A stretch of 64,000 nucleotides of DNA from Haloplanus sp. CK5-1 (GCF_037201915.1 NZ_CP147505.1:2914001-2978000), one strand, 5' to 3'; positions 1 to 64,000 are shown, counted from the stretch's first letter. Translations and numbers: made by a program. Notes: generated by a model not told the origin, from the letters alone.

Positions 1-126
1 CTGTGCGCCGACGGGGTCGACGGGACCGCTCGCCCCGAGGTCGTCCGCGACGGCGGACGCCGCCGGCGAGGCGACGACGAGCGACAGTAACAACACGATA
101 CCGACAACCATCCGCTTTCGAACCAT
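1..126 (-). CDS. Secreted protein, N-terminal fragment
   Basis: Only the first 42 codons lie in the window; the gene runs off the left edge. Translation from the ATG at 126 gives a basic start (MVRKR), a hydrophobic stretch of about 17 residues and an ASA-type cleavage region followed by acidic residues. This is a classical Sec signal peptide, so the product is exported. A second in-frame ATG at 111 would shorten the n-region. Nothing of the mature domain is visible, so no function is proposed. Confidence 0.5.
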   Translation of the reverse strand, partial: MVRKRMVVGIVLLLSLVVASPAASAVADDLGASGPVDPVGAQ

Positions 127-221
127 GGGACGTCGAAAGAAGTGGACTATTATGTAGGTTGGTACGTGGGTATCGGCGTACGTTGAATTATTATACACGC
201 GGCGGAATCCCGGCCGAAGCG

Positions 222-515
222 TCAGTCCGACGACGATTTGGCCTCCTCGACGTCGTCCGCGTGCAGGAGGAACATGGGGTCGGGTTCGGGCGACGCCCGG
301 AGTTCGATCCGCTTGGTCAGCCGGTAGTACTTCCGTCGGCTGGTCCGGTAGCTCTCGACGATCCCCGCCTCTTCGAGCGTCGAGAGGTGGTGGACGGCGG
401 TCTTGCCGTCCATGCCGACGCGGTCGGCGAGTTCGGAGACGTATCGGGGCTCGGTCGCCAGTTCGCGAATGATCTGCAGGCGTGCCTTGCTCCCGAGAAC
501 GTCGAACAGAGACAT
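222..515 (-). CDS. ArsR-type winged-helix transcriptional regulator
   Basis: A 97-residue protein starting MSLFDVLGSKARLQII, typical of ArsR/HTH_20 regulators in haloarchaea. Residues about 8-70 form the winged helix: a helix pair ending ELATEPRYVSELADRVGM, then a recognition helix with TAVHHLSTLEEAGIV, then the wing YRTSRRKYYRL. There is no obvious metal-binding cysteine set, so metal sensing is not supported. I chose the ATG at 515 rather than an upstream in-frame ATG at 542 because family members begin at MSLFD. It is divergent from the amphi-Trp gene at 573, and a single TATA-like box between them could serve both, so mutual regulation is possible. Confidence 0.75.
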   Translation of the reverse strand: MSLFDVLGSKARLQIIRELATEPRYVSELADRVGMDGKTAVHHLSTLEEAGIVESYRTSRRKYYRLTKRIELRASPEPDPMFLLHADDVEEAKSSSD

Positions 516-543
516 CGGTTGCCGTGTCTTTGGAACGCACACC

Positions 544-550
544 CTTATAC
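544..550. promoter_or_regulatory. Shared bidirectional TATA-like box
   Basis: CTTATAC on the plus strand (GTATAAG on the minus strand) is the only good TATA candidate between the divergent starts at 515 and 573. It is centred about 27 bp before 573, giving a leaderless transcript, and about 32 bp before 515. Confidence 0.45.
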
Positions 551-572
551 TCCGCTACTTCATACACCGCCT

Positions 573-863
573 ATGGCCGACCTGCCGGACGCAAACGACG
601 GCACCCGAACCGTCACCGACGGCTACTTCGAACGGGAGGTGCGACTCTCCCGGGAGTCGACCGCGGCGTTCCTCCGCGATCTGGCCGACCAGATCGAGGA
701 CGAACCGCGGCTCACCATCTCCACCGACGAGTGGGAGATTCCCTTCGAGTTCGACGAACCGATCGAGGTCGAAGTGGAGTTCGTCGGCGAGACCCACCGC
801 CAACTGGAACTCGAACTCGAGTTCGAGTGGTCGCCGCCGGAGGACAAGATCGGCGTTAATTAA
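573..863 (+). CDS. Amphi-Trp domain protein
   Basis: A 96-residue acidic protein. It contains the conserved core of the amphi-Trp family (TIGR04354-type): a helix with STAAFLRDLADQIED, then strands around WEIPFEFDEPIEVEVEFV, with alternating acidic and hydrophobic residues. The family is small and common in haloarchaea and some bacteria; its function is unknown. There is no signal peptide, so it is probably cytoplasmic. The start at 573 follows the TATA box at 544-549 at the leaderless distance. The stop codon overlaps the regulatory element of the next gene. Confidence 0.75.
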   Translation: MADLPDANDGTRTVTDGYFEREVRLSRESTAAFLRDLADQIEDEPRLTISTDEWEIPFEFDEPIEVEVEFVGETHRQLELELEFEWSPPEDKIGVN

Positions 864-888
864 TAAACGTTTCACCGGAATTCTTATA
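862..888 (+). promoter_or_regulatory. Element A: AATAAACGTTTC plus TATA box
   Basis: AATAAACGTTTC at 862-873, then 9 bp, then the TATA box CTTATA at 883-888, which is 27 bp before the ATG at 913. The same 12-mer with the same 9-bp spacing precedes 16744 (element B), and a close variant precedes 18762 (element C). The core AAACGTTT is a palindrome. I read it as an operator or activator site. Confidence 0.6.
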
Positions 889-912
889 CTGGTCGTCTCC
901 TGATAGCCGCCC

Positions 913-2034
913 ATGAGACGGACATCGACGAGACGACGGTTCCTCGTGGGCGCCGGTGCGACGGGTGTGGCGGGGTTGGCCGGCTGTCTCGGTGGGGGCT
1001 CCAACGCCGGGAGCGACCCCGAGCCCGAGTCGAGCGCCGACTCCGGAGCGACGGGATCGACCGGGACGATGACGGGCACACCGATTTCGGGTGATCACTC
1101 GCTGCTGCTCAACTGGAAGCCAAGCGGCCTCCACGCCCCCTACTTCGCCGCGAAGGCGAACGGGTTCTACGACGAGGAAGGGCTGTCGCTCTCCGCCATC
1201 GAGAGCGGCGAGGGCTCGACGTTCTCCGCGAAGCAGGCGGGACTGGGTAACGTCGAGTTCGCGATCAGCAGCAGCGATCAGGTGGTGAACATCAACAGCC
1301 GCGGCCTCTCGCCACAGTCGGTGGGTGTGGTGATGCAGAAGAGTCCGGCGGTGGTGTTCTCGACCCGGGAGACGTTCGGCGGCGAACTGACGAGCGTCGA
1401 CCAACTCGCGGGCAAGACCGTCGGCACCGGTCCGGGGATGGTTCGGGTACTCACGACGCTCCTCCTAGAGGACGCGGGGATCCGCGACGACGTGGAGATG
1501 GTCGACACCGGCTACGACACCGTCCAACAGTTGCTCTCGGGGAAGATCGACGCCGCGGGCGGCGTCTTCGGCGACGCCATCAGCGCCGAGGCACAGGACT
1601 ACACCGTCGACAGCATCGCCGTCGGCGACACGGTGCCCTCCTACGGCCACGTGGTGGCGGCCGAGCGAGAATGGGCGGCCGAGAACGCCGGCGCTGTCCG
1701 GGCGTTCCTCCGGGCGACGGCACGCGGGGCCGCGTGGGCGCAGTCGAACCCCGGCGAGGCGACCGACGCACTGATCGACGCCAACGGCGTCCTCGAGGAG
1801 TCGCGCGATCAGCAACGGCGGAAGTGGGAGACCATGGCCGCGGAGTTCATGACCGGCGACGCGGTGGCCGAACACGGCTGGGGGTGGAGCGAGAGCGAAC
1901 CGTGGGGGGTCGTCCACGACGCCCTCGCCGACACCGACGCCCTCGACGGCGAGGTCGACCTCAAGTCGGTTTGGACCAACGAGTATCTCGACACGGAGTA
2001 CGAGTACATCGGGTCGTACATCGACGCAGTCTGA
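913..2034 (+). CDS. NMT1/THI5-type ABC substrate-binding lipoprotein
   Basis: A 373-residue extracellular solute-binding protein. The N-terminus has a twin-arginine motif (TRRRFLVGAG), a hydrophobic stretch and a lipobox LAGC at about residue 25, followed by a Gly/Ser/Asp linker to about residue 60. It should be exported folded by Tat and lipid-anchored outside. The mature part has the SsuA/THI5 (PF09084-like) opening LNWKPSGLHAPYFAAK and a C-terminal HGWGW motif. Paralogs in this window are the C-terminal half of 4354-5622 and the signal-less protein 14671-15639. The permease at 2034 starts inside its stop codon region (TGATG), so the two are co-translated. The ligand is unknown; thiamine pyrimidine precursors or sulfonates are typical for the family. 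Confidence 0.85.
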   Translation: MRRTSTRRRFLVGAGATGVAGLAGCLGGGSNAGSDPEPESSADSGATGSTGTMTGTPISGDHSLLLNWKPSGLHAPYFAAKANGFYDEEGLSLSAIESGEGSTFSAKQAGLGNVEFAISSSDQVVNINSRGLSPQSVGVVMQKSPAVVFSTRETFGGELTSVDQLAGKTVGTGPGMVRVLTTLLLEDAGIRDDVEMVDTGYDTVQQLLSGKIDAAGGVFGDAISAEAQDYTVDSIAVGDTVPSYGHVVAAEREWAAENAGAVRAFLRATARGAAWAQSNPGEATDALIDANGVLEESRDQQRRKWETMAAEFMTGDAVAEHGWGWSESEPWGVVHDALADTDALDGEVDLKSVWTNEYLDTEYEYIGSYIDAV

Positions 2035-2837
2035 TGTCGACCTCCGACGAGCGCCTCCCAGGGGTCGGGACGCCGGCGGTGAGCGCAGGGCGTCTCCGGC
2101 GGCTCTCGGCGCGGGTCTGGCCGCCGGCCCTCGTCTTCGTCGCCGTCGTCGCCTGCTGGCAGTGGTACGTGACGGAAAGCGGCGTCCCGTCGGTGATCCT
2201 GCCGTCGCCCGCCGACGTGGTGGCGGCGGGCGTCGCGGGTCGGGGGGCGCTGCTCGCGGCCGCGGCGACCACGGCGCTGACCGCCGGCCTCGGCCTCGCG
2301 GGCGGGGTCGTCGTCGGCCTCGGACTCGCCTTTGCGATGGTCGGCTCGCGGACCGCAAGCGCCGTGTTCCACCCCTATCTGGTCGCACTCCGTATCGCCC
2401 CGCTGATCGCCATCGCTCCGCTTGTCTTCCTCTGGATCGGCGACGGCCTCCTCTCGCGGGCGCTCCTCGTGACGACGATGACGGTGTTCCCCGTCGCCGT
2501 GGCGTCGGTCGACGGCCTCCGGGCGGTCCCCCGGGAGTACACCGATCTGGCCAGATCGGTCGACACACCGCCGGCCCGGGCTTTCCTCAGGGTCCGGGTG
2601 CCCGCGGCCGCGCCGAGCGTCTTCGCGGGAGTGAAACTCGCGGCGGCGCTCTCGGTCGTCGGTACCGTCGTCGCGGAGTTCCTCACCCTCCAGTCCGGAA
2701 TCGGCTACCGGTTGTTCGACAGCGCGGAGTACCTAGAGACGAGCTCCACCTTCGCGGCGCTCGCGACGCTCGTCGTACTCGGTCTCGTCTTCTATCTCGT
2801 GCCCGCCGCGGTCGAACGGCGGCTCGACTGGGGATAG
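2034..2837 (+). CDS. ABC transporter permease (SsuC/ThiX type)
   Basis: A 267-residue inner-membrane permease of the BPD_transp_1 family with about six transmembrane segments. The EAA loop lies near residues 150-190 (EYTDLARSVDTPPARAFLRV), followed by VPAAAPSVFAGVKLAAALSV, which docks the ATPase. The ATG overlaps the TGA of the lipoprotein gene by one base. This is half of a transporter: its ATPase is not downstream but in the convergent operon at 3590-4357. The stop codon abuts the stop of the second permease with no gap. Confidence 0.85.
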   Translation: MSTSDERLPGVGTPAVSAGRLRRLSARVWPPALVFVAVVACWQWYVTESGVPSVILPSPADVVAAGVAGRGALLAAAATTALTAGLGLAGGVVVGLGLAFAMVGSRTASAVFHPYLVALRIAPLIAIAPLVFLWIGDGLLSRALLVTTMTVFPVAVASVDGLRAVPREYTDLARSVDTPPARAFLRVRVPAAAPSVFAGVKLAAALSVVGTVVAEFLTLQSGIGYRLFDSAEYLETSSTFAALATLVVLGLVFYLVPAAVERRLDWG

Positions 2838-3593
2838 TCACTGCCACGCGACGACGCGGTAACAGAGCGACACGCCGCCGTACAGGAGGAGGCCCATCGG
2901 GAGGAGAACGGCGAGGGCCGCGAGCATCACGTCCACTTGGACGTTCTCGGAGGCGACGAGGATCAGCGAGCCGAGGCCGTCGTTCGAGAGGATCCACTCC
3001 GCGACGACGGCTCCGACGACGGCGAGGGTGACGGATTGTTTCACGCCCGCAAACACGTCCGGGAGCGCGTGGGGGAGGCGGACGGCGAGGAAGGTCCGGA
3101 TCGGGTCGGCATCGATCGACCGAAGCAGGTCGAGGTGGGCGTCTGGCGTGCGGTCCAACCCCGCCGCGGTCCCGACGACGACGGGGAAGAAGACGATCAC
3201 GGCGACGAAGAGGACGGCCGTCCCGAAGCCGACGCCGAGGTAGATGAGGAGGATCGGGGCGATGGCTATCTTCGGGAGGACGCGCGCGGCGACGAGGTAG
3301 GGGTAGATCGCCCGGCGGAGCAGCGACACCTCGCTGACTGCGAGGGCGAGGACGAAGCCGGCGGTGACGCCGGCGACCCCGCCGACGGCGATCTTCTCCA
3401 GCGTCTCGACGGCGTGAGAGAGGTACAGCCCGGGGTTGGCGGCGAGGCGTGCACCCACGGCGGCGGGCGGGGGAAGGACGTACGGCGGGAGCGCGAGGGC
3501 GACGGTCAGTCCCCACCAGCAGGCGACGGCGACGACGAGTCCCGAGACGGGGAGGACGACGTCGGGGAGGGGCACCCGTTCGGCGACGCTCAT
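2838..3593 (-). CDS. ABC transporter permease, second subunit (SsuC/ThiX type)
   Basis: A 251-residue permease with about six transmembrane helices and an EAA loop (DLLRSIDADPIRTFLAVRLP, then DVFAGVKQSVTLAVVG). It is homologous to the permease at 2034-2837, so the system may use a heterodimeric pore, or the two may be alternatives. The ATG at 3593 overlaps the TGA of the ATPase gene (ATGA), so it is translated with the upstream ATPase and HTH-SBP genes. No substrate assignment is possible from sequence. Confidence 0.85.
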   Translation of the reverse strand: MSVAERVPLPDVVLPVSGLVVAVACWWGLTVALALPPYVLPPPAAVGARLAANPGLYLSHAVETLEKIAVGGVAGVTAGFVLALAVSEVSLLRRAIYPYLVAARVLPKIAIAPILLIYLGVGFGTAVLFVAVIVFFPVVVGTAAGLDRTPDAHLDLLRSIDADPIRTFLAVRLPHALPDVFAGVKQSVTLAVVGAVVAEWILSNDGLGSLILVASENVQVDVMLAALAVLLPMGLLLYGGVSLCYRVVAWQ

Positions 3594-4357
3594 TCGTCGC
3601 CGTGGAGTGCGCGGCGTACCTGCGCAACCTGCGTCCCGAACGCCTCGGAGCCGAACACCGACTCGTCGCGTGGGCGGGGCAGGTCGACGTCGAACTCGCC
3701 GACGATGCGACCCGCCGCGTCGTCGGTCGTCGCGCCGGTGGCGTCCCCCGAGACGACGAGACAGCGGTCGGCCAGAAAGACGGCTTCGGGCACGCTGTGG
3801 GTGACGAACACGACGGTCTTGCGGTTCTCGCGCCACAGGCGCAGTATCTCGACGCCCATCTCGTCGCGGGTGATCTCGTCGAGTTCGCCGAACGGTTCGT
3901 CCATGAGCAACACGTCGGCACCGAGGTGGATGGCACGGGCGATGGCGACGCGCTGTTTCATCCCGCCCGACAGTTCCGACGGGCGGGCGTCCTCGAAGCC
4001 GTCGAGCCCGGTCGTCGACAGGAGGTCGCGTGCGCCCTCGGGGTCCGGGTCCTTCCCCGCCATCTTCCGGAGGAAGGTGACGTTCTCGAGTGCCGTCTTC
4101 CACGGGAGGAGGGTGTGATCCTGGAAGACGAAGCCGAGTCGGGCGGCCGACTGTGCGGCCTCGGGGGTGTCGCCGTCGACGCTGACGCGGCCGGTCGTCG
4201 GCGACTCCAGGCCACCGATGGCCCGCAACAGCGTGGTCTTGCCACAGCCCGAGGGGCCGACGACCGTGACGAACTCGCCGTCGTCGATGTCGAGGGAGAC
4301 GTCGTCGAGCGCGCACAGGTCGCCGTAGGTGACCGACAGGTTCTCGACACTGATCAT
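3590..4357 (-). CDS. ABC transporter ATP-binding protein (SsuB/TauB type)
   Basis: A 255-residue ATPase that powers uptake at the cytoplasmic face. Walker A is GPSGCGKTT near residue 35, the signature is LSGGMKQRVAIARAI near 130, Walker B with catalytic Glu is VLLMDEPFGELDE near 155, and the switch histidine is in FVTHSVPEA. The start at 4357 gives MISVENLSVTYG, the normal family start, and overlaps the TGA of the HTH-SBP gene (ATGA). A longer reading to 4405 would run into that gene and is unlikely. It is the only ATPase near the two permeases and presumably serves both. Confidence 0.88.
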   Translation of the reverse strand: MISVENLSVTYGDLCALDDVSLDIDDGEFVTVVGPSGCGKTTLLRAIGGLESPTTGRVSVDGDTPEAAQSAARLGFVFQDHTLLPWKTALENVTFLRKMAGKDPDPEGARDLLSTTGLDGFEDARPSELSGGMKQRVAIARAIHLGADVLLMDEPFGELDEITRDEMGVEILRLWRENRKTVVFVTHSVPEAVFLADRCLVVSGDATGATTDDAAGRIVGEFDVDLPRPRDESVFGSEAFGTQVAQVRRALHGDE

Positions 4358-5622
4358 TGGTCCAACACGTCCGCCTGTCCGAGTGCGATTCTGAGCCGTT
4401 GCCACGTCTCCGGGGAGTGCCAGCCCCAGCCGTGTTTCTCGACGGCGTCGCCGCCGGCGAAGCGGTCGAGCGCTTGCTCCAGTTTGTACTGCTCGGCCGC
4501 CGGCGCGTCGTCACCACGACCGTCGAGACACTCGACGGCCGACTCGGGGTCGACCGTCGCGTCGGTCCACCCGCCCATCGTCCCCTGGAGGAAGCTCCGA
4601 AGCGCGGCCGGGCGGTCACGGAGCGTCTCGCGACGGACGACGAAGGCGGGACCGGGGACCGGGAAGTGGTCGGCCACCAACACCGAGTCGACGTCGTGGC
4701 CCTCCGACTCGAGTTCCAGCGGATCGGTGAACACGCCGGTCGCCACGTCGGCGTCCCCGTCGAGGAGGGCCGTCCGCTCCTCGCCTTTCGCCGGGACGAC
4801 GGTCACGTCGTCGACGACGCCGGCCTGCGAGAGGAAGAGACGCCCGAGCGCGCCGGTCTCCGAGCCCTGGGGCATCGCGACCCGACGACCGCGGACGTCC
4901 TCGACGCTGCGGAGCGGGCCGCCGAACGCCGATCGGGTGGTGTAGAGGACGACCATCGCGCGCTGGTAGTACAGCGACAGAGGCACCAGGTCGTGGCCGG
5001 CGGCGTGCCCGCGGAGGAGCGTGGCCGCGCCGGTGAGACCGACGTCGACGTCGCCGTCGGTCACGGCCGACAGAGCCGCACGGGACCCACGACAGCCGGT
5101 GAACGTCACGTCGACGCCGTGGTCGGCGTACGTCGACGCGAACAGGGGAGCGTGGAGGCCGTTGGGATTCCAGTTGAGGCCCACCTCGAGGGAGTCGGCG
5201 TCGACGGTCGACCCCGACGGGTCGACGTCGACGTCGTCGCCGAGCGTCGCGGCGACGGTCGCCGCCCGTTCGAGCAGTGCCTCGGCGTGGAAGCGCCTGA
5301 CGCGAGCGAGCGTCCGGTCGCGGTCGGCGTCGGCACGCCACCCCTTCGGCGGGCGACCGGGGGCCTCGCTGTCGACGGTCGTCTCCACGACGAGGCCGAG
5401 GTCGGTGAGCGTCGACAGCACGTCCGAGACGCGCCCCCGTCCCAAGTCGACGCCGACGCGAACGGCGAGACGGGAAGCGACGTCGCCGGCGAAGCGGTCG
5501 GAGTCCTCGCGCCCGACCAGATAGGCGAGAACGCGTGCTGCCTCGCGGTCGAGTCCCGTGGCGAACGCCTCGACGGTCCGTTCGTCCTCGTCGCCGAGGA
5601 CCGGGAACTCCCTCACTTGCAC
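4354..5622 (-). CDS. HTH regulator fused to NMT1/THI5-type substrate-binding domain
   Basis: A 422-residue fusion and first gene of the minus-strand ABC operon. Residues about 10-95 form a TrmB/ArsR-like winged helix (LDREAARVLAYLVG, then VSDVLSTLTDLGLVVET). After a helical linker, residues about 145-422 are a substrate-binding domain opening GLNWNPNGLHAPLFAS and closing with EKHGWGWHSPETW, clearly homologous to the secreted protein at 913-2034. There is no signal peptide, so it is cytoplasmic. I infer a one-component sensor in which the transported ligand, or its intracellular product, is bound by the SBP domain to control transcription. The TATA box TTTTATATAC at 5645-5654 is 27 bp from the ATG, indicating a leaderless mRNA. 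It lacks element A. Confidence 0.8.
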   Translation of the reverse strand: MQVREFPVLGDEDERTVEAFATGLDREAARVLAYLVGREDSDRFAGDVASRLAVRVGVDLGRGRVSDVLSTLTDLGLVVETTVDSEAPGRPPKGWRADADRDRTLARVRRFHAEALLERAATVAATLGDDVDVDPSGSTVDADSLEVGLNWNPNGLHAPLFASTYADHGVDVTFTGCRGSRAALSAVTDGDVDVGLTGAATLLRGHAAGHDLVPLSLYYQRAMVVLYTTRSAFGGPLRSVEDVRGRRVAMPQGSETGALGRLFLSQAGVVDDVTVVPAKGEERTALLDGDADVATGVFTDPLELESEGHDVDSVLVADHFPVPGPAFVVRRETLRDRPAALRSFLQGTMGGWTDATVDPESAVECLDGRGDDAPAAEQYKLEQALDRFAGGDAVEKHGWGWHSPETWQRLRIALGQADVLDQ

Positions 5623-5644
5623 GCCCGTACCTTGGTCGTCCGGA

Positions 5645-5654
5645 GTATATAAAA
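5645..5654 (-). promoter_or_regulatory. TATA box of the HTH-SBP/ABC operon
   Basis: TTTTATATAC on the minus strand, centred 27 bp upstream of the ATG at 5622. The sequence upstream contains CACGTG, a six-base palindrome at 5655-5660. Confidence 0.5.
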
Positions 5655-5760
5655 CACGTGTGGGCTACCGGTTGGTGTCTGTGCGTGTACACGTTGCGTG
5701 TTTGGGAGTCCCTGACTCGAATTCATCAGATTTAACCTATCTAAACCAAAGTTCGTGTCG

Positions 5761-6297
5761 ATGGTCTCAAAGCAGCCGAAAGACGTCCTGTCCCGGCGAA
5801 AATTCGCAGCCACACTCACCGGCGTCGCGGTCACCGGCCTCGCGGGGTGTTCCGGTGGCAACGGCGGCGACGGCGGCGACGGCGGCGACGGTGGAGAGGC
5901 GACGGCCACGGCCACGGCGACGCCCGAACCGACGGCGACGGCCACGGCGACGGCCACGGCGACGCCAGCCGTGGAAGCGGACACCACCATCGAAGTCGGT
6001 CCAGATGGGAACTACTTCGATTTCGTTCCGGAGCAAGTCCGCATCTCGAAAGGTGATACGGTCAAATGGACGTTCAATTCGGGTGGTCACAACGTCTGTG
6101 GACACCCGTCGCATCACTCGGATGTCTCGATCCCCGACGGGGCGGAACCGTTCGGAAGCCACCCGGAAGGAAATCCACAGGGGACCAACCCGCAAGGGGC
6201 GACCTACACGCACACGTTCAACACGACGGGTGACTACACGTACGCCTGCATTCTGCACGTGAACAACGACATGATCGGCCACATCACTGTCCGATAA
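5761..6297 (+). CDS. Halocyanin-type blue copper lipoprotein
   Basis: A 178-residue exported copper protein. A Tat signal (LSRRKFAATLTG) ends in the lipobox LAGC. A Gly-Gly-Asp run and an Ala-Thr/Pro-Thr linker extend to about residue 75, followed by a plastocyanin-like domain. Copper ligands can be assigned as His in GGHNV, Cys and His in YACILH, and Met in NDMIG. An unusual His- and Pro-rich insert (HPSHHSD and a Gly/Asn-rich loop) lies between the first His and the Cys. It should shuttle electrons on the outer membrane face, possibly from the PQQ dehydrogenase at 8455. I chose ATG 5761; an in-frame GTG at 5755 is possible. A TATA-like TTTAAC lies at 5731. Confidence 0.85.
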   Translation: MVSKQPKDVLSRRKFAATLTGVAVTGLAGCSGGNGGDGGDGGDGGEATATATATPEPTATATATATATPAVEADTTIEVGPDGNYFDFVPEQVRISKGDTVKWTFNSGGHNVCGHPSHHSDVSIPDGAEPFGSHPEGNPQGTNPQGATYTHTFNTTGDYTYACILHVNNDMIGHITVR

Positions 6298-6366
6298 CCC
6301 GAAGAAATCCGCAAACGGCGTCCAGACGATTCCCTCCTCGGTCTCACCCTATACCCCCTTATACAC

Positions 6367-6375
6367 TCATATTTA
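6367..6375 (+). repeat. 9-bp target site duplication, left copy
   Basis: TCATATTTA directly before the left terminal inverted repeat of the IS; an identical copy lies at 7445-7453. Confidence 0.9.
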
Positions 6376-7444
6376 GAGGGTGTCATAGAACAGTTCGCAT
6401 ACCAAAGAGCAGGGTGAACGCTGAGGTGGAATGCGTTCAGCGACCCTGCAAGATGATCCTTCGGTAGAATCGTTCTTCAATGCCGTGGAAACGGAGACGT
6501 TGGCGTTGTTCGAGCACCTCTCCTTCGAGTTTCTTGAAGGGTTCGACGTGTTCGCCCCGGCGGAGACGGGGCGAACACGAGATCTTGAGCCGCCCGAGAT
6601 GATGCGTGGCTTTCTCCATTGCTATTACAAGAACATCTACGGTATCCGTCCGGTTGCACGAGAACTGAACAACACCGTTGTCTGGCTCAGCTGTAGCTTC
6701 GATCGACCGCCGTCGAGAGACGCGGTCGATCGATTCCTCACTGATCTTGAGCACGTTGTTGACCGGGTCTTCGACCATCTCGTCGAGCAGGCCGCCTTGC
6801 GGGGCCTGCTCGACTTGACGTATTCTATCGATTCAACCGACGTGAGAGCGATGCCCGCCGATCCAGACGCATCGAAGTGCTATGATCCAACCGATGACGA
6901 GTACTACTACGGCTACGGCTGCACGATCGTCTCAACCGGGCAAAAGATCCCGATTGCAGCCGAGTTCACCGAGAGCAAACAAGCACCAGAAGAGACGGCG
7001 ATGCGCGTCACGCGTGACGCGCTCGCCGTCGGGAAACCGATGTGGATGCTTGGAGACAGTGCCTACGACACGCTCGACTGGCACGACCACCTGCTGGCCG
7101 CAGGGGTCGTGCCAGTCGCTCCGTACAATCCACGAAACACCGACGACCCGAAAGATATCGAGTACAGGGTAGAAGACCGCATTGAAAAACACAGCAACGA
7201 CGTTCAGCTGAAGCAATCAACGCTAGACGAGACGTACAACCGCCGGAGTGGCGTCGAACGAACCAACGAATCAGTCAAGGGCTGCGGCCTCGGGCGAACG
7301 CACGCCCGAGGCCGCGTCCATGCACGAGCGCAGGTGTTCCTCGCGTTGTGTCTGCGCCTCGTCGTCGCAATCACCAACTACGAACGCGGAGACAATCCGG
7401 GAAGCACAATCATCACGGTGTGAGAAGAGTTCTATGACACCCTC
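6376..7444 (+). mobile_element. Insertion sequence, 1069 bp, IS4/IS5-like
   Basis: Bounded by 16-bp perfect terminal inverted repeats: GAGGGTGTCATAGAAC at 6376-6391 and its complement at 7429-7444. Both ends are flanked by the identical 9-bp duplication TCATATTTA, so this is a complete and probably recent insertion. It carries a single transposase gene. It sits between the halocyanin gene and the dehydrogenase operon, ending about 24 bp before the palindromic operator at 7468. Confidence 0.95.
6431..7423 (+). CDS. DDE transposase of the IS element
   Basis: A 330-residue intact transposase. The candidate catalytic triad is Asp in SIDSTDVR, Asp in LGDSAYDT and Glu in SGVERTNESVKG, in an RNase H fold with YYYGYGCTIV in between. 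The type matches the IS4/IS5 group of haloarchaeal elements; I cannot assign the exact subgroup. The frame is uninterrupted and fills the element between the inverted repeats, so it is likely active in cis. Confidence 0.9.
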   Translation: MRSATLQDDPSVESFFNAVETETLALFEHLSFEFLEGFDVFAPAETGRTRDLEPPEMMRGFLHCYYKNIYGIRPVARELNNTVVWLSCSFDRPPSRDAVDRFLTDLEHVVDRVFDHLVEQAALRGLLDLTYSIDSTDVRAMPADPDASKCYDPTDDEYYYGYGCTIVSTGQKIPIAAEFTESKQAPEETAMRVTRDALAVGKPMWMLGDSAYDTLDWHDHLLAAGVVPVAPYNPRNTDDPKDIEYRVEDRIEKHSNDVQLKQSTLDETYNRRSGVERTNESVKGCGLGRTHARGRVHARAQVFLALCLRLVVAITNYERGDNPGSTIITV

Positions 7445-7453
7445 TCATATTTA
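7445..7453 (+). repeat. 9-bp target site duplication, right copy
   Basis: TCATATTTA immediately after the right inverted repeat, identical to 6367-6375. Confidence 0.9.
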
Positions 7454-7467
7454 ATTAACGTCTTAAA

Positions 7468-7497
7468 TTGTGAAATATATCACAAAGTTAAATATAG
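7468..7497 (+). promoter_or_regulatory. Palindromic operator and TATA box of the PQQ dehydrogenase operon
   Basis: TTGTGA-AATATA-TCACAA at 7468-7485 is a perfect 6-bp inverted repeat with a 6-bp spacer. It is followed directly by an AT-rich TATA region (TTAAATATAG, 7488-7497) about 28 bp before the ATG at 7516. The position suits a dimeric regulator that acts at the BRE/TATA region. Confidence 0.6.
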
Positions 7498-7515
7498 AGT
7501 CATCCTTCCCTACGG

Positions 7516-8448
7516 ATGGAGTGGTATGGCATGTCGCAATATGTAAATGACGGAATGCCCGAGATCGACCAAGAGGATCGACGGCAGTTCCTCAAGGTCG
7601 TCGGGTTGACCGGCGCAGTGGCAGCAGGTAGTGAGTTCACCCTGAGCGATCTCAGGGGCGAAGTAGAAGGCGAAGCGGCGGGGGAACTCGCCGCGATGGG
7701 CGAGGCCATTCGCGAGGACCTTACCGGCGAACTCAGCGCCGGCCTCCTCGGGAACGAACTCGCCGCCCTCGAGGGACAGATCGAGCGCCTGCCCGAACTG
7801 CGGGCGATGGGCGTCCCCGCCGAGGACAGCACGGAGTATCAACAGCTCGCCGAGCCCGGGTGGGCCATCCACGAGCATCTCGTCGAAGTCGGCTTCTTCG
7901 AGAGTGCCGAGGAGCACCTGCCGGAGTTCACCCCCGAGCACATCGGGGCCACGGCACGCGAGTTCATCAACACGGGCGTGCTCGCGAGCGCGCTCGGCGA
8001 ACTCGGCTACAGCGAAGAGGAACTGACCTCGACGGTCGTCAACGTCGTCAACAACAAGGAACGCCTGGCCATGTGGGTGCCCACGAAGAACATCCCGGCC
8101 GGCGTCGAAGGGTTCGATCCCGGGAACGTCGCCCCGCTCCACCAGCGAGCGGCCGCCGGCGTCCTCCTGTGGACCGACTACCTCGACACGTACCTCTGGC
8201 AGAACGAGGTGCTCCTGACCGAGACGATCCTCGACAACAACTACGGCGACCTCAAGCAGATGTACGCCGGCCTGCACCTACTGGCCAGCGCTGCCGAGGA
8301 CCTCGCCGGCGCTCAGGAGCTCTCCGACGCCCAGCTCACCGCCGCCCTCTCCGCGGGTGCGGCGATGATGATCGTCGGACAGGAGGACCTGACGAACGAC
8401 GTGATGCGCATCACGGACGAAATGCGCGCTCCGTCTGCTCTGAGGTGA
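7516..8448 (+). CDS. Tat-signal protein, partner of the PQQ dehydrogenase
   Basis: A 310-residue protein I do not recognise as a named family. Residues about 20-45 carry a Tat-like signal (EDRRQFLKVVGLTGAVAAG). The rest is largely alpha-helical, rich in Ala, Glu and Leu, with aromatic patches (TKNIPAGVEGFD, LLWTDYLDTYLWQNE). It precedes the dehydrogenase by 6 bp and is surely co-transcribed. Because the dehydrogenase lacks an export signal, I infer that this protein carries it across the membrane by Tat co-export and may remain as a small subunit. The start at 7516 fits the TATA distance; an internal ATG at 7531 is an alternative. Confidence 0.6.
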   Translation: MEWYGMSQYVNDGMPEIDQEDRRQFLKVVGLTGAVAAGSEFTLSDLRGEVEGEAAGELAAMGEAIREDLTGELSAGLLGNELAALEGQIERLPELRAMGVPAEDSTEYQQLAEPGWAIHEHLVEVGFFESAEEHLPEFTPEHIGATAREFINTGVLASALGELGYSEEELTSTVVNVVNNKERLAMWVPTKNIPAGVEGFDPGNVAPLHQRAAAGVLLWTDYLDTYLWQNEVLLTETILDNNYGDLKQMYAGLHLLASAAEDLAGAQELSDAQLTAALSAGAAMMIVGQEDLTNDVMRITDEMRAPSALR

Positions 8449-8454
8449 TAACGC

Positions 8455-10179
8455 ATGGCTAGTATTCACGAACACGACGAAGCGGTAAAAGCGGCACAGA
8501 ACATCGAGATGGTGGAGGTCGAGGACGGGTACACGCTGACGAACCTGCCCGACGAATCCATCACCCAGCAGTTCGACATCGACCAGATCCCCCAGCGTGA
8601 CGTCACGCAGGAAGATCTGCACGCCTCCGCGAAGGAGGACCCGACGTCCTGGCTGATGTACGGTGGCGGCTATCAACAACAGCGATACACCTCCGCCGAC
8701 GTCATCACGCCCGAGAACGTCGACGGCCTCGAACTCGAGTATCTGGTACAGAGCGGTGTCTCCTCCAGCATGGAGGGCGTACCGATCGTCGTGCCCGGCG
8801 ACCCGCCGGTCATGTACCAGACGAACGGCCCGAACCACGCCAAAGCGATCAACGCCCGCACGGGCGAGACGCTCTGGAGTTACACGTACGCTAACCCGCA
8901 GGGACTGCTTCTCTGCTGTGACGCCAACAACCGTGGGTTCGCCGTCTACGGCGACAAGGTCTACATGACCACCCTCGACTCCGGGATCGTGGCGCTCAAC
9001 CGCTACACCGGAGAAGAGGAGTGGTACACCTCGACCGGCGACCACGAGATCGGCTACTCCGCCACCTGGGCACCGATCGTCTACGACGGTCAGGTCATCA
9101 CCGGCTCCGCCGGTGGCGAGTACGGCGTCAGCGGCTTCGTCGCCGCGCTCGACCCCGAGAGTGGCGACGAGATGTGGAAGACGAACACCACGCCTTCCGA
9201 CGAGTGGGCCGGCGACTCCCACGAACACGGTGCGGGGACGGTGTGGATGACGCCGACGCTGGACCCCGACAGTGGGATGATCCACGCGCCGGTCGGCAAC
9301 CCCGGTCCGGACTTCGACGGCACGGTCCGTCCCGGCCCGAACCGATTCACCATCGGCACGCTGACCCTCGACGCCAACGACGGCTCCATCGACTGGCACT
9401 ACGGCGAGAGCCCCCACGACGTGTGGGACTACGACTCCTCGGCGACCAAGATCCGTGTCAACGACATGGAGATGGACGGCGAGTCGCGCGACGTCGTCCT
9501 CAGCCCGGGCAAGACGGCCTGGGTGTACACGATGGACGCCAACGACGGCCAGCTGCTCGAACGGTCCGAAGAGACGACCCAGCACATCAACATGTGGAAG
9601 ATGGTCCCGCACACGGACGAGGACCGTCGGGTCGCCTTCGTTCCGGGCGCACACGGTGGCAACGACTGGCAGCCGCCGTCGTACAGCCAAGAGACCGGCC
9701 TGATGTACATGAACCAGAACAACGCGCCTCACGAGATCTTCTGGGAAGAGGCGCAGTACGAGGCCGGCCAGACCTACTGGGGCGGCGGGCTCAACGACTG
9801 GCCCGACGTCGACGCGCCGGACAACTGGAACGGCAACCTCAGCGCCGTCGTCGCAGTCGACCCGTCCACCGGCGAGCGCGTCTGGCGTGACTGGATCTCC
9901 CAGGAGACGACGAGCGACTACCTCTGGGGCGGCTCCATCACGACCGCGACCGGCCTGATGTTCACCGGCACGCAGAACGGGAACATCATCGCCTACGACG
10001 GCGAGAACGGCGACCGACTCTGGCAGTTCCAGCTCGGCGCGCCGATCTGCTCGTCGCTGTCCAGCTGGTACGACCCCGGCGAGGGCAAGCAGTACGTCGC
10101 GGTCCAGGTCGGTGGCTCCGGCTGGCTCCACGGCGGTCGCCGTGGCTCCACCGTCGCCGTCTTCGGCCTCAGCGAGTAG
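8455..10179 (+). CDS. PQQ-dependent alcohol dehydrogenase, lanthanide (XoxF-like) type
   Basis: A 574-residue eight-bladed quinoprotein related to methanol and ethanol dehydrogenases. The adjacent-cysteine pair (LLCCDANN, Cys152-153) that packs on PQQ is present, as are repeated propeller Trp motifs. The catalytic region reads SPHDVWDYDSS: Asp325 is the expected base, and Asp327, two residues later, is the extra acidic ligand that marks lanthanide-dependent enzymes (calcium enzymes have Ala or Ser there). No signal peptide is visible; the N-terminus is acidic. It is co-transcribed with the Tat protein at 7516, probably its export partner. Likely electron acceptors are the copper proteins at 5761 and 10301. 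No PQQ synthesis genes lie in the window. The substrate alcohol is unknown. Confidence 0.85.
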   Translation: MASIHEHDEAVKAAQNIEMVEVEDGYTLTNLPDESITQQFDIDQIPQRDVTQEDLHASAKEDPTSWLMYGGGYQQQRYTSADVITPENVDGLELEYLVQSGVSSSMEGVPIVVPGDPPVMYQTNGPNHAKAINARTGETLWSYTYANPQGLLLCCDANNRGFAVYGDKVYMTTLDSGIVALNRYTGEEEWYTSTGDHEIGYSATWAPIVYDGQVITGSAGGEYGVSGFVAALDPESGDEMWKTNTTPSDEWAGDSHEHGAGTVWMTPTLDPDSGMIHAPVGNPGPDFDGTVRPGPNRFTIGTLTLDANDGSIDWHYGESPHDVWDYDSSATKIRVNDMEMDGESRDVVLSPGKTAWVYTMDANDGQLLERSEETTQHINMWKMVPHTDEDRRVAFVPGAHGGNDWQPPSYSQETGLMYMNQNNAPHEIFWEEAQYEAGQTYWGGGLNDWPDVDAPDNWNGNLSAVVAVDPSTGERVWRDWISQETTSDYLWGGSITTATGLMFTGTQNGNIIAYDGENGDRLWQFQLGAPICSSLSSWYDPGEGKQYVAVQVGGSGWLHGGRRGSTVAVFGLSE

Positions 10180-10300
10180 CGACTCCGACCGACTTCTCCA
10201 TTTTTTCGCGGGCCGGTAGCGTCGCGTATCGCTAGTGTGAGTACGATACTCAGGAGGTATATCCCGTAATTTTATTTAATATGGGATACAGGGAACGGGT

Positions 10301-10981
10301 ATGGCGACACGAAGAAAATTCCTGATCGGTGCTGCCGCGGCGACAACTGGCTTGGCCGCAGCGGCCGGGTCCGCGAGCGCCCAAGCACAGACGTTCGAGC
10401 TCGAGTTGACCGACGAGGGGTTCGTCGGTCAATCGCCCTCCAGTATCGAAGGCACGACGAACCCGACCCTCGAAGTCGAGGCTGGCAGTCAGTACACCAT
10501 CGAGTACACGGTGGGCTACATCCCGGAACTGCAGGGGCTCCCGGGACGACACAACATGATCGTCCGGACCGAGGACGGCACCCTCCGCCGGACCAACTAC
10601 GTCTTCGAAGAGGGGAACTCTCAGAGTGTCAGTTTCGAGGCGTCGAGCAACCTCACCACGTGGGGCTGTGAGGAACACGCCTACGAGTCCGAAGGCGAGG
10701 TCGAAGCGTCGTGGTCCGACTACCCGGTCGAGGGTGGCGAGTTCAGCGTCTCCGGCGGCGCGACGGCGACGCCCGAGCCGACGGATACGCCCATGAGCGA
10801 CGGCGGCGACGGTGGCGACGGCGGCGACGGCGGCGACGGCGGCGACGGCGGCGACGGCGGCGACGGCGGCGACGGCGAGGAGACCTCCGGCAACGGGCCC
10901 GGCTTCGGCGTCGGTGCGGCACTGACCGCCATCGGTGCCGGCGCGTACGGCGCGCTCCGCCGTGGCGACAGCGACGAGTAG
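10301..10981 (+). CDS. Cupredoxin-like surface protein with PGF-CTERM tail
   Basis: A 226-residue exported protein. The Tat signal is TRRKFLIGAAAATTG with an Ala-X-Ala cleavage region (SASAQA). The mature domain, residues about 30-150, has a beta-rich cupredoxin-like pattern with His in RHNMIV and Cys/His in WGCEEH; a clear axial Met is not seen. A long in-frame Gly-Gly-Asp linker (DNA repeat GGCGACGGC, 10801-10876) leads to GPGFGVGAALTAIGAGAYGA plus an Arg cluster, an archaeosortase PGF-CTERM signal for lipid attachment. A TATA-like TTTTATTTAA lies about 30 bp upstream. It probably accepts electrons from, or scaffolds, the neighbouring PQQ dehydrogenase. Confidence 0.65.
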   Translation: MATRRKFLIGAAAATTGLAAAAGSASAQAQTFELELTDEGFVGQSPSSIEGTTNPTLEVEAGSQYTIEYTVGYIPELQGLPGRHNMIVRTEDGTLRRTNYVFEEGNSQSVSFEASSNLTTWGCEEHAYESEGEVEASWSDYPVEGGEFSVSGGATATPEPTDTPMSDGGDGGDGGDGGDGGDGGDGGDGGDGEETSGNGPGFGVGAALTAIGAGAYGALRRGDSDE

Positions 10982-11035
10982 TCGACCCGATCCGGCACAC
11001 AGCTTTTTTCGAGGTGCGATACCTACCGAGGAGCG

Positions 11036-11806
11036 ATGCGTACCCAACTCAGTAGCATCGGTGATCGCCTGCGACGACCGGAGTACACCGGCGAGAACCG
11101 GTGTGTGCCGTGTACGGTCGTCAACCTTTGTCTCGCCGTCGTCGCCGCGGTGGTCGTCGGAGTCGTTCTCGGCCCGGTCGGAGGGGTTGCCGTCCTCGCC
11201 GGCGCGGCCGGCGCGATCTACTTCCGTGGCTATCTCGTCCCGGGGACGCCGACGCTCACCGTGCGGTACTTCCCGCCATGGCTGCTCGAACTGTTCGGCA
11301 AGGAGGTCGATCTGCGGGAGACGCTCGAACCGGTCGAGGGCGTGGCCGTCAGGGCGACGCCGGAGGGCGGCCGACTCGTCGACTCCTTCGAGCACGCATG
11401 GGTCGACCGGATCGAGCGGATGCGCGAGGCGGGCATCACGGACGATGACGTGGCTCGGCTCCTCGGCGTTCCGGAGGCGTCGAGCGTCCCGGGTGACGTG
11501 GCGTACGTCGTCGACGGCGGTCTCAGACAGTGGCTCTCGGAGTCAGCGCTACTCGCCGACGCCGCGGCCGCGGCGGTGCTGGAGGCGGAGGGTGACGAGG
11601 CGTGGGTGTCGCTCGACCCCGACGCGCGCGTGGCGACGCTCCGTGACCTCCGGAAGTACCTGACGTACTGTCCCCTGTGTGGCGGAGACCTCGACGACGA
11701 AGAGACCGAAACCGTCGAAACCTGCTGTACCGAGTCCGAACGCGTGTTGATGGCGACGTGTGTCGACTGCGACGTCCGCTTGATCGAGGATCTGGACGAC
11801 CGATAG
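11036..11806 (+). CDS. Membrane protein with C-terminal zinc-ribbon-like cysteines
   Basis: A 256-residue protein not assigned to a named family. Residues about 29-62 form a hydrophobic hairpin of two membrane segments (VVNLCLAVVAAVVVGVV, then GGVAVLAGAAGAIYF). The remaining 190 residues are cytoplasmic and helical. The C-terminus carries CPLCGG, then CC, then CVDC, spaced like a structural zinc site. It converges on formate dehydrogenase with a 3-bp gap and has its own upstream region, so it is probably a separate transcription unit. Confidence 0.6.
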   Translation: MRTQLSSIGDRLRRPEYTGENRCVPCTVVNLCLAVVAAVVVGVVLGPVGGVAVLAGAAGAIYFRGYLVPGTPTLTVRYFPPWLLELFGKEVDLRETLEPVEGVAVRATPEGGRLVDSFEHAWVDRIERMREAGITDDDVARLLGVPEASSVPGDVAYVVDGGLRQWLSESALLADAAAAAVLEAEGDEAWVSLDPDARVATLRDLRKYLTYCPLCGGDLDDEETETVETCCTESERVLMATCVDCDVRLIEDLDDR

Positions 11807-11809
11807 TCC

Positions 11810-13942
11810 TCAGTCGTCGGCCGGGGTGTCCGCGGAGTCGGCCTCGGCGTCGACCGTGACCTCGATCTCCGCGGCTGCGGCCTTGTACTCTGGGATCTTC
11901 GCACGCTCGTCGAGCACGTCGTTGGTGAGACGGTTCCCGGCGGCGTCGGCGAAGTGGGGCGTCGTCCACACGGTGCCTTCCTTGGTGTCCTCCGTGACCC
12001 GCGCTTCGACCTCGATCTCACCCCGGCGCGACTTGAGCGTCACGTAGTCGCCGTCCTCGATGCCGTAGTGCTCGGCGTCGTTCGGGTGGACGTCGACGAA
12101 GTTCTCCGGTTCGACACGGTTGAGCGTCTCGGAACGACGACTCATCGTTCCCGTGTTGTAGTGTTCGATGATGCGGCCCGTCGTGAGAATCAGCGGGTAC
12201 TCCTCGTCGGGCGTTTCCTTGGGCGGCTGGTGCTTGACGCCCTCGATCTGTCCGAGACCGCTCTCGGTGGTGAAGCCGTCCCCGTAGAGGTAGTCGTCAC
12301 CCTCGTCGCCGGGTTCGTAGCAGGGCCAGTGGATGCCCTCCTCGCCGAGACGGTCGTAGGTCATGCCGTGGAAGATGGGCGCGACCTTCCGGAGTTCCTC
12401 GAACACGTCCTCGGGACCTTCGAAGTCGAACGAGCCGTCGCCGAAGAGACGGTTGCCCACGTCACAGAGGATCTCCAGGTCGTCTTTGGTGTTCGGGTGG
12501 ACCTTCTCGACACCGCGCATCCGCTGGGTTCGGCGGTCCGTGTTGACGACCGTCCCGTCGCGTTCGGCCCACGACGTGGCGGGCAGGATCACGTCGGCGT
12601 ACTCGGCGGTCTCCGTCTTGTAGATGTCCTGCACCACCATGAAGTCGAGTTCCTCGAGACGCTTCTCGACCTGGTTGGTGTCGGGTTCGCTCATCACGGG
12701 ATTCTCGCCCATGATGTAGAGCCCGTAGATCGTGTTACCGATCTCGTGGGAGACCTCGACGTTCGTCAGGCCGGGTTCGGACGGGATCTCGAAGTCCCAC
12801 ACCTCCTCGACGTCCGCGCGGACCTCGGGGTCGGAGACGTCACGGTAGCCCGGGAGGACGTTCGGCATCGCACCAACGTCCGAGGCTCCCTGAACGTTGT
12901 TCTGGCCGCGAAGCGGGTTGACGCCCGTGCCCGGTCGGCCCAGGTTGCCCGTGATCAGCGCGAGGTTGATCTCGTTTTGCACGTTGTCGACGCCACAGGT
13001 GTGCTGGCTCATCCCCATCCCGGTGAAGATGGCCGCGTTGTTCGCCATGGCGTACTTCTCGGCGGCGAGTTCGATATCCTCGAGGGGGACGCCACACTCC
13101 TCGGCCGCGGCTTCCTTGTCGAAGTCCTCGAGGGTCTCTTTCAGGTCCTCGAAACCCTCCGTGCGCTCGGCGACGAACTCCTCGTCGACCCAGTCGTTCT
13201 CCAGAACCGTCTTGAGGACGATGTTGAGCAGAGGAATGTCCGTGCCGGGTTCGAGTTGGAGGTGCATGTGGCGGTCGGTCTCGGTGATCTCGAACGACCG
13301 CGTCGTCTTGTTGGCGTGCGGGTCGACTTGGATGACGGTCGCGCCCTCCAGTACCGCCTGCCGGAAGTACTGACTGTTGGCGATGGGGTGTTGCTCACCG
13401 GGGTTCGCGCCCTGAATCCAGAACACGTCGGCCGCCTCCTCGAGGTCGGCCATGCTGTTGGTCATCGCGCCCTCGCCGAGGCTGTTCTTGAGGGCGTACA
13501 CCGTCGAGGAGTGGCACATCCGTGTGCAGGTGTCGACGCTGTTGGTGCCGTAGCGTCGGGCGAGTTTCTGGATGAGGTAGTTCTCCTCGTTCATCGCCTT
13601 CGAACAGCCGTAGAAGCCCATCCCTTGGGCGGTGTAGTCCTCGCGGATGCGCTCCATGTTTTCGACGATCACGTCGTAGGCCTCGTCCCACGACGCCTCA
13701 CGGAGTTCGCCGTCGTCGTCGCGGATCAGGGGGTCGGTCAGACGGTCCTCGTGGTTGACGGACTGCGTCGCCGCACCGCCCTTGATACAGATGCTCCCCT
13801 CGTTGACCGGCGCGTCACCCCACGGACGGAAGGTGACTTCGCCCTCGTCGTCCTGTGCGATCTGGATGCCACAGCCCACGCCACAGTACGGACAGATCGT
13901 CTTGGTCGGCCCGTCCGATTCGCCGCTTGAGTCGGATGACAT
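11810..13942 (-). CDS. fdhA: Formate dehydrogenase alpha subunit (Mo/W-bis-MGD)
   Basis: A 710-residue molybdopterin oxidoreductase. The N-terminal [4Fe-4S] motif is C17-X2-C20-X3-C24-X27-C52 (ICPYCGVGC, then GSICIKGG). The active-site pair is Cys143-His144 in TRMCHSSTV, where many bacterial formate dehydrogenases have selenocysteine or Cys followed by His. The C-terminal molybdopterin-dinucleotide binding domain (LILTTGRIIEHYNTGTMSRR) is typical of formate dehydrogenases rather than nitrate reductases. No Tat signal is present, so it acts in the cytoplasm and oxidises formate to CO2. No beta or ferredoxin subunit gene is adjacent, so its electron acceptor is unknown. ATG 13942 is the family-typical start. 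Confidence 0.85.
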   Translation of the reverse strand: MSSDSSGESDGPTKTICPYCGVGCGIQIAQDDEGEVTFRPWGDAPVNEGSICIKGGAATQSVNHEDRLTDPLIRDDDGELREASWDEAYDVIVENMERIREDYTAQGMGFYGCSKAMNEENYLIQKLARRYGTNSVDTCTRMCHSSTVYALKNSLGEGAMTNSMADLEEAADVFWIQGANPGEQHPIANSQYFRQAVLEGATVIQVDPHANKTTRSFEITETDRHMHLQLEPGTDIPLLNIVLKTVLENDWVDEEFVAERTEGFEDLKETLEDFDKEAAAEECGVPLEDIELAAEKYAMANNAAIFTGMGMSQHTCGVDNVQNEINLALITGNLGRPGTGVNPLRGQNNVQGASDVGAMPNVLPGYRDVSDPEVRADVEEVWDFEIPSEPGLTNVEVSHEIGNTIYGLYIMGENPVMSEPDTNQVEKRLEELDFMVVQDIYKTETAEYADVILPATSWAERDGTVVNTDRRTQRMRGVEKVHPNTKDDLEILCDVGNRLFGDGSFDFEGPEDVFEELRKVAPIFHGMTYDRLGEEGIHWPCYEPGDEGDDYLYGDGFTTESGLGQIEGVKHQPPKETPDEEYPLILTTGRIIEHYNTGTMSRRSETLNRVEPENFVDVHPNDAEHYGIEDGDYVTLKSRRGEIEVEARVTEDTKEGTVWTTPHFADAAGNRLTNDVLDERAKIPEYKAAAAEIEVTVDAEADSADTPADD

Positions 13943-14071
13943 TATACGTGAAGAAACCGGATGGGAGACTATCAATGTTGTCATCCGGTACCGTGGGAGA
14001 ACCGGACAGTCGGGTGCCGAGCCGTCCATCGAGGCGGAAAGTTCTCCCCGACGGAGGCCGGATGGGTACGT

Positions 14072-14674
14072 ATGACAGCCGGGGACGACACGGCCGACGC
14101 GACGGCGCTCAGCCGGGTGGCCGTCGACGAGTTGAACGAGGCGTACGAACGGGAGGAACCGTTCGACATGGTCGAACGGGAACACGTCGAGACACTCCCC
14201 CCGGCATTCGCGTCCGGCGAGTTCGGCCGACGCGACGCCGAGTGGGTGGTCCAGTGGTACTACCGCCGTCGCCGTCGGGTCGGTGCGATCACAGACGTCG
14301 AGCGACGCACGGCCGAGGAGCGATTTTTGGAGAACGGCTACGACGCGGTCGTCGAAGCGCTCCAAGGGGCCGCGGCGGCGACCGACCTCGACGAGCAGTG
14401 TGATCGGCTGACGGCACTCGTCGGCGTCGACGTCGCCGTCGCGTCGGCGTTTCTGTCGTTCACACACCCGGATCGACGCGTGGCGGTCGGACCGCGGGAG
14501 TGGGACTCCCTCCACGAGGCCGACGAACTGTCCGACCCATATCCCGATTCGGTGACGACCGCCGCTTACGGCCGGTATCTCGACGCCGTCGGCGCCGTCG
14601 CGAGCCGAGTGGGCCGCGACCGCTGGACGGTCTACCGCGCGCTCTGGCAACTCGGCGGCGACGGTTCGAACTAG
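14072..14674 (+). CDS. Conserved haloarchaeal hypothetical protein
   Basis: A 200-residue soluble protein without recognised motifs. It is mostly helical: an N-terminal segment DELNEAYEREEPFDMVEREH, a conserved-looking core EWVVQWYYRRRRRVGAI, and a C-terminal half rich in Ala/Val (VDVAVASAFLSF) ending in YRALWQLGGDG. Starts upstream of 14072 lack plausible coding character. The stop overlaps the stop of the SBP-like gene on the opposite strand (a shared CTAG). No function is proposed. Confidence 0.6.
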   Translation: MTAGDDTADATALSRVAVDELNEAYEREEPFDMVEREHVETLPPAFASGEFGRRDAEWVVQWYYRRRRRVGAITDVERRTAEERFLENGYDAVVEALQGAAAATDLDEQCDRLTALVGVDVAVASAFLSFTHPDRRVAVGPREWDSLHEADELSDPYPDSVTTAAYGRYLDAVGAVASRVGRDRWTVYRALWQLGGDGSN

Positions 14675-15639
14675 CGGCCGATCCGCTCGGCGTAGTTGGC
14701 GATGACCGGATCCGAGTCGTCGACGTACTCGTTGGTCCACACCTCCGCAGGGTCGACCGGCGACTCCAGCAGATCCGTCTCGGCGAGCATCTCATTCAGA
14801 TTCTCCCAGCGGTCCGTGTCGAAGTGTCCCCACCCCGCCTCGCGGACGAACTCCGTGAACTGGAGGTCCTCGGCGGAGGCGAGGAACTTCATGTGCTCGA
14901 CCTCGCGGTTGTGTTCCAACTGGGCGTTGCGGTCGATGAGCGCGTCGACCGCACGCTCGGGATCGTTCGTCGCGGCCTCCCACCCGCGGGCGGTCGCCCG
15001 CAGGAACGCGCGGACGGTCTCGGGGTTCGACTCGGCGAACTCGGGGTTGGTGACGACCGCCATCCCGTAGACGTCGAGGTAGTCCCCGATGAGGAGTTCG
15101 TCGGCCGTCCGGTCGTACTCGCGTTCGAGTTCCTTGCCGTTGGTGACGACACCGACGGCGGCGTCGACGTCGCCGTCGAGCACCAGGTGTTCGACCCGGT
15201 GGTGGGTGTGTTTCTGTACGTCGCGGACTTCCACCTCGTCGCGGATACCTCGATCCTCCAACAACTGGAGCGTGAGGATCCGGGTCTTGGTCGCGGAAGG
15301 CGCGACCGTCCGATCCCGGAGCTGTTCGGGTTCGGTGAACGGTTCGCCGAACGTGTCCCGGAGGCTGTAGATCGTCGCGGGCGTCTTCTGGCTGACGGCG
15401 GCGACGGCCAGCGGATCGAGCCCCTGACTCCGGACCGAGAGGACGGCGCTCCCCCCGGCCAGACCGAGGTCGCTCCGGCCTTTCGCGGTCTGTTCGGCGG
15501 CGAAGGGGGAGCCGTGGCCCTCGACGAACTCCACGTCGAGCCCTTCGTCGTCGTAGAACCCCTCGCGGCGCGCGAGGAAGTACGGTGCCTGGAAGCCGTT
15601 CGGTTCCCAGTTCAACTGGAAAGTGACTGTCTCCGTCAT
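14671..15639 (-). CDS. Cytoplasmic NMT1/THI5-type SBP-fold protein
   Basis: A 322-residue protein beginning directly in the mature SBP fold (MTETVTFQLNWEPNGFQAPY), with no signal peptide or lipobox. It is plainly paralogous to the secreted protein at 913-2034, matching in LNWxPxG, the FLRATARG segment, a GWG motif and a C-terminal VWTNEY. Homologs of this fold without signals can be enzymes: THI5 (pyrimidine synthase), MqnA/MqnD and dihydroxyphthalate decarboxylase. The start codon overlaps the stop of the preceding gene at 15636 (ATGA), so it is co-translated with a second SBP-fold protein. It may be a cytoplasmic binding protein, a sensor or an enzyme; sequence does not decide. Confidence 0.75.
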   Translation of the reverse strand: MTETVTFQLNWEPNGFQAPYFLARREGFYDDEGLDVEFVEGHGSPFAAEQTAKGRSDLGLAGGSAVLSVRSQGLDPLAVAAVSQKTPATIYSLRDTFGEPFTEPEQLRDRTVAPSATKTRILTLQLLEDRGIRDEVEVRDVQKHTHHRVEHLVLDGDVDAAVGVVTNGKELEREYDRTADELLIGDYLDVYGMAVVTNPEFAESNPETVRAFLRATARGWEAATNDPERAVDALIDRNAQLEHNREVEHMKFLASAEDLQFTEFVREAGWGHFDTDRWENLNEMLAETDLLESPVDPAEVWTNEYVDDSDPVIANYAERIGR

Positions 15640-16628
15640 GGATCGATCTCGAAGGTGCCGTCGGGTATCTCTTCCACGCCGAGCGCGTCCGCGCCGGCGA
15701 CCGCTTTCAGGTGGTCGAACAGCCGGTACATTCCGTCTACGCTCTCCTCGTCCCAGTCCCGGACGACCATGTCCCGCCAGCCGTCACGCACCGCACGCAT
15801 TACGTCGGGGTCGTCGTAGGTCATCAGCTTCTGGCTGATCTCCTCCCAAATCTCGTCGTCCTCGACGAGTCGGTCGACCGCGTCGCGGTAGGCATCGGCG
15901 AAGGCCCGCACCGTCCCACGGTTCTCCTCCAGATACGTCCCGCTCGTGAGGAAGGCGGCGATGGGGAGTTTGTTCTCCGTCCCTGAGAGTCGCTGAACCA
16001 GTTCGGAGACCGGCAGGACGTTCTCGTAGGGGCCCGTCTCCGTAATCTCGGGAACGATCTGCCAGAACTGGAAGCCGGCGTCGACCTCGCCGTCGCGGAT
16101 CATCCGCGTGAGTTCGACCTTCGAGCCGGCTTCGACGGGCGTCGCCGTCTCGTCGGGGTCGAAGCTGTGGTACTCTCGACACGCCGCCCGCGTCAAGATC
16201 CAGTTCTTGTCGAGACGGCGGACCACCCCGATGCGCTTGCCAGAGAGGTCCTCCAGCCCGTCGATGTCCGATCCCTCGGGAGCGACCAGTCCACCCACCG
16301 TCCGTCCGTAGGGGTGGAAGGCGACGATGTCCGCCCCCTCGGCGCGCTCGCGGGCGATGGAGATGTAGTCGATGTCGATGAGGTCGGCGTGTCCCTCCTG
16401 CAGTTGTGCCTCGACCGTCTCGATACCGTCCTCCAGTGCGTCCGAGACGAGTTGCACGTCGAGGTGGAAGCCGTGGTCGCGGTCGTAGCCGAACCGCTTG
16501 ATCGTGTAGAGGAGGTAGCGCGGGCTCCCGTTGTGTTCGAAACGTGCCCGCATCACCGGCAGGTCGCCCGGGTCGTCGTGGTACGCGTCGAGGGCGTCCT
16601 GTTGGGCGTCGACGTGGTCCCGGTTCAT
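15636..16628 (-). CDS. Cytoplasmic SBP-fold protein, paralog 1
   Basis: A 330-residue protein lacking any export signal. It begins with a helical prefix (MNRDHVDAQQDALDAYHDDP), then the SBP-like core from about residue 25 (VMRARFEHNGSPRYLLYTIK). Characteristic blocks are HPYGRTVGGLVAP, RRLDKNWILTRAACREYHSF and VRDGWRDMVVRDWDE. It is about two-thirds identical by eye to 16815-17807, so the pair arose by duplication. It is translated downstream of a 39-codon ORF (ATGA overlap) and upstream of another SBP-fold gene (ATGA overlap). By homology it could bind a small amphipathic molecule or catalyse a lyase or decarboxylase-like reaction. Confidence 0.75.
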   Translation of the reverse strand: MNRDHVDAQQDALDAYHDDPGDLPVMRARFEHNGSPRYLLYTIKRFGYDRDHGFHLDVQLVSDALEDGIETVEAQLQEGHADLIDIDYISIARERAEGADIVAFHPYGRTVGGLVAPEGSDIDGLEDLSGKRIGVVRRLDKNWILTRAACREYHSFDPDETATPVEAGSKVELTRMIRDGEVDAGFQFWQIVPEITETGPYENVLPVSELVQRLSGTENKLPIAAFLTSGTYLEENRGTVRAFADAYRDAVDRLVEDDEIWEEISQKLMTYDDPDVMRAVRDGWRDMVVRDWDEESVDGMYRLFDHLKAVAGADALGVEEIPDGTFEIDP

Positions 16629-16744
16629 CGGCTCGTCCGATCGGGTGTGTGTGGCTGTCGTGGCGATTCAGCATCCGTGTCCGCGGAATCACCGGGGGAG
16701 CCGACGGCCCGGCGACGCGACGCGGTCCGCTCGTCGGTCGGCAT
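16625..16744 (-). CDS. Short leader ORF, 39 codons, coupled to SBP-fold operon
   Basis: An ATG at 16744 opens a 39-residue Arg-, Asp- and Ser-rich peptide (MPTDERTASRRRAVG...). Its TGA overlaps the ATG of the gene at 16628. The TATA box at 16769-16774 lies about 27 bp upstream of this ATG, whereas it is about 145 bp from 16628, so a leaderless transcript would begin exactly here. That geometry, rather than protein similarity, is the support. It could be a real small protein or a coupling leader. Confidence 0.45.
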   Translation of the reverse strand: MPTDERTASRRRAVGSPGDSADTDAESPRQPHTPDRTSR

Positions 16745-16768
16745 ACCCGCAGGGTACGACTGGACCCT

Positions 16769-16795
16769 GATAAAATTTCCTTGGAAACGTTTATT
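16769..16795 (-). promoter_or_regulatory. Element B: AATAAACGTTTC plus TATA box
   Basis: On the minus strand AATAAACGTTTC at 16795-16784, then 9 bp, then TTTATC at 16774-16769. The 12-mer is identical to element A and the spacing is the same. No gene diverges from this point, so the element is not a second promoter. Confidence 0.6.
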
Positions 16796-16814
16796 CAGTT
16801 GTAGCCGACCACCG

Positions 16815-17807
16815 TCAGGGGTCGGGATCGAAGGTTCCTTCGGGGATTTCCTCGACACCGAGTGCGTCCGCACCGGCGACCGCTCTCAGGTGGTCGAACA
16901 GCCGGTACATCCCGTCGACGCGCTCCTCGTCCCAGTCCCGGACAACCATATCCCGCCAGCCGTCACGCACCGCACGGATCACCGTTGGATCGTCCTCGTG
17001 CATGAGCGCCTCGCCGATCCGCCCCCAGAGGTCGTCGTCCTCGTGGAGGCGGTCGACCGCGTCCCGGGCTGCGTCGGCGAAGCCCCGCACCGCATCCGGG
17101 TGGTCGTCGAGGTAGGACTCGCCCGTCAGAAACGTCGCGACTGGGAGCTCTCGGTCGGTTCCGGAGAGACGCTGAACCAGATGGGAGACGGATAGCACCT
17201 CCTCGTACGGACCGGTCCGGGTGAGTTCGGGGACGAGCGGCCAGAACTGGAAGCCTGCATCGACCTCGCCGGACCGGATCAGTCGCGTGAGGTCGTCCCG
17301 AGACTCGGCCTTGACGAGAGTCACCGTCTCGTCGGGGTCGAAGCCGTGGTACTCCCGACACGCCGCCCGCGTCAGGATCCAGTTCTTGTCGAGGCGACGG
17401 GTCACGCCGATCCGGTGGCCCGAGAGGTCTTCGAGCCCCGAGATGTCGGCATCCTCGTGGGCGACCAGTCCGCCGACCGTCCGTCCGTACGGGTGGACGG
17501 CGACGATGTCCGCCCCCTCGGCGCGCTCCCGGGCGACAGAGATGAAGTCGGTATCGACGAGGTCGGTGTCGCCGCCGTTCAGACGGGATCGGATCGTCTC
17601 CATCCCGCTTTCGAGTTCGTCGGAGACGAGGCGAACGTCGAGGTGGACGCCGTGGTCGTGGTCGTAGCCGAACCGCTTGATTGCGTACAGCAGGTACCGT
17701 GGACTCCCGTTGTGCTCGAAGCGCGCCCGAATCACCGGCAGGTCACCCGGGTCGTCGTGGTGTTCGTCGAAGGCGGCCTGTTGGGCGTCGATGTGGCGTC
17801 GGCTCAT
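16815..17807 (-). CDS. Cytoplasmic SBP-fold protein, paralog 2
   Basis: A 330-residue protein, near duplicate in length and sequence of 15636-16628 (MSRRHIDAQQAAFDEHHDDP at the start; HPYGRTVGGLVAH, RRLDKNWILTRAACREYHGF and VRDGWRDMVVRDWDE inside). No signal peptide. It lies 58 bp downstream of 17866-18762 on the same strand without an obvious promoter in between, so the two probably form an operon. The differences between the two copies are spread along the protein rather than clustered, which argues against recent gene conversion and for retained separate roles. Confidence 0.75.
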   Translation of the reverse strand: MSRRHIDAQQAAFDEHHDDPGDLPVIRARFEHNGSPRYLLYAIKRFGYDHDHGVHLDVRLVSDELESGMETIRSRLNGGDTDLVDTDFISVARERAEGADIVAVHPYGRTVGGLVAHEDADISGLEDLSGHRIGVTRRLDKNWILTRAACREYHGFDPDETVTLVKAESRDDLTRLIRSGEVDAGFQFWPLVPELTRTGPYEEVLSVSHLVQRLSGTDRELPVATFLTGESYLDDHPDAVRGFADAARDAVDRLHEDDDLWGRIGEALMHEDDPTVIRAVRDGWRDMVVRDWDEERVDGMYRLFDHLRAVAGADALGVEEIPEGTFDPDP

Positions 17808-17865
17808 GGCGGGTGGGGTGGGGAGTCGAACCGGAACGGACCGCCGGCGGCGACGTCCGTCACGA

Positions 17866-18762
17866 TCACCGGATCGGGGAGACGATGGCGTCGATGTCGG
17901 CGTCGGCGTCGATCAACTGTCGCTGTTTCATCCAATCGAGGTGGTAGTCGAGGTCCTCGCGGTCGGCCAGTTCGGGCACCTCGTACTCGGGCACGTCGAT
18001 GGCGGCACGGACGGCCTCGGTGTCGACGTCCTCGAAGAGGTCGGGGGCCACCTCCTCGTCCTTCCAGAGCATGTCGAGATACTGGTCGCGGTACGCCGAC
18101 GGGTCGGCATTGATCTCCTCGACCGCCCGCCGGTAGGCGCGCATGAACGCGTCGAGGGTCTCACCCTCCAGTCCCTCGGCACCCACGACGCCCATGTGGT
18201 TCTCGAACTCCAGTACTTTCTCGAAGCCGAGGTGCTCGGCGAGGGTGATGTGTGGATCCAGCAGCGAGACGGCGTCGACATCGCCGTCACGGAGAGCGCG
18301 GAGCCGATCGGTCGGCATCCCGTGGCCCTCGATCACGACGTCGTCTTCGTCCATATGCTCTTCGAGCGCCCGGATCGCGGTGTACTCCTGGCCCGTCCGC
18401 GTGTTGACGCCGACGGGCGTGTTCGCCAGATCCGCCGGCTCCTCGATATCCGAGTCGGGGCGGACGAACACCGCGTAGGGCTGGTCGGCGAACGTCCCCT
18501 TCGCGACGATGCGGCCGTCGTCGAAGTCCCAAGTCCGTTTCAGGCTCTCCCACTTGCAGATCGGGTAGAGGTCCACGTCGTTGTCGCCGGTCAACGTCTC
18601 GTCGGCCGGGATGTACTTGTTCGTCACGCAGGTCCGGTCGCGCTCGATCAACTCGACGTCGAGGCCCTCGTCGGCGAAGTAACCACGGTCGACCGCCACG
18701 CGCTGGGGCAACATGAACGAGAAGGGCAGGTGGAACACCCTGATCGTCTCGTCTTCGGACAT
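17866..18762 (-). CDS. Cytoplasmic SBP-fold protein, divergent member
   Basis: A 298-residue protein without export signal, beginning MSEDETIRVFHLPFSFMLPQ and continuing RGYFADEGLDVELIERDRTC, a NMT1/THI5-type opening. Other blocks are LANTPVGVNTRTGQEYTA, DAVSLLDPHITLAEHLGF and a helical C-terminus with DYHLDWMKQRQLID. It is more distant from the other three SBP-fold proteins here. It is first in its operon; its TATA box is 27 bp upstream (leaderless) and element C lies 9 bp further. Divergent from the cupin gene at 18849. Function unknown; binding, sensing or enzyme roles are all open. Confidence 0.72.
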   Translation of the reverse strand: MSEDETIRVFHLPFSFMLPQRVAVDRGYFADEGLDVELIERDRTCVTNKYIPADETLTGDNDVDLYPICKWESLKRTWDFDDGRIVAKGTFADQPYAVFVRPDSDIEEPADLANTPVGVNTRTGQEYTAIRALEEHMDEDDVVIEGHGMPTDRLRALRDGDVDAVSLLDPHITLAEHLGFEKVLEFENHMGVVGAEGLEGETLDAFMRAYRRAVEEINADPSAYRDQYLDMLWKDEEVAPDLFEDVDTEAVRAAIDVPEYEVPELADREDLDYHLDWMKQRQLIDADADIDAIVSPIR

Positions 18763-18785
18763 ACCACACGGTACGATCGTACTTA

Positions 18786-18812
18786 CATAAAAGTTGCTCA
18801 GGAACCTTTATT
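18786..18812 (-). promoter_or_regulatory. Element C: AATAAAGGTTCC plus TATA box
   Basis: On the minus strand AATAAAGGTTCC at 18812-18801 (10 of 12 bases identical to A and B), 9 bp, then TTTATG at 18791-18786, 27 bp before the ATG at 18762. Read on the plus strand the same bases give CCTTTATT, which could be the TATA box of the divergent cupin gene about 40 bp downstream. Confidence 0.55.
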
Positions 18813-18848
18813 AGGTGACATCGGTATCCCGGACGTAGGGAAACTCGA

Positions 18849-19190
18849 ATGAGGCGGATCAACGACGAGGCGACCGACGGAGCGGAGGTTGCTGACGGCG
18901 TGTTCCTCGCCGATCTCGCGTCCGGGGAGCGGGCGTCGATGAAGCACTGGCGGGTCGAACCGGGGTCGACGCTCCCCGTTCACCGTCACGACAACGAACA
19001 GATCGGCTACATGATCCAGGGCACCCTGACGGCGATCACCGAAGACGAGGAGATCACGCTCCGGCCCGGCGACTCCTACCTGTTCGAGGGCGACGAGTTA
19101 CACGGAGCGGAGAACCGCGGCGACGAACCCGCGGTCGGCATCGGCGTCCTCTCGCCGCCGCGATCCGACCCCGACTGGAAGCAGTCGTGA
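18849..19190 (+). CDS. Cupin-domain protein
   Basis: A 113-residue single cupin barrel. Metal ligands can be placed in motif 1, PVHRHDNEQIGYMIQGTL (His, His, Glu), and motif 2, PGDSYLFEGDELHGAEN (His). The size and sequence are typical of small mononuclear-metal cupins that bind or modify small molecules; the reaction cannot be read. It is divergent from the SBP-fold gene at 18762, shares that promoter region, and converges with the aldehyde ferredoxin oxidoreductase gene with no gap. Shared regulation with the SBP-fold genes is likely. Confidence 0.8.
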   Translation: MRRINDEATDGAEVADGVFLADLASGERASMKHWRVEPGSTLPVHRHDNEQIGYMIQGTLTAITEDEEITLRPGDSYLFEGDELHGAENRGDEPAVGIGVLSPPRSDPDWKQS

Positions 19191-20882
19191 TCACTCGCGG
19201 CCGAGGTGTCGATCACACCGTGCCCGCGGCACTGTCCCGTCGGCGTTCCAGCCCCGCAGATCGTAGTACGTATCGAGCGCCGCCGACAGGCCGTCGAGCG
19301 CGAAGGGGAGGTCGTCGTCGTCGTTCCAGTCCCGGCCGCGACGGTTGTTGAAGCCACGCTCCAGATCCACCACCCGCGAGCCCAGCGCGTCCAGTTCCCT
19401 CTCCGACGCGTCGAGAAGCGTCGCCAAGCGGTCGTCGGTGAGCGTCCCCCGCGAGAACCGACAGGCGATGGCCGAGTCCAAAGCGGCGTTTCGGTTCTCG
19501 GACGCGACCAGCCGTTCGGCCTTGCCGTCGAGGCCGTCTGCGGGGAGCGCCGCCTCGCGGTCGACCAGCGGGTACTCGTAGACGTACATGCCGCCGTAGA
19601 GGTGGTCCGCGCCGCGGTTCGAGGTAGCGAAGGCGAGCCCCTGTCCCGCCAACGCCCGGCCGTCGTGGGCGGCGAATTCCATTCCCTTCATCGTCCAGTC
19701 GGGGACGCCGAGGTCGTCGTGACAGCGGGCGATCCCCTCGGCGAGTAGGTCGCCGACCCCCTGGCGGTAGGCGATCTTCTCGATCAGGTCGTGGACCAGA
19801 TCGGCGTCGCCGAAGGCGTCCTCGGCGGCGAGATACGCCGAGACGACGTCGCCACACGAGATGGTGTCGAGGCCGAGTTCGTCACAGCGGTCGTTGGCGT
19901 GCATCACCGCCGGCAGGTCGTCGACGCCGGCGTTGCTCCCGAAGGCCATGATCGTCTCGAACTCCGGCCCCTCCGTCTCGATGCTCCGATCCTCGTCGAC
20001 CGTGGGGAGTTTGCAGGCGAAAGCACACCGCGAGCAGGTGCCGCGGCCGGTCTTCTTCTCGGCCACCCGCTCGCCGCCCACCGCGTCGGCGCCCTCGAAC
20101 GACAGTTCGGAGAAGTACCGCGTCGGCAACGCCCCGACTTCGCTGGCGAAGGTCGTGAGACTCGCCGTCCCTTGGCGCTTCATGACGTGGTCGCTCTCGG
20201 CGGCCTCGCGGTGGACCGCGCTCGCCACCTCGCCCGCCGCGGCGTCGAGGTCCGGCCCGGGGTCGGCGTCGCCGTCGAACGTGATCGCCTTCACGCCCTT
20301 GGATCCCAGCACCGCCCCCAGACCGCCGCGGGCGAACGCCCGGTGGTCGGTCGTCACGACCGCGGCGAAGCGGACGGCGTTCTCCCCGGCCGGGCCGACG
20401 CAGGCGACGTGGTCGCCGTCGAGGCCGTGGGCGTCCCGGGCCCACTGGGTCACGGTCGACACCTCCGCGCCGGCCAACTGCGGGACGGCCTCGAACTCGA
20501 CGCCGTCCTCGCGGACGTGGACGGCGACGAGCTCGTCGCTCTCGCCGGCAACCTCGACGGCGGCGTAGCCCGCGCCGACGAAGTTGCCGGGCAGGAACCC
20601 CCCGGCGTTCGACGACAGCAGGCCGTCGGTCAGCGGCGAGAGACCCGTACACGAGAGCCGACCGGCGAAACTCGTCGTCGCCGTCTGGAGGGGTCCGGCT
20701 GCGAAGTAGAGGCGGTTCTCGGGGGCGAGCGGGTCGGCGTCGAACGGGACGCGCTCGTAGGCCAGTCGCGTCCCGAGGCCGCGGCCGCCGACGAACCGCT
20801 CGCGGGCGGCGTCGACGTCGTCGGTTCGCCACGTTCGCTCGCCCACGTCGACCGAGAGCAGGGGACCCCGGGCGTGTCGCAT
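19191..20882 (-). CDS. Aldehyde ferredoxin oxidoreductase family protein
   Basis: A 563-residue tungsten (or molybdenum) bis-molybdopterin enzyme of the AOR family. The N-terminal domain starts LLSVDVGERTWRTDD and continues FVGGRGLGTRLAYE, FAAGPL and SFAGRLSCTGLSPLTDG. The [4Fe-4S] cysteines are in GTCSRCAFACKLP with a later Cys in DTISCGDV. It likely oxidises aldehydes to acids with ferredoxin as acceptor in the cytoplasm. The length is slightly below the roughly 600 of archaeal AORs. ATG 20882 matches the family start; a longer reading to 20993 is unlikely. Confidence 0.85.
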   Translation of the reverse strand: MRHARGPLLSVDVGERTWRTDDVDAARERFVGGRGLGTRLAYERVPFDADPLAPENRLYFAAGPLQTATTSFAGRLSCTGLSPLTDGLLSSNAGGFLPGNFVGAGYAAVEVAGESDELVAVHVREDGVEFEAVPQLAGAEVSTVTQWARDAHGLDGDHVACVGPAGENAVRFAAVVTTDHRAFARGGLGAVLGSKGVKAITFDGDADPGPDLDAAAGEVASAVHREAAESDHVMKRQGTASLTTFASEVGALPTRYFSELSFEGADAVGGERVAEKKTGRGTCSRCAFACKLPTVDEDRSIETEGPEFETIMAFGSNAGVDDLPAVMHANDRCDELGLDTISCGDVVSAYLAAEDAFGDADLVHDLIEKIAYRQGVGDLLAEGIARCHDDLGVPDWTMKGMEFAAHDGRALAGQGLAFATSNRGADHLYGGMYVYEYPLVDREAALPADGLDGKAERLVASENRNAALDSAIACRFSRGTLTDDRLATLLDASERELDALGSRVVDLERGFNNRRGRDWNDDDDLPFALDGLSAALDTYYDLRGWNADGTVPRARCDRHLGRE

Positions 20883-20967
20883 CGTCCGGCGAAGGGGACG
20901 GGACGCATATAGTTCCGCGGGTGCGCGGCGGGAAAACCTATATCGGTCGGGGCTCGCGAGTGGGCGC

Positions 20968-21399
20968 ATGGACGCCGTCGACCACATCAACATCGACGTC
21001 GACGACCTCGGCGAAGCACACGAGTTCTACCGCGACGTCCTCGACCTGCACCTGTTGCGCCCACCCGAGGACTTCCAGGGCGCACACGCCATGTTCGAGA
21101 CCGAGGCCGGGACCGTCGTCACGCTCATGGAGACGGGACAAGCCGAGAAGTGGGACGAACGCGGACTCGATCACCCACTCGACAAGGCCCACCTCGCCTT
21201 CGAGACCGACCGCGACACGTACCAGTCGCTGATGGACGACCTCGACGACCAGTTCCCGAAGCAGGGGCCGTACGACTGGGGCGAGTTCGAGGGGTTCTAC
21301 TTCCTCGATCCGTCCGGCAACCTACTCGAAATCGTCACCTACGACCCCGCACCGGCGAACCGGCCACGACGGCTCTTGGACCACGACGACGTCGAGTAA
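20968..21399 (+). CDS. VOC (glyoxalase/dioxygenase) family protein
   Basis: A 143-residue protein of two beta-alpha-beta-beta-beta modules. The first module, MDAVDHINIDVDDLGEAHEF, offers a metal His, and the second ends EGFYFLDPSGNLLEIVTYDP with the conserved Glu. Such proteins bind a divalent metal and act as glyoxalases, isomerases or dioxygenases; specificity is not predictable. It stands alone, divergent from the AOR gene, with a TATA-like TATATC about 28 bp upstream. Confidence 0.8.
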   Translation: MDAVDHINIDVDDLGEAHEFYRDVLDLHLLRPPEDFQGAHAMFETEAGTVVTLMETGQAEKWDERGLDHPLDKAHLAFETDRDTYQSLMDDLDDQFPKQGPYDWGEFEGFYFLDPSGNLLEIVTYDPAPANRPRRLLDHDDVE

Positions 21400-21434
21400 C
21401 GCCGGGAAGTCGATCGATCGGAGGAGTCAGGACG

Positions 21435-22583
21435 TCAGGACGTGCGGTCCTCGGGGCCGGGACGGGCGCCAGTATCGGTGCCGCCGTCCGCGTCGGCCCG
21501 CGGCAGTTCGACGACGACCGTCGCGCCCGGCGACCCGTCGTCCGCGAACCGGACGTCGCCGCCGTACGCGTCGACGAGCGCCGCAACCAGCGACAGGCCG
21601 CCGGCGTCGCCGTCGTCCGCCCCGAGAAGCGCCTCCCGTCGGTCCGGGTCGATCCCGGGCCCGTCGTCGCTGATCCGCAACCGGACGGTCTCGGGGGCAC
21701 GCTCCACGGCGACCGTGACGTGAAGGTCGGCGGCCGCCGGACGGTCGTCCCCCGATCCGTGTTCGACGGCGTTCTCTAGGAGGTTATCGACCGCCGACCT
21801 GATACCGTCGTTCGCGGTGACGAGCGCCCGGTCCGGGGCGTCGACCGTGACGGGCACGTCGAACGTCTCCTCGACGGTGGCGGCGAGGTCGGTGACGACG
21901 GCGACGAGGTCCACGGGGTTGAGGTCGGCGTCGCCGACGAGCGTGTCGGCGATGGTCCGCGTGGTCTCGATGTGTGCGAGCGCCTCGTCGGCCTTGTCGA
22001 CGACCACCTCGGGGTCGCCGGCGTCCGCATCGGCGGACGAACGAGCGAGCAAAGACGCGTGGCTCCGGATCACGTTGAGGTCGTTTCGCAGGTCGTGACG
22101 GACGAGATGGTTGACGAAGGAGAGGGCGCCACCGACGGTCCGCGCCCGGCTGGCGTCGCGCCGCGCTCGGGCGTTGAAGTAGCCGGCGGTCAGCCCAGCG
22201 AGAGCCCCCACGTCGGCGGCGACGAGCATCGGAAAGATCGGTTCGGCGACGGGGCGGCCCTCGAACGTTCGAACGAGGAAGGTCACGACGAACACGGCCA
22301 CGAACGAGGCGCTGCCGACGAGACACCAAGCGAGGACGGTCCACTGGTTCCGGGTCGTGAGGTCGGTCGTGGCGATCCAGTAGCCCAGATACGCGAGACC
22401 GATGGCCGGAACCCCGTCGAAGAGAAACGCGATCAGCGGCCCGGTCAGTTGGCCGAGGACGCGAACCTCGCGCGCGTGGGTCCCGGCGGCGACGAGCGCC
22501 AGTAACACGCCCATCGCGACGATCAAGACCGAGGGGTTCGGCGGCAACCGCCGACGAATCACGACCGAAGTAGCGTGCGCCAC
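21435..22583 (-). CDS. Membrane sensor histidine kinase
   Basis: A 382-residue kinase. Residues about 15-150 hold four to five hydrophobic helices forming the sensor. The dimerisation/phosphoacceptor helix carries LVRHDLRNDLNVIRSH (phospho-His in RHDLRND) near residue 175. The ATPase domain shows the N box NLLENAVEHG, the G1 box SDDGPGID and a shortened G2 region DDGDAGGLSLV. Starts at GTG 22583. No response regulator is adjacent, as is common for haloarchaeal kinases. The signal is unknown. Confidence 0.85.
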   Translation of the reverse strand: MAHATSVVIRRRLPPNPSVLIVAMGVLLALVAAGTHAREVRVLGQLTGPLIAFLFDGVPAIGLAYLGYWIATTDLTTRNQWTVLAWCLVGSASFVAVFVVTFLVRTFEGRPVAEPIFPMLVAADVGALAGLTAGYFNARARRDASRARTVGGALSFVNHLVRHDLRNDLNVIRSHASLLARSSADADAGDPEVVVDKADEALAHIETTRTIADTLVGDADLNPVDLVAVVTDLAATVEETFDVPVTVDAPDRALVTANDGIRSAVDNLLENAVEHGSGDDRPAAADLHVTVAVERAPETVRLRISDDGPGIDPDRREALLGADDGDAGGLSLVAALVDAYGGDVRFADDGSPGATVVVELPRADADGGTDTGARPGPEDRTS

Positions 22584-22644
22584 GTATTAGAGGTGGTGGC
22601 CCGGCGTACCGCCACCGGCGAAAGCCGGAACCCCGATCAGTCGC

Positions 22645-22751
22645 CGACCCGCGCCTCAGTTCGGCCCGCTCGAAGAGTACCTACTCGTCTTCGACTCGCG
22701 CCTCAGTTCGGCCCGCTCGAAGAGTACTTACTCGTCTTCGACCCGCGCCTC
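22645..22751. repeat. 47-bp tandem duplication over the 3' end of a dehydrogenase gene
   Basis: Two copies of 47 bp (22645-22691 and 22692-22738, 45 of 47 identical) followed by a 13-bp partial copy (22739-22751). The unit contains the final codons and the stop (TAA in the copy used, TAG in the outer copy) of the gene ending at 22728, so the duplication copied the gene tail downstream of itself. Confidence 0.8.
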
Positions 22752-23630
22752 GACCCCCGCCAGATCCTCGATCACCTGCATCACGCCGGAGTTGTCGTCC
22801 TTGCCGCGGCCGGTCTCGACCATGGATTTGTACATCTCGTGGACGAGTTCCGTCTGGGGCATCGGCGACCCGTACGCCTCGCCGGCGTCGGTCGCGATGC
22901 GGAGGTCCTTGTACTGGTAGTCGGCGAAGAAGCCGGGTTCGAAGTCGCCCTGAATCATGCTCGGTGCGCGGTTGTCGAGCGTCCAGCACCCGGCCGCGCC
23001 GCCGCTGATGGCGTCGACGACCGCTTCGAGGTCCGCGTCGGCCTTGTAGGCGAAGACGAGGGCCTCGCTGACGGCCTCCATCGTCCCCGCGACGACGATC
23101 TGGTTGCAGGCCTTGGTGACCTGGCCGGCGCCGTTGTCGCCACAGTAGGTGATCGTCTCGCCCATCACCTCGAGGATCGGGCGACACTCGTCGAGGACCG
23201 CCTCGTCGCCTCCGACCATGATCGAAAGCGACCCCTCGATGGCGCCCTCCTCGCCGCCGCTGATCGGCGCGTCGAGCATCCGCGCACCCCGGTCGCGGAC
23301 CTCCTCGGCGAGGTCCTCAGTCACCATCGGTGAGATGGTCGAGTTGTCGATCACCACGTCGCCATCGCTCAGGCCGGCGAGGACGCCCTCGTCCTTGCGC
23401 ATGACCTCCGCCACCACGTCGTGGTCGGGGAGACACATGATCGTCACGTCGGCGCGTTCGGCGGCTTCCTTCGGCGTCTCAGCCGCCTCGCCGCCGGCCG
23501 CGACGTGGTCGTCGATGGGGCCCTGCGAGCGGTTGTGGCCGATCACGGTGTACCCCGCATCGATCAGGTTCTTCGCCATCGGTCCACCCATGATGCCGAG
23601 TCCGACGAAGGCGATGGTCTCGTCCGTCAT
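22728..23630 (-). CDS. 3-hydroxyisobutyrate dehydrogenase-type beta-hydroxyacid dehydrogenase
   Basis: A 300-residue NAD(P)-dependent dehydrogenase. The Rossmann motif is IAFVGLGIMGGPMAKNL at the N-terminus, the substrate-binding motif is DAPISGGEEGAIEGSLSIMV, and the catalytic Lys is in GAGQVTKACNQIVV, near residue 170. Family members reduce tartronate semialdehyde, 3-hydroxyisobutyrate or related acids; the substrate is not determined. I chose ATG 23630, which sits 27 bp from a TATA box (TTTATG, about 23655-23660). ATG 23636 is also in frame. The 3' end is involved in a 47-bp tandem duplication that leaves the reading frame intact. Confidence 0.82.
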   Translation of the reverse strand: MTDETIAFVGLGIMGGPMAKNLIDAGYTVIGHNRSQGPIDDHVAAGGEAAETPKEAAERADVTIMCLPDHDVVAEVMRKDEGVLAGLSDGDVVIDNSTISPMVTEDLAEEVRDRGARMLDAPISGGEEGAIEGSLSIMVGGDEAVLDECRPILEVMGETITYCGDNGAGQVTKACNQIVVAGTMEAVSEALVFAYKADADLEAVVDAISGGAAGCWTLDNRAPSMIQGDFEPGFFADYQYKDLRIATDAGEAYGSPMPQTELVHEMYKSMVETGRGKDDNSGVMQVIEDLAGVEARVEDE

Positions 23631-23723
23631 ACCCATGTCACTCCGCTCGGCCGACATAAAGGAGTCGGATGCGGCGGTCCGACCTCCGGCCGTTTGATAC
23701 GTCTCGGGAGCCAACCGCGGGCT

Positions 23724-24257
23724 ATGACCGACGACGAGACGCGGACACCCGCGACCGGGCCGAGCGACGAGACGGCGGTCGAACGCGTCCTCGGTCGGCG
23801 CCTGCGCGACCGGGACGACACCGTCGCAGTCGCCGAGTCGCTGACCGGCGGCCTCGTCGGGTCGCTGCTCACCGACGTCCCCGGATCGAGCGACTACTTC
23901 GACCGCGGAGTGGTCGCCTACTCGAACGACGCCAAACTGGAGACCCTCGGCGTCTCCCGGGAGTCGCTGGACGCCCACGGTGCCGTCTCGGCCCCCGTCG
24001 CCCGCGAGATGGCACAGGGTGCCCGGGACCGGTCGGGGACGACGTGGGGCGTCTCCACGACCGGTATCGCCGGGCCCACGGGCGGCACCGAGGAGAAGCC
24101 GGTCGGCCTCGTCTTCGTCGGCGTCGCCCACGCTGCGCCGTGGGGAAGCGACGACTCCTTCGCCGCCGCCGAGCGCTACGTCTTCGACGGCAACCGCTGG
24201 ACGGTCAAAGTCGAGAGCGCGCGGCGAGCCCTCTCGGACCTACTCGATTCCCTCTAG
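23724..24257 (+). CDS. CinA-like nicotinamide-nucleotide amidohydrolase
   Basis: A 177-residue stand-alone CinA C-terminal domain. The motifs are TVAVAESLTGGLVGSLLTDV, VPGSSDYFDRGVVAYSNDAK, and GVSTTGIAGPTGGTEEKPVG, which together form the active site with catalytic Ser in AESLTGG. The family hydrolyses NMN to nicotinate mononucleotide in pyridine-nucleotide recycling. The N-terminal molybdopterin-like domain of full CinA is absent, as usual for the short form. It converges with the ychF gene, overlapping stops by four bases. Confidence 0.82.
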   Translation: MTDDETRTPATGPSDETAVERVLGRRLRDRDDTVAVAESLTGGLVGSLLTDVPGSSDYFDRGVVAYSNDAKLETLGVSRESLDAHGAVSAPVAREMAQGARDRSGTTWGVSTTGIAGPTGGTEEKPVGLVFVGVAHAAPWGSDDSFAAAERYVFDGNRWTVKVESARRALSDLLDSL

Positions 24258-25498
24258 GTCGTCGTCACGAGTTCGATCACGTCGCGGTCGTCGAGTTCGT
24301 GGCCACCGCCGACCTGCCGCGAGGACCGGCAGTCGACGCCGTGGAGCAACCCATCGCCCAGATCGGTGTGGATGTGGTCGGCGAAGTCGGCCGTCGTCGA
24401 TCCCTCGGGCAGGAGGAAGCAGTCGCGGAAGACGCCCTCCTCCGAGGTCGACCCGTCGTCGCTCCCCGGGAACACCGCGATGAGATCCAGGGCGTCGAAC
24501 AGCGCCGCCTCCAGCGACGCTTGGACGCCCGTCCCGCCGTAGGCGTCGAGAAGTGACTCGATCCGATCGAGTCCCGTCGCTCGATCACCGCCGACCTCGC
24601 CGACGACGTCGAATGCGTCGTCGCCGGGGGTGTACTCGACGGCATCCGCCTCGTCGGCGGCCTTCAGCGCCTTCTCGGCGTGGGCGCTCGTCGGGACGAA
24701 CGTGAGGTGGTCGTAGGCGGGGTCGTCGGTCACCGCCTCGAAGTGCTCGGCCGCCGCGGGGTCGTCGATCTTGTTCGCCGCGATCACCATCGGCTTCGTG
24801 CGCTTTCGGATCTCGCGGGCCAGCGACTCCCGGTCCGACTCGTCCCACGTCGACGGGTCGAGGGCCAACCCCTCGGCGAGGACCACCCGCTTGATCTCGT
24901 CTGCGGTCGTGCCGAAGGCGCTCATCTGCTCGGCGAGGTCTTCCTCGACGGTCGCGTCCGCGCCGTGATACTTCGACTCGAAGCGTTCGATCCCCTTCTC
25001 CAGCACTTCCAGATACCACATGTCTAGTTCGGCCTCAAGGAAGTCGATGTCGTTGCGGGGGTCGTGGCCCTCGGTCGGTTCGCCCTCGCTGTCGGTCTTG
25101 CCCGAGAAGTCGACGACGTGGACCAGCACGTCCGCCTCGTTGAGGTCGCTCAGGAACTGGTTGCCGAGCCCGTCGCCCTCGTGGGCACCCGGGATGAGAC
25201 CCGCGACGTCGACGAGTTTCACCGGGACGAACCGGGTGCCGTCGTCGCAGTAACCCACGCTCGGCGTACACGTCTCCCCGAACTCTGGGGCTGCACAGTC
25301 GACGCGGACGTACGCCTCGCCGACGCTCGGATCGATGGTCGTGAAGGGGTAGGCCCCCTCGGGGACGTCGTTCATCGTCGCCGTCGCAGGATCGCAACGC
25401 GATCCTGCTGCCCGTCAGAGCTCCGCTCTGACGGCCGCGTTGAAAAAGGTCGACTTGCCCACCGAGGGCTTGCCGACCAGACCGATGGAATAGCTCAT
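24254..25498 (-). pseudogene. ychF: Redox-regulated ATPase YchF/OLA1, interrupted by 54-bp insertion
   Basis: From ATG 25498 the family N-terminus MSYSIGLVGKPSVGKSTFF is perfect up to ...NAA at 25433. After 54 extra bases it resumes in the same frame with TMNDVPEGAYPFTT and continues to a normal C-terminus (TGS-like domain with ADFADHIHTDLGDG). Without the insert the protein is 396 residues, the usual archaeal length. The insert contains an in-frame TGA, so conventional translation gives only 27 residues. Re-initiation at ATG 25375 would lack the P-loop. Either the gene is inactive or the insert is removed or bypassed at RNA level. YchF is a cytoplasmic ribosome-associated P-loop ATPase. Confidence 0.75.
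25379..25432. repeat. 54-bp double-hairpin insertion in ychF
   Basis: Two adjacent palindromes dominate the segment. On the plus strand: GCAGGATCGC-AAC-GCGATCCTGC (25386-25408), then three bases, then CCGTCAGAGC-TCC-GCTCTGACGG, whose last two bases reach the host codon. Each has a perfect 10-bp stem and 3-base loop. The insert is 54 bp, so frame is kept, but TGA occurs at its sixth codon. Host codon GCG occurs on both sides, so the exact junction is ambiguous by a few bases. Confidence 0.7.
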
Positions 25499-25643
25499 GA
25501 ACTCCGTCCGCGTTCGGCGGCCAAAAACGCCGCCATCCCGTCGGCGTGTGGCTGAGACTCCCTCTCATGAACATCACCCGCCCGCGTGCGTCAGTCCCTC
25601 TCGGGACCGTCCCGCTTATCACGCCGCCGAGCCGAGCGAAACC

Positions 25644-25943
25644 ATGACCGACGCTACCGAGGGGTCGACGCCGGCGGACACCTTCGGCGTCAGCATCGGC
25701 GTCGACGACGACGCACTCCGGTTTCTCGTCCACGTCCCGTCGGACCTCGACGCGGCCTGGAGCGACCGCGACGCCTTCCAGCGACTCGTCGAGGAAGCCG
25801 TCTGGGAGCGACTCGACCGCGAGTCGACGCTCCGTGCGGTCGGGACCGTCGCCGACGCCGGCGAACGCGTCGAACTCGGGACGGTGACGTTGACCGCCGA
25901 CGGGACCGTCGTCGACCACACGCTGGCCACACCGGAGCCGTGA
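25644..25943 (+). CDS. Hypothetical haloarchaeal protein (99 residues)
   Basis: A small acidic protein with no recognised domain. It has a beta-rich opening (TFGVSIGVDDDALRFLVHVP), a helix with DRDAFQRLVEEAVWERLD, and a closing strand region (ELGTVTLTADGTVVDHTL). The next gene starts within its stop codon (GTGA), so the two are translationally coupled. No function is proposed. Confidence 0.55.
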   Translation: MTDATEGSTPADTFGVSIGVDDDALRFLVHVPSDLDAAWSDRDAFQRLVEEAVWERLDRESTLRAVGTVADAGERVELGTVTLTADGTVVDHTLATPEP

Positions 25944-26290
25944 CGCTCGCCGACGTCCGTGCGGCGGCGCTCGATAGCGCGCTGATCGGCGACGACCCGA
26001 CGACCGCACTGGCACTCGCGGGCGTCGTCGACGCCGCCGAGGGGACCGACGACCCTCTCGCAGTCGCGATGCTCGCCATGCGCTGTGTCGGTCGGGACGC
26101 CGGAGAGTCACTCGACGACGGGGCGTGGCGACCGGGCGACGACGTCGACGACGCCGTCCTCGCCGGTGCGGCCGTCGCGGTCCGCCGTCGAAACGTCTCC
26201 CTCGACCGAGCGGCTACCCTCGCCGGCTGCGCGCCGACGACGCTGGAAGCCGTCGTCGAACGACAGCGCGTAAAAAGAGAACGGGAGTGA
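25940..26290 (+). CDS. Hypothetical protein with HTH-like C-terminus (116 residues)
   Basis: Starts at GTG 25940 overlapping the TGA of the preceding gene. The N-terminal part is Ala-rich and helical (ADVRAAALDSALIGDD), and the last 35 residues (RNVSLDRAATLAGCAPTTLE) resemble a helix-turn-helix of the sigma-70 region 4 or HTH_38 kind. Forms a two-gene unit with 25644-25943. I do not recognise the family. Confidence 0.5.
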   Translation: MTLADVRAAALDSALIGDDPTTALALAGVVDAAEGTDDPLAVAMLAMRCVGRDAGESLDDGAWRPGDDVDDAVLAGAAVAVRRRNVSLDRAATLAGCAPTTLEAVVERQRVKRERE

Positions 26291-26298
26291 ACGGCTAG

Positions 26299-27093
26299 TT
26301 ACCGGCCGTTACTGCCCGCGTTCCCGTTGCCGCCGCCGTTCCCGTTGCCACCGGCGTTCCCGTTGTCACCGGCATCGCCACCGTCGTCGCTAGTGTCCTC
26401 GTCGGATTCGTCTTCTTCGTCTGCCTCCTCGTCACCGGACTGTCCCGGTGTGTCACCGGAGTTGCCCGGAGATTCGTCGGACTCGTCGTCGCCTTCATCG
26501 GACTGCCCCGGCGCGTCACCGGAGTTGCCCGGCGCGTCACTGGACTCGTCGTCGCCTTCCTCGGACTGGCCCGGTGCATCACCGGAGTTGCCCGGCGCGT
26601 CACTGGACTCGTTACCGTCGGATTGCCCCGGCGCGTCGCCGGAGTTTCCCGGCGACTCGGTGGGCGGCGTACTCGGGACGACGCGGGTTTCGTTCCCGTC
26701 GGACTCGTTACCCGGGCCCGCGTCCTCGGGCGGGCCGCGCTCGGACGCGTTCGCGTTGGCGTTCTCGTTCGACGGATTGTTGCTGGTCACGAAGTCGGAG
26801 ACCTGCTGACCGAGGGGGCCGCTGAAGCCGGCGCTCTTGAGCGTCTCCACGAACGTCGAGACGATCCGTCCGAACGGACCGGTCGGTGGCGGCGTCAGGT
26901 CGGCCGTCGTCGTCGCCGTCTCGCCACCCTCGCTCGCTTCGACCGTCACCGTGACGTTCTCCGACGGCGCGGGGAGGACGACCGTCCCCCCGTCGTCCGT
27001 CCCGTACGTTCCCGCGCCCACGTACGTGTCGTTGTCCTTAGCGGTCACGTCGACCGTCGCGTTGGCGACCGGTTCGCCGAGTCGACCGACTGA
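26299..27093 (-). pseudogene. C-terminal part of secreted repeat protein, cut off by IS630-type element
   Basis: In the frame reaching the IS boundary this codes for VGRLGEPVANATVDVT and then a second Ig-like beta domain resembling the one in the N-terminal part at 28216-28617. A helical region follows, then a low-complexity tail with four PGNSGD(A/T)PGQS repeats and a Gly/Asn-rich end. Joining the two parts after removing the IS and one TCA copy restores a single frame. The part has no start or signal of its own and is probably not expressed usefully. The intact product was an exported protein of unknown function. Confidence 0.7.
27091..27093. repeat. 3-bp flanking repeat, left copy
   Basis: TGA (TCA on the coding strand) abutting the IS630-type element; the partner is at 28216-28218. 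Removing one copy with the element restores the host frame. Confidence 0.6.
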
Positions 27094-28215
27094 TAGTGAT
27101 TAAGTCGGATCTTTACCGGTAAGATACGGCCAGATATTTGGTTCGGTGATTGCGCTCAATCCTCGTGTAATGGAGTCTTTCAGCGTCGAGAGATCTGGGA
27201 TAAGGCGGTATTTGAACCACTCCTGGAGCTGATCCCAGCACCCTTCGACGGCGTTCAATTCGGGTAGCTTTGACGGGAAATACCACACTTCGAGATTGTC
27301 CCCGCGCACGCACGAGACCGAACTGTCTCCGACAGTTTCGGTCTCGCGCTCACCGCTGACGTGCTCCCAGAGATCCCTCGCATAGAAGTAGCCCGCTCGG
27401 TCCAGAAACACCACTAATTCCTCACCGAACTCGTCTTTCAACGCTTCTAACAACCGAATTCCGTGGAACCTGGTCAAGTTCTCTTCCGTCCAGCAGAAGA
27501 GGCTATCACCGTTATCGGTGACAGCGCCAAGCACTGTCACCGACTTCCAGGACGTTGCAGTCTCTATCGTCGGATTTGAACCGATTGGGTACCAGCCACG
27601 CCGCTGGACGGTTCCAACGTGCTTGGTGAATTGATCGACGACAACGACGGTTTTCTCGCTCAGTTCGGGCCGTTTTTTTCGACTGTGTCTTGGAACTCGG
27701 CCTTCTCCTCGGGGTCGGCCTCGTGGTGTTGAGGCCGTGCTGTCCGCAAGGACAGCCCGGCCTCTCTCAATAACTCGTAGGCGTAGTTCTCGTGGTATTC
27801 GACGTCGTACTCCTGTTTGACGTGGTGAAGAAGGAGCTTCGCTGACCACGCTTGCTGGTCGTAGCCGAGTTCGGTTGGCGGCTGTTGCAACTGTTCGAAC
27901 AGCTGTTCCCGCTCTTCTCCCTCGATCTTTGCTGGGCCTCCTGGTCGAGGAGCATCGTAGGGAGCTTGCTCGATCGGTGTTTCCTCGAACCGATCGAGCC
28001 AGTTGCGGATCGTTTTTTCGACGACTCCATGGCGGTCAGCCAAGGTATCGATTTGATCGCCCTGCTTGCGCCCGATCGCCGCGAGAACACGTTCTCGCGG
28101 CTTACCCTCGTCTATCTGCTCTTTGAGGTCGTAGAGTTCCTCAAGCGTGATCTCGTCGAACTGCCCCATTATCGACCCCACTACGTCTAACAGTAAATAA
28201 CTTCCTTAATCACTA
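27094..28215 (-). mobile_element. IS630-type insertion sequence, 1122 bp
   Basis: Terminal inverted repeats TAGTGATTAAG at 27094-27104 and the complement at 28205-28215. The flanking trinucleotide TGA (plus strand) is repeated at 27091-27093 and 28216-28218. Both termini begin with TA, the IS630 target dinucleotide, so boundaries can also be drawn as a TA duplication. It carries a frameshifted DDE transposase and interrupts a secreted-protein gene. Confidence 0.88.
27100..28169 (-). CDS. IS630-type transposase, two frames joined by -1 frameshift
   Basis: Frame 1 runs from ATG 28169 to a stop at 27660 and encodes an HTH region (GDQIDTLADRHGVVEKTIRN, then a winged-helix section). Frame 2, up to the stop at 27100, encodes the DDE_3 domain: VVVVDQF (first Asp), VVFLDRAGYF (second Asp) and KLPELNAVEGCWDQ (Glu). 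They overlap at a run of seven A on the minus strand (27673-27679). A -1 slip there joins ...TVEK to K-RPELSEK. Programmed frameshifting of this kind is known in the IS630 family. The combined product would be about 356 residues and looks intact. Confidence 0.8.
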
Positions 28216-28617
28216 TGAGACGGTTACCGACCCGTCGGTCACCTGTTCGACACCCACGGCGAGCGTCTCGACCGGATCGACGGCGACAGTCGTCGTCGCC
28301 GTGTCACCGTCGTCCGTCGCGGTGATCGTGAGTTCGACGGAGTCCTCCGGGTTCGCGAGCGTGACCGTGCCGTTCTCGTCGGTCGTGTACTCACCCGCAC
28401 CCGCGTAGGAGTCGTTCCCGTCGGCCGTCACGTTCACCGTCGCGTTCGACACGGCCGTCCCGTTGTCGGTGACGGTGACCGTCGAGTCACCCGTCTCGTC
28501 GTCCTGTACCACGTCCACCGAGAGCGATGTCGTCTGTGCCGTCACCGCGGCCGGTGTGACCGCTGACACCAGCATCACGGCGACGAGCAGTATCGCGCCG
28601 AATCGTTTCGCGTTCAT
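28216..28617 (-). pseudogene. N-terminal part of secreted repeat protein, truncated by IS630-type element
   Basis: Starts at ATG 28617 with a Sec-type signal (MNAKRFGAILLVAVMLVSA, cleavage near TAAVTAQ). An Ig-like beta domain follows with GTAVSNATVNVTADGNDSYA and GTVTLANPEDSVELTITA. The frame reaches EQVTDGSVTVS and then terminates immediately inside the IS. The second half lies at 26299-27093. The truncated product would still be exported, but without its low-complexity tail. Confidence 0.7.
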
Positions 28618-28762
28618 CACGCTCGAGCCATCGCCCCGTACCACATTAAATCGGGAACGCGCTGAATCCGGGTTGGAGCCACTTTACTTCGATTAAGCCC
28701 GGTTTAATTCGCCAGACGGAACGGCCGTCGGCGTCGAAACCGGCGGCTCAACGATCGATATG

Positions 28763-28797
28763 CAAAAAGCCCCGCCGAGCTCGCAGCTCGACGAGGC
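28763..28797 (-). terminator. Hairpin and T-run after 5S rRNA
   Basis: On the minus strand, a GC-rich stem (AGCCTCGTCGAGCT, loop GCG, AGCTCGGCGGGGCT) is followed by TTTT. It lies about 12 bp beyond the 5S gene and is the likely end of the rRNA transcript. Confidence 0.7.
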
Positions 28798-28808
28798 TGA
28801 GTATGAAT

Positions 28809-28930
28809 GGTGAGGCGGCGAATCGAAACTCCCAGAGGGTCGCCCACTCCAGTACTGCTCGATACGCAGGCGGGCTTAACGTCCGTGTTCGGGATGGGTA
28901 CGGGTGTCTCCCCGCCGCTCTGGCCGCCTT
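28809..28930 (-). rRNA. 5S ribosomal RNA
   Basis: The minus strand reads AAGGCGGCCAGAGCGGCGGG at the 5' end, contains CCCGTACCCATCCCGAACAC and CAGTACTGGAGTGGGCGACC, and closes with GATTCGCCGCCTC pairing with the 5' end. Length is about 122 nt, normal for haloarchaea. Ends are estimated to a few bases. Confidence 0.9.
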
Positions 28931-28985
28931 CATGCCGACCGACGGAATCGAACCGCCGTCAAACCACTGTCGGTAGGGTCTCCAA

Positions 28986-29049
28986 CCGTACGTACGTGCG
29001 ATCCAGCTAGCGCCTGGACCCGACACTCAAATCGGGTCACAGTGCGACA

Positions 29050-29050
<1 letters not shown>
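28986..29050 (-). other. Pre-23S processing stem, 3' arm
   Basis: Complementary over most of its length to 31972-32039 (for example TGACCCGA/TCGGGTCC blocks and GGATCGCACGTA). The two arms form the long helix flanking pre-23S rRNA that the archaeal splicing endonuclease cuts at a bulge-helix-bulge. Confidence 0.7.
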
Positions 29051-31967
<2,917 letters not shown>

Positions 31968-31971
31968 TGAT

Positions 31972-32039
31972 GGATGTCACACTAGTGACCCGGTTTGACT
32001 GTCGGGTCCAGTGGACGCCTGGATCGCACGTACATACGG
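31972..32039 (-). other. Pre-23S processing stem, 5' arm
   Basis: Pairs with 28986-29050 around the 23S gene; contains CCGGGTCACTAG and GGACCCGACAGTC on the minus strand. Confidence 0.65.
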
Positions 32040-32175
32040 TTTCATCACCCTCCCGTGGATGCGGGAGCGTTCGACCCTTCCCATCCGCGCTTGCGCGGGA
32101 TGGTGCATCGGTCTGGGATCAGTCGTACCGCCCTCGCCCACTTAAGGGGCGTGGTTTGGTTTTCCGATCCCGGCA

Positions 32176-32247
32176 TGGACCCACTGGGATTCGAACCCAG
32201 GGCATCCTCCTTGCAAAGGAGGCACTCTACCGCTGAGCTATGGGCCC
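32176..32247 (-). tRNA. tRNA-Ala (anticodon UGC)
   Basis: The minus strand gives a full cloverleaf: acceptor GGGCCCA pairing with TGGGTCC, D-arm GCTC-AGCGGTA-GAGT, anticodon arm CCTCC-TTTGCAA-GGAGG with TGC at the centre, and T-arm CTGGG-TTCGAAT-CCCAG. Located between 16S and 23S, the standard place for this tRNA in haloarchaeal rRNA operons. 72 nt, no encoded CCA, no intron. Confidence 0.96.
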
Positions 32248-32281
32248 ACTCCCGGGCGATCCCGGGAGCGTGATGTGAAGC

Positions 32282-32344
32282 GTGAGCCTTGGTGGTTCTA
32301 AAGTGCCCGATCGGCGTGGTGATCGAACCGTGGACCGCAGTGGT
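32282..32344 (-). other. Pre-16S processing stem, 3' arm
   Basis: Plus-strand GTGAGCCTTGGTGGTTC and the following GC-rich stretch complement 33917-33980, forming the helix that brackets pre-16S rRNA. Confidence 0.7.
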
Positions 32345-32383
32345 CGTCGGTGGGCTCTCCCGTGTGGGAGAGTCCCGGTCTGT

Positions 32384-33854
<1,471 letters not shown>

Positions 33855-33916
33855 GGTCTCACTCCATAGGGAGTGAGGGGTGGCGGGAAACGTAATGTTT
33901 CCGCGTCGTGTATAGA

Positions 33917-33980
33917 CCACTGAGGTCCGTGGTTCGGGCCACCGCGTCGATCGGGTGACACCGAACCACCAAGGCTCACA
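33917..33980 (-). other. Pre-16S processing stem, 5' arm
   Basis: Plus-strand GAACCACCAAGGCTCAC at its end is the exact complement of the start of 32282-32344. Confidence 0.7.
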
Positions 33981-34055
33981 TCAGATTCCGTCTTACGGCG
34001 GACCGCAGAGGTGGAATCCTCATATTTCGTCCGGACTTGAATCGAGTCGGGCGAC

Positions 34056-34066
34056 CCACATAAGCC
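34056..34066 (-). promoter_or_regulatory. rRNA operon promoter, proximal
   Basis: Minus-strand CGACGGGCTTATGTGGGTCGCC: GC-rich block, TATA-like CTTATG, then GGGTCGCCCGACT. The same layout recurs at 34168. Confidence 0.55.
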
Positions 34067-34167
34067 CGTCGATCGGGCGTGGGGTGAGTCGGCCGGTCGG
34101 CGTATCAGTCCGGGTCGAGGGCGTTCGTGCCCTCGCCGCGCTTCGCATCACAACCGAAGTCGGGTGA

Positions 34168-34178
34168 ATACTTAACCC
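34168..34178 (-). promoter_or_regulatory. rRNA operon promoter, distal
   Basis: Minus-strand CAACGGGGTTAAGTATTCACC: TATA-like GTTAAGTA followed by CACCCGACT, matching the proximal promoter's downstream sequence. Tandem rRNA promoters are usual in haloarchaea. Confidence 0.55.
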
Positions 34179-34344
34179 CGTTGATTCCCGCCGAAACCGA
34201 CTGTCGTACTGATATTTGCGTGGTGATCCCTGTCGTGAGAGACAACCACACACCGGGACTGACCGGGCGTCGGGGACGAACCGGGACGACGGGACGAGCG
34301 TCGGGGTGGTTTATAAGGATGGGGAGACCAATGAGGCGCATACG

Positions 34345-34905
34345 ATGAGTAATCCGGCAGATTCGATAGAAATCCAGAACGTGGTGGCGTCGACCGGCAT
34401 CGGGCAGGAACTCGATCTCGAAGCGCTCGCCGAGGACCTTCCCGGAGCCGACTTCAACCCCGACAACTTTCCGGGATTGGTCTACCGGACGCAGGAACCG
34501 AAGGCAGCGGCCCTCATCTTCCGATCCGGAAAGATCGTCTGTACGGGGGCAAAGAGCATCGACGATGTCCACGAAGCCCTCGGTATCATCTTCGGGAAGC
34601 TCCGAGACCTGCAGATTCCGGTCGAAGATGACCCCGAGATCACGGTCCAGAACATCGTCTCGAGCGCGGACCTCGGCCACACGCTCAACCTGAACGCCCT
34701 CGCGATCGGACTGGGCCTGGAGGACGTGGAGTACGAACCAGAACAGTTCCCCGGGCTCGTCTACCGCATGGACGATCCCGACGTGGTGATCCTGCTCTTT
34801 GGTAGCGGCAAGATCGTAATCACGGGCGGGAAGCGGACCGCGGACGCAGCCGAGGCGGTCGACGTGATCGTCGAACGGATCGACGAACTCGGCCTCCTCG
34901 GATAG
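34345..34905 (+). CDS. tbp: TATA-binding protein (TBP)
   Basis: A 186-residue archaeal TBP made of two direct repeats: EIQNVVASTGIGQELDLEAL...FPGLVYR...AALIFRSGKIVCTGAKS and TVQNIVSSADLGHTLNLNAL...FPGLVYR...VILLFGSGKIVITGGK. The acidic, saddle-shaped factor recognises TATA boxes and recruits TFB and RNA polymerase. The TATA box TTTATAAG is about 30 bp upstream. It may be one of several TBPs, as haloarchaea often carry more than one. Confidence 0.96.
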   Translation: MSNPADSIEIQNVVASTGIGQELDLEALAEDLPGADFNPDNFPGLVYRTQEPKAAALIFRSGKIVCTGAKSIDDVHEALGIIFGKLRDLQIPVEDDPEITVQNIVSSADLGHTLNLNALAIGLGLEDVEYEPEQFPGLVYRMDDPDVVILLFGSGKIVITGGKRTADAAEAVDVIVERIDELGLLG

Positions 34906-34973
34906 GTCGATCCGCACGCGGCGGTGCCCGACGGGTCACAACGCGTTTCTCCGTCGCGGCCGTACCGACGGTG

Positions 34974-36791
34974 ATGACCGACGAGTCCACCGACGGCGGC
35001 GACACCGTCAGCCTGGCGTCGTTCCACGACGCCCTACAGGACGAGGGTCGCCCCGTCGCGACCGCCCAACAGATCGCGCGCCGAATCGGCTGTTCGCAGT
35101 CGGCAGCGGCCGAGGCGCTCGACCGACTGGTCGCCGACGGCGAGGTCGAGCGTCTCGACGTGGCGTCCGATCCCGTCGTCTGGTACCCGACCGAGTGGGG
35201 CCGTCTCGCCGACCGCGAGCGCGTGATCGTCTTCCCAGAACGACGGGAACTCGTCGTGGACCAACCCAGCCAGTACACCCGGGCACAGCTCTCCCGGATC
35301 GCCCACCTCGTCGACACCTCGGGAACGAAGGGGTATCTCTACCGCGTCCGCCGCGAGGACGTGTGGGCGGCCCCATTCGACGACTGCGACGCCCTCCTCA
35401 CGACGCTCCGGAGCGTCCTGCCACGGCGCTCGCCACACCTAGAGGAGTGGATCGAGCGCCAGTGGACGCGCGCACGACAGTTCACGCTCGTCACCCACGA
35501 GGACGGCTACACCGTGTTGGAAGCGGCGAGCGAGAGCCTCATGGGTAACGTCGCGCGCCAGAAACTGGGCGAGGAGCATCTCCACGCCCCCATCTCTGAC
35601 ACCGAGAACTGGGTGGTCGAGGGGAGCGAGGCGTCGATCAAGCGGATCCTCTACGAGGCGGGGTACCCCGTCGTCGACGACCGAGAACTCGAAACCGGCG
35701 ACCCACTCGACATCGAACTGCGGACGGCGCTTCGGGACTACCAGCGCGACTGGGTCGAGCGCTTTCTCGACCAGCAAGCCGGCGTGTTCGTCGGCCCCTC
35801 CGGGAGCGGGAAGACCGTCGCGGCCATCGGCGCACTCGCAGCCATCGGCGGCGAGGCGCTGATCCTCGTCCCGAGCCGGGAACTCGCCGGGCAGTGGCGG
35901 TCGGAACTGCTCGAACACACCACGCTCGACCCCGAGAAGGTCGGCGAGTATCACGGCGGCGAGAAGGAGATCCGACCCGTGACGATAGCCACCTACCAGG
36001 TGGCCGGCATGGACCGCCACCGCGCGCTGTTCGACCGCCGGGAGTGGGGGCTGATCGTCTACGACGAGGTCCACCACATCCCCAGCGACGTCTACCGCCG
36101 GAGCGCGGACCTCCAGAGCAAACACCGCCTCGGGCTCTCGGCGACGCCCGTCCGAGAGGACGACCGCGAGACGGACATCTACACGCTGGTCGGCCCACCC
36201 ATCGGCACCGACTGGGACGCCCTCTTCGACGCCGGCTACGTTCAGGAACCCGAAGTCGAGATCAGGTACCTGCCGTGGGCGGACGACGAGGAGCGTAACG
36301 CGTACGCGAGCGCGGAACCGCGGGCGAAACACCGGATCGCCGCCGAGAATCCCGCGAAGGTCGACGAGGTGCGCCACCTGCTGGCCGAACACCCGACCGA
36401 CAAGGCGCTCGTGTTCGTCGACTGGCTGGATCAGGGACGGGCCATCGCCGAGGCCATCGACGCTCCGTTCGTGAGCGGGGAGACGCCACACCGCGAGCGC
36501 GACCGCCTGTTCGCGGCGTTCCGCGACGGCGAGCGCCGGACGCTCGTCGTCTCTCGGGTCGGCGACGAGGGGATCGACCTGCCCGACGCCGAACTCGCCG
36601 TCGTCGCCTCCGGACTGGGCGGGTCGCGCCGGCAGGGCGCACAGCGCGCCGGACGGACGATGCGCCCCGCGGGGAGCGCGAGGGTGTACGTGCTGGCGAC
36701 CCGCGGGACCAGCGAGGAGGAGTTCGCCCAGCGACAGATGCGCCACCTCGCGGAGAAGGGTATCAGAGTGACCGAGCAGGGAACCGACTAG
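34974..36791 (+). CDS. XPB/Rad25-family DNA helicase
   Basis: A 605-residue superfamily 2 helicase. Residues about 10-70 form a winged helix (TAQQIARRIGCSQSAAAEAL), and about 70-240 carry the damage-recognition-like region. The helicase core has Walker A GPSGSGKTVAAIGALAAIGG near residue 273, motif II IVYDEVHHIPS near 362, motif III LGLSATPVREDDRETD, motif V VGDEGIDLPDAE and motif VI QRAGRTMRP. The family unwinds DNA in repair and transcription-linked processes. ATG 34974 chosen over GTG 34971. Its stop overlaps the convergent aminotransferase stop by four bases. Confidence 0.9.
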   Translation: MTDESTDGGDTVSLASFHDALQDEGRPVATAQQIARRIGCSQSAAAEALDRLVADGEVERLDVASDPVVWYPTEWGRLADRERVIVFPERRELVVDQPSQYTRAQLSRIAHLVDTSGTKGYLYRVRREDVWAAPFDDCDALLTTLRSVLPRRSPHLEEWIERQWTRARQFTLVTHEDGYTVLEAASESLMGNVARQKLGEEHLHAPISDTENWVVEGSEASIKRILYEAGYPVVDDRELETGDPLDIELRTALRDYQRDWVERFLDQQAGVFVGPSGSGKTVAAIGALAAIGGEALILVPSRELAGQWRSELLEHTTLDPEKVGEYHGGEKEIRPVTIATYQVAGMDRHRALFDRREWGLIVYDEVHHIPSDVYRRSADLQSKHRLGLSATPVREDDRETDIYTLVGPPIGTDWDALFDAGYVQEPEVEIRYLPWADDEERNAYASAEPRAKHRIAAENPAKVDEVRHLLAEHPTDKALVFVDWLDQGRAIAEAIDAPFVSGETPHRERDRLFAAFRDGERRTLVVSRVGDEGIDLPDAELAVVASGLGGSRRQGAQRAGRTMRPAGSARVYVLATRGTSEEEFAQRQMRHLAEKGIRVTEQGTD

Positions 36792-37831
36792 AGCACCGAC
36801 GCCAACGCGTCCATCGCCCGCTCGACACGGTCGACATCGGCGTTGTACCCCATGTGTCCGACCCGGAGCACGTCGTCCGCGAGGTCACCGAACCCGGTCG
36901 CGAGTGTCACGTCCGCCTCGCGGAGTCGCTCCTGGAGGTCGGTCGCCCGTCCGGGCACCTCGAAGGCGGTGACGGTCGACGAACTCCGCTCGGGGCCGGG
37001 GTACGATTCCAGGCCCAGTTCGCGTCCCCTCTCCCGACAGACCGCGGCCGCCTCCCGGTGGCGATCGTAGACGGTGTCCAACCCCTCCTCCAGCAGGCGG
37101 TCGAGCGCCACGTCGAGGGCGACGACGAGCGTCGTCAGGTGGGTGTAGGGGTACGGTTGCTCGGCGTCGCGCCACGGGAGCAGGTTGGTGTACAGCGAGT
37201 CGGGGTCGCGCGCCTCGATGCGCTCCCACGCGGCGTCGCTGACGGAACAGACCGCGAGCCCGGGGGGTGCGCTGAAGCACTTCTGGGACGCGCCGAGACA
37301 GACGTCGATCCTGTCGGTCGGCACCGGGACGCCACCCAGTGACGAGACGGCGTCGACGACGGTCAACACGTCGTGTTCCTCGAACAGGTCGAGGGCGGGG
37401 TCGAGGTCGTTGAGCGTTCCCGTCGGCGTCTCGCAGTGTATTATCGTCGCGAGGTCGAACTCGCCGTCGGCGAGCGTCCGGTCCAACGCGTCGATCGGCA
37501 GGGGGTCGTCGTAGTCGGCACCGACGACCGTCGCCTCGCCGCCGTAGTCCGCCACGAAGTCGGCGAAGCCGTCACCGTACGGTCCGTTCGAGAGGCAGAG
37601 CACGTGGTCACCGGGGGCGACGGTCGAGGCGATCGCCGCCTCCAAGCCGAGAAGCCCCTCACCGCCGAGGACGACCACCTCGTCGTCGGTGCCGTAGACG
37701 GCCTTCAGTTTCTCCGTCAGGGCGTCGTACCGCTCCGCGAACGCGGGGTCGACGTCGGGGTTGACCAGTTCGCGACTCATCGCCTCCCTGACCGACGGTG
37801 GGAGCGCGGTCGGACCGGGCGTCAAGAGCAT
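36788..37831 (-). CDS. Class V aminotransferase (alanine/serine-glyoxylate type)
   Basis: A 347-residue PLP enzyme. It opens MLLTPGPTALPPSVREAM, has the cofactor Asp in VVDAVSSLGG, and the Schiff-base Lys in GASQKCFSAPPG near residue 185. The C-terminal domain reads SSTVTAFEVPG and VLRVGHMGYN. The closest types are serine/alanine-glyoxylate aminotransferase and related transaminases; the exact amino donor cannot be told. The start at 37831 is family-typical. Cytoplasmic. Confidence 0.87.
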   Translation of the reverse strand: MLLTPGPTALPPSVREAMSRELVNPDVDPAFAERYDALTEKLKAVYGTDDEVVVLGGEGLLGLEAAIASTVAPGDHVLCLSNGPYGDGFADFVADYGGEATVVGADYDDPLPIDALDRTLADGEFDLATIIHCETPTGTLNDLDPALDLFEEHDVLTVVDAVSSLGGVPVPTDRIDVCLGASQKCFSAPPGLAVCSVSDAAWERIEARDPDSLYTNLLPWRDAEQPYPYTHLTTLVVALDVALDRLLEEGLDTVYDRHREAAAVCRERGRELGLESYPGPERSSSTVTAFEVPGRATDLQERLREADVTLATGFGDLADDVLRVGHMGYNADVDRVERAMDALASVL

Positions 37832-37953
37832 ACCAGCCCTATCGTCCCCGGCGGCTTGTAGCGTACGGTCCGGTGTCGCACGACACCAACCCGTGGTGCC
37901 AGCCTCGTCAGAGACGGGAAGGCACATGGGAGCCGCGGTCGTACCGGACACCC

Positions 37954-38913
37954 ATGACCGGCAAACTCGACCGGGAGACCCTGTCCACGCTCGTCCTCTC
38001 GCGGACCGGCGCGCCGAACCCGGATCTCCTCGCGGGGCCCGCGTTCGGGGAGGACGCTGCCGCGATCCGGGTCGGCGACGAGACGCTGATCGCCAGCACC
38101 GATCCTATCTCGCTCGCGGCCGAGCGCATCGGTCAGTTGGCCGTGGCCGTCGCCTCCAACGACGTGGCGGCCTCGGGTGGCCGTCCCGAGTTCCTGCTCA
38201 GTACCGTCCTCCTGCCCGACGCCGACCCAGACCGCCTCGACACGATCACCGCGCAACTCGACGCCGAATCCGAACGCCTGGGTCTGACCGTCGCGGGCGG
38301 CCACACGGAGGTGGTCGCCGGACTCGACCGCCCGCTCTGTTCGCTCACCTGCGTCGGCCTCGCCGACCGCTACGTGTCGACCGGCGGCGCGAGGCCAGGG
38401 GACCGTGTCCTGCTCACGAAAGGGGCCGGTATCGAGGCGACCGGCGTCCTCGCCACGGACTTCCGGGACCGACTCGACCTCTCGGCTACCGACCTCGACC
38501 GCGCGGTCACCGCGTTCGACGACCTCAGTGTGATGCCCGAGGCAGCCGTCCTCGCACCCGTGGCGACGGGCATGCACGATCCCACGGAGGGAGGCGTGCT
38601 CGGTGGCCTAGTCGAGATGGCGCTGACCGCCGACGTGACCGTGGCCGTGGATCGCGACGCGGTCCACGTCCGACCGGAGACCCGGGCGGCCTGCGACGCC
38701 GTCGACGTCGACCCGCTTCGCGTCCTCGGCTCCGGCGCGTTGCTGGCGACCGTCGACGCCGACGACGCGGAGGGGATGCTGGAGACACTCGACGACGAGG
38801 GGATCGACGCCGTCGAAATCGGTCGAGTCGAGCGCGGCGAGCCGGCCGTAGCGATCGACTACGAGCGGCACACCGAACCGATCCGCGACGGGATGTACGC
38901 TCTCTGGGACTAG
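37954..38913 (+). CDS. AIR synthase-related (HypE/PurM-like) protein
   Basis: A 319-residue ATP-grasping protein of the PurM/ThiL/HypE superfamily. The N-terminal domain has FGEDAAAIRVGDETLIASTD and LAVAVASNDVAASGGRPEF; the C-terminal domain has GDRVLLTKGAGIEATGVLA and MHDPTEGGVLGGLVEMA. It resembles the stand-alone HypE-like proteins of archaea, but the C-terminal HypE PRIC tail is missing (the end is DGMYALWD) and no other hyp gene is near. The substrate is unknown; ATP-dependent activation of a carbonyl or carboxyl is the family theme. Confidence 0.8.
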   Translation: MTGKLDRETLSTLVLSRTGAPNPDLLAGPAFGEDAAAIRVGDETLIASTDPISLAAERIGQLAVAVASNDVAASGGRPEFLLSTVLLPDADPDRLDTITAQLDAESERLGLTVAGGHTEVVAGLDRPLCSLTCVGLADRYVSTGGARPGDRVLLTKGAGIEATGVLATDFRDRLDLSATDLDRAVTAFDDLSVMPEAAVLAPVATGMHDPTEGGVLGGLVEMALTADVTVAVDRDAVHVRPETRAACDAVDVDPLRVLGSGALLATVDADDAEGMLETLDDEGIDAVEIGRVERGEPAVAIDYERHTEPIRDGMYALWD

Positions 38914-39671
38914 AACTCCGGCTCTGACCAGCGGTCGTCGGGAGCAACCGCCGAGAGAGCGTGAGCCACCTGTTCGTCGGTGTAGTCGTACCTGTCGAGC
39001 GCGAGAAAGAGTCGCTTCCACCGGGCGCTCACGTCCGTTTCTCCCTCTGGGCCGACCCGCGCGCCGTGGACCCGGAAGAACGGCGAACTCCGGTCGAGAC
39101 GCGCCCCTTCCCCGGTGTGGCCGTCGAGCGCGACGTCGTACCGACCGTCCGCCGAAAGGTCGTCTTCGGTGACGGGGAACGTGTGGGTCGGTTCCTCGCC
39201 CTCGGCTCGTGCTTCTGCGCGCTTCTCGGCGACGGCGTGGAAACCGTTGACCGCGTTGGCTCCCTCGCGGGCCGACCGCGCCCGCGCGACGGCGAGCGCC
39301 GCCTGCACCGCCGCCATCTGCCCGCGGCGGGAGTCCATTCCCCACTCGTCGGCCAACTCCTCGTACCGACCGACCAGCAGTGGCGCGCGGGAGTCGGCTT
39401 TCAGATCTTCGACGACGAACGTGTTCAGACGGTCCCAGAGGTTCCACCCGAAGCCGGAGCGAGCGAGTTCCCAAGCGGTCCACGCCGACACCTCCTCGTC
39501 GCCCCGACGGATCGCCTTCTGGAGGAGGCTGACGACCGCGTAGCGGTTGAAGCCGCCGTCCGTCTCGTCGGCACCCGTCTCCTCGCCGAAGTCGTTGGTC
39601 CCCGTGGCCTCCGGCGCGTCGGTCTCCAGTTCGCCGTCCGGCCCGAAGGTGGCCTGTCGCTCCTCGTCCAT
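38910..39671 (-). CDS. Haloarchaeal protein resembling the MgsA/RarA C-terminal domain
   Basis: A 253-residue soluble acidic protein. Residues about 42-150 (VVSLLQKAIRRGDEEVSAWT, then LWDRLNTFVVEDLKADSRAP) recall the helical clamp-loader-like C-terminal domain of MgsA/RarA ATPases, but no AAA+ ATPase domain precedes it. The C-terminal part (RWKRLFLALDRYDYTDEQVA) is helical. Probably nucleic-acid metabolism by resemblance only; I hold this loosely. It overlaps the stop of the AIR synthase-like gene by four bases. Confidence 0.55.
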   Translation of the reverse strand: MDEERQATFGPDGELETDAPEATGTNDFGEETGADETDGGFNRYAVVSLLQKAIRRGDEEVSAWTAWELARSGFGWNLWDRLNTFVVEDLKADSRAPLLVGRYEELADEWGMDSRRGQMAAVQAALAVARARSAREGANAVNGFHAVAEKRAEARAEGEEPTHTFPVTEDDLSADGRYDVALDGHTGEGARLDRSSPFFRVHGARVGPEGETDVSARWKRLFLALDRYDYTDEQVAHALSAVAPDDRWSEPEF

Positions 39672-39770
39672 GCGGAGTGGGTGGCGACCGGCCGACGAAA
39701 GGGTTCGGGTCCGTCTCCGACCACCAAATGAGAATCCTTAAGTCCGGTCTGTCGGTTATCTGTACTCGCC

Positions 39771-39844
39771 CGCCCTTAGCTCAGACTGGTAGAGCAGCCG
39801 ACTGTAGATCGGCTTGCCCCCCGTTCAAATCGGGGAGGGCGGAT
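39771..39844 (+). tRNA. tRNA-Tyr (anticodon GUA)
   Basis: Acceptor CCGCCCT pairs with AGGGCGG, discriminator A. D-arm GCTC-AGACTGGTA-GAGC, anticodon stem CCGA-CTGTAGA-TCGG with GTA, T-arm CCCCG-TTCAAAT-CGGGG. 74 nt, no intron. An integrase gene lies 50 bp beyond its 3' end, pointing back toward it, the classical layout of an integrated archaeal element. Confidence 0.95.
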
Positions 39845-39893
39845 ACGAAATAAAGTCGGGGCCGACGCGGTCGGCCAGTCGACTTCCCCCGCA

Positions 39894-40904
39894 TCAGTCC
39901 AACACCTCCAGCTTCGAGCGTCGCTGTTCCATCCGTTCACGGGGCGTCCGTTCGTCGTAGTAGTCCTCGATCACTTCCTGCGTCGCGTTGACCCGCGCCG
40001 ACACCACCTCCGCCGGGATGTCGAGCCCGCGCATCCGCATGATCGCCGCCGCACGGACGTCGTGGGGCGCGCGACTCGACGGACACTTCGACGCCCGTCC
40101 GGTCTTCATCGCTTCGCAGGCGTCCGGATCACGGTCGTGTGGACACTCGCCGTACTCACAGGGGCGAGTCATCCGGTACACGGTATCCCGAATCGCCGAG
40201 ATACTCATCCGGCCCCGAGACGTGGCGACAAGCGGGCGACGACCTTGCTCGTCCGAGACGTCGGGCCGGTTGACGCGCCGGTAGTCCTCGACGACGTCGA
40301 CGACGCGCTCCGACAGCGCGACCGGACGCTCGCCGTGGACGTCGTTCTTCAGCGGCGTCGACGGTTCCCGGTTGACGAACTCCAAGTACCGTTCGTCGGG
40401 GTGGTAGTCCGACAGGTCGACGGCGTGGAGCGCGCCGACGCGACACCCGACGTGGAAGAGTAGTTCGAGGATGACGTGCTCGCGACTCGCGTACGCGAAC
40501 TGCCGGTAGTGGTCGAGCAGGTCCTCGACGCGCTCCGGGCGCAGGTCGTGGTCGCGGGCCAGTTGGTGCTTGTCGAGTTCCGGGATCAGCACCTTCTCGT
40601 GGAGGTCCTTCGGGACCGCCTCGATCGCCTCGCAGTACCGCAGGAACGCACGGTAGGTGTAGGAGTTCCCGCGGATCGTCGTCTCCTTCACCCCGTCGCG
40701 GCGGCGGTCCGCGAAGTACCGCTCGATGGTCCGCCCGGACAGGTCGTTCAGGTTCGTGATGCCCTCGTCGTCAAGCCACTCGGTGAACTGCTTGAGTCGG
40801 TAGCCGTGGGCCTGTATCGTCCGCTGGTGCAGGCTCCCGCGCCGGTGATCGAGGTACATCTCGACGCCCTTCTCCGGCCCGAGCGGTTCGAGGTCGTCGC
40901 TCAC
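39894..40904 (-). CDS. Tyrosine recombinase/integrase (XerC/D-like)
   Basis: A 336-residue integrase. The N-terminal SAM-like core-binding domain is RTIQAHGYRLKQFTEWLDDE through about residue 110. The catalytic domain has the first Arg in FHVGCRVGALHAVDLSDY, His-X2-Arg in SRAPHDVRAAAIMRMRG and the nucleophile Tyr in QEVIEDYYDERTPRER. It starts at GTG 40904, overlapping the stop of the zinc-ribbon gene. Beside tRNA-Tyr, it most likely inserted a plasmid or provirus there; later recombination may have removed parts. Confidence 0.88.
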   Translation of the reverse strand: MSDDLEPLGPEKGVEMYLDHRRGSLHQRTIQAHGYRLKQFTEWLDDEGITNLNDLSGRTIERYFADRRRDGVKETTIRGNSYTYRAFLRYCEAIEAVPKDLHEKVLIPELDKHQLARDHDLRPERVEDLLDHYRQFAYASREHVILELLFHVGCRVGALHAVDLSDYHPDERYLEFVNREPSTPLKNDVHGERPVALSERVVDVVEDYRRVNRPDVSDEQGRRPLVATSRGRMSISAIRDTVYRMTRPCEYGECPHDRDPDACEAMKTGRASKCPSSRAPHDVRAAAIMRMRGLDIPAEVVSARVNATQEVIEDYYDERTPRERMEQRRSKLEVLD

Positions 40905-41170
40905 GCGTAGATCACCTCGCCGCAGTCGGGGCACGGGTCACCGTCGAGGTAGCCGATGATCGTCGCGCCGCAACTGCACTCCTCGACACGAGAGCGCCGG
41001 CCCATCACAAGTTCGGGGCCACCGTCGAGGCGGATCTTCGCGCACTGCCGACAGACGGGCGGGTTACCGTCGCGCCCGGCGTCGACCCCGTCGGCCGGGT
41101 CACCACAGACGACACAGTCGCCGTCGTCAGGTTTTTCTCCGCTCGGTCCCTCTCGGGTCGTACGGGACAT
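40901..41170 (-). CDS. Small double zinc-ribbon protein
   Basis: An 89-residue protein with two cysteine quartets: CVVCGDP...CRQCA and CSCGA...CPDCGE, each a rubredoxin-like zinc ribbon. Such proteins commonly precede integrases in haloarchaeal elements; the role is unknown (DNA binding or protein contact). GTGA overlap with the integrase indicates co-expression. ATG 41170 is preferred; 41194 is an in-frame alternative. The start lies inside a 20-bp palindrome. Confidence 0.65.
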   Translation of the reverse strand: MSRTTREGPSGEKPDDGDCVVCGDPADGVDAGRDGNPPVCRQCAKIRLDGGPELVMGRRSRVEECSCGATIIGYLDGDPCPDCGEVIYA

Positions 41171-41180
41171 TCGTCCCGTA
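41161..41180. promoter_or_regulatory. 20-bp palindrome over the start of the zinc-ribbon/integrase operon
   Basis: TACGGGAC-ATTC-GTCCCGTA, a perfect 8-bp inverted repeat with 4-bp centre, covering the proposed ATG at 41170. It could be an operator for a dimeric phage-type repressor such as that at 41406, or an RNA hairpin that hides the start. Confidence 0.45.
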
Positions 41181-41405
41181 GGTTCCGACAGCATGGTCTT
41201 AGGCTCGGAACCGTAACGCGGGCGGCGTCCTAGCGCCGTCCGCGTCACCGACCAATCTCGAAGTGCCAACAGTGTCTCGCGTGGTTCCGCATGATTTAAT
41301 CCGCACCGTTGTCACATATAATTTACTCAGAAACTGAGCTAAACATCTGGTGCTATTCGGTTATTTTACTATTTATTAGGTGACAGCGGCTCACATAGGT
41401 GCTTA

Positions 41406-41696
41406 ATGCGACGATCCGGGACGTGGATGACGATCTGGGATGATCGGATCTTGGAAGTGATCCGGGAGGAGGGATCGGGATCGCCATCCGAATTAGCCAG
41501 TACAGACGTTATTCGAGTCTCTCGACAGCATGTTTCTCGTCGCCTTCAGAAACTTGCAGACCACCAACTACTCACCCATCTTGGAAATGGCGTCTATGTC
41601 ATCACCGAGGAGGGGAAGAAGTACCTCGACGGAGAACTCGACGCCGACGAGTTGGAGGATGCGAGCGACAACGGGGAGGGGACGGCAAGCGCATAA
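41406..41696 (+). CDS. PhiH1 repressor-like winged-helix protein
   Basis: A 96-residue protein with the typical opening MRRSGTWMTIWDDRILEVIR, a winged helix (SPSELASTDVIRVSRQHVSR, LADHQLLTHLGNGVYVITEE) and an acidic tail. This group is related to the halophage PhiH immunity repressor and is frequent in integrated elements. It is divergent from the integrase operon across a 235-bp AT-rich gap, suiting control of integrase expression. Confidence 0.78.
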   Translation: MRRSGTWMTIWDDRILEVIREEGSGSPSELASTDVIRVSRQHVSRRLQKLADHQLLTHLGNGVYVITEEGKKYLDGELDADELEDASDNGEGTASA

Positions 41697-41699
41697 GAG

Positions 41700-42036
41700 A
41701 TGAAGTACCGGAAAAGGGGTCACTGGATGCAGTACACCGACGAACGGATACTCAAGTATCTGTCGTCGGTATCGACGGCGACGGCGTGGGAGATCGACTA
41801 CGAGCAGGACGTCGAGAGGCGATCGTCGTCGGATCGAAAACCGGTGTCGAGTGCTGGCGAACGGGGGATTCGTCGACGTCTACCTTCGGGACGTCGGCCT
41901 CGACGACGAGTACGAGATTACCAGTTGGGGCGAGTTGTATCTGGACGGCGATGTCGATGCAGAGTTACAGCGGCCGTTGCCGGCGGTGCGGCCGCCGGAT
42001 AAGGTGCGGCCGGGTTGGTGGGCGGGGTTCGGTTAG
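41700..42036 (+). pseudogene. Second repressor-like gene with a frameshift
   Basis: From ATG 41700 the frame reads MKYRKRGHWMQYTDERILKY with a helix region ATAWEIDYEQDVERR, then loses family character near 41835. In another frame, from about 41836, it continues IENRCRVLANGGFVDVYLRD to the stop at 42036 (PGWWAGFG), the expected wing and C-terminus. One inserted or missing base near 41830-41836 explains this. Separated by 3 bp from the intact repressor-like gene; probably a decaying duplicate function. Confidence 0.65.
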
Positions 42037-42443
42037 GCTTCGGTGGGATCGTCAAGTGCCGTCACGGAGAGTATCTTCCTGAGACGGTCTGTATCGAAGT
42101 CGCCGTCGGCGACAACGAGTTCGTTGCCCGTTGAGCGGGCGGTCGCGGCGATGAGGGCATCGCGGGGACTCAGCAGGTCGCCGGCTTCTTTGAGTTCATC
42201 CTGAATCCGAGCGCCCTCGACGGCAATCCCTTCGTTTAGTTCCAGTGAGTTCACCCAATCGAACTGTGAACGCTCCCCGCGAAGATCGGTGTTGCCGGGA
42301 GTGTGAACCGCACCCATCAACACCTCGTAGATGCAGAGGGCAGACGTGAAGTACGGTGGTGTGGTTTCGTCGTCGACGTAGCGGACGACATGGTCGGTGT
42401 TGTCGAGGTAGTGGATGATGACGGAACTGTCGAGAAACGTCAT
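42033..42443 (-). CDS. vapC: VapC-type PIN-domain toxin
   Basis: A 136-residue PIN ribonuclease. Acidic metal ligands are Asp5 in TFLDSSVIIHYL, Glu in IYEVLMGAVH, Asp in LSPRDALIAATA and Asp in VVADGDFDTD. The family cleaves RNA and is neutralised by the partner antitoxin. ATG 42443 overlaps the TGA of the antitoxin gene, the usual toxin-antitoxin order (antitoxin first). The stop overlaps that of the frameshifted repressor on the other strand. Confidence 0.85.
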   Translation of the reverse strand: MTFLDSSVIIHYLDNTDHVVRYVDDETTPPYFTSALCIYEVLMGAVHTPGNTDLRGERSQFDWVNSLELNEGIAVEGARIQDELKEAGDLLSPRDALIAATARSTGNELVVADGDFDTDRLRKILSVTALDDPTEA

Positions 42444-42649
42444 CGGGTGCGGAAGCTTCCCTTCATCCGCTCACGCTCTTGGAGCGCGTTCTCTGCTTTG
42501 TCGGTGCCGTCCCACGAACCAGCCGAGGACTGCATGGTATCTTCAAGGTCGGCAAGGCGATCAAGAAGTTCGTTGAACGTCTCGTCGTCGCGCTTGATTC
42601 GGTCGAGCTTTCGTTTTGTCTCGTCCGAAACGCGGATCGAGGTTCCCAT
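42440..42649 (-). CDS. vapB: VapB-type antitoxin
   Basis: A 69-residue protein. The N-terminal part, MGTSIRVSDETKRKLDRIKR, is a ribbon-helix-helix DNA-binding fold of the kind found in haloarchaeal VapB antitoxins. The C-terminal half, DTMQSSAGSWDGTDKAENAL, would wrap the PIN toxin. It probably represses its own promoter. ATGA overlap with the toxin. Confidence 0.82.
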   Translation of the reverse strand: MGTSIRVSDETKRKLDRIKRDDETFNELLDRLADLEDTMQSSAGSWDGTDKAENALQERERMKGSFRTR

Positions 42650-42690
42650 ATGTATGCACTACGTATACAGGACGGGAAGGTCTTTCGCCA

Positions 42691-43272
42691 CTACAGCCAC
42701 GCGACACCGTCCCGCGCCCGCTTCTGCGCTGCCGGTGAGAACGTCCCGCGGTAGTGGTCGAGGAAGGTTTCGAGGTCATTCCAACCGCCCCAGTCACACA
42801 CCAGCAACGGATCGACGTCCGCGCTTGCGAGCGCCGTCGCCCACGTCCGCCGGAGATCGTGGAACGTCAGGTACTGCCACCCGGTATCGTCATCGTCGAC
42901 GCGCTCGGCCGCGTGGGTGACCCACCGCCGGAGGGTCCGCGTGCTCGTGATGTCGACGAGCGACGCGCTCGACGACTCGTCGCGGACGTCGTCGACGGTC
43001 CGGATCGTCGTCGCGAGGTCGCGTGGGACGGGCGTCTCTCGGTACTTGTCGCCCTTCCCGTGGTGAACGCGGAGCATGGTGCCCGCGTCGGTATCGACGA
43101 CGTGCTCGGGAGCGACGTCGAGGACTTCGTGCGAGCGGAGCCCGCACCGCGCGCCGAGGGCGAGGGCGATGTGTTCCTGCGTCCCGTCGGTGGCGTCGAA
43201 CAGGGCCGACACTTCGTCTTGACTCAGCCATACCATCATATCGTCGCGTTGCTCGTGTTCTCGGAGATTCAT
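42691..43272 (-). CDS. Short tyrosine recombinase, catalytic domain only
   Basis: A 193-residue protein with the integrase catalytic domain: Arg in LALGARCGLRSHEVLDV, Lys in HGKGDKYRETPVP, His-X2-Arg in LTFHDLRRTWATALA, a second Trp/His position in CDWGGWND and Tyr in FLDHYRGTF. The N-terminal arm- and core-binding domains are absent. This short form recurs in haloarchaeal plasmids and proviruses, so it may be native rather than truncated. ATG 43272 chosen; GTG 43302 is possible. Confidence 0.75.
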   Translation of the reverse strand: MNLREHEQRDDMMVWLSQDEVSALFDATDGTQEHIALALGARCGLRSHEVLDVAPEHVVDTDAGTMLRVHHGKGDKYRETPVPRDLATTIRTVDDVRDESSSASLVDITSTRTLRRWVTHAAERVDDDDTGWQYLTFHDLRRTWATALASADVDPLLVCDWGGWNDLETFLDHYRGTFSPAAQKRARDGVAWL

Positions 43273-43371
43273 GGTGTCCGGGTTTGGATGATTCTCGGTC
43301 ACTCATTTTGGGACAGAAGAGTGGGACGTTCCTCAGAAGGACTGCACACTAACCGTCGTGAGTCTGATTGC

Positions 43372-43662
43372 TCAAAATCTTCCGGGACCACGCCGATCTT
43401 CGAGTGTCCCTTGGTCTTGTTTACGCCGCCATTCTTCATCAGATAACTCCTCACTACCTGACGAGTGCTTCGACTTGTTGGGGTCTAGGAGTGCATCAAC
43501 ATATTGATCGGCTTCTTTTTGAGACTTCGATGCCTTTGACTCCTCCTTGGTTGCTGGAGAATCGATTGGCCCGTTCTTGACCTCTGGAGGATCGGAGGTG
43601 GTTTTAATTAGTATTCCAAGCAACACGACGGCCAGTACGAGTGCTATGTGCCACCACTCCAT
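43372..43662 (-). CDS. Small single-span membrane protein
   Basis: A 96-residue protein. Residues 5-22 are one membrane segment (HIALVLAVVLLGILI), followed by a charged Lys/Ser/Glu-rich cytoplasmic or external tail. No known family. Codon use is lower in GC than neighbours, in keeping with an acquired island. Plausible but not proven as a gene. Confidence 0.4.
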   Translation of the reverse strand: MEWWHIALVLAVVLLGILIKTTSDPPEVKNGPIDSPATKEESKASKSQKEADQYVDALLDPNKSKHSSGSEELSDEEWRRKQDQGTLEDRRGPGRF

Positions 43663-43840
43663 TTAGTTCTGTAAATGATCACTCACCAATTAAAACTAAT
43701 CAGTCATAGAATATTTCATATTCTTCTCACGCAGATTTGAAGTGAGAGACACAGGACCGGTAGTAGCCGACTTTCGGTCACTTCTCGGACGACGGATATC
43801 GCTTATTCACCTCGTCTTTCCCTCTCATCGGTAACGAACG

Positions 43841-43926
43841 CTATAGTAGCCTTTGTAAGTCATCACACACCTGATCGCATGACTGCGTTCGATCAGGTGT
43901 GCGGACAGTTACAAACGCTACTATAG
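43841..43926. mobile_element. 86-bp imperfect palindrome, MITE-like
   Basis: Two 37-bp arms face each other: CTATAGTAGCCTTTGTAAGT... at 43841 and its counterpart ending ACGCTACTATAG at 43926, with about six mismatches and a 12-base centre. The right end abuts a TTA (stop codon of the minus-strand frame at 43927). The structure fits a miniature element derived from the ends of a transposon, or a strong bidirectional terminator. No transposase in the window has these ends. Confidence 0.6.
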
Positions 43927-44148
43927 TTACTCGAAGTACCACCTTCCACGTTGGTCAAGCTTCTGCACCCTACTGTCTGGATCGTCCGCTAGCCGATGTA
44001 GAACGGTCCTGACTCTATGTTGCCACTCAGGAGAACCGGTCCCGCCACTACAAATCTGGCTACAAGATATCGAGTCATCGCACAGGGACTGTACTTTTTT
44101 GAACGGCGGGATAGACTTCGGTTGAAAGATCACGGGATCCGACTTCAA
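43927..44148 (-). CDS. Possible small hypothetical protein, start uncertain
   Basis: A frame of about 73 codons ends PEWQHRVRTVLHRLADDPDS and RVQKLDQRGRWYFE, which looks protein-like. Its only start is a TTG. A second overlapping frame, 44075-44215 (ATG 44215, MTDMPDKLKELQRRLGNTDM), has a better start. The two may be parts of one gene with a frameshift near 44150, or one may be chance. I cannot decide from sequence. Confidence 0.3.
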   Translation of the reverse strand: MKSDPVIFQPKSIPPFKKVQSLCDDSISCSQICSGGTGSPEWQHRVRTVLHRLADDPDSRVQKLDQRGRWYFE

Positions 44149-44485
44149 TACACGCCATGTCGGTGTTCCCGAGGCGGCGTTGCAACTCTTTGAGTTTATC
44201 TGGCATGTCCGTCATGGTTGAGTGAGGTGACTCGTACCCCCGTCGAATCCGTATCACCAAACCTGTATAAGCTTTTTGCTAAAATTCCTGATTTGGGCAT
44301 TTTCAGGCCTTCTAGACCCATTTTACTAGCTCAGGATCCACTGGATATGAGAATCTAGTTCCACCAAACGACTACAGATACTGCTGACCTAGTGTCTAGT
44401 TTTGAGGTACTTCTGCATCACCAAAACCTTGTGGAACTTGCCCGATCGTCATAGGATTGTGTGGAGGAACAGGACAGGTGGGTTA
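44149..44485. other. AT-rich gap in the accessory island
   Basis: About 340 bp of unusually low GC for this genome. A TATA-like TTATACAG (minus strand, about 44265-44272) could serve the ORF starting at 44215. Otherwise I see no coding frame, RNA gene or clear repeat. Confidence 0.4.
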
Positions 44486-44710
44486 TCAGTTTGACCAGTG
44501 TTCGGGAATTATTCCATCTCCATAGCACAATTCACAGGTATATACAATTTCGTCAATGAGTCCCCCATTTGGGCCGTACACTGGTTCGACGTATGAACCG
44601 GCACCGTTGCATTTGTTTGCGTCGCACGCAACGAACTTTTCGGAATCGCATATTGGACAAAGTTCGTCATAATATTCGTAATTAGTATTGCCGCAGTCGG
44701 GGCAAGGCAT
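44486..44710 (-). CDS. Small zinc-ribbon protein
   Basis: A 74-residue protein starting MPCPDCGNTNYEYYDELCPI with four CXXC-like pairs: CPDC, CPIC, CDANKC and CELC, and Gly-rich turns, recalling DnaJ-type zinc fingers. Probably binds two zinc ions and a nucleic acid or protein partner. It stands alone in the island. Confidence 0.5.
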   Translation of the reverse strand: MPCPDCGNTNYEYYDELCPICDSEKFVACDANKCNGAGSYVEPVYGPNGGLIDEIVYTCELCYGDGIIPEHWSN

Positions 44711-45217
44711 AATCGCCACTAAATGGCAAGAAAAGTTAAAACTCGTGTGAGAGATCACACATGAAAGACACCCGTGTACCTCGGTTAATTACCGACGAGA
44801 CGATACGTGGTGTGTAAACTTGCTACACGCTCGAAGGTCGGTTCCCACTCCACTGATCTTCGTCCATGCGATCCGTTTCCACGAGCGAAGCAAGCCGTAT
44901 CGCGGGAGAGTGAGAGCCGAGCGGATTCGGCTCGTGAGACTCCGACCCGCACACGACGGCGCGGATCCATGGCACGCAGACGAATCGGGGCGCCGTCCGG
45001 GAGTGCCCCCCATCCGTCACGATCCACCAGAAATATTGTGAATGACCATGAACTTTTAGTCCCTAGCGTACGGGATGCCGACCGGGGCCCGAAACCATCT
45101 ATCCCGTCTGTCCACGGCTGGGCCCCCCCACCGGTGGAACCGCCGTTCGCGGCGGGCGCGGTGGCCGTCCCGGTCACCTCCAGTGGACGCCCTCACGGCT
45201 GTAGTCGTGGGAGGCTG
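44711..45217. other. Intergenic stretch without a supported gene
   Basis: About 500 bp between the island and core genes. A hairpin-like GAGAGCCGAGCGGATTCGGCTC lies near 44913-44936. An open frame on the minus strand (44785-45177) has no family features and irregular composition. I looked for a copy of the tRNA-Tyr 3' end here and did not find one. Confidence 0.4.
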
Positions 45218-45442
45218 TCAGTCCAGAAACGCCAGTTCCTGCTCCGGATCGGTCGGAAGCCCGGCCATAATCTCGTCGACCTCGCCGTCGTCGAGGTCCA
45301 CCTCGTCTAAGCCGCCGTCGCTCCGGTGGAGCGACCAGACGAAGTTGATCATCGTCGCCTGAAAGTGCGGGCTCTCCTGATCGCCCTCTCGGATGTGTTT
45401 GATGATCTTCGCCGCGGTTTCGGTGTCGAGTATCTCGCCCAT
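45218..45442 (-). CDS. Conserved small haloarchaeal protein (74 residues)
   Basis: An acidic protein starting MGEILDTETAAKIIKHIREG with ESPHFQATMINFVWSLHRSD and a DEVDLDDGEVDEIMAGL tail. Two helices and an acidic end; no known domain. ATG 45442 is preferred because the upstream extension is low-complexity. It precedes nothing on the same strand closely, so is monocistronic. Confidence 0.55.
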   Translation of the reverse strand: MGEILDTETAAKIIKHIREGDQESPHFQATMINFVWSLHRSDGGLDEVDLDDGEVDEIMAGLPTDPEQELAFLD

Positions 45443-45574
45443 ACGATACCGTCGCGGGCCCTCGGCAGGTAGGTGTTCCGGAGCGTGGGTGGTCGTGAGG
45501 CCACTCGACGAAACGGCCCCCGAAGCCGTCGGAAGCCAGTCCATCCGCCGGAATCGGGTGGCGTCGGGATGCCG

Positions 45575-47071
45575 TCAGTCGCTGCCGACGGCAAAGGCCG
45601 TCGCGTCCTCGCCGGCCGTCGGCGTCGAGACGAGGGAGACGCCGACGGTGAGGACGGCCCCGAAAAGCATGAAGCCGAGAGCGACGTCCCACCCACCGTA
45701 ACTTCTGGCGAGGAGGGAGATGGTCGTTCCGGCCACGTCGACGGGGACGGCGGGGACGAGGACGTGGACGAGATACAGGAGTTGAGGGACGCCGACGCCG
45801 ACGAGCATCCCGTCGGCGGTGGTCGCCTCCCAGTAGAGCGCGATCATCACGGGGGGTGCGAGCAGAGCGAACCCGGAGAAAGCGGTGTCACCGACCTCGA
45901 TGAGCGTCCCGGGGCGGGAGAGGCTGGCGACGAAGGCGAGCGTGGCGAAGACGGCGACGCCGACGCGGGCGATCCACGCCTCGCGGCGCTCACCCGCGTC
46001 GGGGCTGACGAACGGGCGGTAGAGGTCCCGGGTGAAATAGGACGACCCCGACAGCAGCATCGAGTCCGAGGACGACATCATGGCGGCCATCGCGCCGGCG
46101 ACGACGAGGGCCGCGAACCACCCCGGTGTGTACTCGGCGAGCAGGACCGACAGGACGTTCGCCCCCTCGGGTACCTCGATGGGGAGGCCGGACGCCCACG
46201 CGCCGAGCATGAACGCGGGGACGAAAAGCAGGAGGACGAGCACCGGCCAGAGCGCGAAAGAGCGTTTCAGCACCGTCGCGGAGCGGGCGACGAAGAATCG
46301 CTGGTTGATCTGTGGGAACATGGTGACGCCGAAGGCGATGGTGACCGCCGAGGAGATGATGAACTGTGGGGTGTAGAGCCCGCCGCCGAGGGCGGCGAAG
46401 TCGGGGTTGGCGTCGATCATGCCGCGGGTCGCAGCGCCGACACCGCCGACCGCACCGACGATCCACACGACCGCGACCCACAGCACCGAGAGCATGAACA
46501 GTCCCTGGAGCGTGTCGGTCCACGCGACGCCACGAAGCCCCGCGAGCATCACGTAGACGATCATGAACAGCGTGATGAGCGCGGCTCCACCCCAGTAGGG
46601 GACGGTTCCGCCGGTCAGCCCGCGGAGCGCTTCGCCGGCACCCATCTGCTGGAGCATGACGTAGGGGAACAGCCAGAGCAGGCTGACCCCCGCGACCACT
46701 CCCCGCAGCGCCGGCGAGGCGAAACGATCACCGAGCATCTCTCCCAGCGTGACGTAGTCGCGGGCGCGACCGATGAGCCACTGACGGTAGCCGATCACGT
46801 ACCAGAGGATGGCGAAGAGGACACCGTCCATCACACCCATGACGAGGATCCACTCCGGGCCGGCGCTGTACGCGAGGTTTGGCCCGCCGAAGAAGGTAAA
46901 CGCCGAGAGGAGAGTCGCGAAGGTCGTAAAGAGGAGAACGAGGGTGCCGAGCGTCCGGCTAGCGAGATAGAAGTCCTCGGCGTCGTCGCCACCGACGCGG
47001 TAGGCGACCAACCCGACGCCGAGCGCGAGCAGGAGGTACGCGACGACGATACCGAGCGGTTGGAGCGTCAC
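45575..47071 (-). CDS. Sodium:solute symporter family protein
   Basis: A 498-residue transporter with about 13 hydrophobic helices. The N-terminal part, EDFYLASRTLGTLVLLFTTF, and the core GDRFASPALRGVVAGVSLLW and MAAMMSSSDSMLLSGSSYFT (the sodium-binding Ser-rich helix) are SSF hallmarks. The substrate is not predictable; the paired small protein suggests a PanF- or YhjB-like solute symporter. GTG 47071 overlaps the TGA of the small upstream gene. Confidence 0.87.
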   Translation of the reverse strand: MTLQPLGIVVAYLLLALGVGLVAYRVGGDDAEDFYLASRTLGTLVLLFTTFATLLSAFTFFGGPNLAYSAGPEWILVMGVMDGVLFAILWYVIGYRQWLIGRARDYVTLGEMLGDRFASPALRGVVAGVSLLWLFPYVMLQQMGAGEALRGLTGGTVPYWGGAALITLFMIVYVMLAGLRGVAWTDTLQGLFMLSVLWVAVVWIVGAVGGVGAATRGMIDANPDFAALGGGLYTPQFIISSAVTIAFGVTMFPQINQRFFVARSATVLKRSFALWPVLVLLLFVPAFMLGAWASGLPIEVPEGANVLSVLLAEYTPGWFAALVVAGAMAAMMSSSDSMLLSGSSYFTRDLYRPFVSPDAGERREAWIARVGVAVFATLAFVASLSRPGTLIEVGDTAFSGFALLAPPVMIALYWEATTADGMLVGVGVPQLLYLVHVLVPAVPVDVAGTTISLLARSYGGWDVALGFMLFGAVLTVGVSLVSTPTAGEDATAFAVGSD

Positions 47072-47310
47072 GGCCGCTCACCCCGCCCGACCCCGACGTC
47101 GCCGTCGACACCCATCAGCCGATCCCAGCCGGTCCGTGCGAACAACGCGAAGACGACCGCCGACACCCCCATCCAGCCGACGTGCCACCAGAGCCAGACG
47201 GGGAGACCGGCGACCACCGTCGCAGTCCCCCAGAGGAACCACGGCACCGAGAACGTGACGAGGACGGCGAACACCGCTATCCAGAGCCAATCTCGTGTGA
47301 AGTGCGTCAT
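47068..47310 (-). CDS. DUF3311-like small membrane subunit of the symporter
   Basis: An 80-residue protein with two membrane helices (DWLWIAVFAVLVTFSVPWFL and WLWWHVGWMGVSAVVFALFA). Small DUF3311-type proteins are regularly encoded directly upstream of SSF symporters, as here with a four-base overlap, and are thought to be accessory subunits. Confidence 0.7.
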   Translation of the reverse strand: MTHFTRDWLWIAVFAVLVTFSVPWFLWGTATVVAGLPVWLWWHVGWMGVSAVVFALFARTGWDRLMGVDGDVGVGRGERP

Positions 47311-47465
47311 CGGAGTCGCGTACTTTCTCCAACTACGTAAATGATGCCGAATAATTCTCCATCACAGACTTCGAAGAAATTTCTTCTTCAGAGTTGGCGT
47401 CGGATCGGTGATCGAATTTCATCCGTATCGACAGGGGTAAGCACGGCCCATCCGACCGGCGTCGT

Positions 47466-48386
47466 GTGTCCACGAGCGACGCCGTCGTGCCGCCGTTTCT
47501 CGCCCTCGCAGTCGCGGTGGTGGCGATCAGTACGAGCGCCATCCTCGTCCGCTGGAGCGACGCCCCGAACGTCGTCAAGGCGCTGTACCGCGTGACGTTC
47601 ACCGTCGGGGTGTTGCTCCCGGTCGTCCTCCGGCGCGGGAGTCGGGCGGCGGTGGCGCGGATCGGCCGTCGGGACGGAGTGGTCGCCGTCGCCGCGGGGG
47701 CAGCACTCGCCGCACACTTCGCGGTGTGGTTCGAGAGCCTCGATCACACGACCGTCGCGGCGAGTGTCACGCTCGTCCAAGCCCAACCGGTCTTCGTCGT
47801 CGTCGGGGCGTGGCTCCTCCTCGGCGAGCGAGTCGCCCGCCGGAGCGCCGCGGGCGTGGCCGTCGCCGTCGTCGGCACGGCGACCCTGTTCTTCGGCACG
47901 TCGCTGCTCGCGGCGGTCGATCCGACGGTCGGCGACGCGGGTGTCGACGCCGGGACCGGGTACGGGAACGCGCTCGCGCTTCTCGGTGCCGTCGCCGTCG
48001 CGGCCTACTACCTCGCCGGCCGGTCGCTCCGGCGGCGGCTACCGGTGGTGCCGTACGTGACCGTCGTCTACGCCGCCTGTGCCGTCGTCCTGCTTGTGGT
48101 GGCCGTCGGCCAAGGCTACGCCCTCTTTTCGTACGCCCCCCACGAGTGGGTCCTGTTCGTCGCGATGGCGGTCGGGCCCGGCGTCCTCGGCCACACCGTC
48201 ATCAACTGGGCGCTCGGCCACTTGGAGTCCCACGTCGTCAGCGTCACCCTCCTCGGCGAACCTCTGGGGAGCGCGGCGCTCGCGGCCGTCCTCCTCGCGG
48301 AGGTGCCGACGGTCGGGACGCTACTCGGCGGAGCGGTCGTCCTCGCGGGGATCTATCTCACGGCGTCGGGACGGCCCGCTCAGTGA
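47466..48386 (+). CDS. EamA/DMT-family transporter
   Basis: A 306-residue membrane protein with ten helices in two EamA repeats: ISTSAILVRWSDAPNVVKAL...AHFAVWFESL...LVQAQPVFVVVGAW and the second ending SVTLLGEPLGSAALAAVLL. Such proteins export metabolites or drugs; substrate unknown. Starts at GTG 47466. It overlaps the convergent VOC gene by seven bases. Confidence 0.85.
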   Translation: MSTSDAVVPPFLALAVAVVAISTSAILVRWSDAPNVVKALYRVTFTVGVLLPVVLRRGSRAAVARIGRRDGVVAVAAGAALAAHFAVWFESLDHTTVAASVTLVQAQPVFVVVGAWLLLGERVARRSAAGVAVAVVGTATLFFGTSLLAAVDPTVGDAGVDAGTGYGNALALLGAVAVAAYYLAGRSLRRRLPVVPYVTVVYAACAVVLLVVAVGQGYALFSYAPHEWVLFVAMAVGPGVLGHTVINWALGHLESHVVSVTLLGEPLGSAALAAVLLAEVPTVGTLLGGAVVLAGIYLTASGRPAQ

Positions 48387-48778
48387 AGTTTGAGTTCGAC
48401 CCGGCGACCGTCCGGGTCGCGCACGTACGCCGCCCAGTCACGGCCGTACGCCCCGTAGCGCTCATGGGGTTCGTCGGCCTCGACCTCGACGCCGGCCTCC
48501 CGGAGGTCGGCCACGAGGGCGTCGAGTTCCGCCCGCGTGCCGGTGCCCGAGGAGCGAACGAGGAGGCAGACGTGTTCGCCCCCGACGTCGATCGGTCCGT
48601 CGGTCGGGACGAGGTGGAGGTGGCGACCGCCCGCCACGACCGCGACGTACGGGACCTCGCCCGCCTCGTAGCGGTCGCGGTCCCGGGCTTCCATCCCGAG
48701 CAGGTCCCGATAGAACGCGAGCGACCGGTCGAGGTCGGTGACCCGCAGGGCGACGTGGTCGATGTCGACGACGTCCAT
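48380..48778 (-). CDS. VOC (glyoxalase-type) family protein
   Basis: A 132-residue single VOC domain pair: MDVVDIDHVALRVTDLDRSL with a metal His, LHLVPTD and VCLLVRSSGTG in the middle, and WAAYVRDPDGRRVELKLH with the conserved Glu. Similar to fosfomycin-resistance/glyoxalase-like proteins; exact activity unknown. Monocistronic. Confidence 0.8.
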   Translation of the reverse strand: MDVVDIDHVALRVTDLDRSLAFYRDLLGMEARDRDRYEAGEVPYVAVVAGGRHLHLVPTDGPIDVGGEHVCLLVRSSGTGTRAELDALVADLREAGVEVEADEPHERYGAYGRDWAAYVRDPDGRRVELKLH

Positions 48779-48831
48779 GCCGGCGCCTTGGGGTCGGAGG
48801 CTCAAAACCGTACGGCCGTCCCGACGACCCG

Positions 48832-49320
48832 TTACGACTCGCCGGCGAGCAGTTCCCGCGTCCGCCGGTGACGGAACCGAAACATCGGTTCGAAGCCGAC
48901 GCGAGCGAGCGGTCCGGCGGCGTCGCCGAGGGGGCCGAGCGGCAGGTCGTAGACGACCCGGTCGTCGACGACGGTCGCGGAGCCGTCGGCGAAAAAGCGA
49001 TGCGTGTGTTCCCACTGCGGGAAGAGGCCGCCCTCCATCTCGTCGCGGAAAAAGGCCGACCCGTCGTCCCGGCCACGGTCGGTGATGACGGAGGTCCAGC
49101 GCTGTCGCGGGCCGACGCCGAGTGGCCGGAGCGACGCCTCGATGCGCGACCCGGTCTCCAGTATCTCCGGGTCCGGTTCGCCGTCGGGGCCGGTGACCGA
49201 CTCGACTTCGAGGTTCATCCACCCGGGTGTCAGGGCCTCCAGTCCGCTCGCACGGGAGTGGAAGTCCCAGACGGCATCGAGCGACGCGTCGACGCGCGTT
49301 CGGCGCTGGTACACAGCCAT
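48832..49320 (-). CDS. SRPBCC (START-like) ligand-binding protein
   Basis: A 162-residue protein of the SRPBCC fold: opening YQRRTRVDASLDAVWDFHSR, then LEALTPGWMNLEVE, RQRWTSVITDRGRDDGSAFF and DRVVYDLPLGPLG. The fold forms a deep hydrophobic cavity; family members bind lipids or polyketide-like compounds. No neighbour suggests the ligand. Confidence 0.78.
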   Translation of the reverse strand: MAVYQRRTRVDASLDAVWDFHSRASGLEALTPGWMNLEVESVTGPDGEPDPEILETGSRIEASLRPLGVGPRQRWTSVITDRGRDDGSAFFRDEMEGGLFPQWEHTHRFFADGSATVVDDRVVYDLPLGPLGDAAGPLARVGFEPMFRFRHRRTRELLAGES

Positions 49321-49417
49321 ACCTCACCTACGGACGAACGGCGGATAAGCACGACGGGCGCGGCCGATCCGGACCCGCGGTCGTGTCGCGGTTCGATATG
49401 CTTGTTGCGACGAAAGA

Positions 49418-49441
49418 ATTTATGTGTCATGTTCTAACATG
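49418..49441 (+). promoter_or_regulatory. TATA box and palindromic operator of the sugar ABC operon
   Basis: BRE-like CGAAAG at 49411 leads to ATTTATGT at 49418-49425, then CATGTT-CT-AACATG at 49428-49441, a perfect 14-bp palindrome between the TATA box and the expected transcription start near 49446. This is the classical place for a repressor. Confidence 0.6.
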
Positions 49442-49459
49442 GGACTGTAGTGGACTACT

Positions 49460-50875
49460 ATGGACGAAACTAGGCGCCGATTCCTCAAGCGATCAGGCGT
49501 AGCGACGATAGCAGCAACGACACTGGCGGGTTGTTCCGGCGGTGGCGGCGGCGGCGGTGGCGGCGGCGGTGGCGGCGGCGGGACGCCAGCGGGCGAACAG
49601 CGGACGATCGAGGGCGACAAGGGCGAAGTGCACTTCCTCTCGGCCGAGAACAGTTCGGCTTTCAAGCAGTACTACCAGAAGTGGGCCGAGCGGTTCAGCG
49701 AGGAGACGGGCTACGGCGTCAGACTGGAGTTCGTCGGCGTCGGGTCGAGCCAGTCGGCTCGGATCTCCCGGCTCCTGCAGGCGGGCAACCCGCCGGAACT
49801 GACGACGACCGCCCCGGAGAAAGGGGGCGGGCTCGCGCTACAGGGCGTCCTCGCGGACCTGAGCGAGCAGGCGAACTGGATGGAGGACCTCTACGGCTAC
49901 GACTTCAACGAAGACTTCCTCTTCTCGCTGCAGGGGAACCAGTACGTCGTCCCCATCTGGGTCAACATGACGATGGACTGGTACCGAGTGAGTACGTGGG
50001 ACGAGGAAGCCGGGATGACGCCACGGGAACCCACGTGGGACGAGTACCTCGAAGGCGTGCAGGCGGTCGATGGGGTTGGTGAACGCAGCGGAACCACCGT
50101 TCCGGCCGGACAGACCCTGATGGCCACGGAGTACTACATCGACCACATGTTCCAGAACGGCGGGCAGATCTTCGAGCGAAACGGGGACACCGTCGAAATC
50201 GTCATGGACCAAGGTGAGAACCGCGAACGCACCCGGGAGGTCCTGGAGTACATCGACCAACTCAACGACGTCTCCGTCGACGGGTCGGGCTACGGCTACG
50301 GGCCACAGATCGAGTCGTACTGGTCCGAGCAGTCGAACACGGTGAAGTACTTCGGGGCGCGACCGCTCCAACAGGCGGTGGCGAACAACGAGGCCGTCGC
50401 CGAGGACACCGGCCTCATGCACCCGCCGTCGCAGGCGGAGCAGACCCACCAAGCCTTCTCCGAGGGGTGGGTTATGTTCGAGGCCTCCGACAACAAGGAG
50501 GGAGCCCGGAGGTTCGTCGAGTTCATGTCCCGACCCGAACCGCTGTACGAACTCCTCCACATCGCACCGCTACACAACCTGCCGCCGTTCCCGGCGGCCG
50601 TCGACGACGAGGAGTTCCTCGACAACGAGTTCATCGACACGTGGGTGCGGCCGAACGACCACATCCGCATCGAGGACGTGGTGAAGATGGTCGAGACGGC
50701 GAAGACGCTGGTCGGGGAGACCGACCCCAACAACGCGCTGGCGTCGCCCGTGTTCTCGGAGTCGACGTTCGGGAACATGCTGTTCAACTACCTCCACGGC
50801 GACATGAGCATCGACGAAGCCATCGACGAAGCGGGGTCCCGCTCGCGGGAGATCATGGCGAACTTCGAACAGTGA
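49460..50875 (+). CDS. ABC sugar-binding lipoprotein (family 1)
   Basis: A 471-residue extracellular solute-binding protein. Tat signal TRRRFLKRSGVAT and lipobox LAGC at about residue 23, followed by a run of 15 Gly that tethers the domain. The mature protein has the family-1 pattern (FSEETGYGVRLEFVGVGSSQ, LTTTAPEKGGGLALQGVLAD, VPIWVNMTMDWYRVSTWDEE) of maltose/glycerol-phosphate type binders. First gene of a four-gene importer operon. The sugar is unknown. Confidence 0.9.
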   Translation: MDETRRRFLKRSGVATIAATTLAGCSGGGGGGGGGGGGGGGTPAGEQRTIEGDKGEVHFLSAENSSAFKQYYQKWAERFSEETGYGVRLEFVGVGSSQSARISRLLQAGNPPELTTTAPEKGGGLALQGVLADLSEQANWMEDLYGYDFNEDFLFSLQGNQYVVPIWVNMTMDWYRVSTWDEEAGMTPREPTWDEYLEGVQAVDGVGERSGTTVPAGQTLMATEYYIDHMFQNGGQIFERNGDTVEIVMDQGENRERTREVLEYIDQLNDVSVDGSGYGYGPQIESYWSEQSNTVKYFGARPLQQAVANNEAVAEDTGLMHPPSQAEQTHQAFSEGWVMFEASDNKEGARRFVEFMSRPEPLYELLHIAPLHNLPPFPAAVDDEEFLDNEFIDTWVRPNDHIRIEDVVKMVETAKTLVGETDPNNALASPVFSESTFGNMLFNYLHGDMSIDEAIDEAGSRSREIMANFEQ

Positions 50876-50907
50876 TCCACCAGAGCGACGGCGGGAGGTG
50901 GACGTAG

Positions 50908-51870
50908 ATGGGCGAAGCGACCCCGACGAGCGGGGTCGAAGCGTCCGTCGAGGAGCCGTCGATCCGCGACCGGATCGGTGACCTGCTGGAAAACGAGACG
51001 GTCCTCGGCTACGGGAGCCTCTCGCCGGTCATGCTCCTGTTCCTGTTCATCGCCGTCTTCCCCATCGTGTGGGCGCTCGCGGGGAGTTTCTTCGCCATCA
51101 ACGCGTTCAATCCGGTGTGGGAGTGGACCGGCCTCTCGAACTACGAACACCTCTTCTTCGAGGACGGCTTCTACTGGACCGCGGTGGTCAAGTCGGTCAT
51201 CTTCGGCTTCGGCTCGGTGGCCGTACAGGTCATCCTCGGCATCATCTTCGCGCTCATCCTCCAGCGGTCGTTCCGGGGGAACGCCCTCGCGAGGGCCGTC
51301 GTGTTGCTCCCCTACCTCGTCCCGGTTATCGTCGTCGGCCTCGTGTTCCAGTGGATGATGAACCCGAACTACGGCGTCATCAACCTGCTCGGAATCCGCT
51401 TCGGGATCATCAACGAGGCGATCAACTTCCTCGGCAACCAGGACATCGCGATGTACGCGCTCATCGTCGCGGCGAGTTGGAAGTGGTCCATCTTCGTCGT
51501 GATGATGTCGCTCGCGCGTCTGGAAGCGATTCCCTCGGGCTACTACGACGCCGCGCGGGTCAACGGGGCCAACGCGTGGCAGCGCTTCCGTGACATCACG
51601 CTCCCGAACCTCAAGGGCATGATCGTCCTCGTGGTGTTGCTCCGCGGGATCTGGATGTTCAACAAGTTCGACATCATCTGGATCATGACGCGAGGTGGGC
51701 CGAGTCAAGCGACGACGACGCTTCCGGTGTACGCGTACCGGGTGGCGTTCAACCAGTGGCAACTCGGGGAGTCGCTGGCCATCGCGTCGACGCTGTTCCT
51801 GACGCTCGTCGTCGGGGCAGCCATCTACTTCGGTAAGTTCAACCCCGAACAGGAGGTTCGTGTCGAATGA
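50908..51870 (+). CDS. ABC sugar permease 1 (MalF/UgpA type)
   Basis: A 320-residue membrane protein with six main helices, beginning after an acidic cytoplasmic head. The EAA loop is IPSGYYDAARVNGANAWQRF near residue 210. It pairs with the permease at 51867 to form the pore. Overlaps the next start by four bases (ATGA). Confidence 0.88.
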   Translation: MGEATPTSGVEASVEEPSIRDRIGDLLENETVLGYGSLSPVMLLFLFIAVFPIVWALAGSFFAINAFNPVWEWTGLSNYEHLFFEDGFYWTAVVKSVIFGFGSVAVQVILGIIFALILQRSFRGNALARAVVLLPYLVPVIVVGLVFQWMMNPNYGVINLLGIRFGIINEAINFLGNQDIAMYALIVAASWKWSIFVVMMSLARLEAIPSGYYDAARVNGANAWQRFRDITLPNLKGMIVLVVLLRGIWMFNKFDIIWIMTRGGPSQATTTLPVYAYRVAFNQWQLGESLAIASTLFLTLVVGAAIYFGKFNPEQEVRVE

Positions 51871-52763
51871 GCTACAGCACATCCAAATCACCGATCGAGC
51901 GCATCATCGACTACTACGTCCGGAACGTCCCCCACGCCACGCAGCGCCGACTGAGCACGTGGGTGTTCCGGTTCCTCGTCGGGGCGACGGTCATCGTCAT
52001 CGGCTTCCCGACGTACGTCATGCTGAAGTCGTCGATCCAGCCCGAACTCGAACTGTTCTCGAACACGTTCCTGTTCGTGCCGCGGAACCCGACACTGGAG
52101 AACTTCGCGGGGCTGTTCACCGAGACGGCCTTTGCCCGCTTCTACCTGAACAGCATCATCGCCGCACTGGGAACGATGGTGATCAGCGTCGTCTCCGCGA
52201 CGCTCGCGGGCTACTCGCTGACCCGGTTTACGTTCCCCGGCAAGAAACGCCTCGCGCAGTCGGTGCTGTTCTCCTACATGTTCCCGCCGCTCCTGCTCGC
52301 GTTGCCGATGTTCATGATCTGGCGGGATCTGAACCTACTGAACAGCTACCCCGGCATCATCCTGGCACACAGCGCCCACGCGCTTCCCTTCGACATCTGG
52401 CTGATGTGGAAGTTCTTCCAGACGGTGCCGATCAGTTACGAGGAGAGCGCGTGGATCTACGGCGCGAGTCGCCTGCGTGCGATGCGCGACGTAGCCATCC
52501 CGATGGCGCTGCCCGGCATCATCGCGGTGTCCATCTTCTCCTTTGCCATCTCGTGGAGCGACTTCACGTTCGCGAACCTCCTGCTCACACAGGAGTCGAT
52601 GAAGACACTCCCCATCGGGATGCTGGGGTTCATCGAACAGCAGGCGGTCAACTGGGGGCTCATCATGAGCGCCTCGGTGATGATGGCGTTGCCCGCCTTC
52701 CTGCTGGTGTACTTCCTGCAGAGTTACCTGCTTCGCGGGTTCAGCGTGGGTGGTCTCGGATGA
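51867..52763 (+). CDS. ABC sugar permease 2 (MalG/UgpE type)
   Basis: A 298-residue permease with six helices; EAA loop YEESAWIYGASRLRAMRDVA near residue 190 followed by PMALPGIIAVSIFSFAISWS. Its TGA overlaps an ATG (52760) of a 19-codon frame that ends at 52819 across the start of the ATPase gene, so ribosomes could be carried from this gene to the next. Confidence 0.88.
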   Translation: MSYSTSKSPIERIIDYYVRNVPHATQRRLSTWVFRFLVGATVIVIGFPTYVMLKSSIQPELELFSNTFLFVPRNPTLENFAGLFTETAFARFYLNSIIAALGTMVISVVSATLAGYSLTRFTFPGKKRLAQSVLFSYMFPPLLLALPMFMIWRDLNLLNSYPGIILAHSAHALPFDIWLMWKFFQTVPISYEESAWIYGASRLRAMRDVAIPMALPGIIAVSIFSFAISWSDFTFANLLLTQESMKTLPIGMLGFIEQQAVNWGLIMSASVMMALPAFLLVYFLQSYLLRGFSVGGLG

Positions 52764-52811
52764 CCGACCCACGTCGCACCGCTCGACGACCGATCCACGA
52801 GGTGAGATACC

Positions 52812-53990
52812 GTGTCTGAGATACGAATCGAGAACCTTCGGAAAGTCTACGACGTACCGGGCGGCGAAGAGGTCGCAGTGGAAGGGTCGACACTAACGGT
52901 GCCGGACGGTGACTTCCTGACCCTGCTCGGCCCCTCCGGGTGCGGGAAGAGCACGACGCTTCGCTGCATCGCCGGCCTCGAGAACCAGACCGACGGAGAG
53001 ATCTACTACGACGAGGACGAGGTCTCCGACCGACTGGCCCAGGAGCGCGACATCAGCATGGTGTTCCAGTCGATCGCGCTCTACCCGCACATGAAGTGCA
53101 TCGACAACATCGCCTATCCGCTGAAGGTGCGGGGCGTGCCCAAGGAGGAGCGCTACGAGCGCGCTCGCGAAGTGGCCGGGACGCTGGAAGTCGAAGGACT
53201 CGTCGAGAAGTACCCCGCCGAACTCTCCGGTGGCCAGCGCCAGCGGATCGCCATCGCCCGCGCCATCGTCCGGGAACCGCGCGCGTTCCTGATGGACGAG
53301 CCGATGACCGGTCTCGACGAGAAACTGAAGGTGCGGATGCGCAAGGAACTCAAGCGCGTCGTCGACGAGACAGAACAGACGGTCATCTACGTCACCCACA
53401 GCCAGGAGGAGGCGATGATGCTCTCCGACTGGATCGCGGTGATGAGCGACGGCGAGATCGAACAGTACGGCACGCCGAACGAGGTGTACCAGGAACCGAA
53501 CAACCGGTTCGTCGCCTCCTTCGTCGGGATGCCCGAGATGAACATGTGGCAGGGGGAGACCGACGGCTCGACCGTCACCGTCGACCTGGGCGACCAGACG
53601 GTCGAACTCGACGTCCGCGACACCGCGGACGACGCCGAGCGCAAGGAGAAATCCAACATCGGGGAACGGAGTTCCGACGACGTCGAGATCGGGTTCCGAC
53701 CCCAGGCACTCAGCGTCGTTTCCGAAGGCGAGGGTGACTTCGACGCCGAACTCGACCTCGTCGAACCGATGGGCGAACACAGCCTCTGTTATGTCGAGTC
53801 GCCCATCGGCGAGATCCGCATCGTCGAAGACTCGACCGCCGGCCTGTCCGAGGGCTCGGTCGTCGGCGTCGACCTCGACAGCCACGAAGGGTACGTCTTC
53901 GACATGGACACCGGGTCGACCATCGCGCGGACCGGGTCGACGCCGTCCGGGTCGGCCGGCGTCTCCGGACAGGCAGCGACCGACGACTGA
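52812..53990 (+). CDS. ABC sugar importer ATPase (MalK/UgpC type)
   Basis: A 392-residue ATPase starting at GTG. Walker A GPSGCGKSTTLRCIAGLE near residue 39, Q-loop MVFQSIALYPHM, signature LSGGQRQRIAIARAI near 137, Walker B FLMDEPMTGLDEKL and switch His in YVTHSQEEAM. Residues about 235-370 form the TOBE regulatory domain, followed by a Ser/Thr-rich tail. Completes the importer with the three preceding genes. Confidence 0.92.
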   Translation: MSEIRIENLRKVYDVPGGEEVAVEGSTLTVPDGDFLTLLGPSGCGKSTTLRCIAGLENQTDGEIYYDEDEVSDRLAQERDISMVFQSIALYPHMKCIDNIAYPLKVRGVPKEERYERAREVAGTLEVEGLVEKYPAELSGGQRQRIAIARAIVREPRAFLMDEPMTGLDEKLKVRMRKELKRVVDETEQTVIYVTHSQEEAMMLSDWIAVMSDGEIEQYGTPNEVYQEPNNRFVASFVGMPEMNMWQGETDGSTVTVDLGDQTVELDVRDTADDAERKEKSNIGERSSDDVEIGFRPQALSVVSEGEGDFDAELDLVEPMGEHSLCYVESPIGEIRIVEDSTAGLSEGSVVGVDLDSHEGYVFDMDTGSTIARTGSTPSGSAGVSGQAATDD

Positions 53991-54108
53991 GTCGGCCGCC
54001 GGGACGTGCCGGCCCCACCGACAGCGCTACACGGGGGGCGCGTCTCTCGGCGAACGTCACGGGACGGTCCACACGGTGGGTCGTGACCGAAGCGACGGGA
54101 ACACTATC

Positions 54109-55086
54109 ATGAAAGCAATTCGATACCACGAACACGGTGACACAGACGTACTGACGGTCGACGACGTCCCGACGCCGGAACCGGGACCGGGCGAACTCCT
54201 CGTCCGGGTCCGCGCGGCGAGCGTCAACCCGATCGACACCTACGTGCGGGACGGCGCGGTGAGCCCCGCAGACGGCCTCCCACACGTCGGGGGGTCGGAT
54301 ATGGCCGGCGTCGTCGAAGCCGCCGGCGACGGCGTCGACGGGATGGCGGTCGGGGACCGGGTGTTCGCCACCGGTCTCGGCCTGTTCGAGGACGGGACGT
54401 ACGCCGAGTACGTCGTCGCGCCGGCCGAGTCGCTGGCACCGCTCCCGGAGTCGGTGTCGTTCGACGAGGGGGCCGCCGCCGCCATGGCCTTCGCGACGGC
54501 GTGGCGGGGCCTCGTCTACCGGGGCGACCTCTCGGTGGGCGACGCCTGCCTGGTGCAGGGTGGCCGCGGGGGCGTCGGCCACGCGGCGGTCCAGATCGCG
54601 GCCCACGCGGGGGCACGGGTGGTCGCGACGGCGAGCACCGACCACTCGTTCCTCCGGGACCTCGGTGCGGACGCGGTCGTCGACTACGCGGCCGACGACG
54701 CCGCCGACCGGGTCCGCGAGGCCGCCGGCGGGGAGGTGGATGTGGTACTCGAGACCCACGCCGCGGCCAACGTCGAGACGGACCTCGATCTCCTGGCTCG
54801 CGGCGGGAGCGTGGTCATCCTCGGCGAGGAGGAGCCGATCCGGATCGACCCCGGGGCGTCGATGACAGGCAAGATCGCCGACGCCGACCTGCGGTTCATG
54901 TCGATCATGGCCTCGCGCGACGATCAAGTGCCGATCCTCGAACGCGTCGGTCCCTTGCTGGCCGACGGCACGTTCACGGTCGAAATCGAGGCCGCGTACC
55001 CGCTGGCGGAGGCGGCCGAGGCACAGCGCCACGTGCTGTCGAGTGGCTCCCGTGGGAAGGTCGTCCTCGATATCGACGCAGAGTAG
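54109..55086 (+). CDS. Zinc-independent quinone oxidoreductase/MDR-family protein
   Basis: A 325-residue NADPH-dependent oxidoreductase of the quinone reductase group. GroES-like start MKAIRYHEHGDTDVLTVDDV, substrate domain VRAASVNPIDTYVRDGAV, and Rossmann motif VQGGRGGVGHAAVQIAAHAG near residue 150. The structural zinc cysteines of alcohol dehydrogenases are missing. Likely reduces quinones or enones. Follows the sugar ABC operon after 118 bp; probably its own transcript. Confidence 0.85.
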   Translation: MKAIRYHEHGDTDVLTVDDVPTPEPGPGELLVRVRAASVNPIDTYVRDGAVSPADGLPHVGGSDMAGVVEAAGDGVDGMAVGDRVFATGLGLFEDGTYAEYVVAPAESLAPLPESVSFDEGAAAAMAFATAWRGLVYRGDLSVGDACLVQGGRGGVGHAAVQIAAHAGARVVATASTDHSFLRDLGADAVVDYAADDAADRVREAAGGEVDVVLETHAAANVETDLDLLARGGSVVILGEEEPIRIDPGASMTGKIADADLRFMSIMASRDDQVPILERVGPLLADGTFTVEIEAAYPLAEAAEAQRHVLSSGSRGKVVLDIDAE

Positions 55087-55135
55087 CGCCCGAAGGACCG
55101 GGGGATTCATCGTCCTGTGGCCACCTTCCGAGGGT

Positions 55136-56173
55136 ATGACGACGACGCTCGACCCCGACGACACGGTCGCCGTCCTCGCCCACGACCGATTCCCCGATCG
55201 CGCGAAGACTGCGGTCGGCGTCATCCGGTACGCCGACTACGACGTGACTGCGGTGATCGACCGTGCCCACGCCGGCGAGTCGGTCGCCGACCACCTCCCG
55301 GACGCCCCGGACGCCCCGATCGTCGGGAGCATGGCCGACGCCCCGGACGTGGACGCCCTACTGATCGGTATCGCACCCATCGGCGGCGGTTTCGACGACT
55401 CCTGGCGACCCGACGTGCGGGCCGCCATCGAGGCAGGGTGTGACGTGGTCGGCGGTCTGCACTACTTCCTCGCCGACGACGACGAGTTCGCGGCGCTCGC
55501 GGCCGACCACGGCGTCGACCTGGTCGACGTACGACGCCCGCCCGAGGACCTCACGGTGAGCGAGGGGCGGGCGGGTGACGTGGACAGCGAGGTGATACTG
55601 ACCGTCGGCACCGACTGCTCGACGGGCAAGATGACGACGACGCTCGAACTCGTCGCCGCGGCCCGCGAGCGAGGGATCGACGCCGGGTTCGTCCCCACCG
55701 GGCAGACGGGGATCATGATCGCCGGGTGGGGGATCCCCGTCGATCGGGTGATCTCCGACTTCGCGGCGGGGGCCGTCGAGCGGATGATCCTTAACGCCGC
55801 CCCCGACCACGACGTCCTCTTCGTCGAGGGACAGGGGACGATAGTCCACCCAGCCTACTCCGGGGTCACCTGTAGCCTGCTCCACGGCGCGATACCCGAC
55901 TCGCTGGTGTTGACCCACAGCGCCGGACGGGAGACGATCCACGGCTACGAGGAGTTCGCAATCCAGCCGATCGGAACCTACGTCGATCTCTACGAGGACC
56001 TCGCAGCGCCGGTCGCCTCCGCGGAGGTGGCCGCCGGTGCTCTCGACACACGGTCGGTCGACGGCGACGACGCGGCGCGGGATGCGGTCGAGTCGTACGC
56101 CGACGCCGTCGGCGCACCGGCGACCGACCCGATCCGATTCGACGCCGACGAGATCTTGGACGGCCTGCTATGA
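55136..56173 (+). CDS. dgcN: DUF1611 protein, DgcN-type D-glutamate N-acetyltransferase
   Basis: A 345-residue DUF1611 protein. The N-terminal Rossmann-like domain (VAVLAHDRFPDRAKTAVGVI) is followed by a P-loop domain with VGTDCSTGKMTTTLEL near residue 160 and FVEGQGTIVHPAYSGVTCSL. In characterised bacteria DgcN acetylates D-glutamate and works with DgcA, the racemase encoded next. Here the next gene is exactly such an enolase-superfamily epimerase and overlaps by four bases, which makes the assignment much firmer than the family name alone. Cytoplasmic. Confidence 0.78.
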   Translation: MTTTLDPDDTVAVLAHDRFPDRAKTAVGVIRYADYDVTAVIDRAHAGESVADHLPDAPDAPIVGSMADAPDVDALLIGIAPIGGGFDDSWRPDVRAAIEAGCDVVGGLHYFLADDDEFAALAADHGVDLVDVRRPPEDLTVSEGRAGDVDSEVILTVGTDCSTGKMTTTLELVAAARERGIDAGFVPTGQTGIMIAGWGIPVDRVISDFAAGAVERMILNAAPDHDVLFVEGQGTIVHPAYSGVTCSLLHGAIPDSLVLTHSAGRETIHGYEEFAIQPIGTYVDLYEDLAAPVASAEVAAGALDTRSVDGDDAARDAVESYADAVGAPATDPIRFDADEILDGLL

Positions 56174-57198
56174 AGGCCGAATTCGAGCGTCTGACCCTCC
56201 CCATCGACGGCGCGTTCACCATCTCGCGCGGGTCGATGACGGAGGTGGAGACGGTGGTCGTCCGCGTCAGCGACGAGGCGGGACGAACGGGTGTGGGTGC
56301 CGCCGCGCCCGACACACACTACGGCGAGACGGCCGACACCGTGTGTGCGGTGCTTCCCGACCTCCTCGACGCGGTCGAGGCGGTGGACGACCCCCTCGCA
56401 CTCGGCGAGGTCGAGCGCCGACTCCGCGCCGTCGTCCGTGAGAACCCGGCCGCCCGTGCCGCCGTAAGCGTCGCGGTCCACGACCTGGCGACCCGTCGTC
56501 TCGGCGTCCCACTCTACCGTCACTTCGGCCTCGACCCCGACCGCGCGCCACCCACCTCCTACACGGTCGCCATCGACGACCCCGAGACGATGGCGGACCA
56601 CGCCGCGGACGCCGTCGACGCGGGCTACTCGATCCTGAAGGTGAAACTCGGCACCGACCGCGACCGGGAACTGGTCGAGGCGATCCGGGGGGCCGCCCCC
56701 GACGCGACGATTCGCGTCGACGCCAACGAGGCGTGGACGCCCCACGAGGCCGTCGAGAAGAGCGAGTGGCTGGCCGACCTCGGCGTCGAGTTCGTCGAGC
56801 AACCCGTCCCGGCGGAGCATCCCGCAGGGTTGAAGCGGGTCCACGAACGCAGCGCCCTCCCGGTCGCCGCCGACGAATCCTGCCGCGTCCTCGCGGACGT
56901 CCCCGCGGTGGCCGACCGGGTCGACATCGCGAACCTGAAACTGATGAAGTGTGGCGGCGTCCGCGAGGCGATCCGGATGGTCCACGCCGCCCGCGCACAC
57001 GGGCTGGAGGTGATGCTCGGCTGTATGGTCGAGTCGACCGCCTCCATCGCGGCGTCGATCCACCTCGCGCCGCTGGTCGACTACGTCGACCTCGACGGCG
57101 CACTGCTCCTCGCCGAGGACGCCTACGAGGGGCCGACCTACGACGGCGGGCGCGCGACGATTCCGGATCGTCCGGGGACGGGCGTCCGGTCGCGCTGA
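56170..57198 (+). CDS. dgcA: Enolase-superfamily epimerase, DgcA-type N-acetylglutamate racemase
   Basis: A 342-residue enzyme of the muconate-lactonising/dipeptide epimerase group. Catalytic Lys-X-Lys is in ILKVKLGTD, metal ligands are Asp in TIRVDANEAW, Glu in VEFVEQPVPAE and Asp in VAADESCRV, and the second catalytic Lys is in NLKLMKCGGV. With DgcN it would convert N-acetyl-D-glutamate to the L form in D-glutamate catabolism. A dipeptide (L-Ala-D/L-Glu) epimerase is the alternative. Confidence 0.8.
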   Translation: MKAEFERLTLPIDGAFTISRGSMTEVETVVVRVSDEAGRTGVGAAAPDTHYGETADTVCAVLPDLLDAVEAVDDPLALGEVERRLRAVVRENPAARAAVSVAVHDLATRRLGVPLYRHFGLDPDRAPPTSYTVAIDDPETMADHAADAVDAGYSILKVKLGTDRDRELVEAIRGAAPDATIRVDANEAWTPHEAVEKSEWLADLGVEFVEQPVPAEHPAGLKRVHERSALPVAADESCRVLADVPAVADRVDIANLKLMKCGGVREAIRMVHAARAHGLEVMLGCMVESTASIAASIHLAPLVDYVDLDGALLLAEDAYEGPTYDGGRATIPDRPGTGVRSR

Positions 57199-57208
57199 CC
57201 GGCACCGC

Positions 57209-58192
57209 TCAGTCCGTCGCCCGGAGGTCGACCCAGCCGTCCGTGGCGCGTCGGCCACCGTCGCGCGTCAGGAACAGCGCCGAGAGTCCGTCGCGGGCGG
57301 CGACGAACGACGACGCTCGGTCGTCGTCCATCACGAACGCGGCCGTGGAGTAGGCGTCGGCCGTCTCCGCGTCCGGCGCGACGACCGTGACGCTCGCGTC
57401 CTCGGTGGGCGACCGCCCGGTCCCGGGCGTGAGGATGTGGTGGTGGGTGCGGTCCTCGTCGTAGTAGATCCGGTAGCTGCCGGAGGTGGCGACGCCGCCG
57501 CCGTCGAGACGGAGGGTCGCGGCGAGACCGTCGCCGTGGGGGTCCTCGACGCCGACGCGCCAGCGCGACGCCGAGTCGGACCCGCCGAAGGCCCGAACGT
57601 CGCCGCCGGCCTCGACGAGGCCGGCGTCGACCCAATCACGGAGGACGGCGACGCCGGCGTCGACCACGGCACCCTTCGCGACACCGTCGAGGGTGACGGG
57701 CGTCGGTGCCCGGAGCGTCGATTCGGATATGTCGATCACGTCGAAGGACGCGTCCTCGACGCGCCGACGGGCGTCCCGTGGGGTATCGTCTCCGGATTCG
57801 TAGGCCGACAGTACGGGGAGGACCGTCGGGTCGAACGCGCCGTCGGTACGGTCGTAGATCCGCCGACACCGACGGAGGAGCGCGACCAGTTCGGGCGACG
57901 GGTCGGCGAGAACGCCAGCCTCGTTCAGGCGCGCCACCTCCCCGTCGGCGTCGTGGCGCGTGAACACCGACTCCAGACGGGACATCTCCGCGAACGCGCG
58001 TTCGACGCCGAGTTCGGCTCGATCGGGGTCCCGCGTCACCGCAGTGACGGTCACGAGCGACCCCATCATGAGGCGAGTGCTTCGGACCTCGGTGACCTCC
58101 CCACGGACGAGCAGCGTCCGCCCGAGAACCCCGGCACCGGCGGCTCCCCCGACGGCCGTCGACAGGAACGACCGGCGGTCGAGTTCACGCAT
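57209..58192 (-). CDS. apbE: ApbE-type FAD:protein FMN transferase
   Basis: A 327-residue flavin transferase. It begins with a Tat-like signal (DRRSFLSTAVGGAAGAGVLG) and so acts outside the membrane. Conserved blocks are MMGSLVTVTAVTRD, DGAFDPTVLPVL, VTLDGVAKGAVVDAG, GLVEAGGDVRAFGG and HHHILTPGTGRSPTEDASVT with the metal-binding Asp/Thr. It attaches FMN covalently to Thr in a D-X2-[ST]-G-A-[ST]-X-T motif; the NosR-like neighbour carries such a site (DALTGASVTT). Start ATG 58192 overlaps the small gene upstream by eight bases. Confidence 0.88.
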   Translation of the reverse strand: MRELDRRSFLSTAVGGAAGAGVLGRTLLVRGEVTEVRSTRLMMGSLVTVTAVTRDPDRAELGVERAFAEMSRLESVFTRHDADGEVARLNEAGVLADPSPELVALLRRCRRIYDRTDGAFDPTVLPVLSAYESGDDTPRDARRRVEDASFDVIDISESTLRAPTPVTLDGVAKGAVVDAGVAVLRDWVDAGLVEAGGDVRAFGGSDSASRWRVGVEDPHGDGLAATLRLDGGGVATSGSYRIYYDEDRTHHHILTPGTGRSPTEDASVTVVAPDAETADAYSTAAFVMDDDRASSFVAARDGLSALFLTRDGGRRATDGWVDLRATD

Positions 58193-58361
58193 CGTCCTCA
58201 CCACCCGTGGTGTCGGGCCGACCGGCGGCGTCCGATCCCGGCGACTCCTCGGGCGACGCGTCGTCCCCGGCCGTCGATCGGCGGACCATGCTGACGACGG
58301 TCCCCTCGGGAACCAGTTCCTCGCTCCCCGGATACAGGTCGGTCTCACCGCTGTCGGTCAT
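58185..58361 (-). CDS. Small protein between NosR-like and ApbE genes (58 residues)
   Basis: ATG 58361 opens MTDSGETDLYPGSEELVPEG, with TVVSMVRRSTAGDD and an acidic Pro/Gly-rich tail; the stop lies eight bases inside apbE. It is co-transcribed with the two flavin-related genes and its frame has normal haloarchaeal codon usage. No domain recognised; it could be a maturation factor or a small membrane-associated subunit, but no membrane helix is present. Confidence 0.5.
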   Translation of the reverse strand: MTDSGETDLYPGSEELVPEGTVVSMVRRSTAGDDASPEESPGSDAAGRPDTTGGEDDA

Positions 58362-58385
58362 GGCACGGTTCGCGAGAATTCGCTG

Positions 58386-60422
58386 TTAGTCCGTCGTCCG
58401 GTCCTCGGGGCGGATGCGCTCGATGAGCGCGGGGTCCCGCCAGGCATCGACCGTGAAGCCGTGTTCGTTGTCGTACTGGAGGACCACCGGACACCCCTCG
58501 GGATCGTGGTAGTTGTCGACACAGACCGAACACTGGAAACACTGGAACTGGTCGATTGAGCCGTCGTCCTCGATGGCCTGGAAGTCACAGTCGGTCTGGC
58601 ACTTCACGCAGTCGCCACAGAGGTCGTACCGCTGGATCGGCTCCCGCTGGAGGATGTTGCCGAGGGCCAAGCCAGCCCCGAGGGGACAGACGTACCGGCA
58701 GTAGGGCCGGAACATGAACGCGCCCGAGACGACGAGCAGCGCCGACCACGCGATGTAGACCGGGTCGGTTACGAGCGAACTGTAGAAGGCCGCTTTGAAC
58801 GGTTCGACCTTCGCCAGCGTCGCCCCGAAGTCCGTCGAGACGACGAAGCCAACCACGATGGCGACGAAGAGCGGATATCGGATCTTCTCCAGTTTGACGT
58901 GGTACTCACGGGGGAGTTCGTACTCCCACGGCGTCGCCTTGTAGAGCAGTTCTGAGAGCGCACCGAACGGACAGATCCACCCGCAGAAGACCCCTCGACC
59001 CCACTTCGGGATGACGAGGGCGACGTAGATGAACGTGATCGCGACCAGCGGTGCGGAGAAAAACAGCGCCCACCGGAAGCCGCCGGTCGTGGCCCACGAG
59101 ATGAGCTCTCGGACCAAGATGGCGATTTGCTGGGTGGTCGGCTGGGTCGGGTGGTACCAGCCGAGGAAGACGAGCGTCGCCCCGAGCGTCCCGATCCGCA
59201 GGCGGTTGACCGTCACGCCCGCACGCCGACAGAGGCGCGAGCGGAAGGTGAACACGCCGAGGATCCCACCGAGGAAGAGAACGAGCGCCAGGGCGGTACT
59301 CCAGTTGTCCTCCCACGCCGACTCGACGGTGCCGACCCACGCCGGTAGCACCTGCGCGGCGGCGGCGTCGACGGGACGCCGGACCGCGAGACCGCCCGGC
59401 CCGTAGGTCCGCCGAATCCGCTCCCCGTCGACCGTCAGGTCGAGGACGAACGGTCGGGTCGTGTCGAGCGTCGGAACCACGAGCGCCGCGCTCCAGTCGA
59501 CGCCCTCGACCTGCGTCTCCCGAACCGGCGGCGCGGACGAGCGGGTCCACTGGTGGAGGCGAAGGCGCTCCGGATCCGGGGAGCCGGGAGCGGCGAGACC
59601 GACCCAGAGGACCGTCGCGTTGGCGTCGGTGGCGTTGGCGTCACCGAGGAGGCTCTCTCTGACGGGGGCCGCTTCGATGGGGGCCGCGTAGAGCTGGATC
59701 GGCGCGGAGGCGTTGGGTCCGGCGGGCGTCCCAGCGTCCCAGCGAGCCAGTTCGGTTCCCCGACCCAGGTCGCCGAGCGTCATCCGTCGCTCCGCGGACG
59801 ACCGGTTCGACACGGCCGTTTCGTTCGCGGCCCCGTCGACGTCCGATTCCGAGATGATGCCCTTCTCCCGGGCCACGATGCGGGCGGAGCGTGTCACCGT
59901 CTCGATGGACGCCCGCGTGGTCACGGACGCGCCGGTGAGCGCGTCGACGTGATACTCGTCCGATCCGGCTTCGCGGAGCGTAACCTCCTCGGTGACGGAC
60001 ATTCCGACCATCTGGTGGCCGAACTGGCGCAAGCGCTGGATGGCGGAGACGCGGTCAAAGAAGGGTTCGTGCTGTTCGACGAGTTCGACCCCGCGGATGG
60101 TGCCGTCGGTGTCCATGGCCACGAGGAATTCGATCGGTTCCTTGCCGTAGCCCTCGACGTCGACGACGTTGCTCGTGAGGAAGACGTAGCCGGCGAGTTG
60201 GCGCTCGCCGTCGACCTGGCGGTAGGCTTCGACCGTTCGGTACTCCCCCGACGGCTCCGAGAAGGAGTCGGCACCCGGATAGACCTTCGAGAGGCTTCGC
60301 TCCGAGAACGGGTCGTCGATACTCGTTCGGTCGACGGCCGCGACCGTCGCAGGCAGCGAGGCCAAAAGGAGTATCGCGAAGACGATCGCGATCCAGCGAG
60401 AGTGGTTCACGCTCGACGGCAC
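58386..60422 (-). CDS. NosR-like flavin and iron-sulfur membrane protein
   Basis: A 678-residue protein. A Sec-type signal or anchor (RWIAIVFAILLLASLPATVA) leads to an extracytoplasmic FMN-binding domain with the flavinylation site VDALTGASVTTRASIET near residue 160. A variable domain follows, then about six membrane helices with CGWICPFGAL and CRYVCPLGAG, and two cytoplasmic [4Fe-4S] clusters (CGDCVKCQTDC and CFQCSVC...GCP). The layout matches NosR/RnfG-type electron carriers. nosZ and other nos genes are not in the window, so nitrous oxide reduction is only one possibility. Starts at GTG 60422. Confidence 0.85.
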   Translation of the reverse strand: MPSSVNHSRWIAIVFAILLLASLPATVAAVDRTSIDDPFSERSLSKVYPGADSFSEPSGEYRTVEAYRQVDGERQLAGYVFLTSNVVDVEGYGKEPIEFLVAMDTDGTIRGVELVEQHEPFFDRVSAIQRLRQFGHQMVGMSVTEEVTLREAGSDEYHVDALTGASVTTRASIETVTRSARIVAREKGIISESDVDGAANETAVSNRSSAERRMTLGDLGRGTELARWDAGTPAGPNASAPIQLYAAPIEAAPVRESLLGDANATDANATVLWVGLAAPGSPDPERLRLHQWTRSSAPPVRETQVEGVDWSAALVVPTLDTTRPFVLDLTVDGERIRRTYGPGGLAVRRPVDAAAAQVLPAWVGTVESAWEDNWSTALALVLFLGGILGVFTFRSRLCRRAGVTVNRLRIGTLGATLVFLGWYHPTQPTTQQIAILVRELISWATTGGFRWALFFSAPLVAITFIYVALVIPKWGRGVFCGWICPFGALSELLYKATPWEYELPREYHVKLEKIRYPLFVAIVVGFVVSTDFGATLAKVEPFKAAFYSSLVTDPVYIAWSALLVVSGAFMFRPYCRYVCPLGAGLALGNILQREPIQRYDLCGDCVKCQTDCDFQAIEDDGSIDQFQCFQCSVCVDNYHDPEGCPVVLQYDNEHGFTVDAWRDPALIERIRPEDRTTD

Positions 60423-60519
60423 GCTCCCGAGTCGGTGCGAGCGTTCGTCGGCAATGCGGCGTCGAGAAGGGGACAGACGACGAGTGGGACCGTGATCTGT
60501 GACACGATATCACTCTACG

Positions 60520-60541
60520 TTCACTATTTTTTAATACTATC
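60520..60541 (-). promoter_or_regulatory. Probable promoter of the NosR-like operon
   Basis: Minus-strand TATTAAAAAATAG (about 60527-60539) is the only AT-rich box upstream of GTG 60422, leaving a leader of about 80 nt. Downstream lies an imperfect inverted repeat, GTGATATCGTG...CACAGATCAC, that could be an operator. Confidence 0.35.
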
Positions 60542-60574
60542 GTCACACGGCCGACACCAATCGCCGGAGGGGAT

Positions 60575-62107
60575 TTACCAGTCGACGAACGGCGTCTGGC
60601 CGCCCGCACGATCGAGGTAGGTGCGTTGCATCACCTCGATCGCCTCGGGGAGGGTCGCGCCGTCGTCGGCCGCCTCCCTGACCCGATCCTTCTTCCACGC
60701 GCTCGGGACGGTCCCGTCGCGTCGGCGCTCGACGGGTGCGAGATAGTCGTCGATCGCGTCGACGCCGAGGCCGGCCTCCCGGAGGCCGCGACGGGCGTGT
60801 GCGAACAGGTCGTCGTAGACGGCGTCGGGGTCGGTCGTCCGGTCGCCGTCGGCGGTGATCCACGCCAACTCGGCGTCCGGCCCGTGGGCGACGGCGTCGT
60901 AGAAACAGTCCCGGGCGGCCGTCCACGGCAGGTCGAGGACCGGGTGGTCGGCAGCGACGAGTCCCCGGAGCAGCCCGACGACGAGCGCCTGGATGGAGAC
61001 GGTGTCCCGGACGGTCGGCTGGGTCGGGAGCGGGCGGTACTCGATGCGCAGGGAGGCCCCCTCCCGTTCGGTGCCGACCGGTTGGCCGCCGACGACGCCA
61101 CGGACCCACCGCCAGTGGACACCACGCTTGTGGTCGTACTCGCGGATCGTCGACCGGTACGGACTGGCGTCCGGGGCGTCCCCGTCGGCGAGGACGGGCG
61201 CGTACGTCTCGTCCGCGACGACCCGATCCACCACGTCGGTCGCCGCCGCGAGGTCCCGCGGGAACCGGACCTTCCCCTCGCCGCGGGGTGCGCCGGCGTT
61301 GATGCTTTCCTCGAACACCCGGATCCGGTGTTCGTGGAGGGTTGCCTCGATCACGTCGGGATCGGCGGCCGCGTCGTAACAGTCCGCGGGGAGAAACGGG
61401 GAGTTACTCGACAGCGAGAGGACCGGACCGGTCGTCCGCAGCGCGGCGTTGAAGTAGTCGGGGAAGTCGTCGACCTCGGGGATCTGGAGGTGTGGCTGGA
61501 TCGAGGTGGCGAGCGACTCGGCGAGGATCGTCGGATAGGAGAGGCGAGCACCGGGCGCGTCGACGGTGATCGTCCCTCCACTCCGGTCGAGGATCTCGTT
61601 GTCTAGTGCGACGTAGCGGGGGTGCTGGCGCATGTTCCGCGCGACGACGACCCCCGACCGCTCCTCGACGGCGCCGAGGTAGGTGTCGGTCCCACCGGCT
61701 GGGGGGATGGTCCACATGGCGTCGAGGACCGGGACGAGACCCTCGTCGCCGAGGACCGTCCGCGCATCCGCCACGTTCTCGGCGATGCGGTCGGCCTGTT
61801 TCGCGAGGCCGTCGGCGTCGAAGGGTGTCGCCTCGGAGTTGACCTCGAGGTTGTGGACGCCGAGTTCCTTCGCGAACCCGCCGCGGTCGAAGGCCGCCTC
61901 CGGGATGGACGCGAGGCGACCGTCGTCGTCGACGGCGTAGGCCTCCAGTTCCATTCCGACGGCAAAGTCGTCGGTGTCGAGACGGCCACTGACGATGTCG
62001 TCGCGGATCCGGACGGCCTGGTCGCGGGCCCGACGGTCGAACTCCTCGCGGATCTCGGGGTCGGTCGATCGCTCGACTGCGGCGACGAGGTCCGGTTCGT
62101 CGCCCAT
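60575..62107 (-). CDS. gshA: Glutamate-cysteine ligase (GCS2 type)
   Basis: A 510-residue ATP-dependent ligase. Conserved elements are FAVGMELEAYAVDDDG near residue 50, EVNSEATPFD, MWTIPPAGGTDTYLG, LSYPTILAESLATSIQPHLQ and VHWRWVRGVVGG with SLRIEYRPLPTQP. Haloarchaea use gamma-glutamylcysteine as their main low-molecular thiol, and this enzyme makes it from glutamate and cysteine. It overlaps the stop of the PspA-like gene by one base and is co-expressed with it. Confidence 0.83.
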   Translation of the reverse strand: MGDEPDLVAAVERSTDPEIREEFDRRARDQAVRIRDDIVSGRLDTDDFAVGMELEAYAVDDDGRLASIPEAAFDRGGFAKELGVHNLEVNSEATPFDADGLAKQADRIAENVADARTVLGDEGLVPVLDAMWTIPPAGGTDTYLGAVEERSGVVVARNMRQHPRYVALDNEILDRSGGTITVDAPGARLSYPTILAESLATSIQPHLQIPEVDDFPDYFNAALRTTGPVLSLSSNSPFLPADCYDAAADPDVIEATLHEHRIRVFEESINAGAPRGEGKVRFPRDLAAATDVVDRVVADETYAPVLADGDAPDASPYRSTIREYDHKRGVHWRWVRGVVGGQPVGTEREGASLRIEYRPLPTQPTVRDTVSIQALVVGLLRGLVAADHPVLDLPWTAARDCFYDAVAHGPDAELAWITADGDRTTDPDAVYDDLFAHARRGLREAGLGVDAIDDYLAPVERRRDGTVPSAWKKDRVREAADDGATLPEAIEVMQRTYLDRAGGQTPFVDW

Positions 62108-62940
62108 CAAGCCGACTCCTCGCGGTCGTTGTCGGTCTCGCCCTCACTCTCGCGTTCGCTCTCCCGCAGTTCGTCGAGTTCCGCCTCGACGTCGTCGTCG
62201 ACGGGAGCCGTCGATTCGTCGGCGTCGGCCTCGGAACCACCCGACTCCCCCAACTCCGCCTTGAGCGTCTCCAGTTCGGCGTCCACCTCGGTCGACGTCC
62301 GCCCGGACTCCAGCTGGCGGTCGATCTCGTCTTTGTCCGAGAGGGCGTCCTCGAAGGCACCCGACTCCTGGAGTTCGTCCATCGCGGCCGACCGAGCCTC
62401 CATCTCGTCGGTCCGCTCCTCGGCGCGTTCGAGCGCCCGACCCACGTCGCCCATCTCGTCGCCGACGCCGCTGATCGCCTCCGAGACGCGGTTCGACGCC
62501 TCCGCGGCCTCGTAGCGCGCCTTCATCGTCTCCTTTTTCGTGCGGAACTCCTCGATCCGGCTCTGGAGGGTGTTCTTCTTCTCGACGAGGTCGTCCTGTG
62601 TCGACTGGAGGTCGGCGATCTGACCCTCCAACTCCTCGATCTGGGTCATCTTCTCCTTCTTTTTCTCCAGTGCCCGCCGCGCGAGGTCCTCACGGTCCTG
62701 GCGTACGGCTTCGCGGGCCTGTTCGTTGTGTTTCTCGACGTTGTCCTCGAGGCGACGCTTCTGGATCTCGAGGCGCTTCTTCTGTGTCGTCAGATCGGCG
62801 ATACCCTGTTTGACCTGCTGGAGTTCGTCGCGCATCCGCTCGTAGGAGTAGTCGAGCGTCTCGGTTGGGTCCTCCGCCCGGTTCAGGAGGGCGTTGAGCT
62901 TCGACCGAACGACGTAGGAGGCCCGCGAGAGTATTCCCAT
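62107..62940 (-). CDS. pspA: PspA/IM30 family coiled-coil protein
   Basis: A 277-residue protein beginning MGILSRASYVVRSKLNALLN, with an amphipathic N-terminal helix and then a long coiled coil from about residue 30 to 180 (LQQVKQGIADLTTQKKRLE...). The C-terminus (residues 200-277) is acidic and Glu/Asp-rich. PspA/Vipp1 proteins bind the inner leaflet and stabilise membranes under stress. The link to gshA suggests a common membrane or oxidative stress response. Confidence 0.87.
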   Translation of the reverse strand: MGILSRASYVVRSKLNALLNRAEDPTETLDYSYERMRDELQQVKQGIADLTTQKKRLEIQKRRLEDNVEKHNEQAREAVRQDREDLARRALEKKKEKMTQIEELEGQIADLQSTQDDLVEKKNTLQSRIEEFRTKKETMKARYEAAEASNRVSEAISGVGDEMGDVGRALERAEERTDEMEARSAAMDELQESGAFEDALSDKDEIDRQLESGRTSTEVDAELETLKAELGESGGSEADADESTAPVDDDVEAELDELRESERESEGETDNDREESA

Positions 62941-63016
62941 ACCCCTCCTTGGGGACGCGGGCCTTAAAATCTCACCCGGCGACAGGATCGTAAGGGAGGG
63001 AATCGTAGCCAACGGT

Positions 63017-63607
63017 GTGACGACCGAACGCGTCCGGATTCCGGGGACACGTCCAGTTCGGGGGAGTCTCGACAGCGACGACGGCGACGCCCGGGCCGTC
63101 GTCGTCGCGGCCCCCCCACACCCCCAGTGTGGCGGCGACCGACACGACGGCCGCCTGCGTGCGGTGAGCGCGGCCCTCCCCGAGGGGATCGACTGTCTGC
63201 GTTTCGATTACGGTCCCTGGGACGAGGGGCGGGGCGAACGCGCCGACGCCCGCGCCGCCCGGGAGTGGGCGGCCGACCGCTACGACCGCGTGGCCCTCTT
63301 CGGCTACAGTTTCGGCGGTGGCGTCGCGCTCCTGACAGCCGCCGCCGTGAGCGGCCCAGTCGCCGCGCTCTCGCCCGTCGCCCGCCTCGACGACGGGAGC
63401 GACGTGGTCGCCGCCGTCGACCGGGTCGACGACCCGCTGTGGGTCGGCTACGGGATCCGCGACGACACCGTCGACGCCGAACGGGTCGGCGAGGCGGTCG
63501 GCGGCCGGGGTGGGACGGTCGAGACGTTCCCGGCCGACCACGTCTTCGTCGGCCGGGAGGCGCGGGTGGGGAGCGCGGTGGCGGCCTTCTTCGAGGACGT
63601 GCTGTGA
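63017..63607 (+). CDS. Alpha/beta hydrolase family protein
   Basis: A 196-residue hydrolase of the small dienelactone-hydrolase-like group. Oxyanion region AVVVAAPPHPQCGGDRHDGR, nucleophile elbow ALFGYSFGGGVAL (Ser), and a C-terminal His in FPADHVFVGRE. Starts at GTG 63017. Substrate unknown. Confidence 0.8.
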   Translation: MTTERVRIPGTRPVRGSLDSDDGDARAVVVAAPPHPQCGGDRHDGRLRAVSAALPEGIDCLRFDYGPWDEGRGERADARAAREWAADRYDRVALFGYSFGGGVALLTAAAVSGPVAALSPVARLDDGSDVVAAVDRVDDPLWVGYGIRDDTVDAERVGEAVGGRGGTVETFPADHVFVGREARVGSAVAAFFEDVL

Positions 63608-63666
63608 TCCGGAGGGCAGCCACCGCACGCGAGCGATTTTTGCTACTCGCCGCCGTACGGGACGGC

Positions 63667-64000
63667 GTGTCATCGACCAGCTACACCCGACGCGGGGTGG
63701 TCGGCCTCGGGGCCGCGATCGCGACGAGTCTCACCGGGTGCGCGGGTGGCGATGGGGGATCGGGGACCGATCCGGCCACCGATACCGACGACGCGCGATC
63801 CAACGACCTCGACCGCCGCGAGGCGAACGTCGTCGGCGTGACCGTCGAGAGTGAGGGCGGTGGCGACTACCGGTTCGACGTGACGCTCCTGCACGACGAC
63901 GACGGCGAGGACGGCTACGCCGACTGGTGGCAGGTCGAGACGCTCGCGGGGGAACGACTGGGTCGACGTGACCTGGCCCACCCCCACGGAACCCGCGAGT
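63667..64000 (+). CDS. Putative Tat lipoprotein, N-terminal part
   Basis: Starts at GTG 63667 and runs off the right edge (111 codons seen). Signal with YTRRGVVGLGAAIATSLTGC, a twin-arginine-like pair followed by a lipobox Cys at about residue 25, then a Gly/Asp/Thr linker. The mature part, REANVVGVTVESEGGGDYRF, looks like a beta-sandwich with Trp-rich DGYADWWQVETL. Probably surface-anchored; family unknown. Confidence 0.6.
   Translation, partial: MSSTSYTRRGVVGLGAAIATSLTGCAGGDGGSGTDPATDTDDARSNDLDRREANVVGVTVESEGGGDYRFDVTLLHDDDGEDGYADWWQVETLAGERLGRRDLAHPHGTRE

Follow-up and report, generated by a model that had tools for sequence, protein, structure and literature searches.

A cytoplasmic haloarchaeal gene module of three substrate-binding-protein-fold families, a VOC protein and a cupin, with a possible role in an undescribed pathway

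Our analysis describes a cytoplasmic module of some haloarchaea, which combines three kinds of protein with the fold of substrate-binding proteins (SBPs), encoded by genes D, B (with its paralogue C) and A, with a VOC/glyoxalase-superfamily protein and a cupin. We consider the chances close to even that the SBP-fold members of this module are enzymes of an undescribed pathway. The block was studied in a window of 64,000 nucleotides (the whole stretch of DNA that was analyzed) from Haloplanus sp. CK5-1, where its genes are laid out as follows:

17866-18762, minus strand: gene D, 298 residues, a signal-less NMT1-family SBP-fold protein and the first gene of the block
16815-17807, minus strand: gene C, 330 residues, a paralogue of B that keeps the invariant residues of the B family
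15636-16628, minus strand: gene B, 330 residues, lacks a signal and is related to the PQQ-binding protein PqqT
14671-15639, minus strand: gene A, 322 residues, a signal-less ThiY/THI5-like SBP-fold protein with an LNWEPN motif
18849-19190, plus strand: cupin, 113 residues, divergent from D, with conserved H45, H47, Q51 and H85 as a likely metal site
20968-21399, plus strand: VOC/glyoxalase-superfamily protein, 143 residues, with conserved H6, E55, H75 and E121 as a likely metal site

A co-inherited set of genes

The first-pass annotation of this DNA had reported four SBP-fold proteins in two operons with ATGA overlaps. All four open reading frames are present on the minus strand, where they are transcribed in the order D, C, B, A, and each scores above the gathering threshold of the Pfam NMT1 family. 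They amount to only three kinds of protein, because C, at 75% identity, is a paralogue of B; it was encountered in Haloplanus alone, in the window and at two further loci (L093 and L094). The Haloplanus C sequences form a clade apart from Haloplanus B (support 100/99), which contradicts a very recent duplication; the duplication therefore predates these species, or C diverged fast. The operon description fared less well, as the block in the window holds a single ATGA overlap, between the stop of B and the start of A (15636-15639), and gaps of 58 and 186 bases separate D from C and C from B. In some relatives, such as locus L077, both joints do overlap.

Conservation of the gene set across haloarchaea, one of the checks put forward with the first-pass annotation, was clearly borne out. 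A 195-genome sample of the order contains 19 more genomes with orthologues of D (62-72% identity, one of them a fragment), and separate searches with D, B, A and the VOC protein recovered an identical 20 of the 195 genomes with no partial sets. These genomes fall in eight of 67 genera, with a patchy distribution inside genera, and since they are related to one another they do not represent 20 independent events. The fetched neighborhoods of the D orthologues all contain D, B and A in that order, the divergent cupin and the VOC gene, and there are no transporter genes within this unit. The fixed gene order and the cupin recur at 35 of 35 loci from named organisms, the exception being Halolamina, which has D and B without A. 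At a few of the 35 the VOC gene falls outside the fetched stretch; even at distances of 3-5 kb it is an obligate partner. Hosts include Haloplanus, Natrinema, Natrialba, Natronococcus, Halalkalicoccus and Halomarina among others, and copies are carried on megaplasmids in Haloterrigena turkmenica (pHTUR02), Halococcus, Natrinema and Halomarina. The cupin belongs to a family broader than the module, in which its closest members are mostly module copies.

Fold, location and invariant residues of the SBP-fold proteins

Against PF09084 (NMT1; gathering score 20.5 bits) the products of A, B, C and D score 111, 42, 46 and 47 bits, and AlphaFold2 models of D (pLDDT 90.6) and A (pLDDT 78.8, a model of moderate confidence) were confirmed by Foldseek to have the SBP fold, as the earlier reading had anticipated; score and fold together place these proteins in the NMT1/THI5-like SBP-fold family. 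Sequence comparison indicates that the three differ in origin, B being related to PqqT, A being ThiY/THI5-like and D belonging to a wider signal-less family. The SsuA/TauA-type aliphatic sulfonate binding proteins have the same fold and Pfam family, but they are exported and encoded in ABC operons, and A-D score far under their curated cut-offs. MqnA and MqnD of the futalosine pathway have the same general fold and are cytoplasmic, although their structural similarity is below that of THI5 and ThiY; an MqnA/MqnD identity was rejected for A-D, no such family appearing among their Pfam and NCBIfam matches at E values up to 0.1.

The absence of export signals from A-D was upheld. Peak hydropathy over 15 residues within the first 60 is 0.79, 0.47, 0.08 and 0.86 for A, B, C and D, compared with 1.55 for an exported paralogue encoded at 913-2034 in the same window, and none of the four has a Sec, Tat or lipoprotein signal. 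Missed signal peptides or wrong starts are excluded because the starts of the orthologues coincide, and just ahead of them relatives have either an in-frame stop within a few codons, as several do, or sequence that resembles non-coding DNA.

The product of A is nearest to ThiY, a thiamin-binding SBP and THI5. Its best Foldseek matches are the yeast thiamin-pyrimidine synthase THI5 (4h6d, 4esx) and ThiY (3ix1), which have in common with it the fold and the LNWxP first loop, and THI5 is cytoplasmic, as is the signal-less A. The active-site residues of THI5, Lys62 and His66 (PMC10848271), are however not kept: they align by HMMER with A61/G62 and V66, and the invariant His cluster of A lies elsewhere, which rules against A as a THI5-type HMP-P synthase. 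In a comparison with ten exported and twelve HTH-fused paralogues, N10, W11, S44, D180, Y191, W270 and W278 are common to all three groups, while H42, K118, the inserted H146-H147-R148, H151 and N167 are invariants of A only, held by 34-35 of 35 A sequences. The model puts H42, K118, H146-R148 and N167 at or next to the N-termini of helices that follow strands, the usual ligand-contact positions of the SBP fold, and secondary structure and alignment suggest that the His cluster sits at such cleft-contact turns. Conservation of A exceeds that of the exported binder U in each of 36 genome pairs; an identity comparison with HTH-fused SBPs was left out, being contaminated by cross-matches to A.

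The nearest solved structure to B is PqqT (E 2e-29), a periplasmic protein of Methylobacterium extorquens AM1 (9b1u, 9b1v and 9ooz, of which 9b1v contains PQQ and Gd3+). B and C align with it over nearly their whole length (whole-domain E values of 2e-29 and 6e-31), and PqqT and B are both associated with PQQ dehydrogenases; but unlike PqqT, B lacks both a signal peptide and an ABC partner, and neither B nor C shows periplasmic export. The N-terminus of B is hydrophilic where its secreted relatives carry a signal peptide. B keeps D140-K141-x-W143, P106-Y107, R147 and F188-W189 of the PqqT family, the last pair corresponding to Y161-W162 of PqqT; it replaces the NWE, DWLW and GAPP segments, which do not vary in the secreted PqqT-like group, and has invariants of its own (E31-H32-N33, R37, D85, R137-R138 and K170). 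In a comparison of PQQ contacts K141, W143 and F188-W189 are kept in B and other segments are changed; to place PqqT K142 (PMC12828617), an offset of 27 residues has to be assumed. All eight bacterial relatives of B that were inspected adjoin genes for a PQQ dehydrogenase or other quinoprotein together with ABC genes, and all eight have a signal peptide or a comparable N-terminal extension. The arrangement that the first-pass annotation had set against an enzymatic role, single signal-bearing genes next to ABC genes, is seen in the bacterial relatives of B and in no haloarchaeal orthologue.

Across archaeal and bacterial relatives D has the invariants C69, W71, N120, Y127 and R153, with C69 and W71 unchanged in 33 sequences down to 25% identity. 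The C-x-W motif is modeled at a strand/helix junction (65-71), a probable cleft-contact position judging by secondary structure and alignment. The larger signal-less family of D extends to actinobacteria, cyanobacteria, alphaproteobacteria and other archaea, where its members often stand beside a complete ABC system with its own signal-bearing SBP and sometimes beside a second D-like gene; such ABC operons would also suit sensors or accessory proteins. The desulfinase DszB (2de2), a signal-less SBP-fold enzyme, is a fold match to D and A. Its catalytic Cys27 lies in another segment than the invariant Cys69 of D, and its profile aligns with D only at 97-121 (E 0.55), so D was rejected as a DszB; A has no cysteine at all and was rejected likewise. 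None of D, B and A has the known catalytic residues of any described SBP-fold enzyme. A and B retain the binding scaffold and add invariant polar residues that are absent from exported relatives; such residues could also mean a changed ligand.

Quinoproteins, importers and a candidate sensor near the module

Further genes of the window bear on the function of the block, and among the points absent from the first-pass annotation are the relationship of B to PqqT and the presence nearby of a PQQ-dependent alcohol dehydrogenase (PQQ-ADH):

19191-20993, minus strand: aldehyde ferredoxin oxidoreductase (AOR), accessory, with its true start probably near 20882
8455-10179, plus strand: PQQ-ADH, accessory, with no signal peptide and a lanthanide-type W-D-Y-D motif
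7516-8448, plus strand: partner protein directly upstream of PQQ-ADH, with an RRQFLK Tat-like N-terminus
913-2034, plus strand: exported SBP with a Tat/lipobox signal, a paralogue of A (42%)
3590-4405: ABC ATPase that goes with the SBP at 913-2034
4354-5622, minus strand: HTH-SBP fusion, a winged-helix-like N-terminus (weak MarR match) joined to an A-like SBP domain

The AOR and the cupin had both been taken as neighbors suited to a catabolic or cofactor-synthesis pathway. The cupin is beside D throughout; AOR adjoins 20 of 57 module loci and, being common but not universal, is accessory; elsewhere an ALDH or XDH-family gene is found instead.

PQQ-ADH of the same subfamily, with at least 55% identity, occurs in 16 of the 20 module genomes and in two of the 175 others (Fisher p ~6e-18, uncorrected for relatedness), and any PQQ dehydrogenase in 18 of 20 against 15 of 175. 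In one genus (g29) many genomes without the module have a PQQ dehydrogenase of the 50% type alone, and the two genomes with the closer type (G102 and G136) carry the module. A strict dependence of the module on PQQ-ADH is ruled out by one genome (G051; one contig, 99% complete), which has the module and no PQQ dehydrogenase. The W-D-Y-D motif, by the established reading of its second Asp the lanthanide-type arrangement of PedH and XoxF, is present in 32 of 32 aligned PQQ-ADH copies, and a signal peptide in none; the Tat-like N-terminus of the partner protein is absent in some clades. PqqE was found above its cut-off in none of 24 genomes. PqqC had no match in 35 genomes, a result that is uninformative alone, as no control genome matched either.

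The descent of B from the PqqT family and the nearby PQQ-ADH open a second reading, the strongest rival, in which cytoplasmic B and C would bind PQQ or a precursor and load the signal-less PQQ-ADH, with A and D binding or processing related compounds; the dehydrogenase would be folded inside the cell, to act there or to leave by Tat together with the partner encoded at 7516. The PQQ-bound structure of B's closest solved relative, the quinoprotein neighbors of the bacterial relatives, the skewed distribution of PQQ-ADH, its want of signals and the lack of a PqqE above cut-off are all consistent with this. The genome that has the module and no PQQ dehydrogenase speaks against it, as do the 15 genomes with a PQQ dehydrogenase and no module and the fact that B keeps only a minority of the residues that never vary among secreted PqqT-like proteins, and it leaves the obligate VOC partner unexplained; we consider it somewhat unlikely. 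A mixed answer, in which B binds a quinone and A and D catalyze, is possible.

Less likely again is that the SBP-fold proteins are cytoplasmic ligand sensors or transporter accessories, binding an imported solute and regulating the importer or transcription. The HTH-SBP protein is a clear candidate for an SBP-fold sensor and probably a ligand-sensing regulator, and the bacterial relatives of D adjoin complete ABC systems. D, B and A, however, lack an output domain, most module copies have no ABC importer nearby (the SBP at 913-2034 lies about 10 kb from the block, and only some copies have it in their vicinity), and one-to-one co-inheritance with a VOC protein would be a strange pattern for three sensors. 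That A-D are ordinary import binding proteins exported by an unrecognized route is highly improbable: although Pfam and NCBI annotate such proteins as ABC substrate-binding proteins, they have no hydrophobic N-terminus, stops lie just upstream in relatives, no permease or ATPase belongs to the conserved unit (ABC genes are beside few of about 45 loci), and the window does encode a secreted paralogue, whose Tat/lipobox signal is normal.

A candidate pathway of SBP-fold enzymes

We prefer enzymes to binders on the strength of signal loss, co-inheritance with the VOC protein, new polar residues and slower evolution than the exported binder, each of them circumstantial. The pathway of SBP-fold enzymes suggested in the first-pass annotation is retained in part: the cytoplasmic location, the conserved set, the lack of a permease of its own and the co-inherited VOC protein agree with it, but membership of THI5 or MqnA/MqnD does not stand. 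We infer catalysis by D, B and A, the class of substrate and the order of steps. In our model the three SBP-fold members would have evolved into enzymes from import binding proteins, their two-lobed cleft still holding a small compound, probably heteroaromatic or quinone-like, while the chemistry would fall to the new invariant polar residues of the cleft loops, which are His/Lys/Asn for A, Glu-His-Asn/Arg/Asp for B and Cys-x-Trp for D. The module may be coupled to the oxidation of alcohol to aldehyde to acid by PQQ-ADH and AOR, ALDH or XDH-type enzymes, and in Haloplanus the substrate may enter through the ABC importer close by, whose SBP is encoded at 913-2034, and be sensed by the HTH-SBP protein. 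It is a more tentative proposition that a quinone- or pyrimidine-like compound is processed in three separate steps by the three SBP-fold enzymes, acting beside the VOC protein and the cupin, with independent recruitment of two of the three from import proteins of the ThiY-like and PqqT-like kinds. In its strongest form this proposition would describe, if true, a PqqABCDE-independent route that makes or modifies the quinone cofactor of archaeal lanthanide-type alcohol dehydrogenases.

The SBP-fold enzymes described so far are few, and each catalyzes a single step. A search of the literature on cytoplasmic SBP-fold pathways and haloarchaeal PQQ enzymes found nothing on the D-B-A cluster, and the NMT1-motif (xanthine) riboswitch was set aside as a purine lead, the published work concerning proteobacterial genes. 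An obligate set of three signal-less SBP-fold proteins therefore appears to be new, while single members of the kind are already known. If they are enzymes, this all-or-none set of three would be a natural case of a binding protein turning into an enzyme, for which it would help that the same genome encodes a secreted and a probable sensor paralogue of A and two likely enzyme partners, and the module gives defined residues for mutation. It links cytoplasmic SBP-fold families to a lanthanide-type quinoprotein in archaea with no recognizable PqqE, and it is a reminder that the common label 'ABC transporter substrate-binding protein' also covers cytoplasmic families whose role differs.

Relatives of the signal-less SBP-fold proteins

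The signal-less family with an invariant C-x-W motif, to which protein D of the module belongs, is widespread and uncharacterised; at the bacterial loci L128-L171 its SBP-fold members are encoded within ABC operons that already contain a gene for a signal-bearing SBP, and some of these loci carry the family gene in two copies. The module copy of Halolamina salifodinae (L112) comprises D, B, the cupin and the VOC protein, with A, another signal-less SBP-fold protein, absent beside B. As an experiment of nature, this locus could show whether the module can do without A or has it encoded elsewhere. A domain related to A is also found in a fusion protein of the window:

4354-5622, winged-helix-like N-terminus fused to an A-related SBP domain; adjoins the ABC ATPase gene

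This protein is a candidate one-piece regulator, and its orthologues, annotated only as substrate-binding proteins, are found repeatedly near the module.

The PQQ alcohol dehydrogenase and its neighbours

6431-7423, transposase-like ORF, judged by eye, between the ABC importer and candidate regulator genes and the PQQ dehydrogenase genes
7516-8448, partner protein 5' of the PQQ alcohol dehydrogenase; Tat-like N-terminus (RRQFLK)
8455-10179, lanthanide-type PQQ alcohol dehydrogenase; W-D-Y-D motif, no signal peptide
10301-10981, Tat-signal protein adjoining the dehydrogenase; Gly-Asp-rich linker, hydrophobic C-terminal tail

The Tat-like start of the partner recurs in L066-L068 and is absent from other clades. 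The dehydrogenase may be exported by Tat hitch-hiking, or may be an archaeal quinoprotein that stays cytoplasmic. A Pfam search with the 10301-10981 protein gave no match; to judge from the spacing of its H...C...H residues, it may be an electron acceptor of the cupredoxin type.

On haloarchaeal plasmids (L076, L077 and L078), genes for a CDC48-like AAA-family ATPase, a ferredoxin and a Na/Ca antiporter repeatedly surround the PQQ dehydrogenase, and could be its partners for maturation and cation supply.

A formate dehydrogenase gene and its recurrent neighbour

11810-13942, stand-alone formate dehydrogenase alpha subunit
13961-14674, adjoining gene without a Pfam match

These two genes are kept together in L093, L094, L100, L114 and L115.
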